From contig JAQIBP010000078.1 of the NCBI GenBank assembly GCA_027858995.1, forward strand, positions 1 to 55,724: a DNA stretch of 55,724 nt, read 5' to 3'. Below the pieces are notes generated by a model. It searched no databases. It was not told the origin of the DNA and worked only from the letters and a program-made list of their open reading frames with translations. This document shows positions 1 to 55,724 of this stretch, piece by piece (positions within the stretch are counted from its first letter, which is position 1; every line of letters starts with the position of its first letter). Made by a program: the position numbers and the translations under genes. This DNA comes from Deltaproteobacteria bacterium (GTDB lineage: Bacteria; Desulfobacterota; Desulfobacteria; Desulfobacterales; Desulfobacteraceae).

Positions 1-572
1 TACACACTGCCCCCATGCTTTAGTCACCAGCTTCGGCGCTCGGGTTGCTTCCCAGCAAGAGCCCTATCCTCCGAGCTGGCAAAAATAGAATATTAAAAAT
101 GTTGAAAAAGCGCAATATAATGTAACAATTAATTTTAAGTATGCAATATGTTTAACATCAAAACATCATGTTTGACGTATAGCATGTAAGTTATTGATAT
201 AACATGGAATATCGAGATATGTTACGTCAAGTCTCCAATCAAGTTGAATGGGATTTTGATTCTTTTGATTTTGTTTTGTCTCATAAAGTTTAATTTTTAA
301 TCCGAGATTAAAAAATTCGTCTATACAATATCTTGTATCATGGCAAATCTTAAAAAGCCCGGACTGGTGGATGAAGCACTCGGTAATTTGTCGAATTTGA
401 CTCCTGACAGATAATACCATATATACTCACGAGTAAAAAAAGTATTGGATCTAATTTTATTGTATAGTGGATAAGTCTTCTCCAAAACTACTGGCGAGAA
501 AAAAAAGGTTTTGGAGAAGGCTTTCGACAATACCTTGGAAAAAGATATGCCCTATTCATAATTTGAACCGAG
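1..572. other. Left-edge non-coding stretch, no recognised gene
   Basis: I see no convincing gene. The first ~80 bases are clearly more GC-rich than what follows and could be the tail of a feature outside the window. The rest is AT-rich. Short open frames occur on the minus strand (about 166-530), but they overlap each other in different frames, resemble no family I know and have no clear ribosome-binding site. No strong terminator hairpin was found just after the aldehyde oxidoreductase gene that ends at 573. Confidence 0.5.
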
Positions 573-2312
573 TTAAAATTTCCTGAGTTCTTTATACTCC
601 TGCATCAGTTTATCCAATTCTGTTTCCGTAATGACGGCTCTGGAATCTTCAAGCGGTTTGTGAAAAGCACTGGGCAGTTTTTCTTGTTTTTTTGTCATCC
701 CTTCTCTTAAGTTGAATTCCCTTACTGATGCAGCAATATTTTGAGCTATACTGGACAAATTTTCTTTAGACCCGTCTATACCAGTTGTGCTTGTCACAAG
801 TTTATCCAGAAGCTCCCACGGATAGATGTCTCTAAAAAATTTACACAGAATCAGAGAGTCAAACAGGGTCAAGCGATCCTCAAAATCAATGAAAAGTTTT
901 GCCTTTCCTTCAATTTGATCCGGTTCTATCATGCCGGAAAGTTCTGGTTTGTAAAAAGTAGCCCTGAGATGACAGGCCCCCCTGTCAGAAGATGCATATG
1001 CAAGACCCATTCCCTTAAGTGTTCGAGGATCATATCCGGCCGGTTCCATGCCCTTTACGTGAACAGCCGTATCTTCCATGCCCCACAATTCTGCTGCATG
1101 ACGAATTCCCTTTGAGAGTGTCTTGCCAATTTCTTTTCGTTCTGAAATAAGGTGCAGCAAATCAGCAATACCGTCTGCATCGCCGAACTGGATGTTGTAA
1201 TCGGAATTACCCTGTTCAAAAGCCTTCATGGCAAAGGCCGCAATATTTCCGGCTGTTATTGTATCCATACCCAAACTGTCACAAAGATGATTAAGCCAGG
1301 CAATTTCTTCAATGGATTCCACCATGCAGAGACCACCAAAAGTATAAATCGTCTCATACTCAGGGCCTTCTATAATTAACCCCTTGTGTCGTCCTTTAAG
1401 AATTTTGGTCATCCGCCCACAGGATAAAAAACATTTTGCGCAAGCATTGGGCTTCACTTCGCACCTGTTGTGAAGAGCATCTGCAGAGATTTTTTCCCAA
1501 TGTTGGGCGCTTCCTTTGGACCAGTAGCGGGTCGGAAATGCACCTGCTTTATTCATGATTTTGACCATTTGTGATGTGCCCATGGTTTTGTAAGCATGAA
1601 CAACCGGATGGTTTTTAGATTCTGACGCCAAGTGCTTTGACAATTTGATCAATGCATTCTTATCGTAGGCGTGGCGTTTTTGGTTCCCGGTAAATAGGAT
1701 GGCCTTAAGGTTTTTAGCCCCCATGACTGTTCCGGTCCCCGCTCTTCCGGCGCACCGCCACCCATCATTTTTTATAGTCGCAAATCTTACACCATTCTCA
1801 GCTGCAGGGCCAATGACAACTGCCCCAGTTTTCCAGCTTTTATTCATGTTGGAAGTATAGGGCTTAACCGCTTTCTCAGTGTCAAAAGTATCCATTCCTT
1901 TAAGTGCAGATGCATCATGGTATTCGACACCGTTCGAGTGGATTTCCAAAAGAGACAACCTGTCAGCCTTCCCCTGGATCAATATAGCATCAAAACCAGT
2001 CGCGCTGATGGCTTCGGGTACTCGCCCACCAGAATAGGATTCAGCATAGAGATCGGTCAGGGGTGATTTGGTAAAAGCACCATACCTTGAAGACCCCCAG
2101 ACCAGCCCGCCTGTTGTCGGTCCAGTGGCAAAAATCAATTGGTTATCAGGTGATAGGGGGTTCACTCCGATAGGATTATTTTTAAGAAGCAGATGAGTTG
2201 CCAATCCTTTTCCACCCAGTGTTTTTTTAAGGACTTCGTCTTCTATCGGCAGTATTTCATAAGTTGTTTTTGTGAGATTAATCTTTAGCACTCTATTATA
2301 AAAGCCTTGCAT
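573..2312 (-). CDS. Tungsten-type aldehyde:ferredoxin oxidoreductase
   Basis: 579 residues, close to the family's usual ~600. The family oxidises aldehydes to carboxylates with a tungstopterin cofactor and a [4Fe-4S] cluster, passing electrons to ferredoxin in the cytoplasm. The N-terminal domain has the family look (GGKGLA near 33-38, SSRYGAF near 74-80). The cluster ligands are visible as C291-x2-C294-x3-C298, with a fourth cysteine at about 490. The acidic stretch EGPEYE near 315-320 is also typical. It is the last gene of the operon, downstream of an aminotransferase. An inferred role is oxidation of the semialdehyde made by that transaminase, in place of an NAD-dependent dehydrogenase. 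The family assignment is firm; the substrate is unknown. Confidence 0.93.
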   Translation of the reverse strand: MQGFYNRVLKINLTKTTYEILPIEDEVLKKTLGGKGLATHLLLKNNPIGVNPLSPDNQLIFATGPTTGGLVWGSSRYGAFTKSPLTDLYAESYSGGRVPEAISATGFDAILIQGKADRLSLLEIHSNGVEYHDASALKGMDTFDTEKAVKPYTSNMNKSWKTGAVVIGPAAENGVRFATIKNDGWRCAGRAGTGTVMGAKNLKAILFTGNQKRHAYDKNALIKLSKHLASESKNHPVVHAYKTMGTSQMVKIMNKAGAFPTRYWSKGSAQHWEKISADALHNRCEVKPNACAKCFLSCGRMTKILKGRHKGLIIEGPEYETIYTFGGLCMVESIEEIAWLNHLCDSLGMDTITAGNIAAFAMKAFEQGNSDYNIQFGDADGIADLLHLISERKEIGKTLSKGIRHAAELWGMEDTAVHVKGMEPAGYDPRTLKGMGLAYASSDRGACHLRATFYKPELSGMIEPDQIEGKAKLFIDFEDRLTLFDSLILCKFFRDIYPWELLDKLVTSTTGIDGSKENLSSIAQNIAASVREFNLREGMTKKQEKLPSAFHKPLEDSRAVITETELDKLMQEYKELRKF

Positions 2313-2430
2313 CTTTATCTTTTCCCTATTCTTCTTTCTTTTTACTGTATTGAGCTATTCTTTTATACCAACGACTTGTATGTTCTTTGATATACCTGTT
2401 ATGTGGTTAACTGAAGTTCCGTTCGAAAAT

Positions 2431-3435
2431 TTAAGTATGAATGGACATTGGATATTCTTGATCCATCAGGGTAAGTTGTGTTCCTTTGCCTTTTTTTACA
2501 GACTGTTCCAGAATTTTTTTTCCGATAGCAATATCATGAAGAGCTATACCCAAATTAAAATTAATAATTCGTTGGGAAGCATTCCTGCGGCCGGGATTTT
2601 TTTTAATGACGATTTTTCCAAGTTCTGCATCAGGCTCCAGAAAAGGTTCATAAACTTTTTTGGGTTTCATATAAGTACGGAACTGCTCCCAGTCATCCAC
2701 AAAAAATAGATCCATTTCAGATAAAATGTCTTTTTGCCAGCCATTCATGTGCACTGGGAGTACAAGAACGCCTTTTTTAAGCCATTTTGCCTTATAGATC
2801 GGTTTTTCAAGGTTTCCTGTGGCAGTGACCACTATATCCGCATTTTTTATCGCACCTTGGATATCTTCAGAGGCTTTTATTTTTAGCTCACAGTCTTTGC
2901 TGAAATGAGAAACAAAACCGTGAAGTGTTGGAGTGTGAACGTCATATACACTGACATTGCAAAGATCCGGAAGAACTTCTTTTAATGCAAGCAAATGGTA
3001 CCGTCCCTGAACACCAGCACCAATAATGGCAACGTTTTTTGCACCCGGTCTTGCAAGGAATCTGGCCGAGACACCCGAGACAGCTGCCGTTCTGAGAGCA
3101 GTAATATACCCGCCTTCCATTACTCCCAAAGGTTTTCCGGTCAACGGATCATTGATAATGATAAGCCCCATAATCGAAGGAAGATCATATTTGCGGTTAT
3201 CAGGGAACCCACTAACCCACTTCACACCAGCAGCTTGTTGAGCTGGCAGAAAACCAGGCATGGCATGAATAAAAGAATCCTCTGAAGGATGAATCCCTGG
3301 CTTTGGAGGATTTTCAAAATTTTTATTTCCATGTTCAATAAAAACATCATGGACGATCCCGATAACCTGGGACATTGTCAGCCCGACATCTAAAATATCT
3401 TTTTGGGATAAATACGTAAACTGAATTTTTTTCAT
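2431..3435 (-). CDS. Ornithine cyclodeaminase / mu-crystallin family protein
   Basis: 334 residues, full length for the family. Members are NAD(P)-dependent: ornithine or alanine dehydrogenases and cyclodeaminases, or ketimine reductases such as mu-crystallin. The Rossmann motif GAGVQG lies at 139-144. Lys72 and the ALRTAA segment near 113-118 correspond to the substrate- and cofactor-contacting parts of the family. The start is an ATG preceded by AAGGGAAG at good spacing. The gene lies between the ABC importer ATPase (16 bp upstream) and the aldehyde oxidoreductase (118 bp downstream). Family membership is clear. Whether it cyclises ornithine, reduces a ketimine or deaminates another amino acid cannot be told from sequence alone. 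Confidence 0.9.
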   Translation of the reverse strand: MKKIQFTYLSQKDILDVGLTMSQVIGIVHDVFIEHGNKNFENPPKPGIHPSEDSFIHAMPGFLPAQQAAGVKWVSGFPDNRKYDLPSIMGLIIINDPLTGKPLGVMEGGYITALRTAAVSGVSARFLARPGAKNVAIIGAGVQGRYHLLALKEVLPDLCNVSVYDVHTPTLHGFVSHFSKDCELKIKASEDIQGAIKNADIVVTATGNLEKPIYKAKWLKKGVLVLPVHMNGWQKDILSEMDLFFVDDWEQFRTYMKPKKVYEPFLEPDAELGKIVIKKNPGRRNASQRIINFNLGIALHDIAIGKKILEQSVKKGKGTQLTLMDQEYPMSIHT

Positions 3436-3450
3436 TTTCTTCCCTTAAGT

Positions 3451-4200
3451 TTAAAGATCTGTAATTGCCTTTAAAAAAATTTTTGTCCGCTCTTCTTTAG
3501 GATTTTCAAAAAAAGTTTTTGCGCTGCTTTCTTCAACAATTTCTCTGTCTTCAATCATCATGACCCTGTCCGCTACATTTTTTACAAAGTTAATCTCATG
3601 GGTAACCAGTACCATGGTCATCTTTTCTTCTGTTCTGAGTCGCTCGATAACATTGAGAACCTCTTCTTTCATTTCAGGATCTAACGCAGATGTTGGTTCA
3701 TCAAAAAGCATCAGGTCTGGCTTCATTGCCAGGGCTCGGGCAATAGCAACTCTCTGGCGTTGTCCTCCAGAGAGGGCACAGGGGTATTCATCTACTTTTT
3801 CAGGTATCCCGACGATTTCGAGAAGTCTCATGGCATCTTCTGTGGCCTGTTGTTTAGTTTTATTCAACAACTTCATCGGTGCAATGATGATATTTTTTAA
3901 CGTTGTCATATGAGGAAAAAGATTAAACATCTGGAACACCATACCAACTCTCTGGCGAAGCGCTCTTAATTCCTTTTGGGAAGCTCCCCTTAACTCGACA
4001 TTATCTATCCAGATCTGTCCTCCCTGAATGGTTTCCAATCCATTCAAACATCTTAACAGAGTGCTTTTACCACAACCACTAGGACCGCACAGCACAAGGA
4101 CTTCGCTTCTATTGATATCAAAAGAAATGTCTTCGAGTATGGTTGTCGACCCATATTTTTTTACAAGATTTCTTGCTTTTATAAAGCTTTCATTCGCCAT
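3451..4200 (-). CDS. Polar amino acid ABC transporter, ATP-binding protein (GlnQ-like)
   Basis: 249 residues, standard for the GlnQ/HisP subfamily. It powers amino acid import at the inner membrane. Walker A GPSGCGKST lies at 39-47, the signature LSGGQ at 143-147, and Walker B with the D-loop (LMLFDEPTSALDP) at about 163-175, followed by the H-loop histidine in VTHEI. The ATG follows a GAGGAG site. The gene sits 42 bp after the permease and 15 bp before the cyclodeaminase-family gene, inside one operon. The subfamily points to polar or charged amino acids as the cargo, which fits neighbours that act on diamino or opine-like compounds. The exact substrate is not determined. Confidence 0.94.
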   Translation of the reverse strand: MANESFIKARNLVKKYGSTTILEDISFDINRSEVLVLCGPSGCGKSTLLRCLNGLETIQGGQIWIDNVELRGASQKELRALRQRVGMVFQMFNLFPHMTTLKNIIIAPMKLLNKTKQQATEDAMRLLEIVGIPEKVDEYPCALSGGQRQRVAIARALAMKPDLMLFDEPTSALDPEMKEEVLNVIERLRTEEKMTMVLVTHEINFVKNVADRVMMIEDREIVEESSAKTFFENPKEERTKIFLKAITDL

Positions 4201-4242
4201 TACGTCCTGCTCCTCTTTTCTGAATGTTCTAAAAGACTGTCT

Positions 4243-4911
4243 TTAGATTGATTCCCATTTTCGCAATTTTTCAACTCTCCTCATCGCATAGGAGAATGAC
4301 CCTATTAACAGAATATAAATGATGGCTGCACCGGTATAAAGCTCAAGAGGCCTGAAAAATTGTACCGTTAATTCCTGCGCCCGAAACATAACCTCTGGAA
4401 CAGAAACAATCATTGTAATTGTCACATTTTTTAAATTGGTGATAAAAACATTTGTTAATGGCGGCAGGACAGAATAGACAGCCTGTGGAATAATGACAAA
4501 AAGTATAGTTTGGATCCTTGAAAACCCTAAAGAAAGGGATGCCTGATTTTGGGTTAATGGTATTGCTTCAAGTCCGCCCCTGAATGCCTCACAGGCAAGC
4601 GCACCGCCATTGAGAGAAAGGGCGATAATCGAACTCTGGGTAGGGCTGCCCCCCACATTGAAAAGAATCGGCATTACATAATGAATCCAAATTAACAAAC
4701 AAACCAAAGGAACGGTGCGGAAAATATCCACATAAATCAATGCAATGATTTTTAAAATTTTATTGTTTGATATCTGTAAAGTAGCGAAAAACAGACCGAG
4801 AACTATTGAAAAAAAGATACTGCCAAAACCAACCATACAGGTATACCCCAGACCGCCTGCCAGATATGGTGCATATTCTTTCAAGATACCGAATTGAAAA
4901 ACATAATCCAT
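4243..4911 (-). CDS. Polar amino acid ABC transporter, permease (HisM/GlnP-like)
   Basis: 222 residues with about five hydrophobic segments, typical of HisMQ/GlnP permeases. The EAA loop that docks to the ATPase is recognisable as EAFRGGLEAIPLTQNQASLSLG in the second half. The ATG at 4911 has a GAGGAG ribosome site 9 bases upstream. Only one permease gene is present, so the channel is probably a homodimer, as in some GlnP-type systems. It lies between the binding protein (120 bp upstream) and the ATPase (42 bp downstream). The gap on the binding-protein side may allow the periplasmic component to be made in excess. Confidence 0.93.
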   Translation of the reverse strand: MDYVFQFGILKEYAPYLAGGLGYTCMVGFGSIFFSIVLGLFFATLQISNNKILKIIALIYVDIFRTVPLVCLLIWIHYVMPILFNVGGSPTQSSIIALSLNGGALACEAFRGGLEAIPLTQNQASLSLGFSRIQTILFVIIPQAVYSVLPPLTNVFITNLKNVTITMIVSVPEVMFRAQELTVQFFRPLELYTGAAIIYILLIGSFSYAMRRVEKLRKWESI

Positions 4912-5031
4912 TTGTTAAATCTCCTCATGTATTTATTAGTCCATCTGTTTGGGAAAAAAGTTTTCAACTATTGGCAGCATCCATCTGATTCGACAAATGG
5001 ATGCTGCCAAGAAATAATATCTTTTGAGGTT

Positions 5032-5826
5032 CTAACGGCCAGTTGCCCATCCCTCAGGCATGTTCCATTTTTTTTCCAGTTCACTATACCATCCACGGGA
5101 TTGCATATTTCTAATGTAGGTGTTTAAAAATGACTGCAGATCAGCATCTGCATATCTTAATGCATGGGCTTGGAAGAACCAGACAGTGTTCTCAGGTATA
5201 AACACTTCAAGTGACTCAGGATGATCCTTAGCCCTTGAGGATTGGATCAATGAATCACTCATAAACGCCTGCGCTCGTCCTTGAAGAACTTCCAGCATAC
5301 AGGACATCGAATCTGCAAACGTTTGGATTTTTGCTTTTTTAAATTGTGTTTTCCACAACTCATGAGCGCTTGTTCCAGCTGTAACAGCGATAACATTCCC
5401 AGGTTGATCCAAGTCATCAAAGGACTTTATATTATTTTTTTTATTTACAAGGGCTGCTTCACAATAATTGCCGTATGGGATGGTAAAGGATACGGCCAGT
5501 GACCTTTTCGGAGTCGCCCCAAGACCGTTCATGATTGCATCCCATTTTCCAGCCTGCAATCCTGCAATCATACCTCCCCAGGTTGTTTTCATAATCTTAA
5601 CCTTGATACCGGTTACTTTTTCAAAATTTCGAAGGTCATCTGCAATAATTCCTTCATATTCACTGGTTTTTGGGTTAAACATAATAAAATTCTTCCAAGG
5701 TGCAACACCTACTTTAAGCGTCTTTTCAGCATTTATTTTGTCCATGATGGAGCCAGCAAAAGCAATCTGACAAAAAAACATACCAATAACAATCAGACCA
5801 GCAAAAATTGAAATTCCTTTTTTCAT
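5032..5826 (-). CDS. Periplasmic amino acid-binding protein of the ABC importer
   Basis: 264 residues, family-3 solute-binding protein (SBP_bac_3). A clear signal peptide covers about residues 1-24 (lysines, long hydrophobic stretch, AFAG cleavage region). The mature part shows the usual pattern KTLKVGVAPWKNF, then a WDAIMNGLG segment and a VAVTAGTSA-like lobe-switch segment. It would capture an amino acid or similar small cation or zwitterion in the periplasm and deliver it to the permease. A strong ribosome site (AGAGGAG) precedes the ATG. It lies 84 bp downstream of the opine-dehydrogenase-family gene. The ligand cannot be read from sequence. Confidence 0.92.
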   Translation of the reverse strand: MKKGISIFAGLIVIGMFFCQIAFAGSIMDKINAEKTLKVGVAPWKNFIMFNPKTSEYEGIIADDLRNFEKVTGIKVKIMKTTWGGMIAGLQAGKWDAIMNGLGATPKRSLAVSFTIPYGNYCEAALVNKKNNIKSFDDLDQPGNVIAVTAGTSAHELWKTQFKKAKIQTFADSMSCMLEVLQGRAQAFMSDSLIQSSRAKDHPESLEVFIPENTVWFFQAHALRYADADLQSFLNTYIRNMQSRGWYSELEKKWNMPEGWATGR

Positions 5827-5910
5827 AATAATTCTCCTCTAATACCATTAAATGTTAAGCCTTTTTGCTCACTAAGCAAAGTAGCCGTTTCTTATTTAAA
5901 ATAGCAAATA

Positions 5911-7002
5911 CTATTTATCCCCGGTCTTTACATACTGAACCAATTGATCTGCATCCATTCCAAGAATTCCACACACCTCCAATGTTCTGCCGGTTTTCGA
6001 AAAATTACGATCAAGTACAGCCTCAGCTATGTGGATAACCGATTCCATGAGTTTGACGTTGACGCCTAATTGTTTACCAATCTGTGAGTAGCACAGAAGC
6101 CCAATGGGAACATCTTCGGTAAGATAGCGGTTATCAAGTTCAGCAGGTCCTTTAACTCCCATCAATGGTTTTACACCACGGATTACCTGCCAGAAGTTTT
6201 CGCCTTTAGGGCCGTATTTCATTATGGGATAGGTATCTATCAGAGAAAGCAGGTTTAGGCCCAGCGCTTTTCCAATATTGACCCGTTCTTGATCTATTTT
6301 TTCAACAGCATTACACACTCCTGGAGTTAATCCTTCTTCATAATAATAAAATTCTCCATGACTGTATTCTATTCGACCTGCATTAAGGAGAATCCCTAAA
6401 CAGTGAAGGGTTGGGTTTGGATTTGAAAGGCCTGCTTCAAGAACATCTCGCATGGTTTCAATCCCTGGATATACATCTCTCATGATGGGCATGATCCGTT
6501 CTTTTTTGACTGCAGGAAATACCCCCATTGATAGGACAGCCCTTCGTCCAAATATTTTTACAGTATCCGGGCTGATAATACGTGTGGCATAGGGGAGTGC
6601 CGCAAAATCAGAAACAGTGATGTCTTTTGAGATACCTTGACATTGCATCTCCTGAATAAACTCTAAAGATCCCATTGAACCCGGCATAAATACAATATTA
6701 TGACCATCCTCAAGAACAGGGGCTAACAATCTTGTGTAGGCAAGGTGAAAAATGGTTGGAACAATAATGATAATGACATCAGATCCGGTAACGGCCTCGT
6801 TGATATCGAAGGTTACTTTTTCGATGGTTGCATTTCCTTCAATTTCCCCGATTGACTTAATGATTTTGTTCTCTTTTATTTTAGACACGCTATCGGCAAA
6901 TTGAGGCATTTCATAAATTGTAACTTTATGTCCTCTGAGAGCAATCTCTGCAGCAGCAGAGCGGGCACCATTTCCTCCACCAAGTATTGTGACATTCCGC
7001 AT
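5911..7002 (-). CDS. NAD/NADP octopine/nopaline dehydrogenase family protein
   Basis: 363 residues. The N-terminal dinucleotide fold begins at residue 3 with GGGNGA (8-13), which is the opine dehydrogenase version of the motif. The C-terminal half carries the octopine dehydrogenase-type helical domain: the LHCLGILLNAGRIE region near 198-211 and the EEGLTPGVCNAVEKIDQER region. Known members join or split an amino acid and a 2-keto acid through a secondary amine, reversibly with NAD(P)H. In a gene set with an importer and an aminotransferase, a catabolic (splitting) role is an inference. The ATG is preceded by GGAG. It sits 44 bp downstream of the aminotransferase. Confidence 0.87.
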   Translation of the reverse strand: MRNVTILGGGNGARSAAAEIALRGHKVTIYEMPQFADSVSKIKENKIIKSIGEIEGNATIEKVTFDINEAVTGSDVIIIIVPTIFHLAYTRLLAPVLEDGHNIVFMPGSMGSLEFIQEMQCQGISKDITVSDFAALPYATRIISPDTVKIFGRRAVLSMGVFPAVKKERIMPIMRDVYPGIETMRDVLEAGLSNPNPTLHCLGILLNAGRIEYSHGEFYYYEEGLTPGVCNAVEKIDQERVNIGKALGLNLLSLIDTYPIMKYGPKGENFWQVIRGVKPLMGVKGPAELDNRYLTEDVPIGLLCYSQIGKQLGVNVKLMESVIHIAEAVLDRNFSKTGRTLEVCGILGMDADQLVQYVKTGDK

Positions 7003-7046
7003 TTTTTGTAAGCTCCTAAACTATTATTTTTCTTTTAAGTCAGTTC

Positions 7047-8354
7047 CTAATTTATAATGGATAGTCCTTCTTCAATTATTGAAAGCCCTTTATCCAATTC
7101 CTTGTCTCCAATTACCAGTGGCATCAGTAAACGGATGACATTGCCAAAAGTACCGCAGGACAGAATGATCAGGCCCCTGTCATAACAGAATTGCACAAGT
7201 TCTTTTGTTTTGTCCGGTGCAGGTTCTTTGGTTTCCCTATCTTTTACCAGTTCCATTGCCATCATAGGGCCTTTTCCTCTAACATCTCCTATAACATCAT
7301 ATTTGGTTTGAAACGCTTTCAGGCTTTGATTTAATTTTTTCCCGAGGATATACGATTTTTCTAAAAGGTTTTCATTCTCAAAGACTTCCAGGACAGCAAG
7401 GGCTGCACTACAGGCCAGTGGATTTCCACCATAAGTCCCCCCGATGCCTCCTGCATGGACGCTATCCATGATTTCTTTTTTCCCGACAACAGCGCTTAAC
7501 GGCATACCTGCAGCAAGGCTTTTTGCAACGGTTGTAATGTCTGCACTGACACCCCATTGTTCCATGGCAAACATGGTTCCCGTTCGCCCGATCCCAGTCT
7601 GTATTTCATCGGCAATAAATAAAATTCCGTTTTTTTCACATATCTTTTTGAGTTTTAAAAAATATTCAGGCGGCGGACTGATAAACCCTCCTTCCCCCTG
7701 CACTGGTTCAACAATAATGGCAGCTGTTTGATCCGGATTAACATGGGTAAGAAAAAATTCGTTCAGATAGTCTGCACAAGCAGTGTTACAGGTTGGATGA
7801 GAAAGTTTAAAAGGGCATCGGTAACAATACGCATACGGCATACGATAGACTTCAGCGGCAAATGGTTCGAACCCATATTTGTATGGTTTTATTTTACTCG
7901 TAAGGGACATCCCCATATTGGTTCGACCATGAAAAGCATTATCAAATGCAATAATTCCGGTTCTTTTAGTGTAATACCTGGAAATTTTTATTGCATTCTC
8001 AACCGCTTCCGCACCACTGTTCAAAAAGATAGCGGATTTGTCGAAATCGCCCGGCATTAAATTACATAGTTTTTCGGCAAGATGTATCACCTGTTCGTAA
8101 GGTAAAACCATGAAACAGGTATGGATGAAGTTGTCCAGTTGTTTTTTCATGGCAGCGATTACATGCGGATGTGAATGGCCGACATTCATTACAGCTATAC
8201 CACCAGCAAAATCGATGTATTCATTGTTATCAATATCAAATATTTTTACACCTGACGCTTTTTTCACATAACAGCGTGTGCTACTGGCAAATCCTTTTGC
8301 AATATAAGTATTACGAAGCTTTTCAAGAATTTTTAAATTATACTCTGTAGTCAT
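7047..8354 (-). CDS. Class III aminotransferase (4-aminobutyrate/diamino acid type)
   Basis: 435 residues, full-length fold-type I PLP enzyme of the GabT/ArgD/ornithine aminotransferase group. Visible features are NSGAEA (112-117), FHGR (141-144), the cofactor-binding Asp249 in ADEIQTG, and the Schiff-base Lys278 in TTVAKSLAAGMPL. A cysteine-rich insert at 177-193 (CYRC...C...C) is also present. Such enzymes convert omega-amino groups to semialdehydes. It is the first gene of the operon. Its ATG has GGAG 8 bases upstream and lies about 38 bp downstream of the predicted start point of the sigma-54 promoter. GabT, lysine or ornithine specificity is unresolved. Confidence 0.93.
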   Translation of the reverse strand: MTTEYNLKILEKLRNTYIAKGFASSTRCYVKKASGVKIFDIDNNEYIDFAGGIAVMNVGHSHPHVIAAMKKQLDNFIHTCFMVLPYEQVIHLAEKLCNLMPGDFDKSAIFLNSGAEAVENAIKISRYYTKRTGIIAFDNAFHGRTNMGMSLTSKIKPYKYGFEPFAAEVYRMPYAYCYRCPFKLSHPTCNTACADYLNEFFLTHVNPDQTAAIIVEPVQGEGGFISPPPEYFLKLKKICEKNGILFIADEIQTGIGRTGTMFAMEQWGVSADITTVAKSLAAGMPLSAVVGKKEIMDSVHAGGIGGTYGGNPLACSAALAVLEVFENENLLEKSYILGKKLNQSLKAFQTKYDVIGDVRGKGPMMAMELVKDRETKEPAPDKTKELVQFCYDRGLIILSCGTFGNVIRLLMPLVIGDKELDKGLSIIEEGLSIIN

Positions 8355-8401
8355 TTTTTTTCTCCAGTCCTAATGAAAGTGTACAGTCTGACGATCTATA
8401 C

Positions 8402-8420
8402 ATGCTAAATCTATGCCAAT
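8402..8420 (-). promoter_or_regulatory. Predicted sigma-54 (-24/-12) promoter of the aminotransferase operon
   Basis: Read on the minus strand, the sequence is TTGGCATAGATTTAGCAT, with GG and GC separated by exactly 10 bases. It matches TTGGCACGN4TTGCW at most positions (TTGGCA complete, TAGC for TTGC). The GC dinucleotide lies at 8404-8405 and the expected transcription start is near 8392. The adjacent upstream gene encodes a sigma-54 activator, which supports the call. Confidence 0.75.
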
Positions 8421-8493
8421 GGATTTTTTAATAAAAAAATGTTTAAAATTCATATAGTTGCTTGAAGTTTATATAGGAAGGCAAAAAACAGAT

Positions 8494-8513
8494 TTGGTGA
8501 AATTTCGCACCAA
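8494..8513. promoter_or_regulatory. Upstream activator site 1 (TTGGTG-N8-CACCAA)
   Basis: The sequence is TTGGTGAAATTTCGCACCAA, a perfect 6+6 dyad with an 8-base spacer. Its centre lies about 110 bp upstream of the predicted sigma-54 start point, the normal distance for an enhancer-binding protein site. It is the promoter-proximal member of three sites with the same architecture. Confidence 0.65.
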
Positions 8514-8564
8514 TTTTTTAGAGAAAATCGATACAATAATGCTATTTTGAAAGCCTTTCAACCT

Positions 8565-8584
8565 CTGGTGCAAAACAACACCAA
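8565..8584. promoter_or_regulatory. Upstream activator site 2 (CTGGTG-N8-CACCAA)
   Basis: The sequence is CTGGTGCAAAACAACACCAA, with the same dyad and spacer as site 1 apart from one base in the left arm. Its centre is about 180 bp upstream of the predicted start point. Together with site 3 it forms one large inverted repeat, so two activator dimers could bind close together. Confidence 0.65.
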
Positions 8585-8592
8585 AAAATAAA

Positions 8593-8612
8593 TTGGTGCT
8601 ATCATGCACCAG
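8593..8612. promoter_or_regulatory. Upstream activator site 3 (TTGGTG-N8-CACCAG)
   Basis: The sequence is TTGGTGCTATCATGCACCAG, the same dyad with one base changed in the right arm. It overlaps the last codons of the activator gene and is 28 bp from site 2. Its centre is about 210 bp upstream of the predicted start point. Confidence 0.6.
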
Positions 8613-10365
8613 AGGTTGAAAGGCTGTATTTTTTTAATTTTCGAACAACTGTTGAGTGGTCTATTTCCATTTTTTTAGCAATCTCTCTTGTTGTTCGACA
8701 AATTTTCAACATATGAAGCAAAATATCTTTCTCATAAGCCATCATAGCGTTTTTAAAATTAAAAACATTTACTTCTTCAGGGTTGAAAGGCTTTATAATT
8801 TCTGTTGTCAGTCTGAAATCTTTTAGCAGATGCTCATCTAAGTACCTTGAGTCACTCAGAACCACGCCTTTTTTTATAATGTTTTTTAGTTCTCTCACAT
8901 TACCGGGAAAATTGTATTTTTGTATCATGCTGAATGCTTCAAAGCTGATTTTTTTTTGTGCCTGAAATTGTTTGTTATATTTATCCAAATAGTGATTCAC
9001 TATGTCAAAGATATCTTCAGGCCTTTCTCTAAGGGGCGGCATGGTAATTGTAAACGTATTTATTCGATAAAATAAATCTTGCCGAAATCGCTTCTGTTTA
9101 ACACGAGATTCCAAGTTTCTGTTAGTAGCTGCAATAATAGTACAATCAATCTTGCGGGGTTTAATGCCGCCGACCCTCATCACCTTTTGGTCATCAAAAT
9201 ATTTTAGCAATTTACTTTGCAATACAAGGGGGATCTCTCCTATTTCATCAAGGAACAGTGTCCCGTTTTCAGAAAGCTCAATAAGCCCAGGTTTCCCATT
9301 GCTTCTTGCTCCTGTAAAAGCCCCTTTTTCATATCCAAATAATTCGGCTTCTAAAAGGTTATCCGGCAGCGCTGCGCAATTTATTTGCATAAAGATCTTG
9401 TTTTTTCGTCTGCTGTTTTTATGGATAAATTTTGCCATTAATCCTTTGCCGGTTCCACTTTCTCCAAGTAAGAGGATATTTGACACTTCCATGTGTGAGA
9501 GTTTAAGTGCTATTTTCAGCACGGATTGAATTGCTTCACTTTCTCCAACCACATCCTGCTTTTTCATTTCCTGTAGATTCATTTCCTGTAAAACATTTCT
9601 CAGCCTATCAGATTCTTCTAAACTCTTTTCCAGTTTTTCCTTGATAATATTCAATGATGTAAGATCACGGGAATTTATGACAACCAGGGAGATTTCCCCG
9701 CTTTCATTAAAAACCGGGGTTCCAGTAGCTAAAATTTTATTTTTGGTTTTTTTTACATTTTGAACAATGGTAACTTGTTTTTTCTTTTTCAGCACTTGGG
9801 TAGTGACGGATTTGTCAAACATCCCCCTCTGTATCAATTCGTCTACTTTTTTACCAATAACATCCTGCTTTCTTATTTTATTCAGTTTCTCTGATGCTTT
9901 ATTGATGTTTACTACATAGCCTTGTCCATCACAAACCCACAAGGCATCAGATACAGACTGAAAAATTGCATTCAATTCTTTATTTTGGGACTTATAAAAT
10001 TCTAATTTTTTAGCCGCCTGTTCAAATAAAATTGTTTGTTGAAAACTGACAACTATCCCAAGAAATAAATCTTTCTCTTTTATTGTGGAAATATTCAGGA
10101 TGATACTTATTCCTTTCTCTGTTATTTGCTGCCCAAGAATATCATCTTTATTTTTTAAAGCATCGGTTGCTATTTTGCCAATTTCAGGCAAGGACTTGGA
10201 GATAGACTCTCCTCTCATTTCCTGTTTTTTTATCCCCAAAATCGCGAAAGCCTTTTCATTAGTGCTTAAGATAGTTCCTTCGGTGTCAATAATAATCTTA
10301 CCATTATTGGTCGCATTAAATATATGCTCAGGGCATATCTGATTAAAAACATTTTCTTTTTTCAA
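8602..10365 (-). CDS. Sigma-54-dependent transcriptional activator with two PAS domains
   Basis: 587 residues. The order is PAS (about 12-110), PAS (about 130-240), AAA+ sigma-54 interaction domain (about 272-500) and C-terminal helix-turn-helix (about 555-580). The AAA+ domain has Walker A GESGTGKG (301-308), the sigma-54 contact loop GAFTGA (348-353) and Walker B GTLFLDE (368-374). The HTH (REIAKKMEIDHSTVVRKL) resembles the TyrR/PrdR type found on amino-acid-catabolism activators. There is no receiver domain, so it probably senses a small ligand through a PAS domain. The start appears to be TTG with AAGGA upstream. It probably drives the operon beginning at 8354 through the three dyads in between. 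Confidence 0.93.
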   Translation of the reverse strand: MKKENVFNQICPEHIFNATNNGKIIIDTEGTILSTNEKAFAILGIKKQEMRGESISKSLPEIGKIATDALKNKDDILGQQITEKGISIILNISTIKEKDLFLGIVVSFQQTILFEQAAKKLEFYKSQNKELNAIFQSVSDALWVCDGQGYVVNINKASEKLNKIRKQDVIGKKVDELIQRGMFDKSVTTQVLKKKKQVTIVQNVKKTKNKILATGTPVFNESGEISLVVINSRDLTSLNIIKEKLEKSLEESDRLRNVLQEMNLQEMKKQDVVGESEAIQSVLKIALKLSHMEVSNILLLGESGTGKGLMAKFIHKNSRRKNKIFMQINCAALPDNLLEAELFGYEKGAFTGARSNGKPGLIELSENGTLFLDEIGEIPLVLQSKLLKYFDDQKVMRVGGIKPRKIDCTIIAATNRNLESRVKQKRFRQDLFYRINTFTITMPPLRERPEDIFDIVNHYLDKYNKQFQAQKKISFEAFSMIQKYNFPGNVRELKNIIKKGVVLSDSRYLDEHLLKDFRLTTEIIKPFNPEEVNVFNFKNAMMAYEKDILLHMLKICRTTREIAKKMEIDHSTVVRKLKKYSLSTSGA

Positions 10366-11142
10366 AATTAATATTCCTTATCCATTTCAAGAATTTTCCA
10401 AAAAAATACCACAATTAAATAATAAATACCATTAACAAAAAGTTTGTATTCTGTTGTAATTTTCGTACTCCGAATAATATTGGATTTGAATCTGAATTTT
10501 TAAGAATAATTAAATTATCATGGCTGAATTTAGAACTTTTTAAAAGTAGGAAAAAAGTGATTATATTGTCTATTTATATTGGGTTTCGGTTTGGAATTAT
10601 TGGTGTTTAGTGTTATTCGTAGTGCTCAGTCCAGATAAATTTTAGGTAACCCCATATATGGTGTATGATCTTTTTCCAACCTTAAAATTTTTATTCAATT
10701 ATATAAACCATGGGCATCATGCCAAGCCATTTCCCAGCACTAATTTTTATAATATAAAGAGTGGATTTTCTGTGTGATGAATGGGATTTATCCTGACCAC
10801 ATGATGTAGTGACGGTCTTTGATAAAAAAACAGGGACTCTTATTAATAGTCCAGGCTTTTAAATCAAGCTTTTGAGGATTTTCATTGCAAATAAAGTCCT
10901 CAGTTTAAAACCTTTAAAATACAGATAGAAATGAAAATATTTTTCATTCATAATTTTAAAAATGATCAGCATGAAATCTTGATTATAATTGTATAAAATG
11001 GAAAAATTAGAATCCTTCCAAATCGTGATTTATATCTTACTATGACTTTATTACAGTTGAATGTTGTTTTCATCTCTGATAAGGATATCATAGCTCAATC
11101 ATATGGTTTCAAATTACTGGATCTAAAAAATAAGAGGTGTCC

Positions 11143-11280
11143 ATGTATGTATCCGAATGCATTTATCCGAATAAAAAAGAGCACAAATTGATAGATCTAA
11201 TGCAGGGAAGTATCTACAACATCAAAGATGATTGTAATGAAACCTTTGAAAATTTAATAAATTGTCAGGAAATAATTTGA
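11143..11280 (+). CDS. Possible 45-residue small protein, unknown
   Basis: An ATG with a good ribosome site (AGAGGTG, about 4 bases upstream) opens a 45-codon frame ending in TGA at 11278-11280. The peptide starts MYVSECIYPNKKEHK and ends NCQEII, with three cysteines and no membrane segment. I do not recognise it. Another short frame (from 11042) overlaps it in a different phase, so it may be a fragment of a decayed gene. It ends 16 bp before the orphan tRNA tail. Confidence 0.25.
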   Translation: MYVSECIYPNKKEHKLIDLMQGSIYNIKDDCNETFENLINCQEII

Positions 11281-11296
11281 ATATAACCAATGGGTC

Positions 11297-11324
11297 CGCG
11301 GTTCAAGTCCGTGCTGGGGAGCCA
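11297..11324 (+). other. Orphan tRNA 3' end (T-arm, acceptor strand and CCA), att-like relic
   Basis: CGCGG-TTCAAGT-CCGTG forms a proper T-arm with a seven-base loop (one G-T pair). It is followed by a 7-base acceptor strand CTGGGGA, discriminator G and CCA. No D-arm, anticodon arm or 5' acceptor strand precedes it, so it is not a working tRNA. The GGGGAGCCA ending resembles tRNA-Asn. Such 3' copies are left at the far end of elements that integrate into tRNA genes. With this orientation the element would lie to the left, including the aldehyde oxidoreductase operon. Confidence 0.55.
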
Positions 11325-11518
11325 ACTTAAATAAAGCTTATCCAAGTCATCTGCCTTATCATGATTTTTTTATTCCTGCCAATTTTATACAAATTGAACT
11401 TATCCAATAAATTTGATAAAATATATTTTTTCTTTTTTTTACCAGATAGAACATGGTCGTTATTTAATTTGCAATAATGCTCTGGAACTCGAACTTATTA
11501 AAGGAGTCAATACTACCT

Positions 11519-13219
11519 ATGATCCATAGAATAATCATTTTTTTAAGTCTCATATGTTTCATCTGTTCAAGCGGTAATATTACTGCAAAAACCAGTGGTA
11601 ATAAGAGTGAAGATAACAAAGCTGCAGCATCAGAGAATAAGGATATCAATTCAGAATCTGATCTGACTAAGACATCCCTTGAAATGCTGCATTCCATTAT
11701 TACGCTTAAAAAAGATCTGAAAAAGCTAATTTCACAAAAAAAAATGGAGCTTGGCAAAAGTGTTTCCCAGGCTGAACAACTGTCCATTAAAGCTGAATTG
11801 GATAAACTGGATCAGTCACTTGCTGATGCTGATTTTGATTTTGAAAGAATTGCAACCGGTGTTGATGTTGTTTTGCTGGAAGAAAAAAAAAAAATACCTT
11901 TTAATTGGAAAGATGAGATAGTTTCCCTTGTTGAACCTGGGATCAAAGAACTCAAAAAGATGACGAAAAAAGCCAGGGATAAGACAAAATTCAAGGATAA
12001 ATTATCTTCTTTTCAGAAACTGCTCCCCATTGTCAGAAAAGCCAATAAAAATCTTCAGGATTTGATTTTAAAAACCAGTGATACAAATTTGAAAAAAAAT
12101 ATTAAAAAACTGGTGCCCGAGTGGCAGGGGATTGAGAATCAACTCCAGCATAAGGTTGAAATCATTCAATTGGAGCTGGCGGAAATGCAAGCCCAGGAGC
12201 AGTCATTGGTTGAATCCACCCAGGTTTCCATTAAAAATTTTTTCAAGAACCGGGGCTTTTTCCTGTTTATTGCTCTAATTGCATGCATAGGCCTTTTTTT
12301 GTTTCTGCGATTCTCCTATTTGTTCACGATTAAATATATCCCGGGATATAATGCAAAATACCGTCCCTTTCACATAAGAGCACTGGATCTTTCTTTCCGG
12401 ATGATGACCGTTGTTTTGATTATGTTTGTTCTTATTCTGGTATTTTACAGTTTTGAGGATTGGGTTCTGCTTTCTCTTACCATAATTTTTTTTCTAGGTC
12501 TTGGCTGGACTGTCAAAAATACCCTGCCTAAATTCTGGCATCAGAGCCGGCTGATGCTCAATGTCGGAGCTGTAAGGGAAGGAGAACGAATTACCCTTCA
12601 CGATGTGCCATGGCTGGTAAAACATATTAATGTGTTTACTATGGTTGAAAATCCTTATCTTGGCATCACACTTAGGCTACCCATTGAAAAATTATTGGAT
12701 AAGGTCTCCCGCCCCTTTCATAAAACTGAGCCCTGGTTTCCATGTAAGAGAAATGACTGGGTGATTCTGGCAGACGGTACAAGAGGATGCGTGACCAGCC
12801 TGTCCCATGAAATAGTGGAGCTGGTTCAGCGCGGCGGTGCCAGAAAAGTCTATCAAACTTCTGATTTCCTTGCCCAGTCACCTTTGAATCTCTCTGCAAA
12901 TTTCAGGCTGAAAATTCCTTTTGGCATCTCCTATGATCTCCAGGCCATATCAACAAACAGGGTTCTGGATACTCTGGACAGCTATATCCGGGATAAAATT
13001 GAGCAAGAGGGCTATGAAAAATCTATGTTGAATCTCAGGGTTGAATTTTTCCAGGCTGGCGGATCTTCCCTTGACCTTGTGGTAATTGCTGATTTTAAGG
13101 GAGAGATGGCACACTTGTATAACAGGTTATCCAGGGCTATCCAGAGATGGTGTGTGGATGCCTGTACTGAAAACAACTGGGAAATTCCCTTTCCCCAGCT
13201 TACGGTGCATAAAAAATAG
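11519..13219 (+). CDS. MscS-like mechanosensitive channel family membrane protein
   Basis: 566 residues from the ATG at 11519, preferred because AAGGAG lies upstream and a signal-like segment (IIIFLSLICFIC) follows at once; an in-frame ATG at 11477 would add 14 residues. A long, charged, probably coiled-coil periplasmic part (about 40-230) is followed by three hydrophobic segments (about 244-262, 292-312 and 318-336). Then comes a beta domain and a cytoplasmic alpha/beta domain ending EIPFPQLTVH, the classic MscS C-terminal pattern. Such channels open under membrane tension to release solutes. Only 13 bp separate it from the helicase gene, so the two are probably co-transcribed. Confidence 0.85.
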   Translation: MIHRIIIFLSLICFICSSGNITAKTSGNKSEDNKAAASENKDINSESDLTKTSLEMLHSIITLKKDLKKLISQKKMELGKSVSQAEQLSIKAELDKLDQSLADADFDFERIATGVDVVLLEEKKKIPFNWKDEIVSLVEPGIKELKKMTKKARDKTKFKDKLSSFQKLLPIVRKANKNLQDLILKTSDTNLKKNIKKLVPEWQGIENQLQHKVEIIQLELAEMQAQEQSLVESTQVSIKNFFKNRGFFLFIALIACIGLFLFLRFSYLFTIKYIPGYNAKYRPFHIRALDLSFRMMTVVLIMFVLILVFYSFEDWVLLSLTIIFFLGLGWTVKNTLPKFWHQSRLMLNVGAVREGERITLHDVPWLVKHINVFTMVENPYLGITLRLPIEKLLDKVSRPFHKTEPWFPCKRNDWVILADGTRGCVTSLSHEIVELVQRGGARKVYQTSDFLAQSPLNLSANFRLKIPFGISYDLQAISTNRVLDTLDSYIRDKIEQEGYEKSMLNLRVEFFQAGGSSLDLVVIADFKGEMAHLYNRLSRAIQRWCVDACTENNWEIPFPQLTVHKK

Positions 13220-13232
13220 AAAAGGTTTGATT

Positions 13233-15593
13233 TTGGCAAAATCCAAAGCAGAGAAAAAAAAACAGAAACGAAAAGCAAAGAAGAAACAGGTCAAATTATC
13301 AAGATTAAAAAAGACAGCAAAGAAAAATGGCTGGTTCCATCTTGATGAGGCCCACTATTTTATAAGTATAGACAATATGGATCGGGCTGTAAAATCCATT
13401 AAAAAAGCAGCCAGAGTACTTCCCAATGAAGAAGATGTTTTTATGGCAATGGGACATATCGGCCAATATATGGAAGATACTGCCCTGGAACTTGATGCCA
13501 TGGCAGGTATGGATAAAATTGGAAAAATAACCGATGAGATGAAAATTGACAGGATTATCAAGCTTGTTAACCTGGAAAGATTTCATGAATGCACCAAAGA
13601 AGCCAAAAAGGTATTGAGTGAATTTGCCAGACTTAAACTTAAAGGTAAGAGAAAAACCAAGGCCCAGATAGAGGAGATAATTGAATATTGTAATTTAGTG
13701 ATTTCTGCTGAACAAGAAGAGGCAAAGTTTACAAAAAACTCTTTTGATCCTGATCATCAAAAGAGGAAAACAAAACATGCAAAAGAAGATCAAATCTTAA
13801 ATGATCTTAAAAAAAAGAAGAACGCTGAAAACAAGCAGCAATTAATAAAATCTTCTGACATTCCAAAAGTTCCTGTAACCTGTAAGATTGATAAAAATTC
13901 TTTTTTTAAAGCCTTGTCAGATCCTGAACCTGCAAGTCCGGAAAAGTATGAACTTGCTCTGTTGAGTCATCGGATTCGTTTTACTGAATCCTTTGAAACA
14001 CTTATCTGTCTCTCTTCTCTTACCGAGGTGAAATCATTCTGGTACCAGGAAGAGACTGCAAAAAAAGTATTAAAGCAGTTCAGGGGAAGGGCAATGCTGT
14101 CCGATGAAGTCGGCCTTGGCAAGACTATTGAAGCCTTGATCATATTTCTGGAATACATCAAAAGAGGCATGGTCAAGACAGCTCTGATTTTGACCCCTAC
14201 TCCTCTTGTCAGCCAGTGGAAAGAGGAGATAAAATTAAAATTTAACATGGATATTCCCTCGACAAATGATCCAGGGTTTAAATCAGGTTCCAAAAAATTC
14301 TGGAAAAACCCTTTTGTTATTGCATCCATTAACCATGCCAAATCAAAGAAGAATTTTGATATTATAACTGCAAGAAATTATGATATGATCATTGTTGATG
14401 AGGCTCATCATTTAAAGAACAGAACCACCCTGAACTGGAAGCTTGTCAACTCCCTGAAAAAAAGATTTATCCTTCTTTTAACGGCAACACCTGTGGAAAA
14501 CAATCTCATGGAGCTTTACAACCTCATTACCCTGCTAAAACCGGGTCAGCTTGATACTGCCACAGCATTCAGGGAGAAATTCATGAAACGGGGAGATCCT
14601 ACTGACCCCAGGAATCGCGTTCTTCTCAAGGAGTTGCTTGATCAGGTTATGATCCGTAATACAAGGGCATTGGCAGGAATTCATATTCCTCCGAGATTTG
14701 CCGAGACCATACGCATTGAGCCTGTAAAAGCTGATAAGGTGTTTTATGAGAGATTGGAAGCTTTGATTATCTCCCTGAATGAAAAAAAGCAGGGCAGGGC
14801 AAAAATGGTTGTTAAAAATTTGCTGGCACAGGCAGGTTCTTCACCAAAGGCCGTAGAATTGACCCTTGGCAGAATGCTTGAAAAAGAAAACTATCTTTTT
14901 GAACATGAAGAAGAACTCAGGGCAGTGAAGAACTTGTGCAGAACTACTCTGGATACACCCAAGAACAAGGCCCTGATGAAGGTGATCAAAGCCACCAGAG
15001 AGAAGGTTATTGTTTTTGTTAAATATAGAGGGACAATTGAGCATCTTGCTGAATTTTTAGAGTGGAACAATCTATCCTTCTCTCTTTTTCACGGCTCAAT
15101 GAACAACCGTCAAAAAGATGAGGCTATTGAGGTTTTTAAAAATAAGACCCAGGTATTGGTCACAACAGAAATCGGAGGTGAGGGAAGAAACCTCCAGTTT
15201 TGTTCAAGAATGGTTAATTATGATTTACCATGGAATCCCATGAAAATAGAACAGAGAATTGGCCGTATTCACAGGATAGGCCAGGAGAATCAAGTGCAGA
15301 TTTTTAATTTTTGTGCTGCAGGTTCCATTGAGGATTATATTCTTGATGTCCTTGATCGGAAGATTAATATGTTTGAAATGGTAATTGGCGAGATAGACAT
15401 GATCCTGGGGCGTGTCAGAGGGGAGAAGGAGTTTAGTGAAATGGTCTATGATATCTGGATGAATTCAAAGACAGAGCAGGATCGGAAAAAATCTTTTACA
15501 AACCTGGGTGCAAGATTGAAAAGGGCTAAGATTGGGTATCATAAAACCCGTGAACTGGATGATAAATTATTTGGTGACACCTATGAACTCTGA
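13233..15593 (+). CDS. SNF2/HepA-type DNA helicase or translocase with a TPR-like N-terminus
   Basis: 786 residues from a TTG at 13233, chosen because AAAAGG lies 7 bases upstream and the previous gene ends at 13219. The N-terminal ~20 residues are extremely lysine-rich, then a TPR-like helical segment follows (about 32-110). The SNF2 core has Walker A in SDEVGLGKT (about 290-298), DEAH at 389-392 and a C-terminal RecA lobe with the GRIHRIGQ motif VI. It resembles RapA/HepA-like Swi2/Snf2 ATPases that move along duplex DNA and displace bound proteins. It overlaps the next gene by 11 bp, implying joint function. The substrate is unknown. Confidence 0.9.
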   Translation: MAKSKAEKKKQKRKAKKKQVKLSRLKKTAKKNGWFHLDEAHYFISIDNMDRAVKSIKKAARVLPNEEDVFMAMGHIGQYMEDTALELDAMAGMDKIGKITDEMKIDRIIKLVNLERFHECTKEAKKVLSEFARLKLKGKRKTKAQIEEIIEYCNLVISAEQEEAKFTKNSFDPDHQKRKTKHAKEDQILNDLKKKKNAENKQQLIKSSDIPKVPVTCKIDKNSFFKALSDPEPASPEKYELALLSHRIRFTESFETLICLSSLTEVKSFWYQEETAKKVLKQFRGRAMLSDEVGLGKTIEALIIFLEYIKRGMVKTALILTPTPLVSQWKEEIKLKFNMDIPSTNDPGFKSGSKKFWKNPFVIASINHAKSKKNFDIITARNYDMIIVDEAHHLKNRTTLNWKLVNSLKKRFILLLTATPVENNLMELYNLITLLKPGQLDTATAFREKFMKRGDPTDPRNRVLLKELLDQVMIRNTRALAGIHIPPRFAETIRIEPVKADKVFYERLEALIISLNEKKQGRAKMVVKNLLAQAGSSPKAVELTLGRMLEKENYLFEHEEELRAVKNLCRTTLDTPKNKALMKVIKATREKVIVFVKYRGTIEHLAEFLEWNNLSFSLFHGSMNNRQKDEAIEVFKNKTQVLVTTEIGGEGRNLQFCSRMVNYDLPWNPMKIEQRIGRIHRIGQENQVQIFNFCAAGSIEDYILDVLDRKINMFEMVIGEIDMILGRVRGEKEFSEMVYDIWMNSKTEQDRKKSFTNLGARLKRAKIGYHKTRELDDKLFGDTYEL

Positions 15594-16659
15594 TCCTTCC
15601 AATATTGAAAATGATCTGGATCTTATGGAGTTTACAACCCGGTTTTTAAAGGATAGAGGTGCTCTCCTGGAATCCAGGAATGAAGCCATAGACGCTCTTT
15701 TGCCCGGAGATCTTTTTGCTGCATTGGATGTTGAAGATCATATTACCATGACCAGGGATGCAGGGGATATAAAAAAATTTGAAGGGAAAAAATGTTATTC
15801 CATAGAATTTCAAAGCCCTTTGCTTGACAAAATTGTATCAATGGCAGGTGCACACCCGCCTTTTCTTCATGCTGATTTGAATTTTAATTATTTAAAGACA
15901 CAGGGATTTGCAAACCTTATCAGGAAACAGTTTACATTCCTTAAAAGTAAAATCAAGGTCACAGGCACAGCAGAGGTTAAAACAAGATATATCCATTTAA
16001 CCTGTAAATTCATTGCCCAGAGCGACGAGCAAAAACAGGGACTTGTGGATTTTTCCTTTAATCTTGATACTGGAGCCATAGCACCTGGAATGTCAGGGAT
16101 GATGGCGGGTACAGAAAAACAATACAAGACAGAAAACATTCAAGGTTGTTCACAAAAAGAGACCATGCATATCCATAAATTGGTACAAGTTTATGGTCCT
16201 GCTGCTGTTGAAGATGAACTTGCAGAGTTTAAGCAGAGTATGAACCGAAGGTTTAAAAGAGATTCCAAAAGTCTTGACGAATATTATAATGCTTTGGGAA
16301 AAGAGATGGAGGAGAGTCTTTCAAGAACAGGAATTTCAGATAAATTGATTAAGGATAGAGAAGAGAAACTTGCCATGATTCCCAATGAGCTTGCTGTGAA
16401 AAAAAAAGATCTGTTAAACAAGTACAGTATCAGGATCAGTCTTGTTCCTGTGGCAGTCCTGGCAGTGACAACCTCTTGTGTTAGGGTTTTTGTTACAGTG
16501 GTGTCAGGCCATGAAAAGATGAATGCTTCACTGACATACAATCCTGTAACAAAACTAATGGATCCCATGGTTTGTAAATCCTGCGGCATCAGTACCTATT
16601 CCATTGGGCCGGGCAAAGAGATGAAATTATATTGTACTGACTGCCATGATCAGATCTGA
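15583..16659 (+). CDS. Uncharacterised protein with C-terminal zinc ribbon, helicase partner
   Basis: 358 residues from the ATG at 15583, which overlaps the helicase stop by 11 bp; no strong ribosome site is visible, as expected for translational coupling. I do not recognise a named family. Visible parts are an acidic N-terminus, a mixed alpha/beta middle, a basic/acidic helical stretch (about 195-285) and a C-terminal CxxC...CxxC zinc ribbon (CKSCG and CTDC) in the last ~35 residues. No membrane segments are present. The overlap suggests it is a dedicated partner of the SNF2 protein, perhaps for DNA or RNA recognition, but that is inference. Confidence 0.8.
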   Translation: MNSDPSNIENDLDLMEFTTRFLKDRGALLESRNEAIDALLPGDLFAALDVEDHITMTRDAGDIKKFEGKKCYSIEFQSPLLDKIVSMAGAHPPFLHADLNFNYLKTQGFANLIRKQFTFLKSKIKVTGTAEVKTRYIHLTCKFIAQSDEQKQGLVDFSFNLDTGAIAPGMSGMMAGTEKQYKTENIQGCSQKETMHIHKLVQVYGPAAVEDELAEFKQSMNRRFKRDSKSLDEYYNALGKEMEESLSRTGISDKLIKDREEKLAMIPNELAVKKKDLLNKYSIRISLVPVAVLAVTTSCVRVFVTVVSGHEKMNASLTYNPVTKLMDPMVCKSCGISTYSIGPGKEMKLYCTDCHDQI

Positions 16660-16724
16660 AGTGCTGTCAGCTGCTGCTGCAAAATAAGGATTTCCTCAAG
16701 TTTTGTATCGGGAAAACAGTGATA

Positions 16725-17564
16725 TTATCTCAGCAACCTGTGAATAATCAACAGAATAAGATAAGCTGTGCCACTTAAAACAATGATGGTGGGTCCGCTG
16801 GAAAGGCTCAATGAATAACTCAATCCAAGACCTGCCCATGTGAAAAAAAGGCATATAAATATTGAATAAGTCATCATCTGCCACAGACGTTTTGCATAAA
16901 AGGAAGCTATGGCCGGCGGGATGGTTAATAAAGCAATAACCAGGACAATTCCGACTATTCTTACAAGAAGCACGATTGTAAGAGCTGTTAGAATGAGAAG
17001 TAAGAGATAAAAAAATGTGGTATTGATACCTCTTAAAGATGTAAATTCATCATCAAAGCAGACACTGAAAAACCGGTTGAAAAACAGAATAAATATGCCA
17101 AGCACCAGAACATCAAGGCATGCAACATATAAAAGATCCCTGCCTGAAATCAACAGGATATCACCAAACAGATAAGATGCAAGATTGAAATAGCCCGGTG
17201 TCATGTCAATTAAAAGGATTCCCGATGCCATGCCCACTGCCCATAAGGTGCCGATAATGGTATCTTCTCTCTCTTTTGCATGAAGACTGACAAGGCCAAC
17301 GATTACTGCAGCAATGATTGCAGCAAGAACAGCTCCGAAAATTGGATCAAACCATGTAAGCCCCATGTTAACCTGCAGAAAAAGAGCAAGCCCTATACCT
17401 CCGAATACACAGTGGGAAATAGCTCCGGCAAGGTAGCCGATTCTTTTAATGGTGACAAATGTTCCAATGATACCAAAGCAGATTGAGGCAAGGCCGCCCA
17501 TGATAAAAGCATATCTCAAAAACAAGTTGTCAGGATCAAAGATTGCATCAAGCAATTCAATCAT
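16725..17564 (-). CDS. znuB: Zinc/manganese ABC transporter permease (ZnuB-like)
   Basis: 279 residues from the ATG at 17564, preferred because GAGGG lies 8 bases upstream; in-frame ATGs further upstream lie deeper in the ATPase gene. It has about eight hydrophobic segments and the ABC-3 family pattern, including GGIGLALF near the N-terminus and an ALLTIPPAIA segment near residue 210. It would form the membrane channel for Zn2+ or Mn2+ import. Its start overlaps the end of the ATPase gene by 8 bp, so the two are translated together. Confidence 0.9.
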   Translation of the reverse strand: MIELLDAIFDPDNLFLRYAFIMGGLASICFGIIGTFVTIKRIGYLAGAISHCVFGGIGLALFLQVNMGLTWFDPIFGAVLAAIIAAVIVGLVSLHAKEREDTIIGTLWAVGMASGILLIDMTPGYFNLASYLFGDILLISGRDLLYVACLDVLVLGIFILFFNRFFSVCFDDEFTSLRGINTTFFYLLLLILTALTIVLLVRIVGIVLVIALLTIPPAIASFYAKRLWQMMTYSIFICLFFTWAGLGLSYSLSLSSGPTIIVLSGTAYLILLIIHRLLR

Positions 17565-18312
17565 GAATATGTCCCTCATCGCTGCACCTGTGATCATGTC
17601 GCACCATTTTCAGATCACCATGGTAAATATTCTTAATTAACTCCCCGTTTACCTGGGTTGTGGGGTGAATTACAACATTGAGGTTTACGCAGATAACACT
17701 CTTTACATATTTTGAAACAAAGCCAAGGTCATGGGAAACTAAAAGAATGGTAATTTTTGCATTCAATTTTTGCAAAATGGTAAACAGGTTTTCTTCTGTT
17801 TCATGATCAACATTTGCAGTGGGTTCATCTAATAATAGAATATCAGGGCTGCTGCACAAGGCTCTGGCAATGAGAATACGCTGTTTCTGACCGCCGGAGA
17901 GTTCATTGAAACCTGTTTTTGTAAAACCAGTCATTCCTACCTGATCGATGGCTTCCAAAGCCTTTGCCCTGTCTTTTCTTGTGAACCATAGATTTCTTTT
18001 GCCTAGTCGACCCATGAGCACAACATCCATGACATTGGCAGGGAAATTCATATCAAGATGAGCATATTGGGGCATGTATCCTATTCTGTGTCTTATCTTG
18101 TCCGGCTCTTTATCAAATATACGGATTTTCCCTTTGTCTGGTTTAATCAAGCCGAGAATTAATTTAAGAAGAGTGGTTTTTCCTCCTCCATTGGGACCGA
18201 CAATACTTGCAAATTCGCCTTTTTGAACCTCAAGGTTTACATTTTCCAGGATATTGCGCTGCTTGTAGGCAAAGGAGACATTATCCAGTATGATTTCATG
18301 ATTATTAAACAT
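17557..18312 (-). CDS. znuC: Zinc/manganese ABC transporter ATP-binding protein (ZnuC-like)
   Basis: 251 residues. Walker A GPNGGGKTT is at about 39-47, signature LSGGQKQR near 137-144, Walker B ILLLDEPTANVD near 156-167 and the H-loop in VSHDLGF. The C-terminus is histidine-rich (MVRHDHRCSDEGHIHD), a frequent trait of ZnuC proteins and a hint at zinc. It starts 2 bp after the stop of the binding-protein gene. It hydrolyses ATP on the cytoplasmic face to drive metal import. Confidence 0.92.
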   Translation of the reverse strand: MFNNHEIILDNVSFAYKQRNILENVNLEVQKGEFASIVGPNGGGKTTLLKLILGLIKPDKGKIRIFDKEPDKIRHRIGYMPQYAHLDMNFPANVMDVVLMGRLGKRNLWFTRKDRAKALEAIDQVGMTGFTKTGFNELSGGQKQRILIARALCSSPDILLLDEPTANVDHETEENLFTILQKLNAKITILLVSHDLGFVSKYVKSVICVNLNVVIHPTTQVNGELIKNIYHGDLKMVRHDHRCSDEGHIHD

Positions 18313-18314
18313 AA

Positions 18315-19232
18315 TTATTGATTTTTTAATTCCCTGGCAATTGTTTGTGCGATATTTTCCATATTATCAAGATAATTATAGGCAAGAGGATCAATGGATA
18401 TCACAGTGCCATTAATCACAGATGCAATTTTATTTGCCGCATTTTTATCAAACTGGGGCTGGACAAATATTCTCTTTATTTTCTCTTTTTTTGCAAGTTT
18501 GATGATCCTGGAAAGCTCTTTGCCCCTGGGCGCTTTTCCCATGGTTTCAATTGCAATCTGTTTCAAGCCGTAAGCATCGGTAAAATACCCTAAAAAAGGA
18601 TGAAACACAAATAAATTTTCCCCCTTTAACTCATTGAGTATTGTGTGTAAGCGCTTATCAAGCTTGTCAAGATTTTTGATAAATTTAAGATAGTTTTTTT
18701 TATAATACTCCCTGCTGTCCGGGTCAAATTTTGAAAGTGTTTGAAAGATTGTCCGGGATTGTCTCTTTACAATCATAGGATTCATCCATGTGTGCGGGTC
18801 TTTACCTGCAGCATGGGTGTTATGATTTGGTTTTTGTGTGTGACTGTGTTGTGTCATATCTCTTAAAACGACATCTTTATTTGTATCTATAATATTTGTT
18901 TTATCCATTTCTTTGATTCTATTTAGAATCCCGTTTTCAAAGGGAACCCCAATTTTAAAATAGATATCAGACATGCCAAGTTTTTTTATCTGGTCAGGGG
19001 AAGGCGCATATGTAGCAGGGCTTTTTCCGGGTTTTACCAAAACATCAACCTTAACTTTGTCCCTGCCGATTTTTTCAACAAAGTATTTTTGAGGCAGTAT
19101 ACTGACATGAATTTTGATGGATGAATCTGCAAACACACCCATTGGCAATGCAAACACCAGAAAAAATATGACAGATTTTAAATATTTTATTTTATATTCT
19201 AATATTTTTATCAATCTTAAAAATTCCACCAT
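18315..19232 (-). CDS. znuA: Zinc/manganese ABC transporter substrate-binding protein (ZnuA-like)
   Basis: 305 residues from the ATG at 19232; a TTG at 19286 would add 18 residues but lacks a good ribosome site. A hydrophobic export segment (VIFFLVFALPMGVFAD) is preceded by a basic stretch. The mature protein has the cluster A-I fold signs: a YAPSPDQIKKL metal-ligand region, a short histidine-rich loop (HSHTQKPNHNTH) and the DPHTWMNP ligand motif. The loop favours zinc over manganese. It binds the metal in the periplasm and passes it to the permease. No Zur-like box was identified upstream. Confidence 0.88.
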   Translation of the reverse strand: MVEFLRLIKILEYKIKYLKSVIFFLVFALPMGVFADSSIKIHVSILPQKYFVEKIGRDKVKVDVLVKPGKSPATYAPSPDQIKKLGMSDIYFKIGVPFENGILNRIKEMDKTNIIDTNKDVVLRDMTQHSHTQKPNHNTHAAGKDPHTWMNPMIVKRQSRTIFQTLSKFDPDSREYYKKNYLKFIKNLDKLDKRLHTILNELKGENLFVFHPFLGYFTDAYGLKQIAIETMGKAPRGKELSRIIKLAKKEKIKRIFVQPQFDKNAANKIASVINGTVISIDPLAYNYLDNMENIAQTIARELKNQ

Positions 19233-19336
19233 CCTGATTTTAAAAGTTATATCTGATTTTAACACATTGATATATAATATGGTCAATAAATTTTACTAAC
19301 AATAATGTTCTATGTGGTATAAATCAAGTGGAAGCT

Positions 19337-19519
19337 TTATTCCATCCCTTTTTCAGGACAGCCCGGAATTTCAAGGACATAGAGGTTCAGATCCTCAATA
19401 AGCTGTAAAATACAGTGAAAAGCAGCTGACTCCACAAGGATTGTATCACCCGGATCTTACTGCCCTTAAACTCAGACGTACCGCATCAAGGCAGCCATCT
19501 ATCTCTATTTCTGTTATGG
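19337..19519 (-). pseudogene. Fragment of a MocR-type (GntR/aminotransferase) regulator, frameshifted
   Basis: On the minus strand one frame gives DGCLDAVRLSLRAV and a neighbouring frame continues with DPGDTILVES, then LQLIEDLNLYVLEIP and a stop at 19337. Joined by a one-base shift, this matches the conserved GC-x-A...PGDT-x2-VE-x-P...LEIP block of the PLP-binding domain of MocR regulators. The HTH, most of the aminotransferase domain and the catalytic lysine are missing. It lies 83 bp from a divergent EamA transporter gene, a common partner of MocR proteins, so it is probably that gene's lost regulator. Confidence 0.6.
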
Positions 19520-19602
19520 TTTTTTTAAATATTTCTGTATCTGTTATTATGATTTTTTTAATATATACTTTTTAAAAAAATCAAGATAAAGATGAGGTTA
19601 AA

Positions 19603-20487
19603 ATGAAAAATACTATACTCTATATCATTACCATTTCAGTATGGGGATCAACCTTCCTTGCTATCAAATATCAGCTCGGTGTTGTGGATCCCATGGTGTC
19701 TGTCATTTACCGATTTGGTCTTGCAGCAGTTCTGTTAACATTTTTTTGTTATTTCAAGGGGCTTAATATGAAGTTTAGTGTAAAAGAGCATTTTTTTATG
19801 GCTCTTTTGGGAATATTACTCTTTTCCATTAATTACTGGTTTGTCTATGTGGCAGAACAATATGTTACAAGCGGTGTTGTAGCAGTTATGTTTTCTTCCA
19901 TTGTATTCATGAATATTGCCAATGGAACCATTTTTCTCAAGACAGCGCTTGAAAAGCGAATGGTTGCCGGGGCAATAATAGGAATTATCGGTATTGTACT
20001 GATATTTCTACCTGAAATAAAATCCTTTGATCTGTCAGATAAGGGCATGTTCGGGCTTGCCATTGTATTTTTAAGTGTCCTTCTCGCCTCCTTTGGTAAT
20101 ATTGTTTCAGCCAGAAATACAAAAAGCAGTATTCCTGTAATTCAGGCAAATGCTTTTGGTATGGCGTACGGGACTGTTTTCCTTGCATTAATTGCCATGA
20201 TTGCAGGAAAAGAATTTACCTTTACTTTTTCTATCCCTTATATCAGCTCACTTTTCTATCTATCAATTTTCGGATCAATCATTGCCTTTGGAAGCTATTT
20301 AACACTTATTGGTTCCATAGGCGCTGACAAAGCATCATATGCCATTATGATTGTCCCGGTTGTGGCATTGATTCTCTCCTCTTTTTTTGAGGGATACGTC
20401 TGGAATTTAACAGCTGTTTCAGGCCTTTTGCTTGTTGTTTCAGGCAATTATTTTGCCCTTAAAAAATCTGGTATGACCAAAGCATGA
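19603..20487 (+). CDS. EamA/DMT-superfamily transporter
   Basis: 294 residues with about ten hydrophobic segments arranged as two EamA repeats. The N-terminus has the usual SVWGSTFLAIKYQLG pattern and the second half repeats an F(G)SYLTLIGSIGADKAS segment. Family members export amino acids, metabolites or drugs across the inner membrane. The gene follows an AT-rich region carrying an imperfect direct repeat with a TCTGTTAT core (about 19508 and 19538) that could hold the lost regulator's site. It is 90 bp upstream of the class V aminotransferase and on the same strand; co-transcription is possible. The cargo is unknown. Confidence 0.9.
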   Translation: MKNTILYIITISVWGSTFLAIKYQLGVVDPMVSVIYRFGLAAVLLTFFCYFKGLNMKFSVKEHFFMALLGILLFSINYWFVYVAEQYVTSGVVAVMFSSIVFMNIANGTIFLKTALEKRMVAGAIIGIIGIVLIFLPEIKSFDLSDKGMFGLAIVFLSVLLASFGNIVSARNTKSSIPVIQANAFGMAYGTVFLALIAMIAGKEFTFTFSIPYISSLFYLSIFGSIIAFGSYLTLIGSIGADKASYAIMIVPVVALILSSFFEGYVWNLTAVSGLLLVVSGNYFALKKSGMTKA

Positions 20488-20577
20488 ATTGTCTGACTTG
20501 AGTCTGCCATGATTTGCATCTTGATTTCAGGCTTTAATGCAGCTATATCTATAATTAGTTAAAAAAAGGAGAGATGA

Positions 20578-21711
20578 ATGATTCCGAATCAACAATCATT
20601 ATTCAGTATTCCCGAACAAATCAGTTATCTGAATTGCGCATTTACATCCCCGCTTTTAAAAACTGCCCAGGCAGCAGGGGAAAAAGCACTTAGAGCCAAA
20701 CGTCAGCCCTGGAATATCAAACCTGAAGATTTTTTTACAAATATTGAAAGTGTAAGAATCCTGTTTGCTCAGTTAATCCACTGTTCCAAAGATGATGTGG
20801 CAATCACTCCTTCTGTCTCGTATGGTATAGCCCTTGCTGCAAAAAATCTTCCTTTTTCCCAGGGACAAAACATTGTGGTCCTTAAAGATCAGTTTCCATC
20901 TAATATTTACAGCTGGAAACGGCTTGCCCGTGAGAACAAAGGGCAAATCCAGACCGTTGACAGGCCAGAGGATCATAACTGGACCCAGGCTGTAATAAAT
21001 AAAATAAACAGCAAAACTTCTATTGTTGCCATCCCCAATATCCACTGGACAGATGGAACCCTACTTGATCTGATTCAGATAGGAAAGGTCTGCCGGAAAC
21101 AGAAAACAGCACTGGTCATAGACGGTATACAATCTCTTGGAGCCATGCCATTTTCAATTAAAGAAGTTAAACCTGATTTCCTTGTGACAGCCTCCCATAA
21201 ATGGCTGCTTGGAGCATATAGTTTTGGATTTTGTTATATTGCACCCCAATGGCAGAATACAACTCCACTTGAGGAGAACTGGTTAAACAGATCAGGATCA
21301 CAGGATTTTGCACGGCTTGTGGATTACATGGATGATTATCAAAAAGGAGCCCGCAGGTTTGATATGGGAGAAGCCAGTAACTTTTTCCTTGCTCCTGTTG
21401 CAAAAGCCGCATTGGAACAGATTCTTGAGTGGGATGTAAAAAATATTGCACAAACATTACGGATGAAAACAGATTATATTGCCCAGAAGGCCATGTCCAT
21501 GGGCTTAATTGTTCCCCTGAAAAAGCAGCGCGCAGAGCATATGATAGGCATTACACTCCCTTCAGGTATTCCGGAAAATTTACCCTCGAAATTGTCCTCT
21601 GAACAAATATATATCAGCATCCGCGGAGACTCTATCAGGATTGCCCCTCATCTTTATAATACAGAGGAAGATATTGACAGGCTCTTCAAGTGTATAGGAG
21701 AGTTGGTCTAA
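20578..21711 (+). CDS. Class V PLP-dependent aminotransferase
   Basis: 377 residues of the NifS/isopenicillin-N-epimerase/kynureninase-like group. The aspartate that binds the pyridine nitrogen is in DGIQSLGAMPF (about 182-192) and the Schiff-base lysine in TASHKWLLG (about 206-214). There is no cysteine-bearing active loop as in SufS, so cysteine desulfurase activity is not supported. An excellent ribosome site (AAGGAGAG) precedes the ATG. The stop is 3 bp before the histidine kinase start, so this enzyme and the two-component system form one operon. The substrate is unknown. Confidence 0.88.
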   Translation: MIPNQQSLFSIPEQISYLNCAFTSPLLKTAQAAGEKALRAKRQPWNIKPEDFFTNIESVRILFAQLIHCSKDDVAITPSVSYGIALAAKNLPFSQGQNIVVLKDQFPSNIYSWKRLARENKGQIQTVDRPEDHNWTQAVINKINSKTSIVAIPNIHWTDGTLLDLIQIGKVCRKQKTALVIDGIQSLGAMPFSIKEVKPDFLVTASHKWLLGAYSFGFCYIAPQWQNTTPLEENWLNRSGSQDFARLVDYMDDYQKGARRFDMGEASNFFLAPVAKAALEQILEWDVKNIAQTLRMKTDYIAQKAMSMGLIVPLKKQRAEHMIGITLPSGIPENLPSKLSSEQIYISIRGDSIRIAPHLYNTEEDIDRLFKCIGELV

Positions 21712-21714
21712 AAC

Positions 21715-22737
21715 ATGCAGATTTTAAATCCATCCAGATGGTATCTCCATCCTGTTTTTATTTTTACCTGTTCCATTTTTGCCCTTGCCACATTCCTTGT
21801 TGTGACGATCAGCTGGTATATGGAAATCACATCAGCACTTGAAGTAATTATCCTGAAGTTTCATATTGACCCTAAATTGATTTTTCCTTCAAAAACCGGG
21901 ATGACCATACTGGTTTTAAGTGCCTTAATTGCCGTAGTATTGATTGGAATTCTTCTGGCATTTATATATTATCAGAAAACTGTCAATCTTTTCAGGCTTC
22001 AGCATAATTTTATATATAATTTTACCCATGAACTCAAAACTCCTGTAACCTCACTGAGAATTTATCTTGAGACTTTTATCAAACATGAGCTTAAATCCAA
22101 TGAAGTAAAAAAATACAGTGAAAATATGCTGGAAGATGTTAACCGTCTCACAGAAAATATTAACAGCATCCTTGATCTTGCGAGAATTGAAAGCCAGAAT
22201 TTTGGTTCTGAAATCACCAGGGACAGCCTGATAAAACTGGTGGAAAATTTTTGTAAAAAAAATTCATCTCTTTTCCGTGACCTGGATATTGAAATTGATA
22301 ATCAGACCAATATCGATATGGTGTATCCTGTAAACCTGTTTTTATTTGAGATGCTTTTAATGAATATTATTTCCAATGCCATAAAGTATAATGAATCCCA
22401 TGCTCCAAAACTTGTGATCCGGTTTAAAAATTTTATACAAAAAGTTACTATTGAATTTATTGATAATGGAATTGGGGTTGATAAAAAAGAGGCAAAAAAA
22501 ATTTTCAGGAAGTTTTATCAATCCGGCCGGTATCAGGCAAATGACATCTCAGGCTCAGGGCTCGGACTCTATCTTGTTTCCAGCATCTCTGCCATACACG
22601 GATGGAGAGCTTCGGCTGCAAGTAATGGCAGGGGAAAAGGGGCAACATTTAAAATTACCATTCCAAAGGCAAGCATTGCCAATGTCAGGGAGAAAAATTT
22701 ATGGAAACGATTGACAAAAAACGTATCCTTGTCATAG
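21715..22737 (+). CDS. Membrane histidine kinase
   Basis: 340 residues. Two transmembrane segments (about 14-35 and 62-86) enclose a short loop of only ~26 residues. The HisKA domain has its phospho-accepting His105 in NFTHELKTP. The ATPase domain shows the N-box MNIISNAIKYN, the G1 box DNGIGVD and the G2 box GSGLGLYLV. There is no HAMP or PAS domain, so the signal may come from the membrane or from a partner protein. The 3' end overlaps the response regulator gene by 37 bp, and the 5' end directly follows an aminotransferase gene. Confidence 0.93.
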   Translation: MQILNPSRWYLHPVFIFTCSIFALATFLVVTISWYMEITSALEVIILKFHIDPKLIFPSKTGMTILVLSALIAVVLIGILLAFIYYQKTVNLFRLQHNFIYNFTHELKTPVTSLRIYLETFIKHELKSNEVKKYSENMLEDVNRLTENINSILDLARIESQNFGSEITRDSLIKLVENFCKKNSSLFRDLDIEIDNQTNIDMVYPVNLFLFEMLLMNIISNAIKYNESHAPKLVIRFKNFIQKVTIEFIDNGIGVDKKEAKKIFRKFYQSGRYQANDISGSGLGLYLVSSISAIHGWRASAASNGRGKGATFKITIPKASIANVREKNLWKRLTKNVSLS

Positions 22738-23435
22738 AAGATGAAGCCCATATTGCAGATGGGATCAGATTAAACCTCTCCATTCAGGGCTATGAAGTCA
22801 AGATTGCTCAAGATGGGATTTCAGGCCTGGAGTTATGGAGATCATGGCAACCGGATCTGATTATTCTTGATATTATGCTGCCCATGATTGACGGGTTTTC
22901 CATTTTAAAAACTATTCGAAAGGAAGATGAAAAAATTCCAGTACTTATACTTTCTGCCAGAGGTGATACAAAAGATATAGTTAAAGGGCTCAAATATGGT
23001 GTGGATGACTATTTATCAAAACCTTTTGATCTTGAGGAATTTCTTTTAAGAATTGAAAGACTGCTCAAAAAAAAGACCTGGTTTAAAAATGATAATAAAG
23101 ATAATAATCTTGAGTATAAAATATTTAAAGGGGATTCTTATAGTTTTGGCAATAACCATATTGATTTTATCACTTTTAAAGCAAGTTGTGCAGCAGGTGA
23201 GATTGTTTTAACAGAACAGGAGATTGTTCTGCTCAAACTTTTTATCGGCAATAAGGGTAAACCACTCTCCCGGGAAATGCTGCTGACTGTTGGCTGGGGA
23301 TATTCCAAGGATACCACCACAAGAACAGTGGATAATTTTATTGTCAGATTTAGAAAATATTTTGAAAAAAAGCCTAAAAACCCGGTTTATTTTATCAGCA
23401 GGCGGTTGGTGGGGTATGTGTTTGACCATGATTAG
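22701..23435 (+). CDS. OmpR-family response regulator
   Basis: 244 residues. The receiver domain has Asp57 as the phosphorylation site (LIILDIMLP), the acidic pair E13-D14 and the conserved lysine in LSKPFD. The C-terminal winged helix (about 150-242) shows LTEQEIVLLKLF, then RTVDNFIVRFRKYFE and VGYVF, typical of OmpR/PhoB DNA-binding domains. It is translated from within the kinase gene, as expected for a cognate pair. Its last 41 bases overlap the 3' end of brxA on the other strand. Targets are unknown; the upstream aminotransferase is a candidate for regulation or for the signal. Confidence 0.93.
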   Translation: METIDKKRILVIEDEAHIADGIRLNLSIQGYEVKIAQDGISGLELWRSWQPDLIILDIMLPMIDGFSILKTIRKEDEKIPVLILSARGDTKDIVKGLKYGVDDYLSKPFDLEEFLLRIERLLKKKTWFKNDNKDNNLEYKIFKGDSYSFGNNHIDFITFKASCAAGEIVLTEQEIVLLKLFIGNKGKPLSREMLLTVGWGYSKDTTTRTVDNFIVRFRKYFEKKPKNPVYFISRRLVGYVFDHD

Positions 23436-24189
23436 TCAAAATAACCATGTTAATCATCTCTTCACCCGGACTAAACTGATTCACATTAATTCTTGAGCAA
23501 TGTTTTTGTACATAACCAGCTGTTATTGGAGAGGTTTGAAATGGGAACAGAGTTGGTGAATTCAGAGTTCCTTTCAAGGAAAGTGAAGATTCAGGAGAAG
23601 CCAGCAATAAGCTTTCCACTAATAGAAGGGTTTGATTCTGCTCGACTGAATCTTTTTTATTTTGTGCATAAATTCCCTTAATAGAAGTATCTTTTAGAAT
23701 ATCCCAGGCAACAAACGATCGAATAACATACCGCGCATAACGGCTGATGGTTTGTCTGTCGCCATATTGTTCTTTAAGTCGCTGAATAATTTGTTTTTTT
23801 GTAATTTGATCCTGGAGATTTAATAACCGTCCGATCTGTTTTGCCACTCCAGCCCAAAAAGGGTAAGCAGCGCTTATCATGGCCCAATGCAAAGGCAGTC
23901 TTGTTTTGTCACTATTTTTTTTTGCATAGTTCAATGCAGCATCCCTGAATGGTTTTGTGTCTTTATCTGGATTGCACCATGTCTGCATTAAAATACTGAT
24001 AGCTATTATATAAGTTTTTTTTCCTCTTGTACCAGTACCGCCACTCTGTTTTTTATCAGCAAGATAAGTGTTTAATTCATCTCTGATCTCATTTTTTGAC
24101 ATGCCAGCAAGGACCATATCCAAAGTTTTGTCCATCCATTCCAGGCGGATCACATGTTTTATGCCTATTTTTTTATGCCTGTTACTCAT
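23395..24189 (-). CDS. brxA: BREX protein BrxA (DUF1819 family)
   Basis: 264 residues. The N-terminal half (GTRGKKTYIIAISILMQTW, then LPLHWAMISAAYPFWAGVAKQIGRL) and the middle (YGDRQTISRYARYVIRSFVAWDILKD) fit BrxA, a small helical, DNA-binding BREX component. It is the last gene of a type 3 BREX operon, and its ATG overlaps the pglZ stop (ATGA). The last ~13 residues are encoded opposite the response regulator's 3' end and look unrelated to a conserved domain. The natural stop was probably lost when the cluster inserted or was trimmed. The call leans on both sequence and position. Confidence 0.82.
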   Translation of the reverse strand: MSNRHKKIGIKHVIRLEWMDKTLDMVLAGMSKNEIRDELNTYLADKKQSGGTGTRGKKTYIIAISILMQTWCNPDKDTKPFRDAALNYAKKNSDKTRLPLHWAMISAAYPFWAGVAKQIGRLLNLQDQITKKQIIQRLKEQYGDRQTISRYARYVIRSFVAWDILKDTSIKGIYAQNKKDSVEQNQTLLLVESLLLASPESSLSLKGTLNSPTLFPFQTSPITAGYVQKHCSRINVNQFSPGEEMINMVILTNHGQTHTPPTAC

Positions 24190-26186
24190 TTAAGTTCTCT
24201 TTTCTCAAATTTTACCATCGGAACAATCACCTCTTCAATGGATATACCTCCATGGGTTACTATTGTTTTGCCTTTATTTACAAACGCTTTAGTTTCATTG
24301 GCAATCAATGGATAGTATTCAGAGGGCAAACCATTTGATTGCCATGGTATAGATCCTGGAAATTTTTTAGAAACTTGATCCCTTAACTCAGGGGTTGAAT
24401 AGATCCTTGCCCGTTCTCCTCGGGTCTGGGCAATAACACCCTCTGCAGGACGTCCAATACCTTTACACTCTATATTACCATGATCTGATGTCAGCCATAC
24501 CTGATATTTATGTTTCAAAAGATATTCAATCATAGAGGACAAAAATCCATTTTCACACCATTGTTTGATTTGACCATGCATTCCAGCTGTCCCAAGTTGC
24601 ATGCCATGCATGATTTTATCTACCGTATCAATTACAAGACCAACAACTCTCGTCCTCTCTGGATCTATAACAGAATTTATAGCCTTTACAGCATCACCAT
24701 TTCCTAAACTTCGTTGGTATCCTACATCAAATCGAGACAGTCCAAAGTTTCCCCAGAATTGCTGCCATAACTTTTTTTCATTATTTGTCGTATGAATTGA
24801 TTTTGGAAAATATAAAGGTGGTTTTCCAGAAAACAATGCCTGCCTTGAAACGGAAGTAATTGTTGGAATCCATGCGAATACAGCGGATTCATGCATAATC
24901 AATTCTTTGGAATACTCTTGTAAAACTTGACGGATACTGATCCATTGATCCATGGCAAGCCCATCAATCACAATAAGGGCAACACGATTTTGGCTTGATC
25001 CTTCAATTATTCTTCCCATCTGCCTTGGAATATGATGCAGCATAACAGGGTTGGTTGGCGGCAAATTCATGAGACCAGCAAAATGATTTTTCAGCCAGGG
25101 AGCAAAAATTTGATTCAACCTGTTTTTTTGTTCTAAGAATTCTTTTTTATGCTTAATTTCCGGTTGTTTAAAAACAAGACTTCCAAGTTCTGCTATTTTT
25201 ATAGCAAAAGACACCCAATCAGTATATCTGCTGTTTTCTGAAGGCTGTTCCTTTTGGATTAGATCAAATAAACGGGAGATACGCAGGGCATTATCATTTG
25301 CCTGGTTAGATATGATTCCTGTTTTAATCCATGAAATTTCATCTAATGTGCTGTCATCGTTTTGAACTGGCTTCAACTTTCTTTCAACAAAGAGGTTATC
25401 AATATAAACAAGAATGTCCTGATGATCAAAAGGTAAGAGTTCCGGCCCTTTAAACTTAAGACCATATTTGTTAAGGTTTTCATCTGTTTGGTCAGGTTTT
25501 GATTTTAAATTATTTAAAAAAAGAGGCCATCTTTCCTGTAAAAAAGCAAAAAAAGATTGCGAATCACTCACAATCTTTTCCAAAGGCCAGTCATAAAATA
25601 TTTTTTGATGTTGAATTGTCTGGATTAGTCGTTGGGCGATGATCAAAGGAAGAACTATGTTGCTGTAATGCAGGTGCAACAGCATTCGCAAAAGTTCTGT
25701 TTCATTAGTTATAAGTTCAGTTGCAATTTTAAATACATGATGCAGTATAAAATCTTTTGTGGCATTATCTCCCATTCGATCAGGTATAATTTTTTCCTGG
25801 GCAGAAAACAAATCATCGAGAAGGTTTCGATCAAGCTTTTCTATTATCGGATAACTCATGTGTGGAAAAAGTTGCCCAAGATTAAAAAAGAGCAATCTTC
25901 CTGTTTGTAATAAATCATAGGGGAGTTTATTAATATCAGAATGTCCAAATCGAAGGATAACTACAAGATCAGTATGATTACCCTTATCCCAGATGCTTCT
26001 ATACTTTGACTCATAGGAATATCGGAATTCAACGGCATCATTAAATTCTATCAGATCAAACTCTCGATCTCGTAGCTTAATGGCAAGTTTTTCTTCAGTC
26101 AAAAGCAGGTCAGGATCAGCCACAAGGGTTAATTTATTGACATTGGGGATAAACTCGGCAAGAATATTATCTCTCCAGTTATCCAT
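24186..26186 (-). CDS. pglZ: BREX protein PglZ (alkaline-phosphatase superfamily)
   Basis: 666 residues from the ATG at 26186, preferred because AAGGAAAG lies just upstream; an in-frame ATG at 26204 would add 6 residues. The C-terminal half is a PglZ domain with metal-binding signs: VALIVIDGLAMDQW (metal-ligand Asp) and VWLTSDHGNIE (Asp-His pair). PglZ is a core protein of all BREX types and is needed for host methylation and defence; related proteins have metal-dependent nuclease or phosphodiesterase activity. It overlaps brxHII by 8 bp and brxA by 4 bp, consistent with tight co-translation. Confidence 0.92.
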   Translation of the reverse strand: MDNWRDNILAEFIPNVNKLTLVADPDLLLTEEKLAIKLRDREFDLIEFNDAVEFRYSYESKYRSIWDKGNHTDLVVILRFGHSDINKLPYDLLQTGRLLFFNLGQLFPHMSYPIIEKLDRNLLDDLFSAQEKIIPDRMGDNATKDFILHHVFKIATELITNETELLRMLLHLHYSNIVLPLIIAQRLIQTIQHQKIFYDWPLEKIVSDSQSFFAFLQERWPLFLNNLKSKPDQTDENLNKYGLKFKGPELLPFDHQDILVYIDNLFVERKLKPVQNDDSTLDEISWIKTGIISNQANDNALRISRLFDLIQKEQPSENSRYTDWVSFAIKIAELGSLVFKQPEIKHKKEFLEQKNRLNQIFAPWLKNHFAGLMNLPPTNPVMLHHIPRQMGRIIEGSSQNRVALIVIDGLAMDQWISIRQVLQEYSKELIMHESAVFAWIPTITSVSRQALFSGKPPLYFPKSIHTTNNEKKLWQQFWGNFGLSRFDVGYQRSLGNGDAVKAINSVIDPERTRVVGLVIDTVDKIMHGMQLGTAGMHGQIKQWCENGFLSSMIEYLLKHKYQVWLTSDHGNIECKGIGRPAEGVIAQTRGERARIYSTPELRDQVSKKFPGSIPWQSNGLPSEYYPLIANETKAFVNKGKTIVTHGGISIEEVIVPMVKFEKRELK

Positions 26187-29133
26187 GACTTTCCTTCTGT
26201 TCAATTTTCAGTAGTAAAAGCGGTTTGATTTCAGGGATAATCTGGCCAGCTCTTTCCAAATCTTTTAGCCAGACTGTTTTTTCTTCAACAAGTTTATTCA
26301 ACCGATACTGCCTGACCTCTGGAAGACCAATAAGTTCAATACTTTTTTTACGAGAATTAAAAAAATAAGAACCTCTTGTTTTCTCTTTTTCAAGAGTTCT
26401 AAGGTGATTTTGCTGCAAAGTATTGAACAGTTCTTGACCCGCATCTTCGGCTATAGTCTGCAGCCATTCAAAAGCATCGACAGACTCTTTTGGGGGTAAT
26501 GTTCCATAGAATACCGGTTCTGAATTGATAATTGTATCCCAGATATGTCTCGCTGTAGGCAAATACACCTTGCCGTCTTCTGTAGAAAATACACTTAAAA
26601 ATCCACGGTGAAAAATTGGAGCCCTTAATTGCGAATTATGTGATCTTCCCTGGGATGAGATTCTTATCTCAAACAACCCCCAATAACCATCAAGATCCTT
26701 TGGCAGATTTAAGATGCCTGTACGGGGTATGGGCTGTGATTTTATAACCTGTGGAATTTGTAATGCAAGATTTTTGACCTTTGGGTTTTCAAGATTCAAT
26801 AAATTTGTTCCTGCATATTTTAATGCATCTTTTGAATTAAACACAACCTTTTTCTCCACTGTGTTATCGGGCCAGTGCAATTCCCACCAGAATCTTTTTT
26901 GAATTGATTCTCCTCCCTTGATTTTTATATAGGAAGTGATCATTTTTTCGATCCAATAGGGGAGAGGGTGGGATCTTAATCTCTGGGCAGCATTTATATC
27001 AAGTTCTTCTGAAATTCCATATATTGCAGATTCTTCCCGGATTGCACCCATTTCCTGTTTTATCTCAACCATAGTTTGATCAATAGACTGCTCAATATCG
27101 TCTGGGCTCAAAATTGCTGATGTAAAAATATTTTCAAAAATTTCACCTGCCCTGGCAGAATCCAGGACATCCCCTGTTTTATCAATTCCAAATTCTTTGA
27201 ATATAACAGACAATTTTTCTTCGAGTATCTCCCGAACCCTGAATTCCACAGAATTTTCAAAAATAAAATTGATTGCCCTGACTGTTTTAGGCTGACCAAT
27301 ACGATCTACCCGTCCAATACGCTGCTCAAGTCTCATTGGATTCCAGGGAATGTCATAGTTGATAACCACATGACAAAACTGAAGATTCAAGCCCTCACCA
27401 CCGGCATCAGTTGAAACCAGCACCCGTGTATTATGTTTGAATGTTTCCTGGGCATCTCTTCTCTGCTCCATATCCATGGAACCGTTGAGTATGGCAACAG
27501 ATATCCCTCTGTCTTCTAAAAATTCCTTGAGCATTTGCTGGGTAGGAATAAATTCTGTAAATATCAGTATTTTCAGGTCTGATTGATTCTCTTCCGACTG
27601 AAGCTGATATATCCGTTTCATCAGGGATTCAGCTTTTGCATCTGGCCCAGCCTGTTCAGAGTTACAAGCAATATTTAGCAGGGTCTCAACCTGGACAGCC
27701 TCATTTTTCAATGCTGCAATACGGGTTCCCATTAATTTTTCTAAAAGTTCCTGGGCATCCATATCATAAATTGCATCAGTATCAACATCGGATAATTCAG
27801 AATTGATGGAATCTGGGCTGTTGAAATTTTCTTTAATCACATATTGTTTGTTTTGTAGTATTGCCAGACGTTTTTCCAATGTGGATCTTATAGCTCTGGT
27901 ACTTGATACCACAAGGCGCTGCATAAGGATCATTAAAAAACCAATATGTCGATTTTTATCAAGTATGGCCTGGTTATATCCTTCTTGAACATAATCAGTT
28001 ACAGCTTTATACAAACGTTCCTGGATACAATGGCGATCTTCCCAATGAATTTTAAACATTTTGGTCTGTCTGGGTTTAAATAAAGGTTTCCCAGTGCCAT
28101 CAAGTGCTTTTCGTTTTTCCGTACGAATTATAAAAGGGGCAACACGTGTCTTTGATATACTATCGACATCCGGAAAAACTGTTTCATCCAAAAGGCTGAT
28201 CAGCCTGTGAAACGCATCTGTTTTACCTTGGTGTGGCGTGGCAGAGAGCAGCAGTAGATAGGGTGATGCCTTGGCAAGACCTTTTCCCAGCTTATACCGG
28301 GCCACCTGATCTGTACTGCCTCCAAGGCGATGTGATTCATCAACAATAATTAAGTCCCACCCTGCAGTAATCAGATTTTCAAATCGGCTTTGATTATATT
28401 CATCTATTTTTTCTTTTGACCAGCCTTGGCGTTTATCCATGGGTTTTACAGAATCAAGTGATACAATCACCTGGTCAAACATATTCCAGGGAGTAGTGGT
28501 ATGTACGTTCTTCAGGTTATTCCCCTGGGTAGCTGATATTCTATGAAGGGTTTTTAAATCTCCACCCAGAATTAATTGAAAATTTTCATTAAAATGGGTC
28601 TGCATTTCACTAACCCATTGAGTGGCAATGCCTTTAGGTGACACCACAAGAGTGCGCCGAACTAATCCTCTCAATTTAAGTTCCCGTAAAATCAGACCGG
28701 CTTCTATGGTTTTTCCGAGACCTACCTCATCAGCCAGAAGATATCTAACCCGGTCATTTGAAACTGCTCTTGATAATGCATGTATTTGGTGTGGTAAAGG
28801 AATGACTTTTGAGTCCATGGGTGCTAAAAGCACGTGCCCCTCCTCTCTATTGGAGGATTTTTCCAATACCTCAGCCACCTTTGCCGCTGCTGTGATATAG
28901 GCCATCCGGGCTTTTTCAATCTCAGGATCTAAATCTGTATATACTGGTTCCAGGCTCTCTTTTGGAACTTTAACAACTGTATCACTTGCAGACAACCATA
29001 TCTGGCAGACTGTTTTCCCCCATAGAGATTGTTCTTCCAATACTTTACAATTGGAATTATGAATGGTGCTGTATTGCCAATGCTCAATCACGTAATCTTC
29101 CTTTTTGAACCACGGGTCGAAGATGTGGAGCAT
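26179..29133 (-). CDS. brxHII: BREX-associated SNF2-type helicase BrxHII
   Basis: 984 residues from the ATG at 29133; a TTG at 29160 would add 9 residues and neither has a clear ribosome site. The N-terminus has a short beta-rich module (KVLEEQSLWGKTVCQIWL). The SNF2 core follows: Walker A DEVGLGKTIEAG (about 133-144), VDESHRLGG (motif II) and the second lobe with STDAGGEGLNLQFC and QRIGRVDRIGQ. The C-terminal ~350 residues are specific to this class. It occupies the helicase position of type 3 BREX, before pglZ. It differs from the shorter SNF2 protein at 13233-15593, with which it shares only the motor. Confidence 0.88.
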   Translation of the reverse strand: MLHIFDPWFKKEDYVIEHWQYSTIHNSNCKVLEEQSLWGKTVCQIWLSASDTVVKVPKESLEPVYTDLDPEIEKARMAYITAAAKVAEVLEKSSNREEGHVLLAPMDSKVIPLPHQIHALSRAVSNDRVRYLLADEVGLGKTIEAGLILRELKLRGLVRRTLVVSPKGIATQWVSEMQTHFNENFQLILGGDLKTLHRISATQGNNLKNVHTTTPWNMFDQVIVSLDSVKPMDKRQGWSKEKIDEYNQSRFENLITAGWDLIIVDESHRLGGSTDQVARYKLGKGLAKASPYLLLLSATPHQGKTDAFHRLISLLDETVFPDVDSISKTRVAPFIIRTEKRKALDGTGKPLFKPRQTKMFKIHWEDRHCIQERLYKAVTDYVQEGYNQAILDKNRHIGFLMILMQRLVVSSTRAIRSTLEKRLAILQNKQYVIKENFNSPDSINSELSDVDTDAIYDMDAQELLEKLMGTRIAALKNEAVQVETLLNIACNSEQAGPDAKAESLMKRIYQLQSEENQSDLKILIFTEFIPTQQMLKEFLEDRGISVAILNGSMDMEQRRDAQETFKHNTRVLVSTDAGGEGLNLQFCHVVINYDIPWNPMRLEQRIGRVDRIGQPKTVRAINFIFENSVEFRVREILEEKLSVIFKEFGIDKTGDVLDSARAGEIFENIFTSAILSPDDIEQSIDQTMVEIKQEMGAIREESAIYGISEELDINAAQRLRSHPLPYWIEKMITSYIKIKGGESIQKRFWWELHWPDNTVEKKVVFNSKDALKYAGTNLLNLENPKVKNLALQIPQVIKSQPIPRTGILNLPKDLDGYWGLFEIRISSQGRSHNSQLRAPIFHRGFLSVFSTEDGKVYLPTARHIWDTIINSEPVFYGTLPPKESVDAFEWLQTIAEDAGQELFNTLQQNHLRTLEKEKTRGSYFFNSRKKSIELIGLPEVRQYRLNKLVEEKTVWLKDLERAGQIIPEIKPLLLLKIEQKESHG

Positions 29134-29227
29134 AGCGGAACCAAAACACGAAAGGCACAAAAAGATTGAAAAACAGACTTGGTAACAAATTTGTGATTAA
29201 GTCGATGTTGTATGCATTCAAACTTAG

Positions 29228-30985
29228 TCACTTTTTAACCTCATATGACTGAACAAGTGTCATTCCCTTTTGAGTTGTTTTATATTTTTGGTTTTTGCTT
29301 CTTGGACGTTCGGGAATAGTCCGTTCAAGATAGCCTTTGGATAAAAGATTGGATAGAGCTGTTCTGTAATTTCCTGTTATAGACTTATAACCAAGTAATT
29401 TTAATAATTCAGGTGTACTATGGGAATACTCACAATGATTAAGAATTTGAAATTCAGTTTTGGTTAAATTATCATGTACCTCATCATGTACCTCATCATA
29501 GGCTTCTATAACGATCTGTTTAAATTGTTCCAGTATTTCTGGGGATAATTCGTAAAATTCTTTGTCAATTTGAATAAAAAGATCCTGAGCAACCAGGTGA
29601 TCTGCAATACTCTCACATACTTGAAGTGATTTTCCTAAAATGTCACGTATGTCATAAAGAGATATGGATTTATGCTTACAGGCATAGGCAAAAATAACAG
29701 CCTCATCTTCAGACAAATTAATTTTTAGATTTTTTTGAAATTTTATTTGTTTTTCAGATAATAAAATTTCTTTCCGGAGAACCAGTTCAAATGTTTTTTT
29801 TGCTTTATCATTGAAGATTTCAGGTGGAACTTTTCCAAGCCCGCGCCAGTTTTTAAAAACATCCCGTAATCCCCATCCAGCATTTTCACTAAAGCCAATA
29901 CGTCGAAAGGCAGTTACGAGAAGTGGGTTTCTGGTTTCTTTTTCCCCCGGCTCAAGCAGATCTTTTACTTGTGCAAATGCATCTCCTGGATTCCAGAAAC
30001 GTGTCAAATCATTAAAATGAGTAATGGCAGGTTTTCGGCTGTGATCTGCATAATCCTGGTGAATCAGCATATTTATGATGGCTTCACGAAATGCAATATA
30101 ATCCGGTGGTGTGTCTTTACGCTGGAGTGTTTTAGGATCTACTTCAAAGGGAATTTCAGCAAATTTATAATACCATTCAACCACTGCCAGCCAGCTTTGA
30201 ACCAGGTTGTAGTCACATACAGTCCTGTCATGCCAGCGCTCTTCAGTAGAATAATCGTTATAATTAAAAAGATAACGCTGGCAATCAATCACTGGTCGGG
30301 GAAGTAATCCACGCAGATACCCATCCTGACCCAACAGAAGAACAGAAGCAATAGTTGGTTTTCTTCCCTTGTTTGTCTCTTTTATCAGACCAATTTGAAA
30401 TAAAAATTCCAGATCGTCAAGATCAGTATAACTGCGATTATCTGCCTTGCCTTCATACTGTCTGCGGTACCAGGCTATATCTTTTTTATTGTAGCATTTA
30501 TTTATGTCATAATCCAAAATGTGCCCGTCATAACGATTAGCAGAGGCATCACTCATTAAACGCTGTAACTCTTCAGGCGTACAGCGAACATCACATGCAC
30601 CTTTTCGAAGAAAACTTCTGCGAATATCACCGTTCAAAAATAACGGCTTTGCAGTTCGAGAGGCTTCAGGCACGTAAAACACCAACAAATCTTTTTCATC
30701 AATGGAATGAAGATGTTCTTTCACATTAATGGTCTGGTTGATTTTGTCTTTTTGACGCAATGCAGATAGAAATTCATTTTGCATCTTGTCCACATCCAGA
30801 ACGCCAACGACATCAAAATTTGAGCCATCTTTTTTTACACCAAATACAAGGTGTCCACCCTCTGTATTGGCAAAGGCTGAAACAGATTCGTAGGCACTTT
30901 TTGGTATGGCTTGTCTTGCTTGTTTAAACTCAACATTGTTCCACTCATGTGCCTTGAGAAGTTTTAATAGTTCTTTATCATCCAT
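29228..30985 (-). CDS. AlbA_2 / GHKL-type putative regulator embedded in the BREX operon
   Basis: 585 residues. The N-terminal AlbA_2 (Schlafen-like) domain is clear: NNVEFKQARQAIPKSAYESVSAFANTEGG, then GVKKDGS. A middle domain has the HATPase_c_4 N-box pattern REAIINMLIHQDYADH. The C-terminus holds winged-helix segments after a tandem EVHD-EVHD repeat. Proteins of this build are usually annotated as transcriptional regulators or RecG-like; Schlafen-type AlbA_2 domains can also act on RNA or DNA. It is not one of the six canonical type 3 BREX genes. It lies 113 bp from the upstream DUF4276 gene, which could hold its own promoter, and about 94 bp from brxHII. Confidence 0.85.
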   Translation of the reverse strand: MDDKELLKLLKAHEWNNVEFKQARQAIPKSAYESVSAFANTEGGHLVFGVKKDGSNFDVVGVLDVDKMQNEFLSALRQKDKINQTINVKEHLHSIDEKDLLVFYVPEASRTAKPLFLNGDIRRSFLRKGACDVRCTPEELQRLMSDASANRYDGHILDYDINKCYNKKDIAWYRRQYEGKADNRSYTDLDDLEFLFQIGLIKETNKGRKPTIASVLLLGQDGYLRGLLPRPVIDCQRYLFNYNDYSTEERWHDRTVCDYNLVQSWLAVVEWYYKFAEIPFEVDPKTLQRKDTPPDYIAFREAIINMLIHQDYADHSRKPAITHFNDLTRFWNPGDAFAQVKDLLEPGEKETRNPLLVTAFRRIGFSENAGWGLRDVFKNWRGLGKVPPEIFNDKAKKTFELVLRKEILLSEKQIKFQKNLKINLSEDEAVIFAYACKHKSISLYDIRDILGKSLQVCESIADHLVAQDLFIQIDKEFYELSPEILEQFKQIVIEAYDEVHDEVHDNLTKTEFQILNHCEYSHSTPELLKLLGYKSITGNYRTALSNLLSKGYLERTIPERPRSKNQKYKTTQKGMTLVQSYEVKK

Positions 30986-31098
30986 AATTATGCAATTATT
31001 CCATTTTTGATCACAAAAAAGCTGGTATTATGATTTGTTGAAAACTGATAAAAATTATACTGTTTTCAATATTTACAATTAAAGACATGTTAAATTCA

Positions 31099-31758
31099 TC
31101 AAATCTCGATTCCTGCCAGATTTCTGATACCGTCACGGAATACCTGAAAACTTTTTGAACAATTACCATCCACATCTAAGTGAGGTCCAATATTTTCAGC
31201 CCATTTACATTTAGCCTGTCCTGTATATGGCCATCCCAAGTTCTTGAGCTTTTGCGATCCTCCGGGATAAACAGCATCGGCGAGCGTTTCCCAGGTTCCA
31301 CAAATGCAGTCTTGCGTATAAGCATTCAAAACCAGCGCTTTTGCACGAGGATAGGCAGACGTTATTGCGTTACGGTCTCCTAACAACCAGGCTTCACCTT
31401 CCTCTATAGCAATTCTGAATAGTGTCGCTGGTTGCGGGTTACAGTCATTCAAAATATCGAGCATTTCTTGTTTAAACGCCAGACAGTCCTTATCATCCAG
31501 GTCTACAATCACAACAACCGCAGCAGAAAAATCTTTAAGGCTTTTGCCATATCCTTTTAGCAGTTTTGGCAATCGATCCAGAAGAATCCGCTTCTGCGGA
31601 TCAATCGTTCCCCGTAGATTTTTTGGAATGCGGCCAATGCCTTTGTAGGAAATTATTCTATAGGTATGATCCTGTCCGTTGAGACCAAGGATTTTTTCTA
31701 AAATAGATTCCAATGCAATTTTACCTGATTTATCTTCTACAAGTATTTCAAAGTGCAT
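31099..31758 (-). CDS. DUF4276 family protein, TOPRIM-like nuclease candidate
   Basis: 219 residues from the ATG at 31758, chosen because GAGGTG lies 5 bases upstream, just after the ATPase stop at 31763. It has the DUF4276 layout: ILVEDKSGK at the N-terminus (catalytic-type glutamate), VVIVDLDDKD (DxD) in the middle and IAIEEGEAWLLGD after it. That is the acidic arrangement of TOPRIM domains, which cut or rejoin DNA or RNA with Mg2+. With the adjacent ATPase it forms an ATPase-TOPRIM pair similar in logic to OLD/GajA and PARIS systems. Nuclease activity is inferred from motif pattern only. Confidence 0.82.
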   Translation of the reverse strand: MHFEILVEDKSGKIALESILEKILGLNGQDHTYRIISYKGIGRIPKNLRGTIDPQKRILLDRLPKLLKGYGKSLKDFSAAVVVIVDLDDKDCLAFKQEMLDILNDCNPQPATLFRIAIEEGEAWLLGDRNAITSAYPRAKALVLNAYTQDCICGTWETLADAVYPGGSQKLKNLGWPYTGQAKCKWAENIGPHLDVDGNCSKSFQVFRDGIRNLAGIEI

Positions 31759-31762
31759 TGGC

Positions 31763-33055
31763 TCACCTCGCATCCAGGTAGTCACTGTACCAGAGGCTGC
31801 CAAGAGGTAATCCCTCATCCACCATTGCCTTGACTATTGCATCATCGCTGGCCCTGCGAATGCTCGAAAAACCATCTATATTTTTTTCAAGAATCCATGT
31901 TTCGTCCGGTGCAAGTGCATCTACAAAATAGGGTTGATGAGTTGTGATAAAGAGTTGTGGCGCATTTTTTTTGCCAGTTGCATGTATACGAAATTCACTC
32001 ACGAGTGTTTCAAGGAGTTTGTGGTAAAGGCCGTTTTCAGGCTCTTCAATACAAACAAATGGTGGTGGTTTCGGGTCTTCTAATAAAAGTAAATATGCAA
32101 AGATTTTCAACGTACCATCAGACATTTGTTGAGCGTAAAATGGATCATCAAATCCTTTATCATTAAAACGGATAAGAAGACGTTTGTCCGGGCTTTCCTC
32201 TGTTTCAATCTTATCAATACCAGGGATTTTTTTTGAAATACGATTCAGGATATTTCTAAAACGTTTCGGATATTCGCGTTCCATGAATTGAACAACATTG
32301 CCAAGATTGTCTCCGTGAATATTCAAATGCCTCTGTGGACCGGCCAGGGGCAGACTACGGGCGGCATCTGGTGTAAAGTAACTCAGGTACCATCCTTCAA
32401 TGAATTGTCTAAAGGCCGATATCCGGGGATGTTGCTTCAGGGCTCCAAGAGTAGCAATACCAAGCTTGCGTTTATCCTGTAGTTCAACAATTTCTGTTTC
32501 ACGGCTTTCTTCTTTTTGTGATGTCTCTTCAATCTCCTTCATCAATTTGAACAAGTCAAAATCCATTTTACCTTCATCAATCTGTTGACCCTGTTCTTGT
32601 CCTTTCCATACAACTCCTTTGCCTTTGTTTAATAAAAGAAACGAGAAAGGCCAGCCATGTTTTTGTCCTTTACGCCGCTGGCGAAGACGTTCCAGTATTA
32701 CGTAGGGTCGCCCGGTTTTATCGGCATCAATTGTTAGCTCATAGGTGATCGGCCGGGCATTCCCATCTTGTTTGTAATATATCTGGAATTCAATTGGAGC
32801 ATTACTGCCCTGGGAACGAATCCGGTCAAATCCGCCTCTACCTTTGGTATCACAAGCTTCCTCAACTCCCAGTTTGAGACAATCTGCAAGAAAACCAAAC
32901 GCATCAAACAGGGAACTTTTGCCAACACCATTCTTACCGATAACGGCAGTCATAGGTGTCAGAGGTTGAGCTTGCTGCATATTCCATAATTTCCCAAGTG
33001 TCACATCTTTTAACACACGGTAGTTTTTAATCCTGAAGCCTTCTATTTTTGCCAT
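31763..33055 (-). CDS. AAA ATPase (AAA_15/AAA_21, OLD-like) partner of the DUF4276 protein
   Basis: 430 residues. It has an SMC/ABC-like ATPase core: Walker A IGKNGVGKSS (about 39-48), an ABC signature-like QMSDGTLK (about 308-315), Walker B FVCIEEPENGLYH (about 328-340) and an H-loop ITTHQPYFVDAL. A helical insert (about 160-220) is rich in charged residues. The OLD/RecF-type fold is common in phage-defence effectors paired with TOPRIM nucleases. It begins 2 bp after the pglX stop, so it is translationally linked to the BREX methyltransferase. It may be a second, independent defence module or a regulator of BREX. Confidence 0.88.
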   Translation of the reverse strand: MAKIEGFRIKNYRVLKDVTLGKLWNMQQAQPLTPMTAVIGKNGVGKSSLFDAFGFLADCLKLGVEEACDTKGRGGFDRIRSQGSNAPIEFQIYYKQDGNARPITYELTIDADKTGRPYVILERLRQRRKGQKHGWPFSFLLLNKGKGVVWKGQEQGQQIDEGKMDFDLFKLMKEIEETSQKEESRETEIVELQDKRKLGIATLGALKQHPRISAFRQFIEGWYLSYFTPDAARSLPLAGPQRHLNIHGDNLGNVVQFMEREYPKRFRNILNRISKKIPGIDKIETEESPDKRLLIRFNDKGFDDPFYAQQMSDGTLKIFAYLLLLEDPKPPPFVCIEEPENGLYHKLLETLVSEFRIHATGKKNAPQLFITTHQPYFVDALAPDETWILEKNIDGFSSIRRASDDAIVKAMVDEGLPLGSLWYSDYLDAR

Positions 33056-33057
33056 GA

Positions 33058-35931
33058 TTATCTGTCTCCCGTTCGAGTTATTGCCTGATCATACCACATC
33101 AAAAGTTTTGGATCTTCTTCCAGGATTCTATTTGGAATCTTTTTAGCAACACTTATGATGGTATTATATTCTTTTTTATGCCATGCCTTTTTAAATCCAG
33201 CCCTTACTGCTTCAAGCCTGAAAAGCTTTAGTTTTTTTGTTGCCTGTCTATATTGTTCAAACTCTTTCATTAGAGATTTTTCTCGTAGTTTTTCTAAATC
33301 ACCTGCCTTATTTGGATCTGGCACATACCAGCGATCTTTTGCTTTAGTCATTAAGGCTTTATCGTTTTTTGTGCGGTTGCGCATATCCTTCCAATTAGTG
33401 GAAAGATAACTGTGGATTTGTTCCGGGACTGTACTTTGTCCATCATAGCACAGAAAGTTTTGATCAAGCAGGATTGACAGCTCCAAAGGTTTTTCATTTT
33501 TGCTCCAGCCGCCAATTTCCTGCATGAACTGGGGATTAAGATTTTGAAAACTCTGGGGTTTATCCCTTAGGATATTTCTAAGCCATTCAATTGCAGAAGC
33601 TTCATCAGATACAAACATCTCCTGTTGGATTGGTCTGCCGCCGCCTATCATTTTTTTTCGATCATATTCAGCCACCTGTTCTGGCAAAAAATACATACCG
33701 TCACGCTCTGAAAAACGCCGAGATAAGCCAAGCTGAAACTCTTGACTGGAGATCGGCACATTAAAGCCTTTGCGAACGTAGAAAGCAACAACCTGGTCAA
33801 AAAGGATACGGGGATCTCGTTCTGGCACAATGGCAATATCTAATCCTTGTTTTTTTATGACTGGCAAGTATTTCAAGTGCGTCCTAATGAAATCCCAAAC
33901 ACCCTCCTCAGTCTGTGCTTCCAGCTCAAATCGCTCTTCAAAACCGCCATTCGGTTTGTAGGCTGAAATGATAAGATCTTGTTTTACTGAAGTTGGATTA
34001 GTTTGGGAATTAAATGAGCCTTGCCCTTTATTGAGTGCAGATACATTTGAGACTACAAATCCAGCATCATTTAGTGCTGTTTGAATATTATTCCAGATAA
34101 TAGCTTTAGTATTAGAAAACTCAACTGTCATCCAACGACCTGGTCGAAGGAGGTTGTATGCTTGTTTGAAACATTGTGTCATTAATTTTCTATATTTATT
34201 TATTCCTTTTTTCTGGTTTCTATTTTCAATCGCTTCTGGTTTCTTATCTGTGATTATACCCAACCAAGCTTCCCACAAAAAACTTAACTCAGAATAATGA
34301 AGATTTGAACCAAAAGGCGGGTCAATAAATATATAATCTAAAGAATTCGGAATCATTGTTTTAAAAAAATTATCGCTTAACGATGATGTGTTTACTATTT
34401 GACGGACTTTGTTCCTCTCTAAATTAGCTCTTTTAAAGTCATCAAGTTTACCTGATCCCAATTTGAACAAATTTCTTTCAGCAATATTACTTGGAATATA
34501 AAGTGCGTTAGGAAGAGCGCCAGCTAAATTAACTTTTCCTTTTTTCAATCCAATGTTATGAAGCAAACTTGCTGTTTTAATAAGAACAGAGGTTATAGAC
34601 AACCGCCCTAATGGTATTTTTTTAAAAGCACTCCAAAGAGCTGAAATAATATGAAGATTTCTGTTCGTATAGAAGTGATGAGCATTAGTAATCCCTATTC
34701 TTATGGGTTCTCCTGTTTTATCTCCAATAGGAATCTTGTCAATAGGATAATCGTAAAGACAGGTAGTAGATTCAATTTTTTCGATGAGATCGAGGTCTGA
34801 TTGCTCAATCTTCTTTAATAAATTCTTTTTAGAACCTGGGATTGTGTAATTAATTAATACAGGAACTCTTTTTGATTGTTTTATCGTATCATTGAGATCC
34901 TTATCATAAAAATGCGTCCATGCACGTTCTACACTACTTTTATTTAATAAAGAATTACATGCCGGACAAGGGAACTCACTATTTATTCCACTGAGATTCT
35001 CACTAACCGCTACTTCCCAAAAAACTAACTCATTTGCACATTCGGGACAGATAAAGACATCACTCCAAATAGTATAATTAATTTTTCCCTTTGTCTCTCC
35101 GTCTGTATGCATGGTTTCATACATCCAGCCACACTCTTTTTCTACCTCTGCAAGAATTTGTTTGGCTTCACGCTCAAAAGCCTGGACATCCACAGGAGTA
35201 TTATAATTATAGGCAATAAAAGTGGCTGCTGGAGAAAGATCATTTAAAACAGCTTTTCTGGTTCCAAGTTTTGAAAAGGGTTTCCAGGCTGTTTTACCTT
35301 GATCATCAAGCTGACGTTCTAAAATTATTCCATCATCTTGAACTTTATATTGCTGCTCAGGAGATTTTTTTGTAACACCAAGGGATTCAACAGCAGTCTT
35401 ATCCCCACACATCTGTGCAGCTACGCCTGTCATGCCGGTACCGCAAAAACCGTCAAACACAATATCCCCAGGTTCTGTGTAATGCAGTATATACCGCATA
35501 ATGGCTTTATGGGGTACTTTTGTATGATAGGAGTGGGCATTGTAGATGGGATCATTTTTGCCTTCACTAACATCAGCTGCAAAAGGTTCTCGATGGTATT
35601 GATAATCTTCAGGTTTTTCTGGTTTTTGCACTTCCCATTCTTTGATGAAATCTTTCAACCAGGGGTTCGGGCAGGCTGTATAGTATGGAGGATCAGACAA
35701 AGCAAGAATATCTTCATTTTCTCCAATGGGAAAGCCTTCTATTTTTCTAAATTCCGGATCTTTGAGTTTTTCCCTGAGAATATCAGTAAAATAGATTCTT
35801 CGGGCTTCATCATTGTCAAATTTTATTCCCAGACATGTAACAGGGTTTGTATCAGTTCCAGTTTTATCTGTGAACATTCCTTTATTAGTGGCTTTAGTGC
35901 CTTTATTTTTTAGAAATTGTTTTTTTTTCAT
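33058..35931 (-). CDS. pglX: BREX adenine-specific DNA methyltransferase PglX (type 3, PglXI)
   Basis: 957 residues. It has a methyltransferase motif SDPPY (about 79-83), an AdoMet-binding motif in VFDGFCGTGMTGVAAQ (about 153-168) and a second FIDPPFGSN motif in the middle. Two CxxC pairs (CPECANEL and CPACNSLL, about 290-325) form a probable zinc ribbon. In BREX, PglX methylates the host's own DNA at a non-palindromic site, and unmethylated phage DNA is blocked. It starts 14 bp after brxC and sits in the expected type 3 order. The recognition site cannot be read from sequence. Confidence 0.9.
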   Translation of the reverse strand: MKKKQFLKNKGTKATNKGMFTDKTGTDTNPVTCLGIKFDNDEARRIYFTDILREKLKDPEFRKIEGFPIGENEDILALSDPPYYTACPNPWLKDFIKEWEVQKPEKPEDYQYHREPFAADVSEGKNDPIYNAHSYHTKVPHKAIMRYILHYTEPGDIVFDGFCGTGMTGVAAQMCGDKTAVESLGVTKKSPEQQYKVQDDGIILERQLDDQGKTAWKPFSKLGTRKAVLNDLSPAATFIAYNYNTPVDVQAFEREAKQILAEVEKECGWMYETMHTDGETKGKINYTIWSDVFICPECANELVFWEVAVSENLSGINSEFPCPACNSLLNKSSVERAWTHFYDKDLNDTIKQSKRVPVLINYTIPGSKKNLLKKIEQSDLDLIEKIESTTCLYDYPIDKIPIGDKTGEPIRIGITNAHHFYTNRNLHIISALWSAFKKIPLGRLSITSVLIKTASLLHNIGLKKGKVNLAGALPNALYIPSNIAERNLFKLGSGKLDDFKRANLERNKVRQIVNTSSLSDNFFKTMIPNSLDYIFIDPPFGSNLHYSELSFLWEAWLGIITDKKPEAIENRNQKKGINKYRKLMTQCFKQAYNLLRPGRWMTVEFSNTKAIIWNNIQTALNDAGFVVSNVSALNKGQGSFNSQTNPTSVKQDLIISAYKPNGGFEERFELEAQTEEGVWDFIRTHLKYLPVIKKQGLDIAIVPERDPRILFDQVVAFYVRKGFNVPISSQEFQLGLSRRFSERDGMYFLPEQVAEYDRKKMIGGGRPIQQEMFVSDEASAIEWLRNILRDKPQSFQNLNPQFMQEIGGWSKNEKPLELSILLDQNFLCYDGQSTVPEQIHSYLSTNWKDMRNRTKNDKALMTKAKDRWYVPDPNKAGDLEKLREKSLMKEFEQYRQATKKLKLFRLEAVRAGFKKAWHKKEYNTIISVAKKIPNRILEEDPKLLMWYDQAITRTGDR

Positions 35932-35945
35932 ATCTTAAACCTTTT

Positions 35946-38900
35946 CTATTCCAGAACAATTCGAACCTTTGCAGGATCTTTACCTTTTGTCAGTGTGTCA
36001 ACAAATTCATCAAACCGTTTTTTCATTTCACCAGGTGTTGCAGGGCCGCCTGTTACTTGAAGAGCATTTTGAAGATCTACTGCACTCATGGTAACTTTGG
36101 TCAATCCTGATAGAGCCTGTTTTAATGCATGTATAAAATTTTGATCTAAAGGTATAGGTAGAACTCGTGCACTTATGAATTGATCTACTGCCTCTTTCTC
36201 ATCTTTTTTCAACAGATCAAGGTTATCTCTTGTAACAGGGTCTTCAAGATTATCTAACAAGGTTTCTATCCAGTTGTCCTGGATGGTATCAAGATTTTCA
36301 TCAAGCTGATCCAATATTTGGTCACCAAATCCTGAAGATTTTTCCACAGAAGGTCTGAAACTGCAATGGGGACAGATGGGTGATTTTTTCAAATCCTGCT
36401 CCGTCATGGAAAAGCAGCTTTTCAAGGAGGCAAGCTGATTGCGAAAATCATTCAACTGCTGTACAGGCATAAGATCTATACCAGTCAGTTTTTGCAGGGT
36501 ATCAAGCCTTTGATCTCCCATGAGTTTTACTTTGCGTTTATCATCATTTACACTCAATCTGGCTTTTGCATGCAGGTCAATATATGTATTAATATACTCT
36601 TTTTTTAAAGCTGAAAGGTTTTGATTAAAATCTGAAGAAGCAATTTTTTCAGCAGTGAAATCCTGATCCTGAATTTCTTTGATAACGTCCTGGCGCATGG
36701 TATTCATCCTGTCTGTCCAGTCATGGTCATCTGGTAAAACTGCCTGGGCTGTTGAAAGCCAGGAAGCCATGGGACCAATATCAGATATAAAACGTTGAAT
36801 AATATCAATATCATCTAAAGCCTGTATGGCAGTTCTAAAATCTACCACCTGTCCGGAATTGTATTGAAAATTTTTTAGTTTTCCAGGAGTTGAATAGGCT
36901 TGTAAAGATTCAAAAAATATCTTTGCTTTTTCAATAGTTTCATTTTTTTTGGAAAGTTTTGCGCCATCTAAGAGATCAATACCCCAGAAAGTAAGACCTT
37001 CATGCAGAACCCGCTGAGTCATTACAATACGTTTTACCATTCTTTCAACTGCCTGTTGAAGCTGCACCACAGGTTCGGTTTTACCCTGTGTGATAAGAAG
37101 TGCCATACCCGGAGTCATGCCAAGAAGTTCAAAAAGTGCTTTTAAAGTTGGAAGATTCCACTCCTTTGGCTGCTCCAGATGCTTAAATCGTGTCAGCTCA
37201 TCCATGGCAGTTCCAGCCATCTGTTTTATAGAAGTTGCATCAATTTTTTTACCGGGTATAGCAAGAATAATATCTCCAGAATAGACAAGAGCGGCAATGA
37301 TAACAACGGCCCATTCTGGTTCCAGTCTTGCTGAATCAGGATTGTAATATTCCAGGCCATGGTCTTCTTTGATGATCTCACCACGATTAACTACCTGGCC
37401 CTGGCCTTTTTGTCTGAGTTGCTCAAGAATAAGGTTGGCATATTTGGATTTATTGGGTTCTATTCTTTCACCATCAAGGAGTTCAAGGGCATCCAGAACA
37501 GCTGTGGCTTGTTTGGTACGGTTTTGACCGGCAATTGCTCTTAATGTATCCTGGGCAGCCTGGGATCGGTTGCTGCCGGTAATCATGATTGAAAAAATCG
37601 GATAATCCGGTGCCTGGTTTTCAAAATGGGGAGAAAGAATAATGCCTGAAACAATATTGATCAAATCTCTGAAGTTAATGGTTTCATGGGGAGCAATCCC
37701 TGAAAGCTCTCTGATGGGTTTACCCTTGACCCAGGTCGTCAAAGATTTGGTCCTGCCCTGGTAGGTTACTTCAAATGATTCTATCATATGTTGTTGCAGC
37801 CATTTAACAAGCCGTCTTAAAAAACCATTGGCCTTGGATTCATAGGTAGCCTTGGCATTGCCTGAAGATGTGGATGCAAGATCCAGTGCTGCGGCATAAT
37901 TTTTCAGGTTGGTCTGAAATGATTCATCTGTTTTTTTGAGCTTGAAAAAAACTTCATCTGTTTCTTTAGTATCCTTGTACCGGGGCGGCTCATTAGGTTG
38001 AAGAAAATAGAGATAAAAATCCCTTTGGGGAACTGCAGTTGACCGTTCATTAGGTGCACCAAAGAACAGATATCCGGTACGGGCTGCTTTATGTTCCTGC
38101 CAGACAAGTTCATGTTGCCATATTTTATAGCCGGTTGCATAGGTTGTATCCTGGCATTCCATAACTCTTCTCAATGCTTCATGAAAAAAACGATCCAGCT
38201 TTGATTCTCCAATGGTTGAAGCTTTATTATCAATAATGGCATCAAAATCATCTGTTTTTTTTAAGTCCAGATAAAACTGATGGTTATCTGGATTGGATGA
38301 GATAAACTGACCACTGACGGTTTTATGTATTTCTCTTAGCACTGTTTCAATATGGGTTTGAAGATCAAGTTCTGGTTCATCACTTCCCATCTGAGCAATC
38401 ATATCATCATAAAGACAGAGTCCATCCCGCAGCTCGGCAGGTGTCGCACCCATGCCTGAATAAATGTCACCTGTTGTCAGTCTGTGTATGGACAAAGCAT
38501 GTATGAGTCTTAATGCCATGGCTTTGTATATGGGACGTGTAAATGCCTGTTCAATTCGAGATTCCAGGACCTGGCTGCAATCTATGACTGCGCGTATTTC
38601 CGGAATAGTTCGAAAGGAAGCATTTTGTCTTAAGGTATTCCAATAAGAGTCATAGGCAATCAGCCCTGGTTGATTTTCAGGCACATCCTGGTCAAGAATA
38701 TTTTTCATACCCATGGAAAGGGTTTTAAGTATTTCACGTTTTTCAGCAATAGTGACTCTTTCAAATGTATCAATATAATCAGGATGCACAGGAAAAAGCC
38801 TTACAAACTCATCCATACGTTCATTAAGATTGCTGTAATATTTTGCAAAGGGTGTAAGATATTCCCTGATTTGTGCCTGCTGCTGGGCATTCTTTTTTAA

Positions 38901-39677
38901 AAGCCGCTGGGCAACCACAAATTTTATATCATTTCTGGCAATAAGAATTTGTTCAAATCTGTCCTTTACCCGCCTTATACTGTCTGCAACAAAGGCAAAT
39001 CTTGGACTGTCAAAAATAGCTTCCTGGACACCTGCTATGAATCTGAACCTGAGATCCTTACAGACTTCACCGATCTCACGAAGAAAATTAAGATCTAGAA
39101 TCAGCTCCTGATCCTTTCTGGTTCTAAGATAATCAAGAAGTTCATCCACCACCAAAAGTAGGCCATGGTCTGGAAAAACTTTGTAAAAGGCGGCCATCAT
39201 ATCTTCAAAAGAATTCTTGTGACTTGAAATAGAGCTTGCTTCAGGAAAAGTGTATTCCACTCCGACATCATCGAAAAATTCTTCAAGTTCAGCAACAAGG
39301 ATGTCACGCAAAGACATGGTTGTTGCCCCAATTTCAGTCCTGATTACTTTAAAACGGCCTGCAATTTGTTTAACTGCTGTTTTAACCTCTTCATTGTCCA
39401 ATGCTGCAACCAGGGAATCATCTTCGGCAAGTCCTGAAACCACTGACATTAAATGGGATTTACCGGTTCCATAGTTGCCCACCACCATAAAACCTTTATT
39501 GTCCATGGGTTGGTCAAATTGTAATTGGGGAATAATAAGAGTGGTTAATCTTTCAGCCATCTCTTCTGAAATAACATATGTACTTACCAGTTTCTGGGCA
39601 ACAGCCGTTTCATCAGCATCCCTTAATTGGATGATAGTTTCAATGGGATCAAATTGTATTAAATCTGAGTATTTCAT
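35946..39677 (-). CDS. brxC: BREX large ATPase BrxC
   Basis: 1243 residues, the usual size for BrxC. It starts directly with the conserved [12 protein letters not shown] region. Walker A is [10 protein letters not shown] (about 67-76) and Walker B lies in [12 protein letters not shown] near residue 175. A CPHC pair occurs late in the protein (about 1097-1100). The very long C-terminal half is helical and probably mediates assembly. BrxC is a large AAA+ component of BREX, essential for defence. It is 32 bp downstream of brxF and 14 bp upstream of pglX. Both sequence and gene order support the call. Confidence 0.92.
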
Positions 39678-39709
39678 GACTTGCCAGCCTTTTTATATAA
39701 TTACTTAAA

Positions 39710-40186
39710 TTAATGATTATTTTTATCCATAGTAACTATTAAAATATCATTTGTATCGTATGTACGGTATTCCGGATGCCCGGGCCCCGCATATATAAGT
39801 TTTTTATTCTTTATTTTACCACTCCAGGAAGCAATGATAGTTCTATTTCGAGAACTTTTTTGTAAAAGTGATAAAGGGTCCTGTTTTAACTCAACATCAA
39901 ACAGGATTTCAATACTATCCAAAATGACTATTTGTTTATCATTTCTAAAAATTTCATTAAACATCCCAGATACTTTTAATGTCCTTTTGCTGGAAGTCAT
40001 TTCAAGAAGACGCTCTGATAATTCAAGATTAATATTAATTATGTCCTTGCCAAGTTCTTCTGCTACTGTATTTAGTACAGTTGTCTTTCCACTCTCTGGT
40101 GGGCCAACAAGTAAAATAAGCCTGTAATAAAGATTTTTTGCTTCTTTTGCAGAGGTCAATAATTTATCATGAATTGATTTAATCAT
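39710..40186 (-). CDS. brxF: BREX small ATPase BrxF
   Basis: 158 residues. Walker A GPPESGKTT is at 28-36 and Walker B IVILD at 86-90, followed by an arginine-containing SSRNRTIIASWSG segment that could be an arginine finger or sensor. The size, P-loop and position as the first gene before brxC match BrxF, the marker of type 3 BREX. It starts the whole operon; the 306-bp gap upstream should carry the promoter. The role is probably to help load or regulate BrxC, which is inference. Confidence 0.85.
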   Translation of the reverse strand: MIKSIHDKLLTSAKEAKNLYYRLILLVGPPESGKTTVLNTVAEELGKDIININLELSERLLEMTSSKRTLKVSGMFNEIFRNDKQIVILDSIEILFDVELKQDPLSLLQKSSRNRTIIASWSGKIKNKKLIYAGPGHPEYRTYDTNDILIVTMDKNNH

Positions 40187-40492
40187 ATCTTTATTAATTC
40201 AGCCAACCTGTTATTTTTAAAAATTTGTAAACTTTCTTCTCTACAATTTTTTCAATGTTTATTGTCTTAATACAAACTGCTTTGAAAAGTACTCCTATTT
40301 TGACTTATTGATATTAATTATTTCTTTTGTTGTATTTATTGTGAACAGGGGATGATGTCAAGAATTAGATAAATTCAAGACCTTCATCGCAGACCTTCAC
40401 CAAGTATAACTTTGACAATATCAAGAAAACTCATAAAAACTGCAAAGATAACCTTATACTATAGTATTTTTCCTAATAATTGTCTGGGTCGA
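40187..40492. other. Intergenic region upstream of the BREX operon
   Basis: 306 bp, AT-rich, between brxF and the end of the outer-membrane protein gene. I see no gene, no tRNA fragment and no long inverted repeat; a 12-bp AT palindrome ATACTATAGTAT lies near 40456. It should contain the BREX promoter reading left, but no convincing -35/-10 pair stands out. It is also the likely right boundary of the defence cluster. Confidence 0.4.
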
Positions 40493-41818
40493 TTAAAAAA
40501 ACATTGTGATCCATAAAAACAGACTTGAACCTCTATCCACGCTTTTTGTGGAAGATGGTATCTGAATTTGTCCGTATTCATCATCTTTGCCGCCAATTGT
40601 AAAATTAGAACTAATTGTTATTTCAATGTTTTGCGCTGCATCCCAGGTTATTCCCGGTTGGAGCAGGAAGGATGGATCATTAAGATTTGTAATAGTCGTA
40701 AAGTTAAAATTTAAAAGCGGGTTTAATTCTATGCTTATACCTGAGCTTAAATAATTTTTTCCAAACCCGTATAGTTCACCCCTGTTGATTCTTTCAGAAA
40801 GGTCGGGATTAGTGAGGGCTTTTGAGTAATCATTCACACCAAGACCGGAATAATAGTATTCAATAAATCCATAAAAATTTTTTTTAAACCATTCCCATGA
40901 ATAATCAATATTTACGATAAAATTCAAAAAATCATCTTCAGTATCACCATTGACAAATGTATAAATAAGGTCACTTCTTACAACTGCATTACCCATAGTG
41001 CCGGTATATCCTATTCCTGCAAGGTTATCTTCATAATGTTCTGCAGCCATGAAATCAAATTCCATATTATCTAATTTTATATTACCTATTCCTATATCAT
41101 TTGGGAAAAAATGGTATTTAAACCCAATGGATGATTCTGAAAATTTGATATTCCCATCTTTGGCATCGCGTCTTGGCACATAAATAAACTGCAGATCATC
41201 ATCTTTTTTAAAAAAAGTTTCAAGATATGCCATGTCATCACCTTTTTTATAATCTCTCTGAGTATCATAGGGTGAAAAAGGATTAAAAATATCCATGGGG
41301 TTAAATAAAATACCGTTCCCCCATGTTACTGCCTGCCTTCCAATGACCACTCTTCCAAAATCACTATCTAAACTCAAGTTTAATCTATCAAGCCTATGAC
41401 TTGCAACATAGTCATTCCCCTCTTTTATTTTAGATGACAGATCCATTAATTTTGTATCATCACTGTCAAAATTATTTCTGAAGATTTGAGAGGTAGAACT
41501 GTTCGGATGTTCTTTCAAAAAAAAATTTGAGGCCTGAGTAGAATCGCCTTTATGATATTCAAGTACATAATGGCAGTCCAGGCTTAAATTATCACTGAAG
41601 AAAGTTCTGGTTTTGACCCTTAAATTAATATCACTGTCGAACCATTGATCATCTTTAAACTCAGACTGGATTGAATCACTGTCATATTTAAAAGATGAAA
41701 AACTTGCTTTGATCTGCCCTCCCAATGTTGTTTTGACAGTGTCAGCTGAACATACAACAGGCAGGAGAATAAGAGCAGATAGCACATGGACAGTAATTTG
41801 AGAAAACAGTGCTTTCAT
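40493..41818 (-). CDS. Outer-membrane beta-barrel protein, DUF1302-like
   Basis: 441 residues with a signal peptide (about 1-25, ending VVCSADT). The mature part alternates polar and aromatic residues as in beta-strands, and the protein ends in phenylalanine, the usual outer-membrane insertion signal. The segment GRQAVTWGNGILFNPMDIFNPFSPYD (about 155-180) is typical of DUF1302/porin-like proteins. It is the last gene of an operon with a LolA-like carrier and a LolCDE-like ABC exporter, so it may form the outer-membrane exit or receptor of that machine. It starts 10 bp after the ATPase stop. The substrate is unknown. Confidence 0.8.
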   Translation of the reverse strand: MKALFSQITVHVLSALILLPVVCSADTVKTTLGGQIKASFSSFKYDSDSIQSEFKDDQWFDSDINLRVKTRTFFSDNLSLDCHYVLEYHKGDSTQASNFFLKEHPNSSTSQIFRNNFDSDDTKLMDLSSKIKEGNDYVASHRLDRLNLSLDSDFGRVVIGRQAVTWGNGILFNPMDIFNPFSPYDTQRDYKKGDDMAYLETFFKKDDDLQFIYVPRRDAKDGNIKFSESSIGFKYHFFPNDIGIGNIKLDNMEFDFMAAEHYEDNLAGIGYTGTMGNAVVRSDLIYTFVNGDTEDDFLNFIVNIDYSWEWFKKNFYGFIEYYYSGLGVNDYSKALTNPDLSERINRGELYGFGKNYLSSGISIELNPLLNFNFTTITNLNDPSFLLQPGITWDAAQNIEITISSNFTIGGKDDEYGQIQIPSSTKSVDRGSSLFLWITMFF

Positions 41819-41828
41819 ATCAAATCAT

Positions 41829-42518
41829 CTATTTATCCTTTATGATATCATTTTCAATCTGCCCGTCTTTCAACTTTACAATACGTTTTGCATACTCCAT
41901 GACCATGTTGTCATGGGTGGAGAAAATAAAAGTAACATCTTTTTCCCGGTTCATTTTTTTCATCATATCAAGGAGAGATTCACCGGTTTTTGAATCAAGG
42001 TTTGCTGTTGGTTCATCCGCAAGTATAATTGCAGGATTTGAAACAATAGCCCTTGCTACTGCAACCCTTTGCTGCTGCCCTCCTGAAAGTTCAGACGGTC
42101 TTCTGCTGTATTTTCCTTCAAGACCTACATCATCAAGGATTGCCCTTGCTTTTTTCTTTCTCTCTTTTGCTGAAACACCTTGAAGCAGCATAATATACTC
42201 GACGTTCTCTTCAGCTGAAAGTACTGGAATAAGGTTATATGCCTGGAAAACAAATCCTATTTTATTCAGTCTCAGTTCAGCAAGTTTTGACTGTGTCATG
42301 TCTGAATAATTATTGCCGTCAACAATAACTTGACCTGAATCAGGATTATCTATTCCGCCGATTATGTTAAGAACAGTTGTCTTGCCTGACCCTGAGGGAC
42401 CTGCCATGGCAACAAACTCACCCTGATCTATATTTACTGATACACCTCTTAAGGCATGCACTTCAACTTTGCCCTGGATATACCGTTTTTTTATATTTTC
42501 TGCTCTTACTATACTCAT
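41829..42518 (-). CDS. LolD/MacB-type ABC transporter ATP-binding protein
   Basis: 229 residues. Walker A GPSGSGKTT is at about 39-47, the signature LSGGQQQRVAVARA near 143-156 and Walker B IILADEPTANLD near 162-173, with the H-loop in STHDNMV. This is the compact LolD/MacB subfamily that works with FtsX-like permeases by mechanotransmission: lipids or lipoproteins are pulled from the inner membrane rather than pumped through a channel. It lies between the permease (19 bp upstream) and the beta-barrel gene (10 bp downstream). Confidence 0.93.
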   Translation of the reverse strand: MSIVRAENIKKRYIQGKVEVHALRGVSVNIDQGEFVAMAGPSGSGKTTVLNIIGGIDNPDSGQVIVDGNNYSDMTQSKLAELRLNKIGFVFQAYNLIPVLSAEENVEYIMLLQGVSAKERKKKARAILDDVGLEGKYSRRPSELSGGQQQRVAVARAIVSNPAIILADEPTANLDSKTGESLLDMMKKMNREKDVTFIFSTHDNMVMEYAKRIVKLKDGQIENDIIKDK

Positions 42519-42537
42519 GTTCTTACTCCTGATGTTT

Positions 42538-43758
42538 TTATTGGCGCATTGCCTCTACAGGTGTTATCCTGGAAGCTCTGAAAGCCGGATAAAGTGATAC
42601 AACAGCTCCGAGAAAAAATATTACAAGATTTACATTCATTACATCAAACATTGTCAATATGGGGTAAATTACTCTGGACATGCCAAAAAATTCACTGCCC
42701 TTACCAAACATCGCAAGATCCAGACCATTGTCTTTCATTAAAAGAACTGACACATATCCAAGCAGGTTTCCAGCAATTATCCCTATCAGTAAGATAAAAA
42801 TTGACTCTGTAAGAACTGAACGTATAACCGGCCATGGTTTTAGGCCAAGAGCCCTTAACAGGCCGAATTCTCTCACCCTTTCAAAAACCGCCATAAGACT
42901 TGTGTTTACAATGCCAAACCCCATGGCAACAAAAACCACAACATACCAGATATACATAAATCCGTTAAATATCTCCACATAAGCCTTAAGCATTGGAAGA
43001 AGGTCTTTCCATGTCTCAACCGCAAAAAGCTCTGTATCAAGCCTGTTTTTTATTTCAGCAGCAGTTTTCTCCACCATGGGTTCACTGTTCAGGACAATTG
43101 ATATTTCAGATATCCCTTTTTCCATGTTTAAAAGCTTTCTTGCTCCAGTCATGGTTATAAAAAGAAACTGCTTCTCAGTTGCTTCCATCTCTGCATTAAA
43201 TACACCTCTGATCCTGAAAGCTTTGGATGCAACCTTGCCTTTTTTATCTCTTGCCATAATAATAAGTTTTTTACCAATTGCAGTATCAAACTTTTCAAGC
43301 AGGGCCTTACCCACAAGAATTCCACGCATATCTTTTTTATCAAGATATTCTCCTTTAGTGATACTCTTCCCTAAAAAAGATATTTTTTTTTCATTTTCAG
43401 GATCAATACCCACCAATACAGCTCCGGTTGAATGGCGTGCATTGCTTACATAGGTACTCACCTTTATTCTCTCAGTTAAGACAGCTCCTTGAGGAAGAGT
43501 TTTGTCAAGCACAGCTCTTATCTTATCAGGGTTATCCATACTGTTATCAATTGACGGATCAATCCTGTATTTTTTATTGTGAATCTGGATATCACCAATT
43601 AAGACTGATTTTCCATTATCAAGCATACTTGCAAGCATACCGTGGCTGAAAGCACTTAAGAAAACCATGCTCCATACCCCGATAACCACAGCACTTATAA
43701 TAACAAAAGTCCTTCTCGGGTTTCTCCAGATATTTCTCCATGCAAGTTGAAAATACAT
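42538..43758 (-). CDS. FtsX-like ABC permease (LolC/E type), second of the pair
   Basis: 406 residues. One transmembrane helix is near the N-terminus (about 20-40), then a large periplasmic domain (about 45-270), then three helices (about 272-395). The FtsX core motif FERVREFGLLRALGLKPW (about 294-311) is clear. The end AFRASRITPVEAMRQ is typical of LolC/MacB permeases. It follows the first permease by 15 bp. The two are similar in layout but clearly diverged, so the membrane part is probably a heterodimer, as in LolCDE. Confidence 0.91.
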   Translation of the reverse strand: MYFQLAWRNIWRNPRRTFVIISAVVIGVWSMVFLSAFSHGMLASMLDNGKSVLIGDIQIHNKKYRIDPSIDNSMDNPDKIRAVLDKTLPQGAVLTERIKVSTYVSNARHSTGAVLVGIDPENEKKISFLGKSITKGEYLDKKDMRGILVGKALLEKFDTAIGKKLIIMARDKKGKVASKAFRIRGVFNAEMEATEKQFLFITMTGARKLLNMEKGISEISIVLNSEPMVEKTAAEIKNRLDTELFAVETWKDLLPMLKAYVEIFNGFMYIWYVVVFVAMGFGIVNTSLMAVFERVREFGLLRALGLKPWPVIRSVLTESIFILLIGIIAGNLLGYVSVLLMKDNGLDLAMFGKGSEFFGMSRVIYPILTMFDVMNVNLVIFFLGAVVSLYPAFRASRITPVEAMRQ

Positions 43759-43773
43759 TTTAAAATTTCCCCT

Positions 43774-45018
43774 TTATATGCTTCTTATTGCATCAACAGG
43801 TACCAGTTTTTTTACTTTAAATGCAGGATACAATGCTGCACATATCGTTATTACAAACACCAGCAAAGGCCCTGCCAAAGCTGAAACAATTGATAATTTT
43901 GGATAGACAATACCCGACATTCCATACTCCTTAAGGATTTCTGAAGCACCTGCCAGGTCTATTCCATGGGTCTGAAACCAAAAAGTAATAGCACAACCAA
44001 CGACAACACCTGTAATTACTCCGGTAAGAGTCAGGAAAGAGGACTCCATTAACACAAGCTTGAAAAGCCTATTGGGTTTTACACCGAGAGCAAGCATAAC
44101 TCCGAACTCCTTTGTCCTCTCAAGAATTGCCATAAGAAATGTATTTAAAATACTGAATGCCACAACCAGAACCAGGATAAAATAGAAAATTGCTGCTGAT
44201 GCAAGGTCAAGCTGTATTCCCTGAACAAGTCCTGGAAGAAGCTCTTTCCAGTCAAGGACAACTACTTTTTTTTGCTTTTTCTCACTTAGATTTGCTTTTA
44301 AAAGCCTTTTTATTTTATTTACATCAAAAAGAGAATCAGCTGTACAGACAATTTCGTGAACAGCACCATCCATATAAAACAGATCATTAAAATAACTCAA
44401 GGGAACCTGAACTGTACTCCTGTCAAAATCATCAATCCCTGAAGAGAAGATGCCCTTTACTGTTACTATGCCTGCTGCAATGGAACCATCCTTTCCCTGC
44501 CCCAGAATTGTCAGCTCATCATTAATACCAACCTTGAGGTTTCTTGCCAGAAGCCTGCCTATCAGAACCTTGTCCCGATCGCCTGGAGCAAGGTACTCAC
44601 CTTTTCTTATGAGCCCGGAAATAGTAGAAATCTCAGCCTCGCCTTCAGGATCAATACCTGTTACAAGCACTCCCCTTGCCCTGTTTTCTGACGAGACAAG
44701 AGAAAAACCGTTTGCACGGAATGAGTACGATTTGATCTCTTCTATTTTTTCAACTGTTTTAGCTATTCTTTCTGGTGAAGAAATCACAAATCGCATATTC
44801 CGCTTTTCTCTATAACCTTCAGCCTGTATCCGGATGTGTCCTGTATAAATCTTAACAGATGAATTCACCATTATCTCATAGGATCCCAGTTGAAATGAAA
44901 CCATGAATACAAGTATTATTGCGGCAAATGCTATTGCAGACAGTGTAAGTATTGTTCTTACAGGACTTCTCCAGATATTCCTGAATGCCATTTTCATATC
45001 TGTTGACATATAACTCAC
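43774..45018 (-). CDS. FtsX-like ABC permease (LolC/E type), first of the pair
   Basis: 414 residues with the same layout as its partner: an N-terminal helix (about 22-42), a periplasmic domain, then three helices. The FtsX motif is LERTKEFGVMLALGVKPNRL and the C-terminus PAFKVKKLVPVDAIRSI. Its start overlaps the stop of the LolA-like gene by 4 bp (ATGA), so carrier and permease are translated together. The periplasmic domain probably hands cargo to that carrier, as LolC does to LolA. The cargo could be lipoprotein or lipid. Confidence 0.91.
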   Translation of the reverse strand: MSYMSTDMKMAFRNIWRSPVRTILTLSAIAFAAIILVFMVSFQLGSYEIMVNSSVKIYTGHIRIQAEGYREKRNMRFVISSPERIAKTVEKIEEIKSYSFRANGFSLVSSENRARGVLVTGIDPEGEAEISTISGLIRKGEYLAPGDRDKVLIGRLLARNLKVGINDELTILGQGKDGSIAAGIVTVKGIFSSGIDDFDRSTVQVPLSYFNDLFYMDGAVHEIVCTADSLFDVNKIKRLLKANLSEKKQKKVVVLDWKELLPGLVQGIQLDLASAAIFYFILVLVVAFSILNTFLMAILERTKEFGVMLALGVKPNRLFKLVLMESSFLTLTGVITGVVVGCAITFWFQTHGIDLAGASEILKEYGMSGIVYPKLSIVSALAGPLLVFVITICAALYPAFKVKKLVPVDAIRSI

Positions 45019-45812
45019 CTTATCTTTTTTTTAAGTCCTGCCCGGGTAAAGATTCTGGATGGCAGAGAATCCTTAAACTCAAGTTCAAGATATTTTATGG
45101 TTGTATACTCTTGTTTTTCATCTTGTTTTGAAATCTTCCATACAGCAGGGAAAAGCTTACCCCCCATCATCTTAATATCTGTTGTTACAAGTTCTTTCAC
45201 AAGAATTTTATCTTCATCATAAAATCCTTGAGAAAGCATTATGCCGTCTTCTCTCACTTTAAAATGCAGCATACCCCAGACAACAGGAGCATCAGGATGG
45301 GGTATTGATTCAATAAAAAAAATCTTTAACCCGTCTTTTTCTTTAACATCTGTTACACTGTGCGTATAATCCTTAACAATTGTATCAGACTTTGCCAGGT
45401 CATTATTGGAAAAATCAGACCCCATCCACGCCTGGGACATCATTGACGGAGGAAGTTTGATAGTCCTGTTGACCTTGGGGTTGAACGTCCACATTTCATC
45501 ACCTTTTTTAAGAGTACCGTTTCCCTTGTCTTTTGCCGGAGATATGATCTTAAAAAGAGAATCATGCACCCCTCTTGTCCAGGCTTTAATTTTCATAGTC
45601 CTTTCCCACTCTGCACGATGAATTGTCATCTCAGCAACAGATATCGATGCAACTCCTCTGTAATAATCAAATGCTTGTTTAACTATTGCAGATCCCAGAC
45701 CTGATATATCAGCGCCAGAATTATCTTTGGCAGCAGAAATTTTCTGCCCTGACATAAGCACAAACACACAAGCAATTGCAGTAATACTCAGAATCAATTT
45801 ATATCTATACAT
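45015..45812 (-). CDS. LolA-like outer-membrane lipoprotein-sorting family protein
   Basis: 265 residues with a signal peptide (about 1-28). It belongs to the COG2834-type LolA-like fold: an early AEMTIHRAEWERTMKIKAWT strand set, then KDKGNGTLKKGDEMWTFNPKVNRTIKLPPSMM, which is highly characteristic, and a C-terminal YTTIKYLELEF...IFT segment. Such proteins form a half-barrel that shields acyl chains in the periplasm. It is the first gene of the operon, with a strong ribosome site (TAGGAGG) and a 17-bp palindrome 20 bp further upstream. True LolA function in housekeeping lipoprotein sorting is unlikely given the dedicated operon. Confidence 0.88.
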   Translation of the reverse strand: MYRYKLILSITAIACVFVLMSGQKISAAKDNSGADISGLGSAIVKQAFDYYRGVASISVAEMTIHRAEWERTMKIKAWTRGVHDSLFKIISPAKDKGNGTLKKGDEMWTFNPKVNRTIKLPPSMMSQAWMGSDFSNNDLAKSDTIVKDYTHSVTDVKEKDGLKIFFIESIPHPDAPVVWGMLHFKVREDGIMLSQGFYDEDKILVKELVTTDIKMMGGKLFPAVWKISKQDEKQEYTTIKYLELEFKDSLPSRIFTRAGLKKKIR

Positions 45813-45832
45813 AATTCCTCCTATATTTTTTT

Positions 45833-45849
45833 CTTAACACCATGTTAAG
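45833..45849. promoter_or_regulatory. 17-bp perfect palindrome, probable operator of the LolA-like/exporter operon
   Basis: CTTAACA-CCA-TGTTAAG has perfect 7-base arms and lies 20 bp upstream of the start codon at 45812, between the likely promoter and the ribosome site. No regulator gene is adjacent. A terminator is unlikely because the stem is short and AT-rich and lies in a 5' leader. Confidence 0.45.
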
Positions 45850-45973
45850 TGAAAAAGCCAAAAATAATAAACATACTCCTGTGAGAATATTGAAGTAGAT
45901 TATTACATTAGATATCACCAGGTTTAAATTTTAATATGATGGTCCAATGAATAGTAATTCTTCTTTATAAAAA

Positions 45974-46711
45974 TCAATCTGAAACAAAGGACAAAACATA
46001 ATCATCAATAAATGTTGAATATACATCTATATTGATTTGTTTTTTATTGTGCCAGATCTCATTGTCAATAACTTCCACCTTGTGAAGACTTTCGTTAAAA
46101 CCTTTTTTTATCTGTTTTAGATAAGCCTCCTTGATGGTCCAGTTTTTAAAAATTGAGTCTGCATTATCTTCTAAATGCATGATTTCGTTTTGTGTAAATG
46201 CTGTTTTTAAAAACCAGACGCCAGGCTTTTTTGCAATTTTTTCAATATCAATGCCAATGGTTTTCCCTCTGTTCCGGCAGCATGCCGCTGCTGTATAGTT
46301 ATTGCTGTGGGAGAGTGAAACAGGAATATCTGGATCATGGGTCAGAAAAGGAGCACCTTCATCAAGGTAGGAAATTGTTATCTGATTAAGAGGCAGATGC
46401 AAAGAGAAATTATATTGAATCATCATTTTGATAAGATATCTGCCGCTTATCCACTCCATCTGTTTTTTCAGGGCTTTAAAACCATTGATGGTGTTTATTT
46501 CGTCACTGTTTAAAAAGGATTGTATGAAATCCTCTTTATCAAATACTCTGTTTCTCATCTGTTTGGAATCAGGAAGGCTGCCCCCATGAAAAATTGATTC
46601 TATGATTCTGGGTATTCTGACATACCAGATGGTTACATCTCTATTCGGGCATAGGGTATTTATTTTAATATCATTTTGAAAAATTGAAGTCATAACAGGT
46701 TTATACAGCAC
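45974..46711 (-). CDS. 4'-phosphopantetheinyl transferase, Sfp type
   Basis: 245 residues, the Sfp-type length. The Mg2+-binding motif is IGIDIEKIAKKPG (about 152-164) and the catalytic WTIKEAYLKQIKKG motif lies near residue 190. The SLSHSNNYTAAA motif of the N-terminal half is also present. It transfers phosphopantetheine from CoA to carrier-protein serines. In-frame ATGs at 46711 and 46693 are both possible starts. It lies 26 bp downstream of the pseudouridine synthase gene. A second, shorter transferase is encoded at 52544-53092, so the two probably serve different carrier proteins. Confidence 0.88.
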   Translation of the reverse strand: MLYKPVMTSIFQNDIKINTLCPNRDVTIWYVRIPRIIESIFHGGSLPDSKQMRNRVFDKEDFIQSFLNSDEINTINGFKALKKQMEWISGRYLIKMMIQYNFSLHLPLNQITISYLDEGAPFLTHDPDIPVSLSHSNNYTAAACCRNRGKTIGIDIEKIAKKPGVWFLKTAFTQNEIMHLEDNADSIFKNWTIKEAYLKQIKKGFNESLHKVEVIDNEIWHNKKQINIDVYSTFIDDYVLSFVSD

Positions 46712-46737
46712 AGGCTTTTATTTAACAATCTTTTAAG

Positions 46738-47706
46738 TTATTGGAATTGTTTGTGTATGATATTATCAGCCTTTTTGCCTGAAAGAGTGTTAAACAATAA
46801 TATGGTTTGTATGAAATCTTCAGGTAGTTCTACCCTAAAAGAGATTTTTCTACCTGAATAAGGATGTCTGAAAGCAAGTTTCCAGGAGTGAAGCATCTGC
46901 CTTGGTGCAGCACCTTTTTTTTTGCGGTATCTTCTGTGCTGATATATCCTCTCCCCGATTAAAGGGTGATCAATGGCATAAAAATGTACTCTTATTTGAT
47001 GGGTTCTCCCGGTTTTTAAAAGAGCCTCAATAAGGCAGGCTGTTGTATATCTTGTTTTGAGTTTCCAGTCTGTTATGGCGGGTTTCCCGGTTTCATGGTT
47101 TACAGCCATTATTTTCCTTTTAACCGTGTGGCGGCCAATGGGAAGATTGATTTGACCTTGGGTCTCGGATAAATTCCCTGCAATTAGAGCAAGATATTTT
47201 TTTTCTACCCTGCGCTGTTTAAATTCTTTTTGCAGGAAATGTAAAGCCTGAGTGGTTTTAGCAACCACCATCAAACCAGATGTGTCTTTGTCCAACCTGT
47301 GAACAATACCGGATCTGAATGGATCTTCCCCAACATTTTTTATTGCTGGTTCATGGAACAGTAGAGCATTTACAAGGGTTTTTGATAAATTGCCAGGTGC
47401 AGGATGCACTACCATGCCGGGAGTTTTGTTGATAACAATAATATGGTCATCTTCAAATATAATATTGAGATCAATTTTTTCAGGGGTGACTGCTGTTTGA
47501 ATGGTTGGTTCATTGATGATTCCTTTAATAACATCACCCTGTTTAACCCTGTAACCAGGCTTTTTTTTATTGTTATTAACAAGGATATGGCTGCTATTTA
47601 TAAGATAGCCGGCTCTTTTTCTGGAGCATGTCTTAACAAAATTTGAGATTATGGTATCAAGGCGCGTGCCTGTTAAATCATCATGGATATTGATATTTAT
47701 TTTCAT
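46738..47706 (-). CDS. rluD: RluD-family 23S rRNA pseudouridine synthase
   Basis: 322 residues. An N-terminal S4 RNA-binding domain (about 10-75) is followed by the catalytic domain. The active-site aspartate is in the RluA-type motif HRLDKDTSGLMVVAK (about 137-151), and the GRTHQIRVH motif is near 222-230. RluD makes pseudouridines 1911, 1915 and 1917 in helix 69 of 23S rRNA. RluC is the main alternative. The start lacks a strong ribosome site. A MITE-like palindrome begins 30 bp upstream. Confidence 0.9.
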   Translation of the reverse strand: MKININIHDDLTGTRLDTIISNFVKTCSRKRAGYLINSSHILVNNNKKKPGYRVKQGDVIKGIINEPTIQTAVTPEKIDLNIIFEDDHIIVINKTPGMVVHPAPGNLSKTLVNALLFHEPAIKNVGEDPFRSGIVHRLDKDTSGLMVVAKTTQALHFLQKEFKQRRVEKKYLALIAGNLSETQGQINLPIGRHTVKRKIMAVNHETGKPAITDWKLKTRYTTACLIEALLKTGRTHQIRVHFYAIDHPLIGERIYQHRRYRKKKGAAPRQMLHSWKLAFRHPYSGRKISFRVELPEDFIQTILLFNTLSGKKADNIIHKQFQ

Positions 47707-47735
47707 AATTCTTAAAAAAACAGCTGTTTTTTAAA

Positions 47736-47879
47736 TAGTGCCGACCGAAAACCGCTAATTTGTCCAATTACGGTGTTGGAAAAAAAATTTAATCCTCGGA
47801 ATACTACTTGTATGCTTGTGGTTAAATTTTTTTTCCGCCTTGTACTAGAACAAATTATCAGGTTTTCGTTCAGGCACTA
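47736..47879. repeat. 144-bp imperfect palindrome, MITE-like, flanked by TA
   Basis: The ends are TAGTGCC (47736-47742) and GGCACTA (47873-47879). Inside, CGAAAACC and TAATTTGT on the left recur inverted on the right, and an inner AAAAAAAATTTAA / TTAAATTTTTTTT pair continues the symmetry. It has no coding capacity. The TA at both outer edges is compatible with the target duplication of an IS630/mariner-type element. It separates the rluD and carD genes. Confidence 0.6.
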
Positions 47880-47886
47880 AACAAAA

Positions 47887-47917
47887 AGACCGGCAGACTT
47901 TTACAGCCTGCCGGTCT
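47887..47917 (-). terminator. Rho-independent terminator of carD
   Basis: A perfect 10-bp stem, AGACCGGCAG pairing with CTGCCGGTCT, has an 11-base loop. On the minus strand it is followed by TTTTTG. It lies 27 bp beyond the carD stop. Confidence 0.85.
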
Positions 47918-47943
47918 AAATAATTATTCTGATTATTTTGATC

Positions 47944-48477
47944 TTAATTAAAAAGGTTCTCGATTTCCTGCATCATTGCTTCTTCTTCTATATCTTTGGC
48001 AGTGGATAATTCTTGAACCAATAAATTCTGAGCTGTATCAAGAAGTTTGCGTTCACCAAAGGAGAGGTCTTTTTCAAGTCTTAAATTGAAAAGATCTCTG
48101 AAAACTTCAGCAACATCATATATGGAGCCGGTTTTGATTTTATCCATATATTCTCTGTATCTCCGATTCCAGGTCTGGTTATCTGCACCTTGTCCCTTTT
48201 TCTTCATAACTTTATAGACTTCAGGGACTTCTGTCTCAGGGATAACGTCTCTTAAACCCACTGATTCTACGTTTGTAGTGGGAATCATGATCACCATACC
48301 GTTTTCCACAATTTTCATCATGTAAAAATTCATGGTGTCACCATTTATCTGCTTGCTTTCAATTGATTCAATACACCCTACACCGTGTGCAGGATAAACT
48401 GCGAGGTCTCCTTTTGCAAATTCTTTTTTAGTTGTTGATAATTGTTTTACCTTGGTTGTTTTAGAGTTTGCACCCAT
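47944..48477 (-). CDS. carD: CarD/CdnL-family transcriptional regulator
   Basis: 177 residues from the ATG at 48477. That start has AAAGGTGG 8 bases upstream and begins shortly before the conserved domain; upstream in-frame codons to 48618 look unlike the family. The N-terminal RNA polymerase-interaction domain is clear (FAKGDLAVYPAHGVGCIESIE). The C-terminal helical DNA-binding domain follows (WNRRYREYMDKIKTG, LSFGERKLLDTAQNLLVQEL). CarD binds the beta subunit and stabilises open promoter complexes, notably at rRNA promoters. It ends at a strong terminator. Confidence 0.92.
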   Translation of the reverse strand: MGANSKTTKVKQLSTTKKEFAKGDLAVYPAHGVGCIESIESKQINGDTMNFYMMKIVENGMVIMIPTTNVESVGLRDVIPETEVPEVYKVMKKKGQGADNQTWNRRYREYMDKIKTGSIYDVAEVFRDLFNLRLEKDLSFGERKLLDTAQNLLVQELSTAKDIEEEAMMQEIENLFN

Positions 48478-48614
48478 TAGCTGTACCACCTTTCTTTTTA
48501 TAAGAACAATTAGCCCATCTTCACGCAGAAAACCATATTTTGACAATATTGTCAATAAAATTATTTTTTTATGGTTTAAAGTTTGATGATCTTTTTCTGA
48601 AAAAATCGACTTTT

Positions 48615-49208
48615 TCAATTTGTATTAAACAAATTCATGGCAGAGGTAATGCCGTTTTCAATAATGTGAAGAGAGGCATTGCAGGCAGTATCAATAACAG
48701 AATCAAGTAATTTTGCCTCATTTTGAGAAAAACTGCCCAGAACATGTCCTGTGATGTTTTTTTGTGATCCGGTTTTTTGTAATTCGGGATGACCAACTCC
48801 TATTCTAATTCTGGTACAATCTTTTTTTCCAAAAGCGTTGAATATGGATTTCACCCCGTTATGGCCGCCATGTCCACGGTTTTTAACAATTTTAATTTTC
48901 CCGAAATCAAGGTCCATATCATCATGGATAACAGTGATATCTTCCATGTTTACTTTATAATATGAGGCAAACCTGTGGATGGGGAATCCGCTTTTATTCA
49001 TATAGGTCAGGGGCTTGATAAGAAATAGAGGTACCCCTTTAATTTTTGTTTTGACATAATCAGAATCAAAATGGGATTTATCAATAAAAAGGTGGGATTT
49101 TGAAGCGATGGCTTCAATGGTTAGAAAACCGACATTATGACGGGTATGGGCATAATTTTTACCTGGATTGCCCAGACCCGCAATAATTTTAAATTTTGAA
49201 TCTGACAT
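48615..49208 (-). CDS. pth: Peptidyl-tRNA hydrolase
   Basis: 197 residues, full length. The motifs GLGNPGKNYAHTRHNVGF (about 11-28, with the catalytic His in TRHN), the PLTYMNKSG segment and the DDMDLDFGKIK / GGHNGVKSI region (about 95-120) are all present. It recycles peptidyl-tRNA released by stalled ribosomes. It lies 11 bp downstream of the L25 gene, and the L25-pth pairing is common in bacteria. Confidence 0.96.
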   Translation of the reverse strand: MSDSKFKIIAGLGNPGKNYAHTRHNVGFLTIEAIASKSHLFIDKSHFDSDYVKTKIKGVPLFLIKPLTYMNKSGFPIHRFASYYKVNMEDITVIHDDMDLDFGKIKIVKNRGHGGHNGVKSIFNAFGKKDCTRIRIGVGHPELQKTGSQKNITGHVLGSFSQNEAKLLDSVIDTACNASLHIIENGITSAMNLFNTN

Positions 49209-49219
49209 CTACACTTGGA

Positions 49220-49903
49220 TTATTTATCTGCAGTGTCTTTGTCGGCAGTTTCAGCTTTGCCAGCGTCAGCATCTTCTCCGTCAGTTTCTCCTTCAGCTTC
49301 TCCCTCTTCGAGAAGATCTTCATCCTCTTCAATCTCTTCTTCCTCTTCAGTAGGTGCTCCTATGGCGATGACGGTAAAGTCAACATCAAAGGGAATTTCA
49401 ACATTATCACCAAGATCAATCTCTTCAACATGGACTGAATCACCTATTTCAAGGTCGGAAATATCAATTTGAATGCTTTCAGGTGTGTCAGCAGGTTTGC
49501 AGACCACGTCAAGCTCACGCCTGATAATTTGGACAACACCGCCTTCTTCCACTCCTTTACTTTTGCCAACAACTGCTACAGGGATACTTACAGTAACTTT
49601 TGTATCCATATCAATTTCATGCAGGTCAATATGTAAATAGTTCAAACCAAAAGTGTCCATCTGCATCTCTTTGAGCATGACAGTTTTGCTTTTGCCCCCT
49701 TCAATTTTAAGATTGAAAAACAGACCTGTTGAACCGTTTTCCCTGATGATTTTGTCAAATTCAATGGCATCGAGAGAAAGCATGACAGGTTCACTCTTGG
49801 GTCCATAGACTATTCCCGGTATTGCCTTGTTTTGCCTTAATCGTCTCGCACCACCTTTGCCGCTTGTTTCTCTCTGTTTTGCTTTTAATTTAATTAAATC
49901 CAA
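49220..49903 (-). CDS. rplY: 50S ribosomal protein L25, long Ctc form
   Basis: 227 residues. The N-terminal 5S rRNA-binding domain (about 1-95; AKQRETSGKGGARRLRQ, then IPGIVYGP) is followed by the C-terminal beta domain of the Ctc-type and a very acidic tail (the last ~45 residues are rich in Glu and Asp). The start is a TTG at 49901-49903 with GGAGG 9 bases upstream. It is encoded between prs and pth, the standard bacterial arrangement. Confidence 0.95.
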   Translation of the reverse strand: MDLIKLKAKQRETSGKGGARRLRQNKAIPGIVYGPKSEPVMLSLDAIEFDKIIRENGSTGLFFNLKIEGGKSKTVMLKEMQMDTFGLNYLHIDLHEIDMDTKVTVSIPVAVVGKSKGVEEGGVVQIIRRELDVVCKPADTPESIQIDISDLEIGDSVHVEEIDLGDNVEIPFDVDFTVIAIGAPTEEEEEIEEDEDLLEEGEAEGETDGEDADAGKAETADKDTADK

Positions 49904-49970
49904 AGTTTTTTCCTCCGTATCTGCATGAATCCATGCTTAAAGACTAATATTAATTATTTTTTTATATATG

Positions 49971-50909
49971 TTATACAAATAAAGAATTTACCGAATCACC
50001 CTTGTAACTGCGCATAATTGCTTCACCAATGAGTCTGGAAACAGACAGCGTTTCGATCTTGTCACAATTTTCTGCTTCTTTAGACAGAGGGATTGTATCT
50101 GTTACAACAAGAGAACTTAAAGATGATTTATCTATTCGATCAATGGCTGGTCCTGAAAGTACAGGATGCGTACAATACGCATGAACAGCTTTTGCCCCTT
50201 TTTCCATGACAACATTCCCCGCCTCTGTCAATGTTCCGGCAGTATCAACCATGTCATCAAGGATGATTGCAGTTTTATTTTCAACATCTCCGATAATGGC
50301 CATGGCTTTTGCCTGATTTGGCGCGCTCCTCCTTTTATCAATAATGGCAAGGCTGGCATTCAGACGTTTGGCATATGCCCTTGCCCTTTCAACACCTCCT
50401 GCATCAGGAGATACAACAACTACACCCTCAGCGTAACGGGTTTTAATATCCTCAATTATAATGGGTGCAGCATAAAGATTATCAACCGGGCAATTAAAAA
50501 AACCTTGAATCTGTCCTGCATGCAGATCCATTGTGATAACTCTATAAACACCAGTGCTCTCGAGCAAATCAGCAACAAGTTTGGCGCTGATTGGAACCCT
50601 TGGAGAGACTTTTTTATCCTGGCGTGAATATCCAAAATATGGGATTACCGCTGTAATCCTGCTGGCAGAAGAGCGTTTAAAAGCATCAATCAAAAGTAAT
50701 AATTCAACAAGATTGTCATTAACAGGGTGACATGTGGATTGGATTAAATAAATTTCCTGTTTCCTGACATTTTCATTAATTTCAACCTGTATTTCTCCAT
50801 CACTGAAACGGTTGACTTTCATCCTTCCCAATGGTTTTGCAAGGTATTGGGAAATCATGCCTGCAAGAGCAGGATTTGCATTACCAGCAAAAATCGACAA
50901 GCCATTCAT
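49971..50909 (-). CDS. prs: Ribose-phosphate pyrophosphokinase
   Basis: 312 residues. The motifs [15 protein letters not shown] (about 35-49), [11 protein letters not shown] (about 95-105), [20 protein letters not shown] and the PRPP-binding loop [14 protein letters not shown] (about 214-227) are all present. It makes PRPP from ribose 5-phosphate and ATP for nucleotide, histidine and tryptophan synthesis. The gene follows tRNA-Gln on the same strand and precedes L25. Confidence 0.97.
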
Positions 50910-51019
50910 AGGTATCTCTCTGTTTTTAATTATTAATTATTAATTATTTATTTTTAATTTTGAATTAAGAGCAATGTCTTTATAAAAAATTAAAAATCCA
51001 ACCCTCAAAATTTAAACAA

Positions 51020-51094
51020 TGGCTGGGGCGAGAGGACTCGAACCTCTGAATGCAGGGATCAAAACCCTGTGTCTTACCACTTGACGACGCCCCA
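51020..51094 (-). tRNA. tRNA-Gln (anticodon TTG)
   Basis: On the minus strand the 75-base cloverleaf starts TGGGGCG and ends CGCCCCAGCCA, so the acceptor stem pairs fully and CCA is encoded. The anticodon stem CAGGG/CCCTG holds the loop TTTTGAT, with TTG reading CAA. The T-arm is AGAGG-TTCGAGT-CCTCT. It lies between ispE and prs on the same strand. Confidence 0.96.
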
Positions 51095-51167
51095 ATACAA
51101 TTAATTGTGACCTTTAAATAACTCTCCATTTAGTAAAATAGATTGAGTATTATTTAAAAGCCTCAAA

Positions 51168-52055
51168 TCATAAGTCATATTTAAACGAGGAGAGAAACAG
51201 TTTTTTTTTACTTTTATTCCATTTTGATAAAAGTTTTTCATATCCTTTGTTTGCATTTTCATGTTCTGTGAAAAGTGCAAAAAGAGATGAGCCGCTTCCA
51301 GTCATAAATACTTTTCTTTCCAGCAACAATTCCATCTCTTCTTTTGTTTCCCTGATCTCAGGATATAACCTGCATGCTGATTCTTCAAGCTCATTATGCA
51401 TTATATCCCTTACATCAAAATCTACTCCCCGCAACAATACACTCAACGCAGTATTCATATTATATTTTTGGTTTGTTGTCAATTTAAAATCAATATTTTT
51501 ATACACTTTTGCAGTTGAAGCGTGGACACCTGGATCACATAATACAAGATGATAAGGTTTTAAGATTTCTATTTTTTCAAGCTTTTCACCAACACCTCTT
51601 GCAATGGCAGGGCTGTTAAAAATAAAAAAGGGGACATCAGCACCAAGGCTTAAACCCATTTTCATGAGTTGGGATTTTGAATATGGATTTTTGTGATAAT
51701 TATTTAAAGAAGTCAACACAGCTGCTGCATTGCTGCTGCCACCTCCAAGCCCTCCACCAGGGGGAATTTTTTTTATAATTTTTATGGAGAGGCCATTTTT
51801 TTCTTTTCTCTCATTTTTTGTAAAACAATTTAAAAAAAGATCAGCAGCTTTATAGGCAATATTTGATTCATCATTTGGAACATCGGGATGATCACAGGTG
51901 ATTGATATATTTTTTTTTGAAAACTCAATATAGAGATCATCATAGAGATCAATTTGTGTCATTAAAGAACAAAGATTGTGATACCCATCCTTTCGTCTGG
52001 AAGTAACATACAAGAAGAGGTTTATCTTTGCAAAGGATTGAATCTTTTTTATCAA
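51168..52055 (-). CDS. ispE: 4-diphosphocytidyl-2-C-methyl-D-erythritol kinase
   Basis: 295 residues, GHMP kinase family. The N-terminal AKINLFLYVTSRRKDGYHNL signature contains the catalytic lysine, the ATP loop is PPGGGLGGGSSNAAAVL (about 93-109) and the third motif MTGSGSSLFALF is near 253-264. It phosphorylates CDP-ME in the MEP isoprenoid pathway. It overlaps the DUF1844 gene by 4 bp upstream and precedes tRNA-Gln and prs, a typical order. Confidence 0.96.
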   Translation of the reverse strand: MIKKIQSFAKINLFLYVTSRRKDGYHNLCSLMTQIDLYDDLYIEFSKKNISITCDHPDVPNDESNIAYKAADLFLNCFTKNERKEKNGLSIKIIKKIPPGGGLGGGSSNAAAVLTSLNNYHKNPYSKSQLMKMGLSLGADVPFFIFNSPAIARGVGEKLEKIEILKPYHLVLCDPGVHASTAKVYKNIDFKLTTNQKYNMNTALSVLLRGVDFDVRDIMHNELEESACRLYPEIRETKEEMELLLERKVFMTGSGSSLFALFTEHENANKGYEKLLSKWNKSKKKLFLSSFKYDL

Positions 52056-52354
52056 GTTTTTGCCTTAACAAAAGCAACTCTGATTTCACTTAGCAAAGTA
52101 TTAAGCAGGTTTTTTTCATTTTCATCCAAATTGCCACGGGTCTTCTCTTCCAACATGGCAATCATGTTTATAGTGTGTTTTGCAAGATCAAGGTTGACAG
52201 ATTTTTTTCCCGATGAAGGGTCTTCAACCTGGCCAAGTTGAACAAGCCCTGATGAGTATAAAGATAAAATAAAACTTGAAAAATCAATTTTTGGTAAAGG
52301 CTCTTTTTTGTCGGAAGGGGGGGTATCTATTGTAAAACCGTTTCCCTTAGTCAT
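52052..52354 (-). CDS. DUF1844 domain protein
   Basis: 100 residues. The family signature is clear: PKIDFSSFILSLYSSGLVQLGQVEDP, then NLDLAKHTINMIAMLEEKTRGNLDENEKNLL. DUF1844 proteins are small, mostly helical, and common next to ispE in this phylum; their role is not known. An AAGGAG ribosome site precedes the ATG. The stop overlaps the ispE start (ATGA). Confidence 0.9.
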   Translation of the reverse strand: MTKGNGFTIDTPPSDKKEPLPKIDFSSFILSLYSSGLVQLGQVEDPSSGKKSVNLDLAKHTINMIAMLEEKTRGNLDENEKNLLNTLLSEIRVAFVKAKT

Positions 52355-52390
52355 TTTATTTCTCCTTAAATATAAAAAGTTCTACAAACC

Positions 52391-52541
52391 CGTGTTTGAT
52401 CAAAAAGTTGCCCATATGCGAGGCGCAAGTTCGAAGAAATGCGTATGCATACAACTTTTGCAACCGGAGTGTACTGTAGTACATGAGGATTGCAAAAGTT
52501 GGAAGCAACGAAGCAGATGGGTGAGTCTTCGGTCAAACACT
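52391..52541. repeat. 151-bp palindromic repeat, MITE/REP-like
   Basis: The outer arms are GTGTTTGA (52392-52399) and TCAAACAC (52533-52540), with further partly matching inverted blocks such as CCCAT/ATGGG. The core is a perfect inverted repeat CAACTTTTGCAA / TTGCAAAAGTTG whose loop holds a GTACTGTAGTAC palindrome. It has no coding capacity and lies in the gap between the DUF1844 gene and the second phosphopantetheinyl transferase. It differs in sequence from the element at 47736-47879. Confidence 0.6.
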
Positions 52542-52543
52542 GA

Positions 52544-53092
52544 TTATTCCAATGTCCATTTAATGTTAAATCCATCTTTTGTCACAGCTGCAAGGTAATT
52601 ATCAAAATAAAAATTTTCAACAAGATATTTTTTATTCAAATATTCAACTATCAAATTGTTATCATCAGTAATAGTTTTGATTTTTGTCTTTGACAATCCT
52701 TTTATCCCATCACCTGTCAGTTTTAATACAGTTTCTTTGGCAGTAAATGCCCTGAAAAAAGCAATATTTTTGTCATGGTTTTTAAAAATCAATTGTTCAT
52801 CAGGGTTGACAATCCTTTTAAACAATTTGTTTGAAACATCCTTTACACTCTTTATAAATTCAATATCAATACCAACATTTTTTTTGGATACAATTCCTGC
52901 CACAAAATCAAGTTTGTGTGTCACAGACCAGTAAATATCATTTAAGGGCTCAGGAACTCCATATTTATCTTTTTTAAACCTCTCTATTTCAAGTTTTGAT
53001 TTTAAAGAAGATGCCTTTGCACTTTTTCTGGCAAACCTGCTTAAAGCTGAAACTTTTGCTCTCCCTTTCAGGTTCCTTATATTTTCAGGCAC
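52544..53092 (-). CDS. 4'-phosphopantetheinyl transferase superfamily protein, short form
   Basis: 182 residues from a GTG at 53090-53092 with no strong ribosome site. The motifs are YWSVTHKLDFVAGIVS, then the Mg2+ site VGIDIEFIKSVKDV (about 74-87) and FRAFTAKETVLKLTGDGI (about 114-131), with the catalytic lysine in AKE. It would activate acyl-carrier or similar proteins. The shorter length suggests an AcpS-like or specialised enzyme rather than full Sfp. Its stop lies just beyond the palindromic element. The downstream half of the window also has a longer Sfp-type copy. Confidence 0.85.
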   Translation of the reverse strand: MPENIRNLKGRAKVSALSRFARKSAKASSLKSKLEIERFKKDKYGVPEPLNDIYWSVTHKLDFVAGIVSKKNVGIDIEFIKSVKDVSNKLFKRIVNPDEQLIFKNHDKNIAFFRAFTAKETVLKLTGDGIKGLSKTKIKTITDDNNLIVEYLNKKYLVENFYFDNYLAAVTKDGFNIKWTLE

Positions 53093-53141
53093 TCTGTTAA
53101 TAACCGGATATAAAAAGATGTAAAAATTCCCCTGTTTTAAA

Positions 53142-55280
53142 TTAAAAATTATTGATTAATTCTTCATTTTCCAGTTGTATGATAATATCTGCTACTGTAG
53201 TACCAGAACCCTCTTCATGCACAAACAGGGGATTAATATCAAGTTCTTTTATCATGGGATGATTATCAGCCATGGCTTTTAGAGCTACAATATGCTTTTC
53301 TATGGTTTCAATATCCGAAGGTTTTTCTCCCCGCAGCCCTTTGAAAATTGGATATCCTTTGATGGATCTGACCATTCTTCTTGCAACGTTTCTACCCATG
53401 GGGGATAATCTGAAAGCCACATCCTTATATACCTCAACAAAGATTCCACCCAGTCCGAACATGACAGCATGGCCGAAAACAGGATCTTTTGACAATCCAA
53501 GGATAACTTCCTTGCCCTTAGGTGCCAGTTTTTGAACCAGTACACCTTCTATAAGTGCATCAGAGTTATATATTTTGGCTTTTTCCATGATTGTTTCAAA
53601 GGCATCCTCTGCGCTTTTCCTATCCTCAAGCCCGACAATTACACCTCCTGCATCAGTTTTATGGAGGATATCAGGAGATACAATTTTCATGACAACGGGG
53701 TATCTCATTGTATCTGCAATTTTACCAGCCTCTTCTCTGGATTTAGACAAATCCATTGGAAGAGTCTTGAACCCATAGCATCGCAGTATTTCATTGCCGT
53801 CAAGCTCTCCAAGAACCATCCTGCCCTCTTTTATATATTTATCAATGATTTTACCTGCTTTTTCTTTATCATATTCCAGGTCATACTGGGGCAGTATTTT
53901 TCTGAAAAGCCATTTCATCCCCTGTCTCAGTGCTCCGAGAGATCTGGCAGCACTTTCAGGAAACTGATAAACAGGAACTTTGTGTTTCTGCAAAAGTTTG
54001 ACCCCGTCAGAAACATCCACAACTCCCATGAAAGAGCAGACAATCGGTTTTCTGCTGGTTTTTGCAATATCCACAACTGCTTGAGCAGTACCTATGGCAT
54101 CGGTCATGGATTGCGGTGTCAGGATAATCAAGACAGCATCCACTTCTCGATCACTCAATACTGTGGCCAATGTCTTGTCATACCGGTCTTTTGCAGCATC
54201 TCCAATCACATCCACAGGGTTGTTAAAATTAGCTGTTGAAGGAAGATATTTTTTTAACTCTTTAATGGTTTCGTCTGAAAACTGAGCAAGTTTTAATCCT
54301 GACTGTTCACTCATATCTGTGGCAATAATTCCTGGTCCGCCTGCATTGGTTATAATGGCAATATTATCACCTGTTGGATATTTATTGGCAGCAAAAGCCT
54401 GGGCATAATCAAAGAGCTCATTAACTGATTTACAACGAAGGATTCCAGACATTGTAAAAATTGCATCATATAAAGCATCAGAACCTGCAAGGGCACCGGT
54501 ATGAGATGCTGCAGCCCTGGCACCGGCATCTGATGAACCTGATTTTATGGCAATAACATGGGTGGGATTAGTACCTGAAGTCATATCTCTGACCTCTGTG
54601 ATAAATTCTTGAGCATCCCGGGACAACTCTTCCATATATATCATGACCACATCTGTATCAGGGTCATTATGATAGTATCTTAGCAAATCAAGTTCATCCA
54701 CATCAGCCTTGTTGCCGATGGAGATGAATTTTGAAAAACCAAACCCCTTGTCAGCAGCATAATCAAGCACTGCCGTGCAAAGAGCCCCGCTTTGGGAAAT
54801 AAACGAGACATTTCCAGGTTTTGGCATTCTTGCTGAAAAGGAGGCATTTAAGGATATTTTTTCAGATGGGTTAATAACCCCAAGACAATTCGGCCCCACC
54901 ACCCTTACACCGGCATTGGCACACAAGGCTTTGATCTTTTTTTCAATTGCAGCACCTTCACCCCCAACTTCCTTAAAACCTGCTGAGACAATTACAATAC
55001 CTTTAATACCATTTGCAATACAATCTTTAACTGCCTCTAAAGCAGCTTTTGGAGGAAGAATAATCATTCCAAGGTCAATGGGATCAGGAATATTGGATAT
55101 AGAGGTGTAGCATTTAACACTTAATACAGATTTTGCTTTTGGGTTAACAGGATAAAGCGTACCCTTAAATCCCCCTGCCAGAATATTTGCAAAAATATCA
55201 TGCCCCACCTTTCCTTTTGTGGTTGAAGCCCCTATAACTGCTATGGTTTCAGGCGAAAATATTGCATCAAGTTTATCCAT
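53142..55280 (-). CDS. ADP-forming acetyl/acyl-CoA synthetase, fused alpha-beta form
   Basis: 712 residues. The order is CoA-binding domain (IAVIGASTTKGKVGHDI, about 13-29), succinyl-CoA-ligase-like domains (about 130-460, with AAASHTGALAGSDALY) and a C-terminal ATP-grasp domain (about 490-705; VVMKIVSPDILHKTDAGGVIVGL). It interconverts acyl-CoA plus ADP and phosphate with free acid plus CoA and ATP. In anaerobes such enzymes make ATP from acyl-CoA. The histidine in SHTGA corresponds to the family's phospho-histidine region. A strong AGGGGG ribosome site precedes the ATG. The acyl substrate is not determined; a link with the aldehyde:ferredoxin oxidoreductase is only speculative. Confidence 0.93.
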   Translation of the reverse strand: MDKLDAIFSPETIAVIGASTTKGKVGHDIFANILAGGFKGTLYPVNPKAKSVLSVKCYTSISNIPDPIDLGMIILPPKAALEAVKDCIANGIKGIVIVSAGFKEVGGEGAAIEKKIKALCANAGVRVVGPNCLGVINPSEKISLNASFSARMPKPGNVSFISQSGALCTAVLDYAADKGFGFSKFISIGNKADVDELDLLRYYHNDPDTDVVMIYMEELSRDAQEFITEVRDMTSGTNPTHVIAIKSGSSDAGARAAASHTGALAGSDALYDAIFTMSGILRCKSVNELFDYAQAFAANKYPTGDNIAIITNAGGPGIIATDMSEQSGLKLAQFSDETIKELKKYLPSTANFNNPVDVIGDAAKDRYDKTLATVLSDREVDAVLIILTPQSMTDAIGTAQAVVDIAKTSRKPIVCSFMGVVDVSDGVKLLQKHKVPVYQFPESAARSLGALRQGMKWLFRKILPQYDLEYDKEKAGKIIDKYIKEGRMVLGELDGNEILRCYGFKTLPMDLSKSREEAGKIADTMRYPVVMKIVSPDILHKTDAGGVIVGLEDRKSAEDAFETIMEKAKIYNSDALIEGVLVQKLAPKGKEVILGLSKDPVFGHAVMFGLGGIFVEVYKDVAFRLSPMGRNVARRMVRSIKGYPIFKGLRGEKPSDIETIEKHIVALKAMADNHPMIKELDINPLFVHEEGSGTTVADIIIQLENEELINNF

Positions 55281-55504
55281 TGATCCCCCTTATGTTTGTT
55301 TTCTGCAATAAAAAAATATTGTTTTAATACTATAGAAATACAAAAAAATTTGCAAAGAGATTTTGTGAGAGTTTTTCAAACTATCTTAAGAGAATTATTA
55401 ACTTACAATCAACCCCTTTTCAATAATGGATCTCACCCTTACTGAGATAAAACTCTTCTTCTTTTTTGCTTAGGAAAATAACTACTATTAGTGGAAAAAA
55501 TATA

Positions 55505-55533
55505 TTGACAATTAACTGTCAAATTGTTACTAT
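55505..55533 (+). promoter_or_regulatory. Sigma-70-like promoter overlapping an inverted repeat
   Basis: TTGACA (55505-55510) and TACTAT (55528-55533) are separated by 17 bp. The -35 box is the left arm of TTGACA-ATTAAC-TGTCAA (55505-55522), which could be an operator. It reads rightwards towards the window edge. Confidence 0.5.
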
Positions 55534-55539
55534 GCTGTC

Positions 55540-55641
55540 ATGAATCATAAAAAGCAAAATAAAAGAACACAATCAGGTGAAGTTTTCACAGATTTAATTT
55601 TAGAAACATCACGGATTTTCATGGACTGTAATTCCCCCTAA
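55540..55641 (+). pseudogene. Short frame resembling the truncated start of a MarR-type regulator
   Basis: 33 codons from an ATG at 55540 to a TAA at 55639-55641. The stretch SGEVFTDLILETSRIF resembles the first helix of MarR-family regulators, but the frame ends before the winged helix. No ribosome site is visible and the promoter above would give an almost leaderless message. It may be a gene fragment or a chance frame. Confidence 0.3.
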
Positions 55642-55724
55642 TATTCATGGCTTTCTATCACGAATCATTTAGCCTCTGCTCAACAAACCATTTAATATCA
55701 AGTAGATAAGCGCCTCAGAGCCTG

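Follow-up and report, generated by a model that had tools for sequence, protein, structure and literature searches.

Arrays of sites beside sigma-54 activators are well known, and the excerpts of the regulon reconstructions in Desulfovibrio (PMC4641369) and Clostridiales (PMC6615313) considered here derive enhancer motifs for each orthologous group. The arrays described there resemble the locus analysed below in having the activator gene beside its target, a -24/-12 promoter, and inverted-repeat sites upstream, and are mostly local regulons of a single operon. Their common half-sites are TGT and ACA, 9–12 bp apart and with those of PrdR included (10–12 bp for the PrdR/NifA-type upstream activating sequence, or UAS, in the same part of PMC6615313), whereas the half-sites at our locus read TTGGTGC and those of its relatives TTGATTC. 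PrdR and TyrR, like the activator at this locus, combine an AAA+ domain with a helix-turn-helix (HTH). In the literature searched (mostly listings, and text rather than figures or supplements) neither TTGGTG-N8-CACCAA nor TTGATTC-N6-GAATCAA was found described as an operator of sigma-54 systems, in keeping with a preliminary description of this DNA, which did not recognise the motif; nor did we find a residue-base code for activators of this kind. The motif figures or supplements of PMC4641369 and PMC6615313 may already contain a motif of the GATTC type. Arrays beside activators are thus the known part, and the operator sequence, its proposed respecification and a proposed residue-base rule the apparently new one.

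The activator and the intergenic control region

The window, by which we mean the whole 55,724-nt stretch of contig JAQIBP010000078.1 (Deltaproteobacteria bacterium, GCA_027858995.1), contains the features listed in Table 1. Reading along the minus strand from the activator stop codon to the aminotransferase ATG (8354), there are three 20-bp dyads in the order D3, D2, D1, followed by a -24/-12 promoter. We think it highly probable, from sequence comparisons, that D1–D3 constitute the cognate UAS array of the adjoining sigma-54 activator, and that their sequence was switched together with that of the activator.

Table 1. Features of the control region, the activator gene and the predicted target operon (window coordinates).
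Feature	Coordinates	Strand	Remarks
Sigma-54 activator, PAS-AAA+(GAFTGA)-HTH	8602..10365	-	587 aa as listed, TTG start
Helix-turn-helix codons	8638..8691	-	encode TREIAKKMEIDHSTVVRK
Operator dyad D3	8593..8612	-	CTGGTGCATGATAGCACCAA; one outer-base mismatch; spans the activator TGA stop codon (8602-8604)
Operator dyad D2	8565..8584	-	TTGGTGTTGTTTTGCACCAG; one outer-base mismatch
Inverted repeat, 33 nt	arms 8552-8584 and 8593-8625	.	8 nt between arms; 88% complementary; holds D2 and D3
Possible relic of ancestral middle GAT-type site	8528..8547	-	AAATAGCATTATTGTATCGA; its right half is intact; lies 54 bp beyond the stop codon
Operator dyad D1, promoter-proximal	8494..8513	-	TTGGTGCGAAATTTCACCAA; exact TTGGTG-N8-CACCAA
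Sigma-54 promoter	8401..8419	-	TTGGCATAGATTTAGCATG; GG-N10-GC; 9/12 consensus letters
Class III aminotransferase (GABA transaminase family)	7047..8354	-	first gene of predicted target operon
Octopine/nopaline-dehydrogenase-like protein	5911..7002	-	presumed operon gene
Amino-acid ABC transporter	5032-5826, 4243-4911, 3451-4200	-	presumed operon
Ornithine-cyclodeaminase-family protein	2431-3435	-	presumed operon
Aldehyde ferredoxin oxidoreductase	573-2312	-	presumed operon; rest-of-operon block 573..5826

The activator has PAS matches, an AAA+ sigma-54 interaction domain (PF00158, 211.7 bits) that together with the GAFTGA motif identifies it as a sigma-54 enhancer-binding protein, and a C-terminal Fis-type HTH whose match (PF18024 HTH_50, 28.5 bits) is just over the cut-off of 27. 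It was previously described as TyrR/PrdR-like, and these are its best named families; however, since both scores fall well below the curated cut-offs, at 396.8 bits versus 795 for PrdR (NF041552, the best-scoring) and 238.5 versus 576 for TyrR (NF008085), we regard it as related to both but as neither PrdR nor TyrR. In an AlphaFold2 model the recognition helix begins at His570 (model residue 53, codon 8656-8658; mean pLDDT 97 over residues 51–60), and the predicted reading residues are Arg560, Asp569, His570, Ser571, and Arg575. A paralogue in the same genome (G000:C119, 46%) has neither a GAT-type array after its gene nor a GGT dyad (at most one mismatch) on its contig, so that the pair offers no example of insulation between two paralogues of one genome.

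The promoter claimed for the minus strand was recovered; with its GC located 50 bp before the aminotransferase ATG, transcription is expected to start near 8392, and the dyad centres lie approximately 111, 182 and 210 bp upstream of that position, close to the 110, 180 and 210 bp given before. The distance from the first base of D1 to the -24 TGG is 95 bp. The dyads had been presented as three TTGGTG-N8-CACCAA elements of identical 6-8-6 architecture; all three are there, but D1 alone fits exactly, and the pattern common to D1, D2 and D3 is TGGTG-N8-CACCA, or 5-8-5. GGT is found in all six half-sites, with G at both positions 4 and 6 in 6/6, and neither the GAT core of the relatives' sites (see below) nor TGT-N10-12-ACA of the PrdR/NifA type is present in any of the three; a simple GAT position-weight matrix misses them, with scores of -1.5 to 0.2 that are within the shuffle range.

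Taken by itself, the motif shows no enrichment, since TTGGTG-N8-CACCAA with up to two mismatches matches three times in the whole 55.7-kb window versus 3.38 expected, and with up to one mismatch nine times in the genome (three of them at this locus) versus eight for the reversed control. Its clustering is not attributable to chance, because when the 262-bp region was dinucleotide-shuffled 20,000 times, 19,998 of the shuffles contained no TGGTG-N8-CACCA, and the other two contained one each. D1 is the sole exact TTGGTG-N8-CACCAA in the 3.98-Mb assembly, and the literal motif looks private to this locus, because exact matches in a family sample of 86 genomes (own included) are near chance (22 sites in 20 genomes; reversed control 19), and because, for the 19 loci fetched out of the 21 exact-motif sites outside the window, the flanks gave no match to the activator or the aminotransferase.

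Three-site arrays in related loci

Full-length activator matches in the family sample are at most 43% identical, and a search of the genome contigs gave a single distant relative. An order sample of 389 genomes (own included) yielded better matches, with 20 other genomes at E<=1e-150. The class sample largely duplicated the order sample. The aminotransferase gene is directly downstream at eight of the order-sample loci, with products 65–68% identical to that of the window, and also in L128, which is outside the class (66%), and L011, from the same genus (62%).

The preliminary description suggested looking for the same dyads in orthologous gaps, their absence to count as refutation, and taken literally that test failed: TGGTG-N8-CACCA is present in none of the nine syntenic activator-aminotransferase gaps scanned (L011 and the eight order-sample loci), nor in any of the 29 family activator loci L007–L035 or the 24 loci L090–L113. 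Eight of the nine gaps nonetheless hold at least one 20-bp dyad of a different kind, TTGATTCA-N4-TGAATCAA, with GAT for GGT in the halves; the ninth, L094, has a mixed array of GAACC/GGTTC, GATTC and GATGC halves. Scanning 360-bp stretches (only 28 bp for L009) of 54 loci, the window and 53 relatives, revealed 70 exact GATNC-N6-GNATC, none of them in the window, compared with 0.27 expected from shuffles. Three 20-bp sites with at most one mismatch each, at spacings of 64–70 and 55–61 bp, are seen in 34 of 54 relatives examined, and a site overlapping the activator stop codon in 23 of these 54 relatives. GAT-type arrays are also found in L128 and L129, both outside the class.

Measured from the stop codon, sites start at -11, +17 and +88 in the window and, for example, at -12, +56 and +115 in L091, so that the first dyad is at the stop as in many relatives, although the window spacings are 28 and 71 bp. 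The last site lies 95 bp from the promoter in the window, 95–97 bp in L090, L091, L097 and L098, and 80–91 bp in L094, L096 and L102, with no promoter above threshold in L100; more broadly, a promoter was found in 26 of the 53 relatives, at 79–105 bp from the last site in 20 and at 146–347 bp in six. Because both the stop overlap and the promoter distance match those of the relatives, D3 and D1 appear to occupy ancestral positions, and the middle site to have been displaced. The relatives' middle sites start mostly at about +50 to +71 after the stop, and the intact half-site listed in Table 1, near that expected place, is a possible relic of the ancestral middle site; half-matches of this kind occur in dinucleotide shuffles at a frequency of 0.003 near its position and 0.029 anywhere, and as a full dyad it scores poorly with the GAT matrix (-4.1).

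D2 and D3 form the inner parts of the two arms of the 33-nt inverted repeat and are therefore not independent. We consider that D2 was probably made by inverted duplication of D3 together with its flank, judging from the similarity of the arms.

Correspondence between helix residues and operator letters

Half-sites of the relatives are for the most part T T G A T T C, and those of the window T T G G T G C; the HTH sequences are mostly TRExAxxLGISQPTVVRK in the former and TREIAKKMEIDHSTVVRK in the latter. The recognition helix opens with Gln in all 55 relatives of the first set and with His in the window only (1/56), with no second His among the 96 activators scanned (window, first set, and 40 further). 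For each of these we sought the best repeated NNTNC dyad, without assuming GAT; the scan fixes positions 5 and 7, such that only positions 3, 4, and 6 are tested. An unrestricted 5-mer scan was swamped by A/T runs at some loci, including the window (TTTTT, ATTTT). Clear arrays, defined by a score of at least 4.5 over both flanks (the shuffle 99.9% level is 3.5 per flank), are present for 43 of the 96, including the window, and absent for 53.

Several patterns emerge. An Arg in helix 2 is accompanied by G3 in 35/35 cases, and G3 is found in none of the eight activators with another residue there (Ala, Ser, Thr, Tyr or Leu), as seen in L104 (Tyr), which repeats AATTC at 0, +65, and +122, in L148, L152 and L161 (TATGC), and L141 (TATTC). 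A Ser next to the first recognition-helix residue is accompanied by G6 in 8/12, versus 2/31 without Ser. The corresponding Fisher values (6.9e-9 and 1.2e-4) are overstated because the activators are related. G4 goes with His in the one available case and with other residues in 0/42. These 43 rows include the window and L144 (TTTTC, a T-run artefact), the latter being dropped from the 42-row tree. In this quick tree, from which the last 60 residues were left out, Arg and G3 change only four times each; an independent-pairs test gave two supported pairs for Arg-G3, both in agreement (p 0.5, too few for significance), and a mixed result for Ser-G6, for which the averages over three pairs are 1.4 in agreement, 0.1 in disagreement and 1.5 without a difference. 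There are also exceptions, as L094 (with an SQSS helix) keeps Arg and Gln yet has mixed half-sites, and L168 (Gln) scored GCTGC; the excerpts of PMC4641369 report that similar DNA-binding domains do not always have similar binding motifs. From these comparisons we regard the Arg-G3 correspondence as good and Ser-G6 as a tendency, with His-G4 a single case of a putative contact for which there is structural precedent.

Structural precedents

The top match of the activator C-terminus in a sequence search of solved structures is human SETMAR (7s03, E 0.0014, TTREVAEEMNVNHSTVVRHLKQ), in which HTH2 is identical to the activator at 14 of 23 residues, or 13 in the natural protein if Met423 is engineered; it is probably the L423M named in the part of PMC9062482 considered here. 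According to the same part of that paper, SETMAR was crystallised on GGTTGGTGCAAAAG..., and on GGTTGGTGC R417 contacts G5, H427 contacts G6, and S428/R432 contact the G8:C9 pairs. Mapped onto TTGGTGC these contacts become Arg-G3, His-G4, and Ser plus Arg with G6:C7, which is the half-site of the window. The SETMAR/Hsmar1 transposase shares with our activator both a TTRE..NHSTVVR helix-turn-helix and the target letters TTGGTGC, but unlike the activator it is a transposase domain of eukaryotic origin that contains two HTH motifs and dimerises differently, and the likeness probably reflects convergence rather than homology. Foldseek superposes SETMAR at 1.5 Å over 35 columns with 46% identity (E 1.2, not significant alone), and SETMAR is not among the 50 best entries of the structural comparison that ranked Fis first; with such modest structural scores the match may be partly luck. 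The portion of PMC9062482 used here also warns that contacts in one such complex are unreliable predictors for related complexes.

The top structural matches of the model are to Fis (3iv5, Z 7.6, rmsd 4.8 over 58; 1etw, Z 7.5, 1.5 Å over 52), with the NtrC4 DNA-binding domain also among them; all are modest (Z under 8), and Z scores of 7.5–7.6 can reflect common arrangements. In E. coli Fis (3iv5), the critical contact is that of Arg85, the first recognition-helix residue, with the G at +/-7, and Asn84 reaches +/-4 (PMC4784862, in part), such that a base contact from the start of this helix, as suggested for our activator, has a counterpart there. Fis, however, chooses its sites mostly by DNA shape and one conserved G, according to the same source, whereas in the window as many as four letters of each half-site seem to be read. 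The excerpt of the LuxO mutagenesis paper (PMC11407668) lists critical helix 3 residues, and no residue-base pairing was found in it.

Alternative explanations

It is unlikely, in our estimation, that the dyads, in particular D2 and D3, serve as RNA hairpins terminating transcription of the activator gene instead of as sites for a protein. Terminator-like hits do number three versus 0.2 in shuffles: D3 gives one on the minus strand, ahead of ATTTATTTTT, and D1 gives one on each strand; the inverted repeat has a predicted minus-strand RNA hairpin of -57.0 kcal/mol, and in the orthologue L090 a GC-rich hairpin with a T-run lies between the sites. The relatives' dyads, however, are AT-rich (TTGATTCA) and would be poor terminators, though found at similar places, while D1 keeps its promoter distance and the half-sites fit the helix rule. 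Roles as terminator and operator could coexist in D1 and D3, but termination alone leaves the layout in the relatives unexplained.

A reading in which the motif arose chiefly by local inverted duplication, and it does not matter for regulation how many sites there are, draws on the 20-nt perfect match within the inverted repeat; it seems to us very unlikely, as D1, the only perfect dyad, is outside the repeat, and D3 is located where the relatives have their first site. It also bears on the earlier observation that the arms are kept and the spacers differ: this holds for D2, whose half-sites are kept although its spacer is unlike that of D3, but the argument is weakened by the apparent duplication. 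Least probable of all is that the dyads bind a regulator other than the neighbouring activator, for which it can be said that the exact operator is present in 0/9 of the orthologous gaps scanned and that binding by the neighbour is a prediction from sequence; yet the layout is tied to activator genes of this family within the order, and also in two genomes from outside the class, and the operator letters tend to track the helix residues of the adjoining activator. This positional homology in many relatives, along with the helix/operator correspondence, supports the proposal of a sigma-54 control region whose operator dyads serve the adjoining activator, and the dyads are very probably its landing sites.

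A model for operator recognition and its respecification

We infer that a dimer of the Fis-type C-terminal domain would read each half-site T1 T2 G3 G4 T5 G6 C7, with Arg560 contacting G3, His570 contacting G4, and Ser571 with Arg575 contacting G6:C7. The bound activator would oligomerise, form the AAA+ ring, and loop to E-sigma54 at the promoter, and would drive the aminotransferase operon upon sensing of a signal by the PAS domains. The ancestral sites would have been of the class found in the relatives, at similar places. In the simplest history of this lineage, operator position 4 would then have changed from A to G together with a Gln-to-His change in the first recognition-helix residue, the two outer sites (D3 and D1) being altered in place, the middle site decaying to the possible relic, and the new site D2 arising from the inverted duplication of D3.

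A larger reading, to which we give even odds, is that a simple positional code operates in the Fis-type sigma-54 activators of this family and that this locus is a complete natural A-to-G respecification of a three-site enhancer, rebuilt by inverted duplication and converging, in the letters of its protein and of its DNA alike, on a domesticated transposase of humans. The code, as it would be read within this joint proposal, is that the helix-2 Arg specifies G3, Gln as first recognition-helix residue A4 or His in that place G4, the next Ser G6, and the invariant Arg C7. If true, such a residue-to-base rule would allow UAS sites to be predicted from protein sequence, and could explain how many such activators are kept separate within one genome. 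It looks as if the rewiring of an enhancer has been captured at this locus, with two of its sites changed in place, one decayed and one new.

The predicted target operon

Among the 388 other genomes in the order sample, just two have a match to the opine-dehydrogenase-like protein at E<=1e-70, and its matches elsewhere are distant, with 34–39% identity (one other genome in one sample, two in another); because of this distance the operon as a whole is unusable for footprinting. The predicted gene functions suggest that the operon may serve to take up and oxidise an amino acid that is opine-like or otherwise N-substituted.

Other dyads associated with the activator family

At one locus encoding a related sigma-54 activator (L145), three exact ATTGC-N6-GCAAT dyads lie at about -20, -2 and +78 relative to the stop codon of the activator gene, and the activator encoded there has HPTT at the recognition helix of its HTH domain; this dyad is a further candidate operator type within the family. 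Upstream of the activator genes at four other loci are tandem dyads spaced by exactly 19 bp, with half-sites of either TATGC (L148, L152 and L161) or TATTC (L141), and this is a different array geometry within the family.

Other genes in the window

The opine-dehydrogenase-like gene looks rare, as judged from the family and order samples (86 and 389 genomes), in which only distant matches (34–39%) were seen at the thresholds used. The BREX locus, which we take to be type III, has a HEC-01 A/B-like pair and a 585-aa protein nested within it. The SNF2-type helicase gene is located outside the BREX locus and overlaps a 580-aa ORF, which is without a Pfam match at 1e-5, at the 3′ end of that ORF. 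The two 4′-phosphopantetheinyl-transferase-family genes have about 6 kb between them.

Features of the window, with coordinates
Feature	Position	Strand	Remarks
Opine-dehydrogenase-like gene	5911-7002		
580-aa ORF	11477-13219		
SNF2-type helicase gene	13086-15593		coordinates as listed
BREX locus	23395-40186	minus	matches to BrxF, BrxC, PglXI, BrxHI, PglZ, BrxA
585-aa protein	29228-30985		weak match only; within BREX locus
HEC-01 A/B-like pair	31099-33055		within BREX locus
4′-phosphopantetheinyl-transferase-family gene	45974-46711		
4′-phosphopantetheinyl-transferase-family gene	52544-53092
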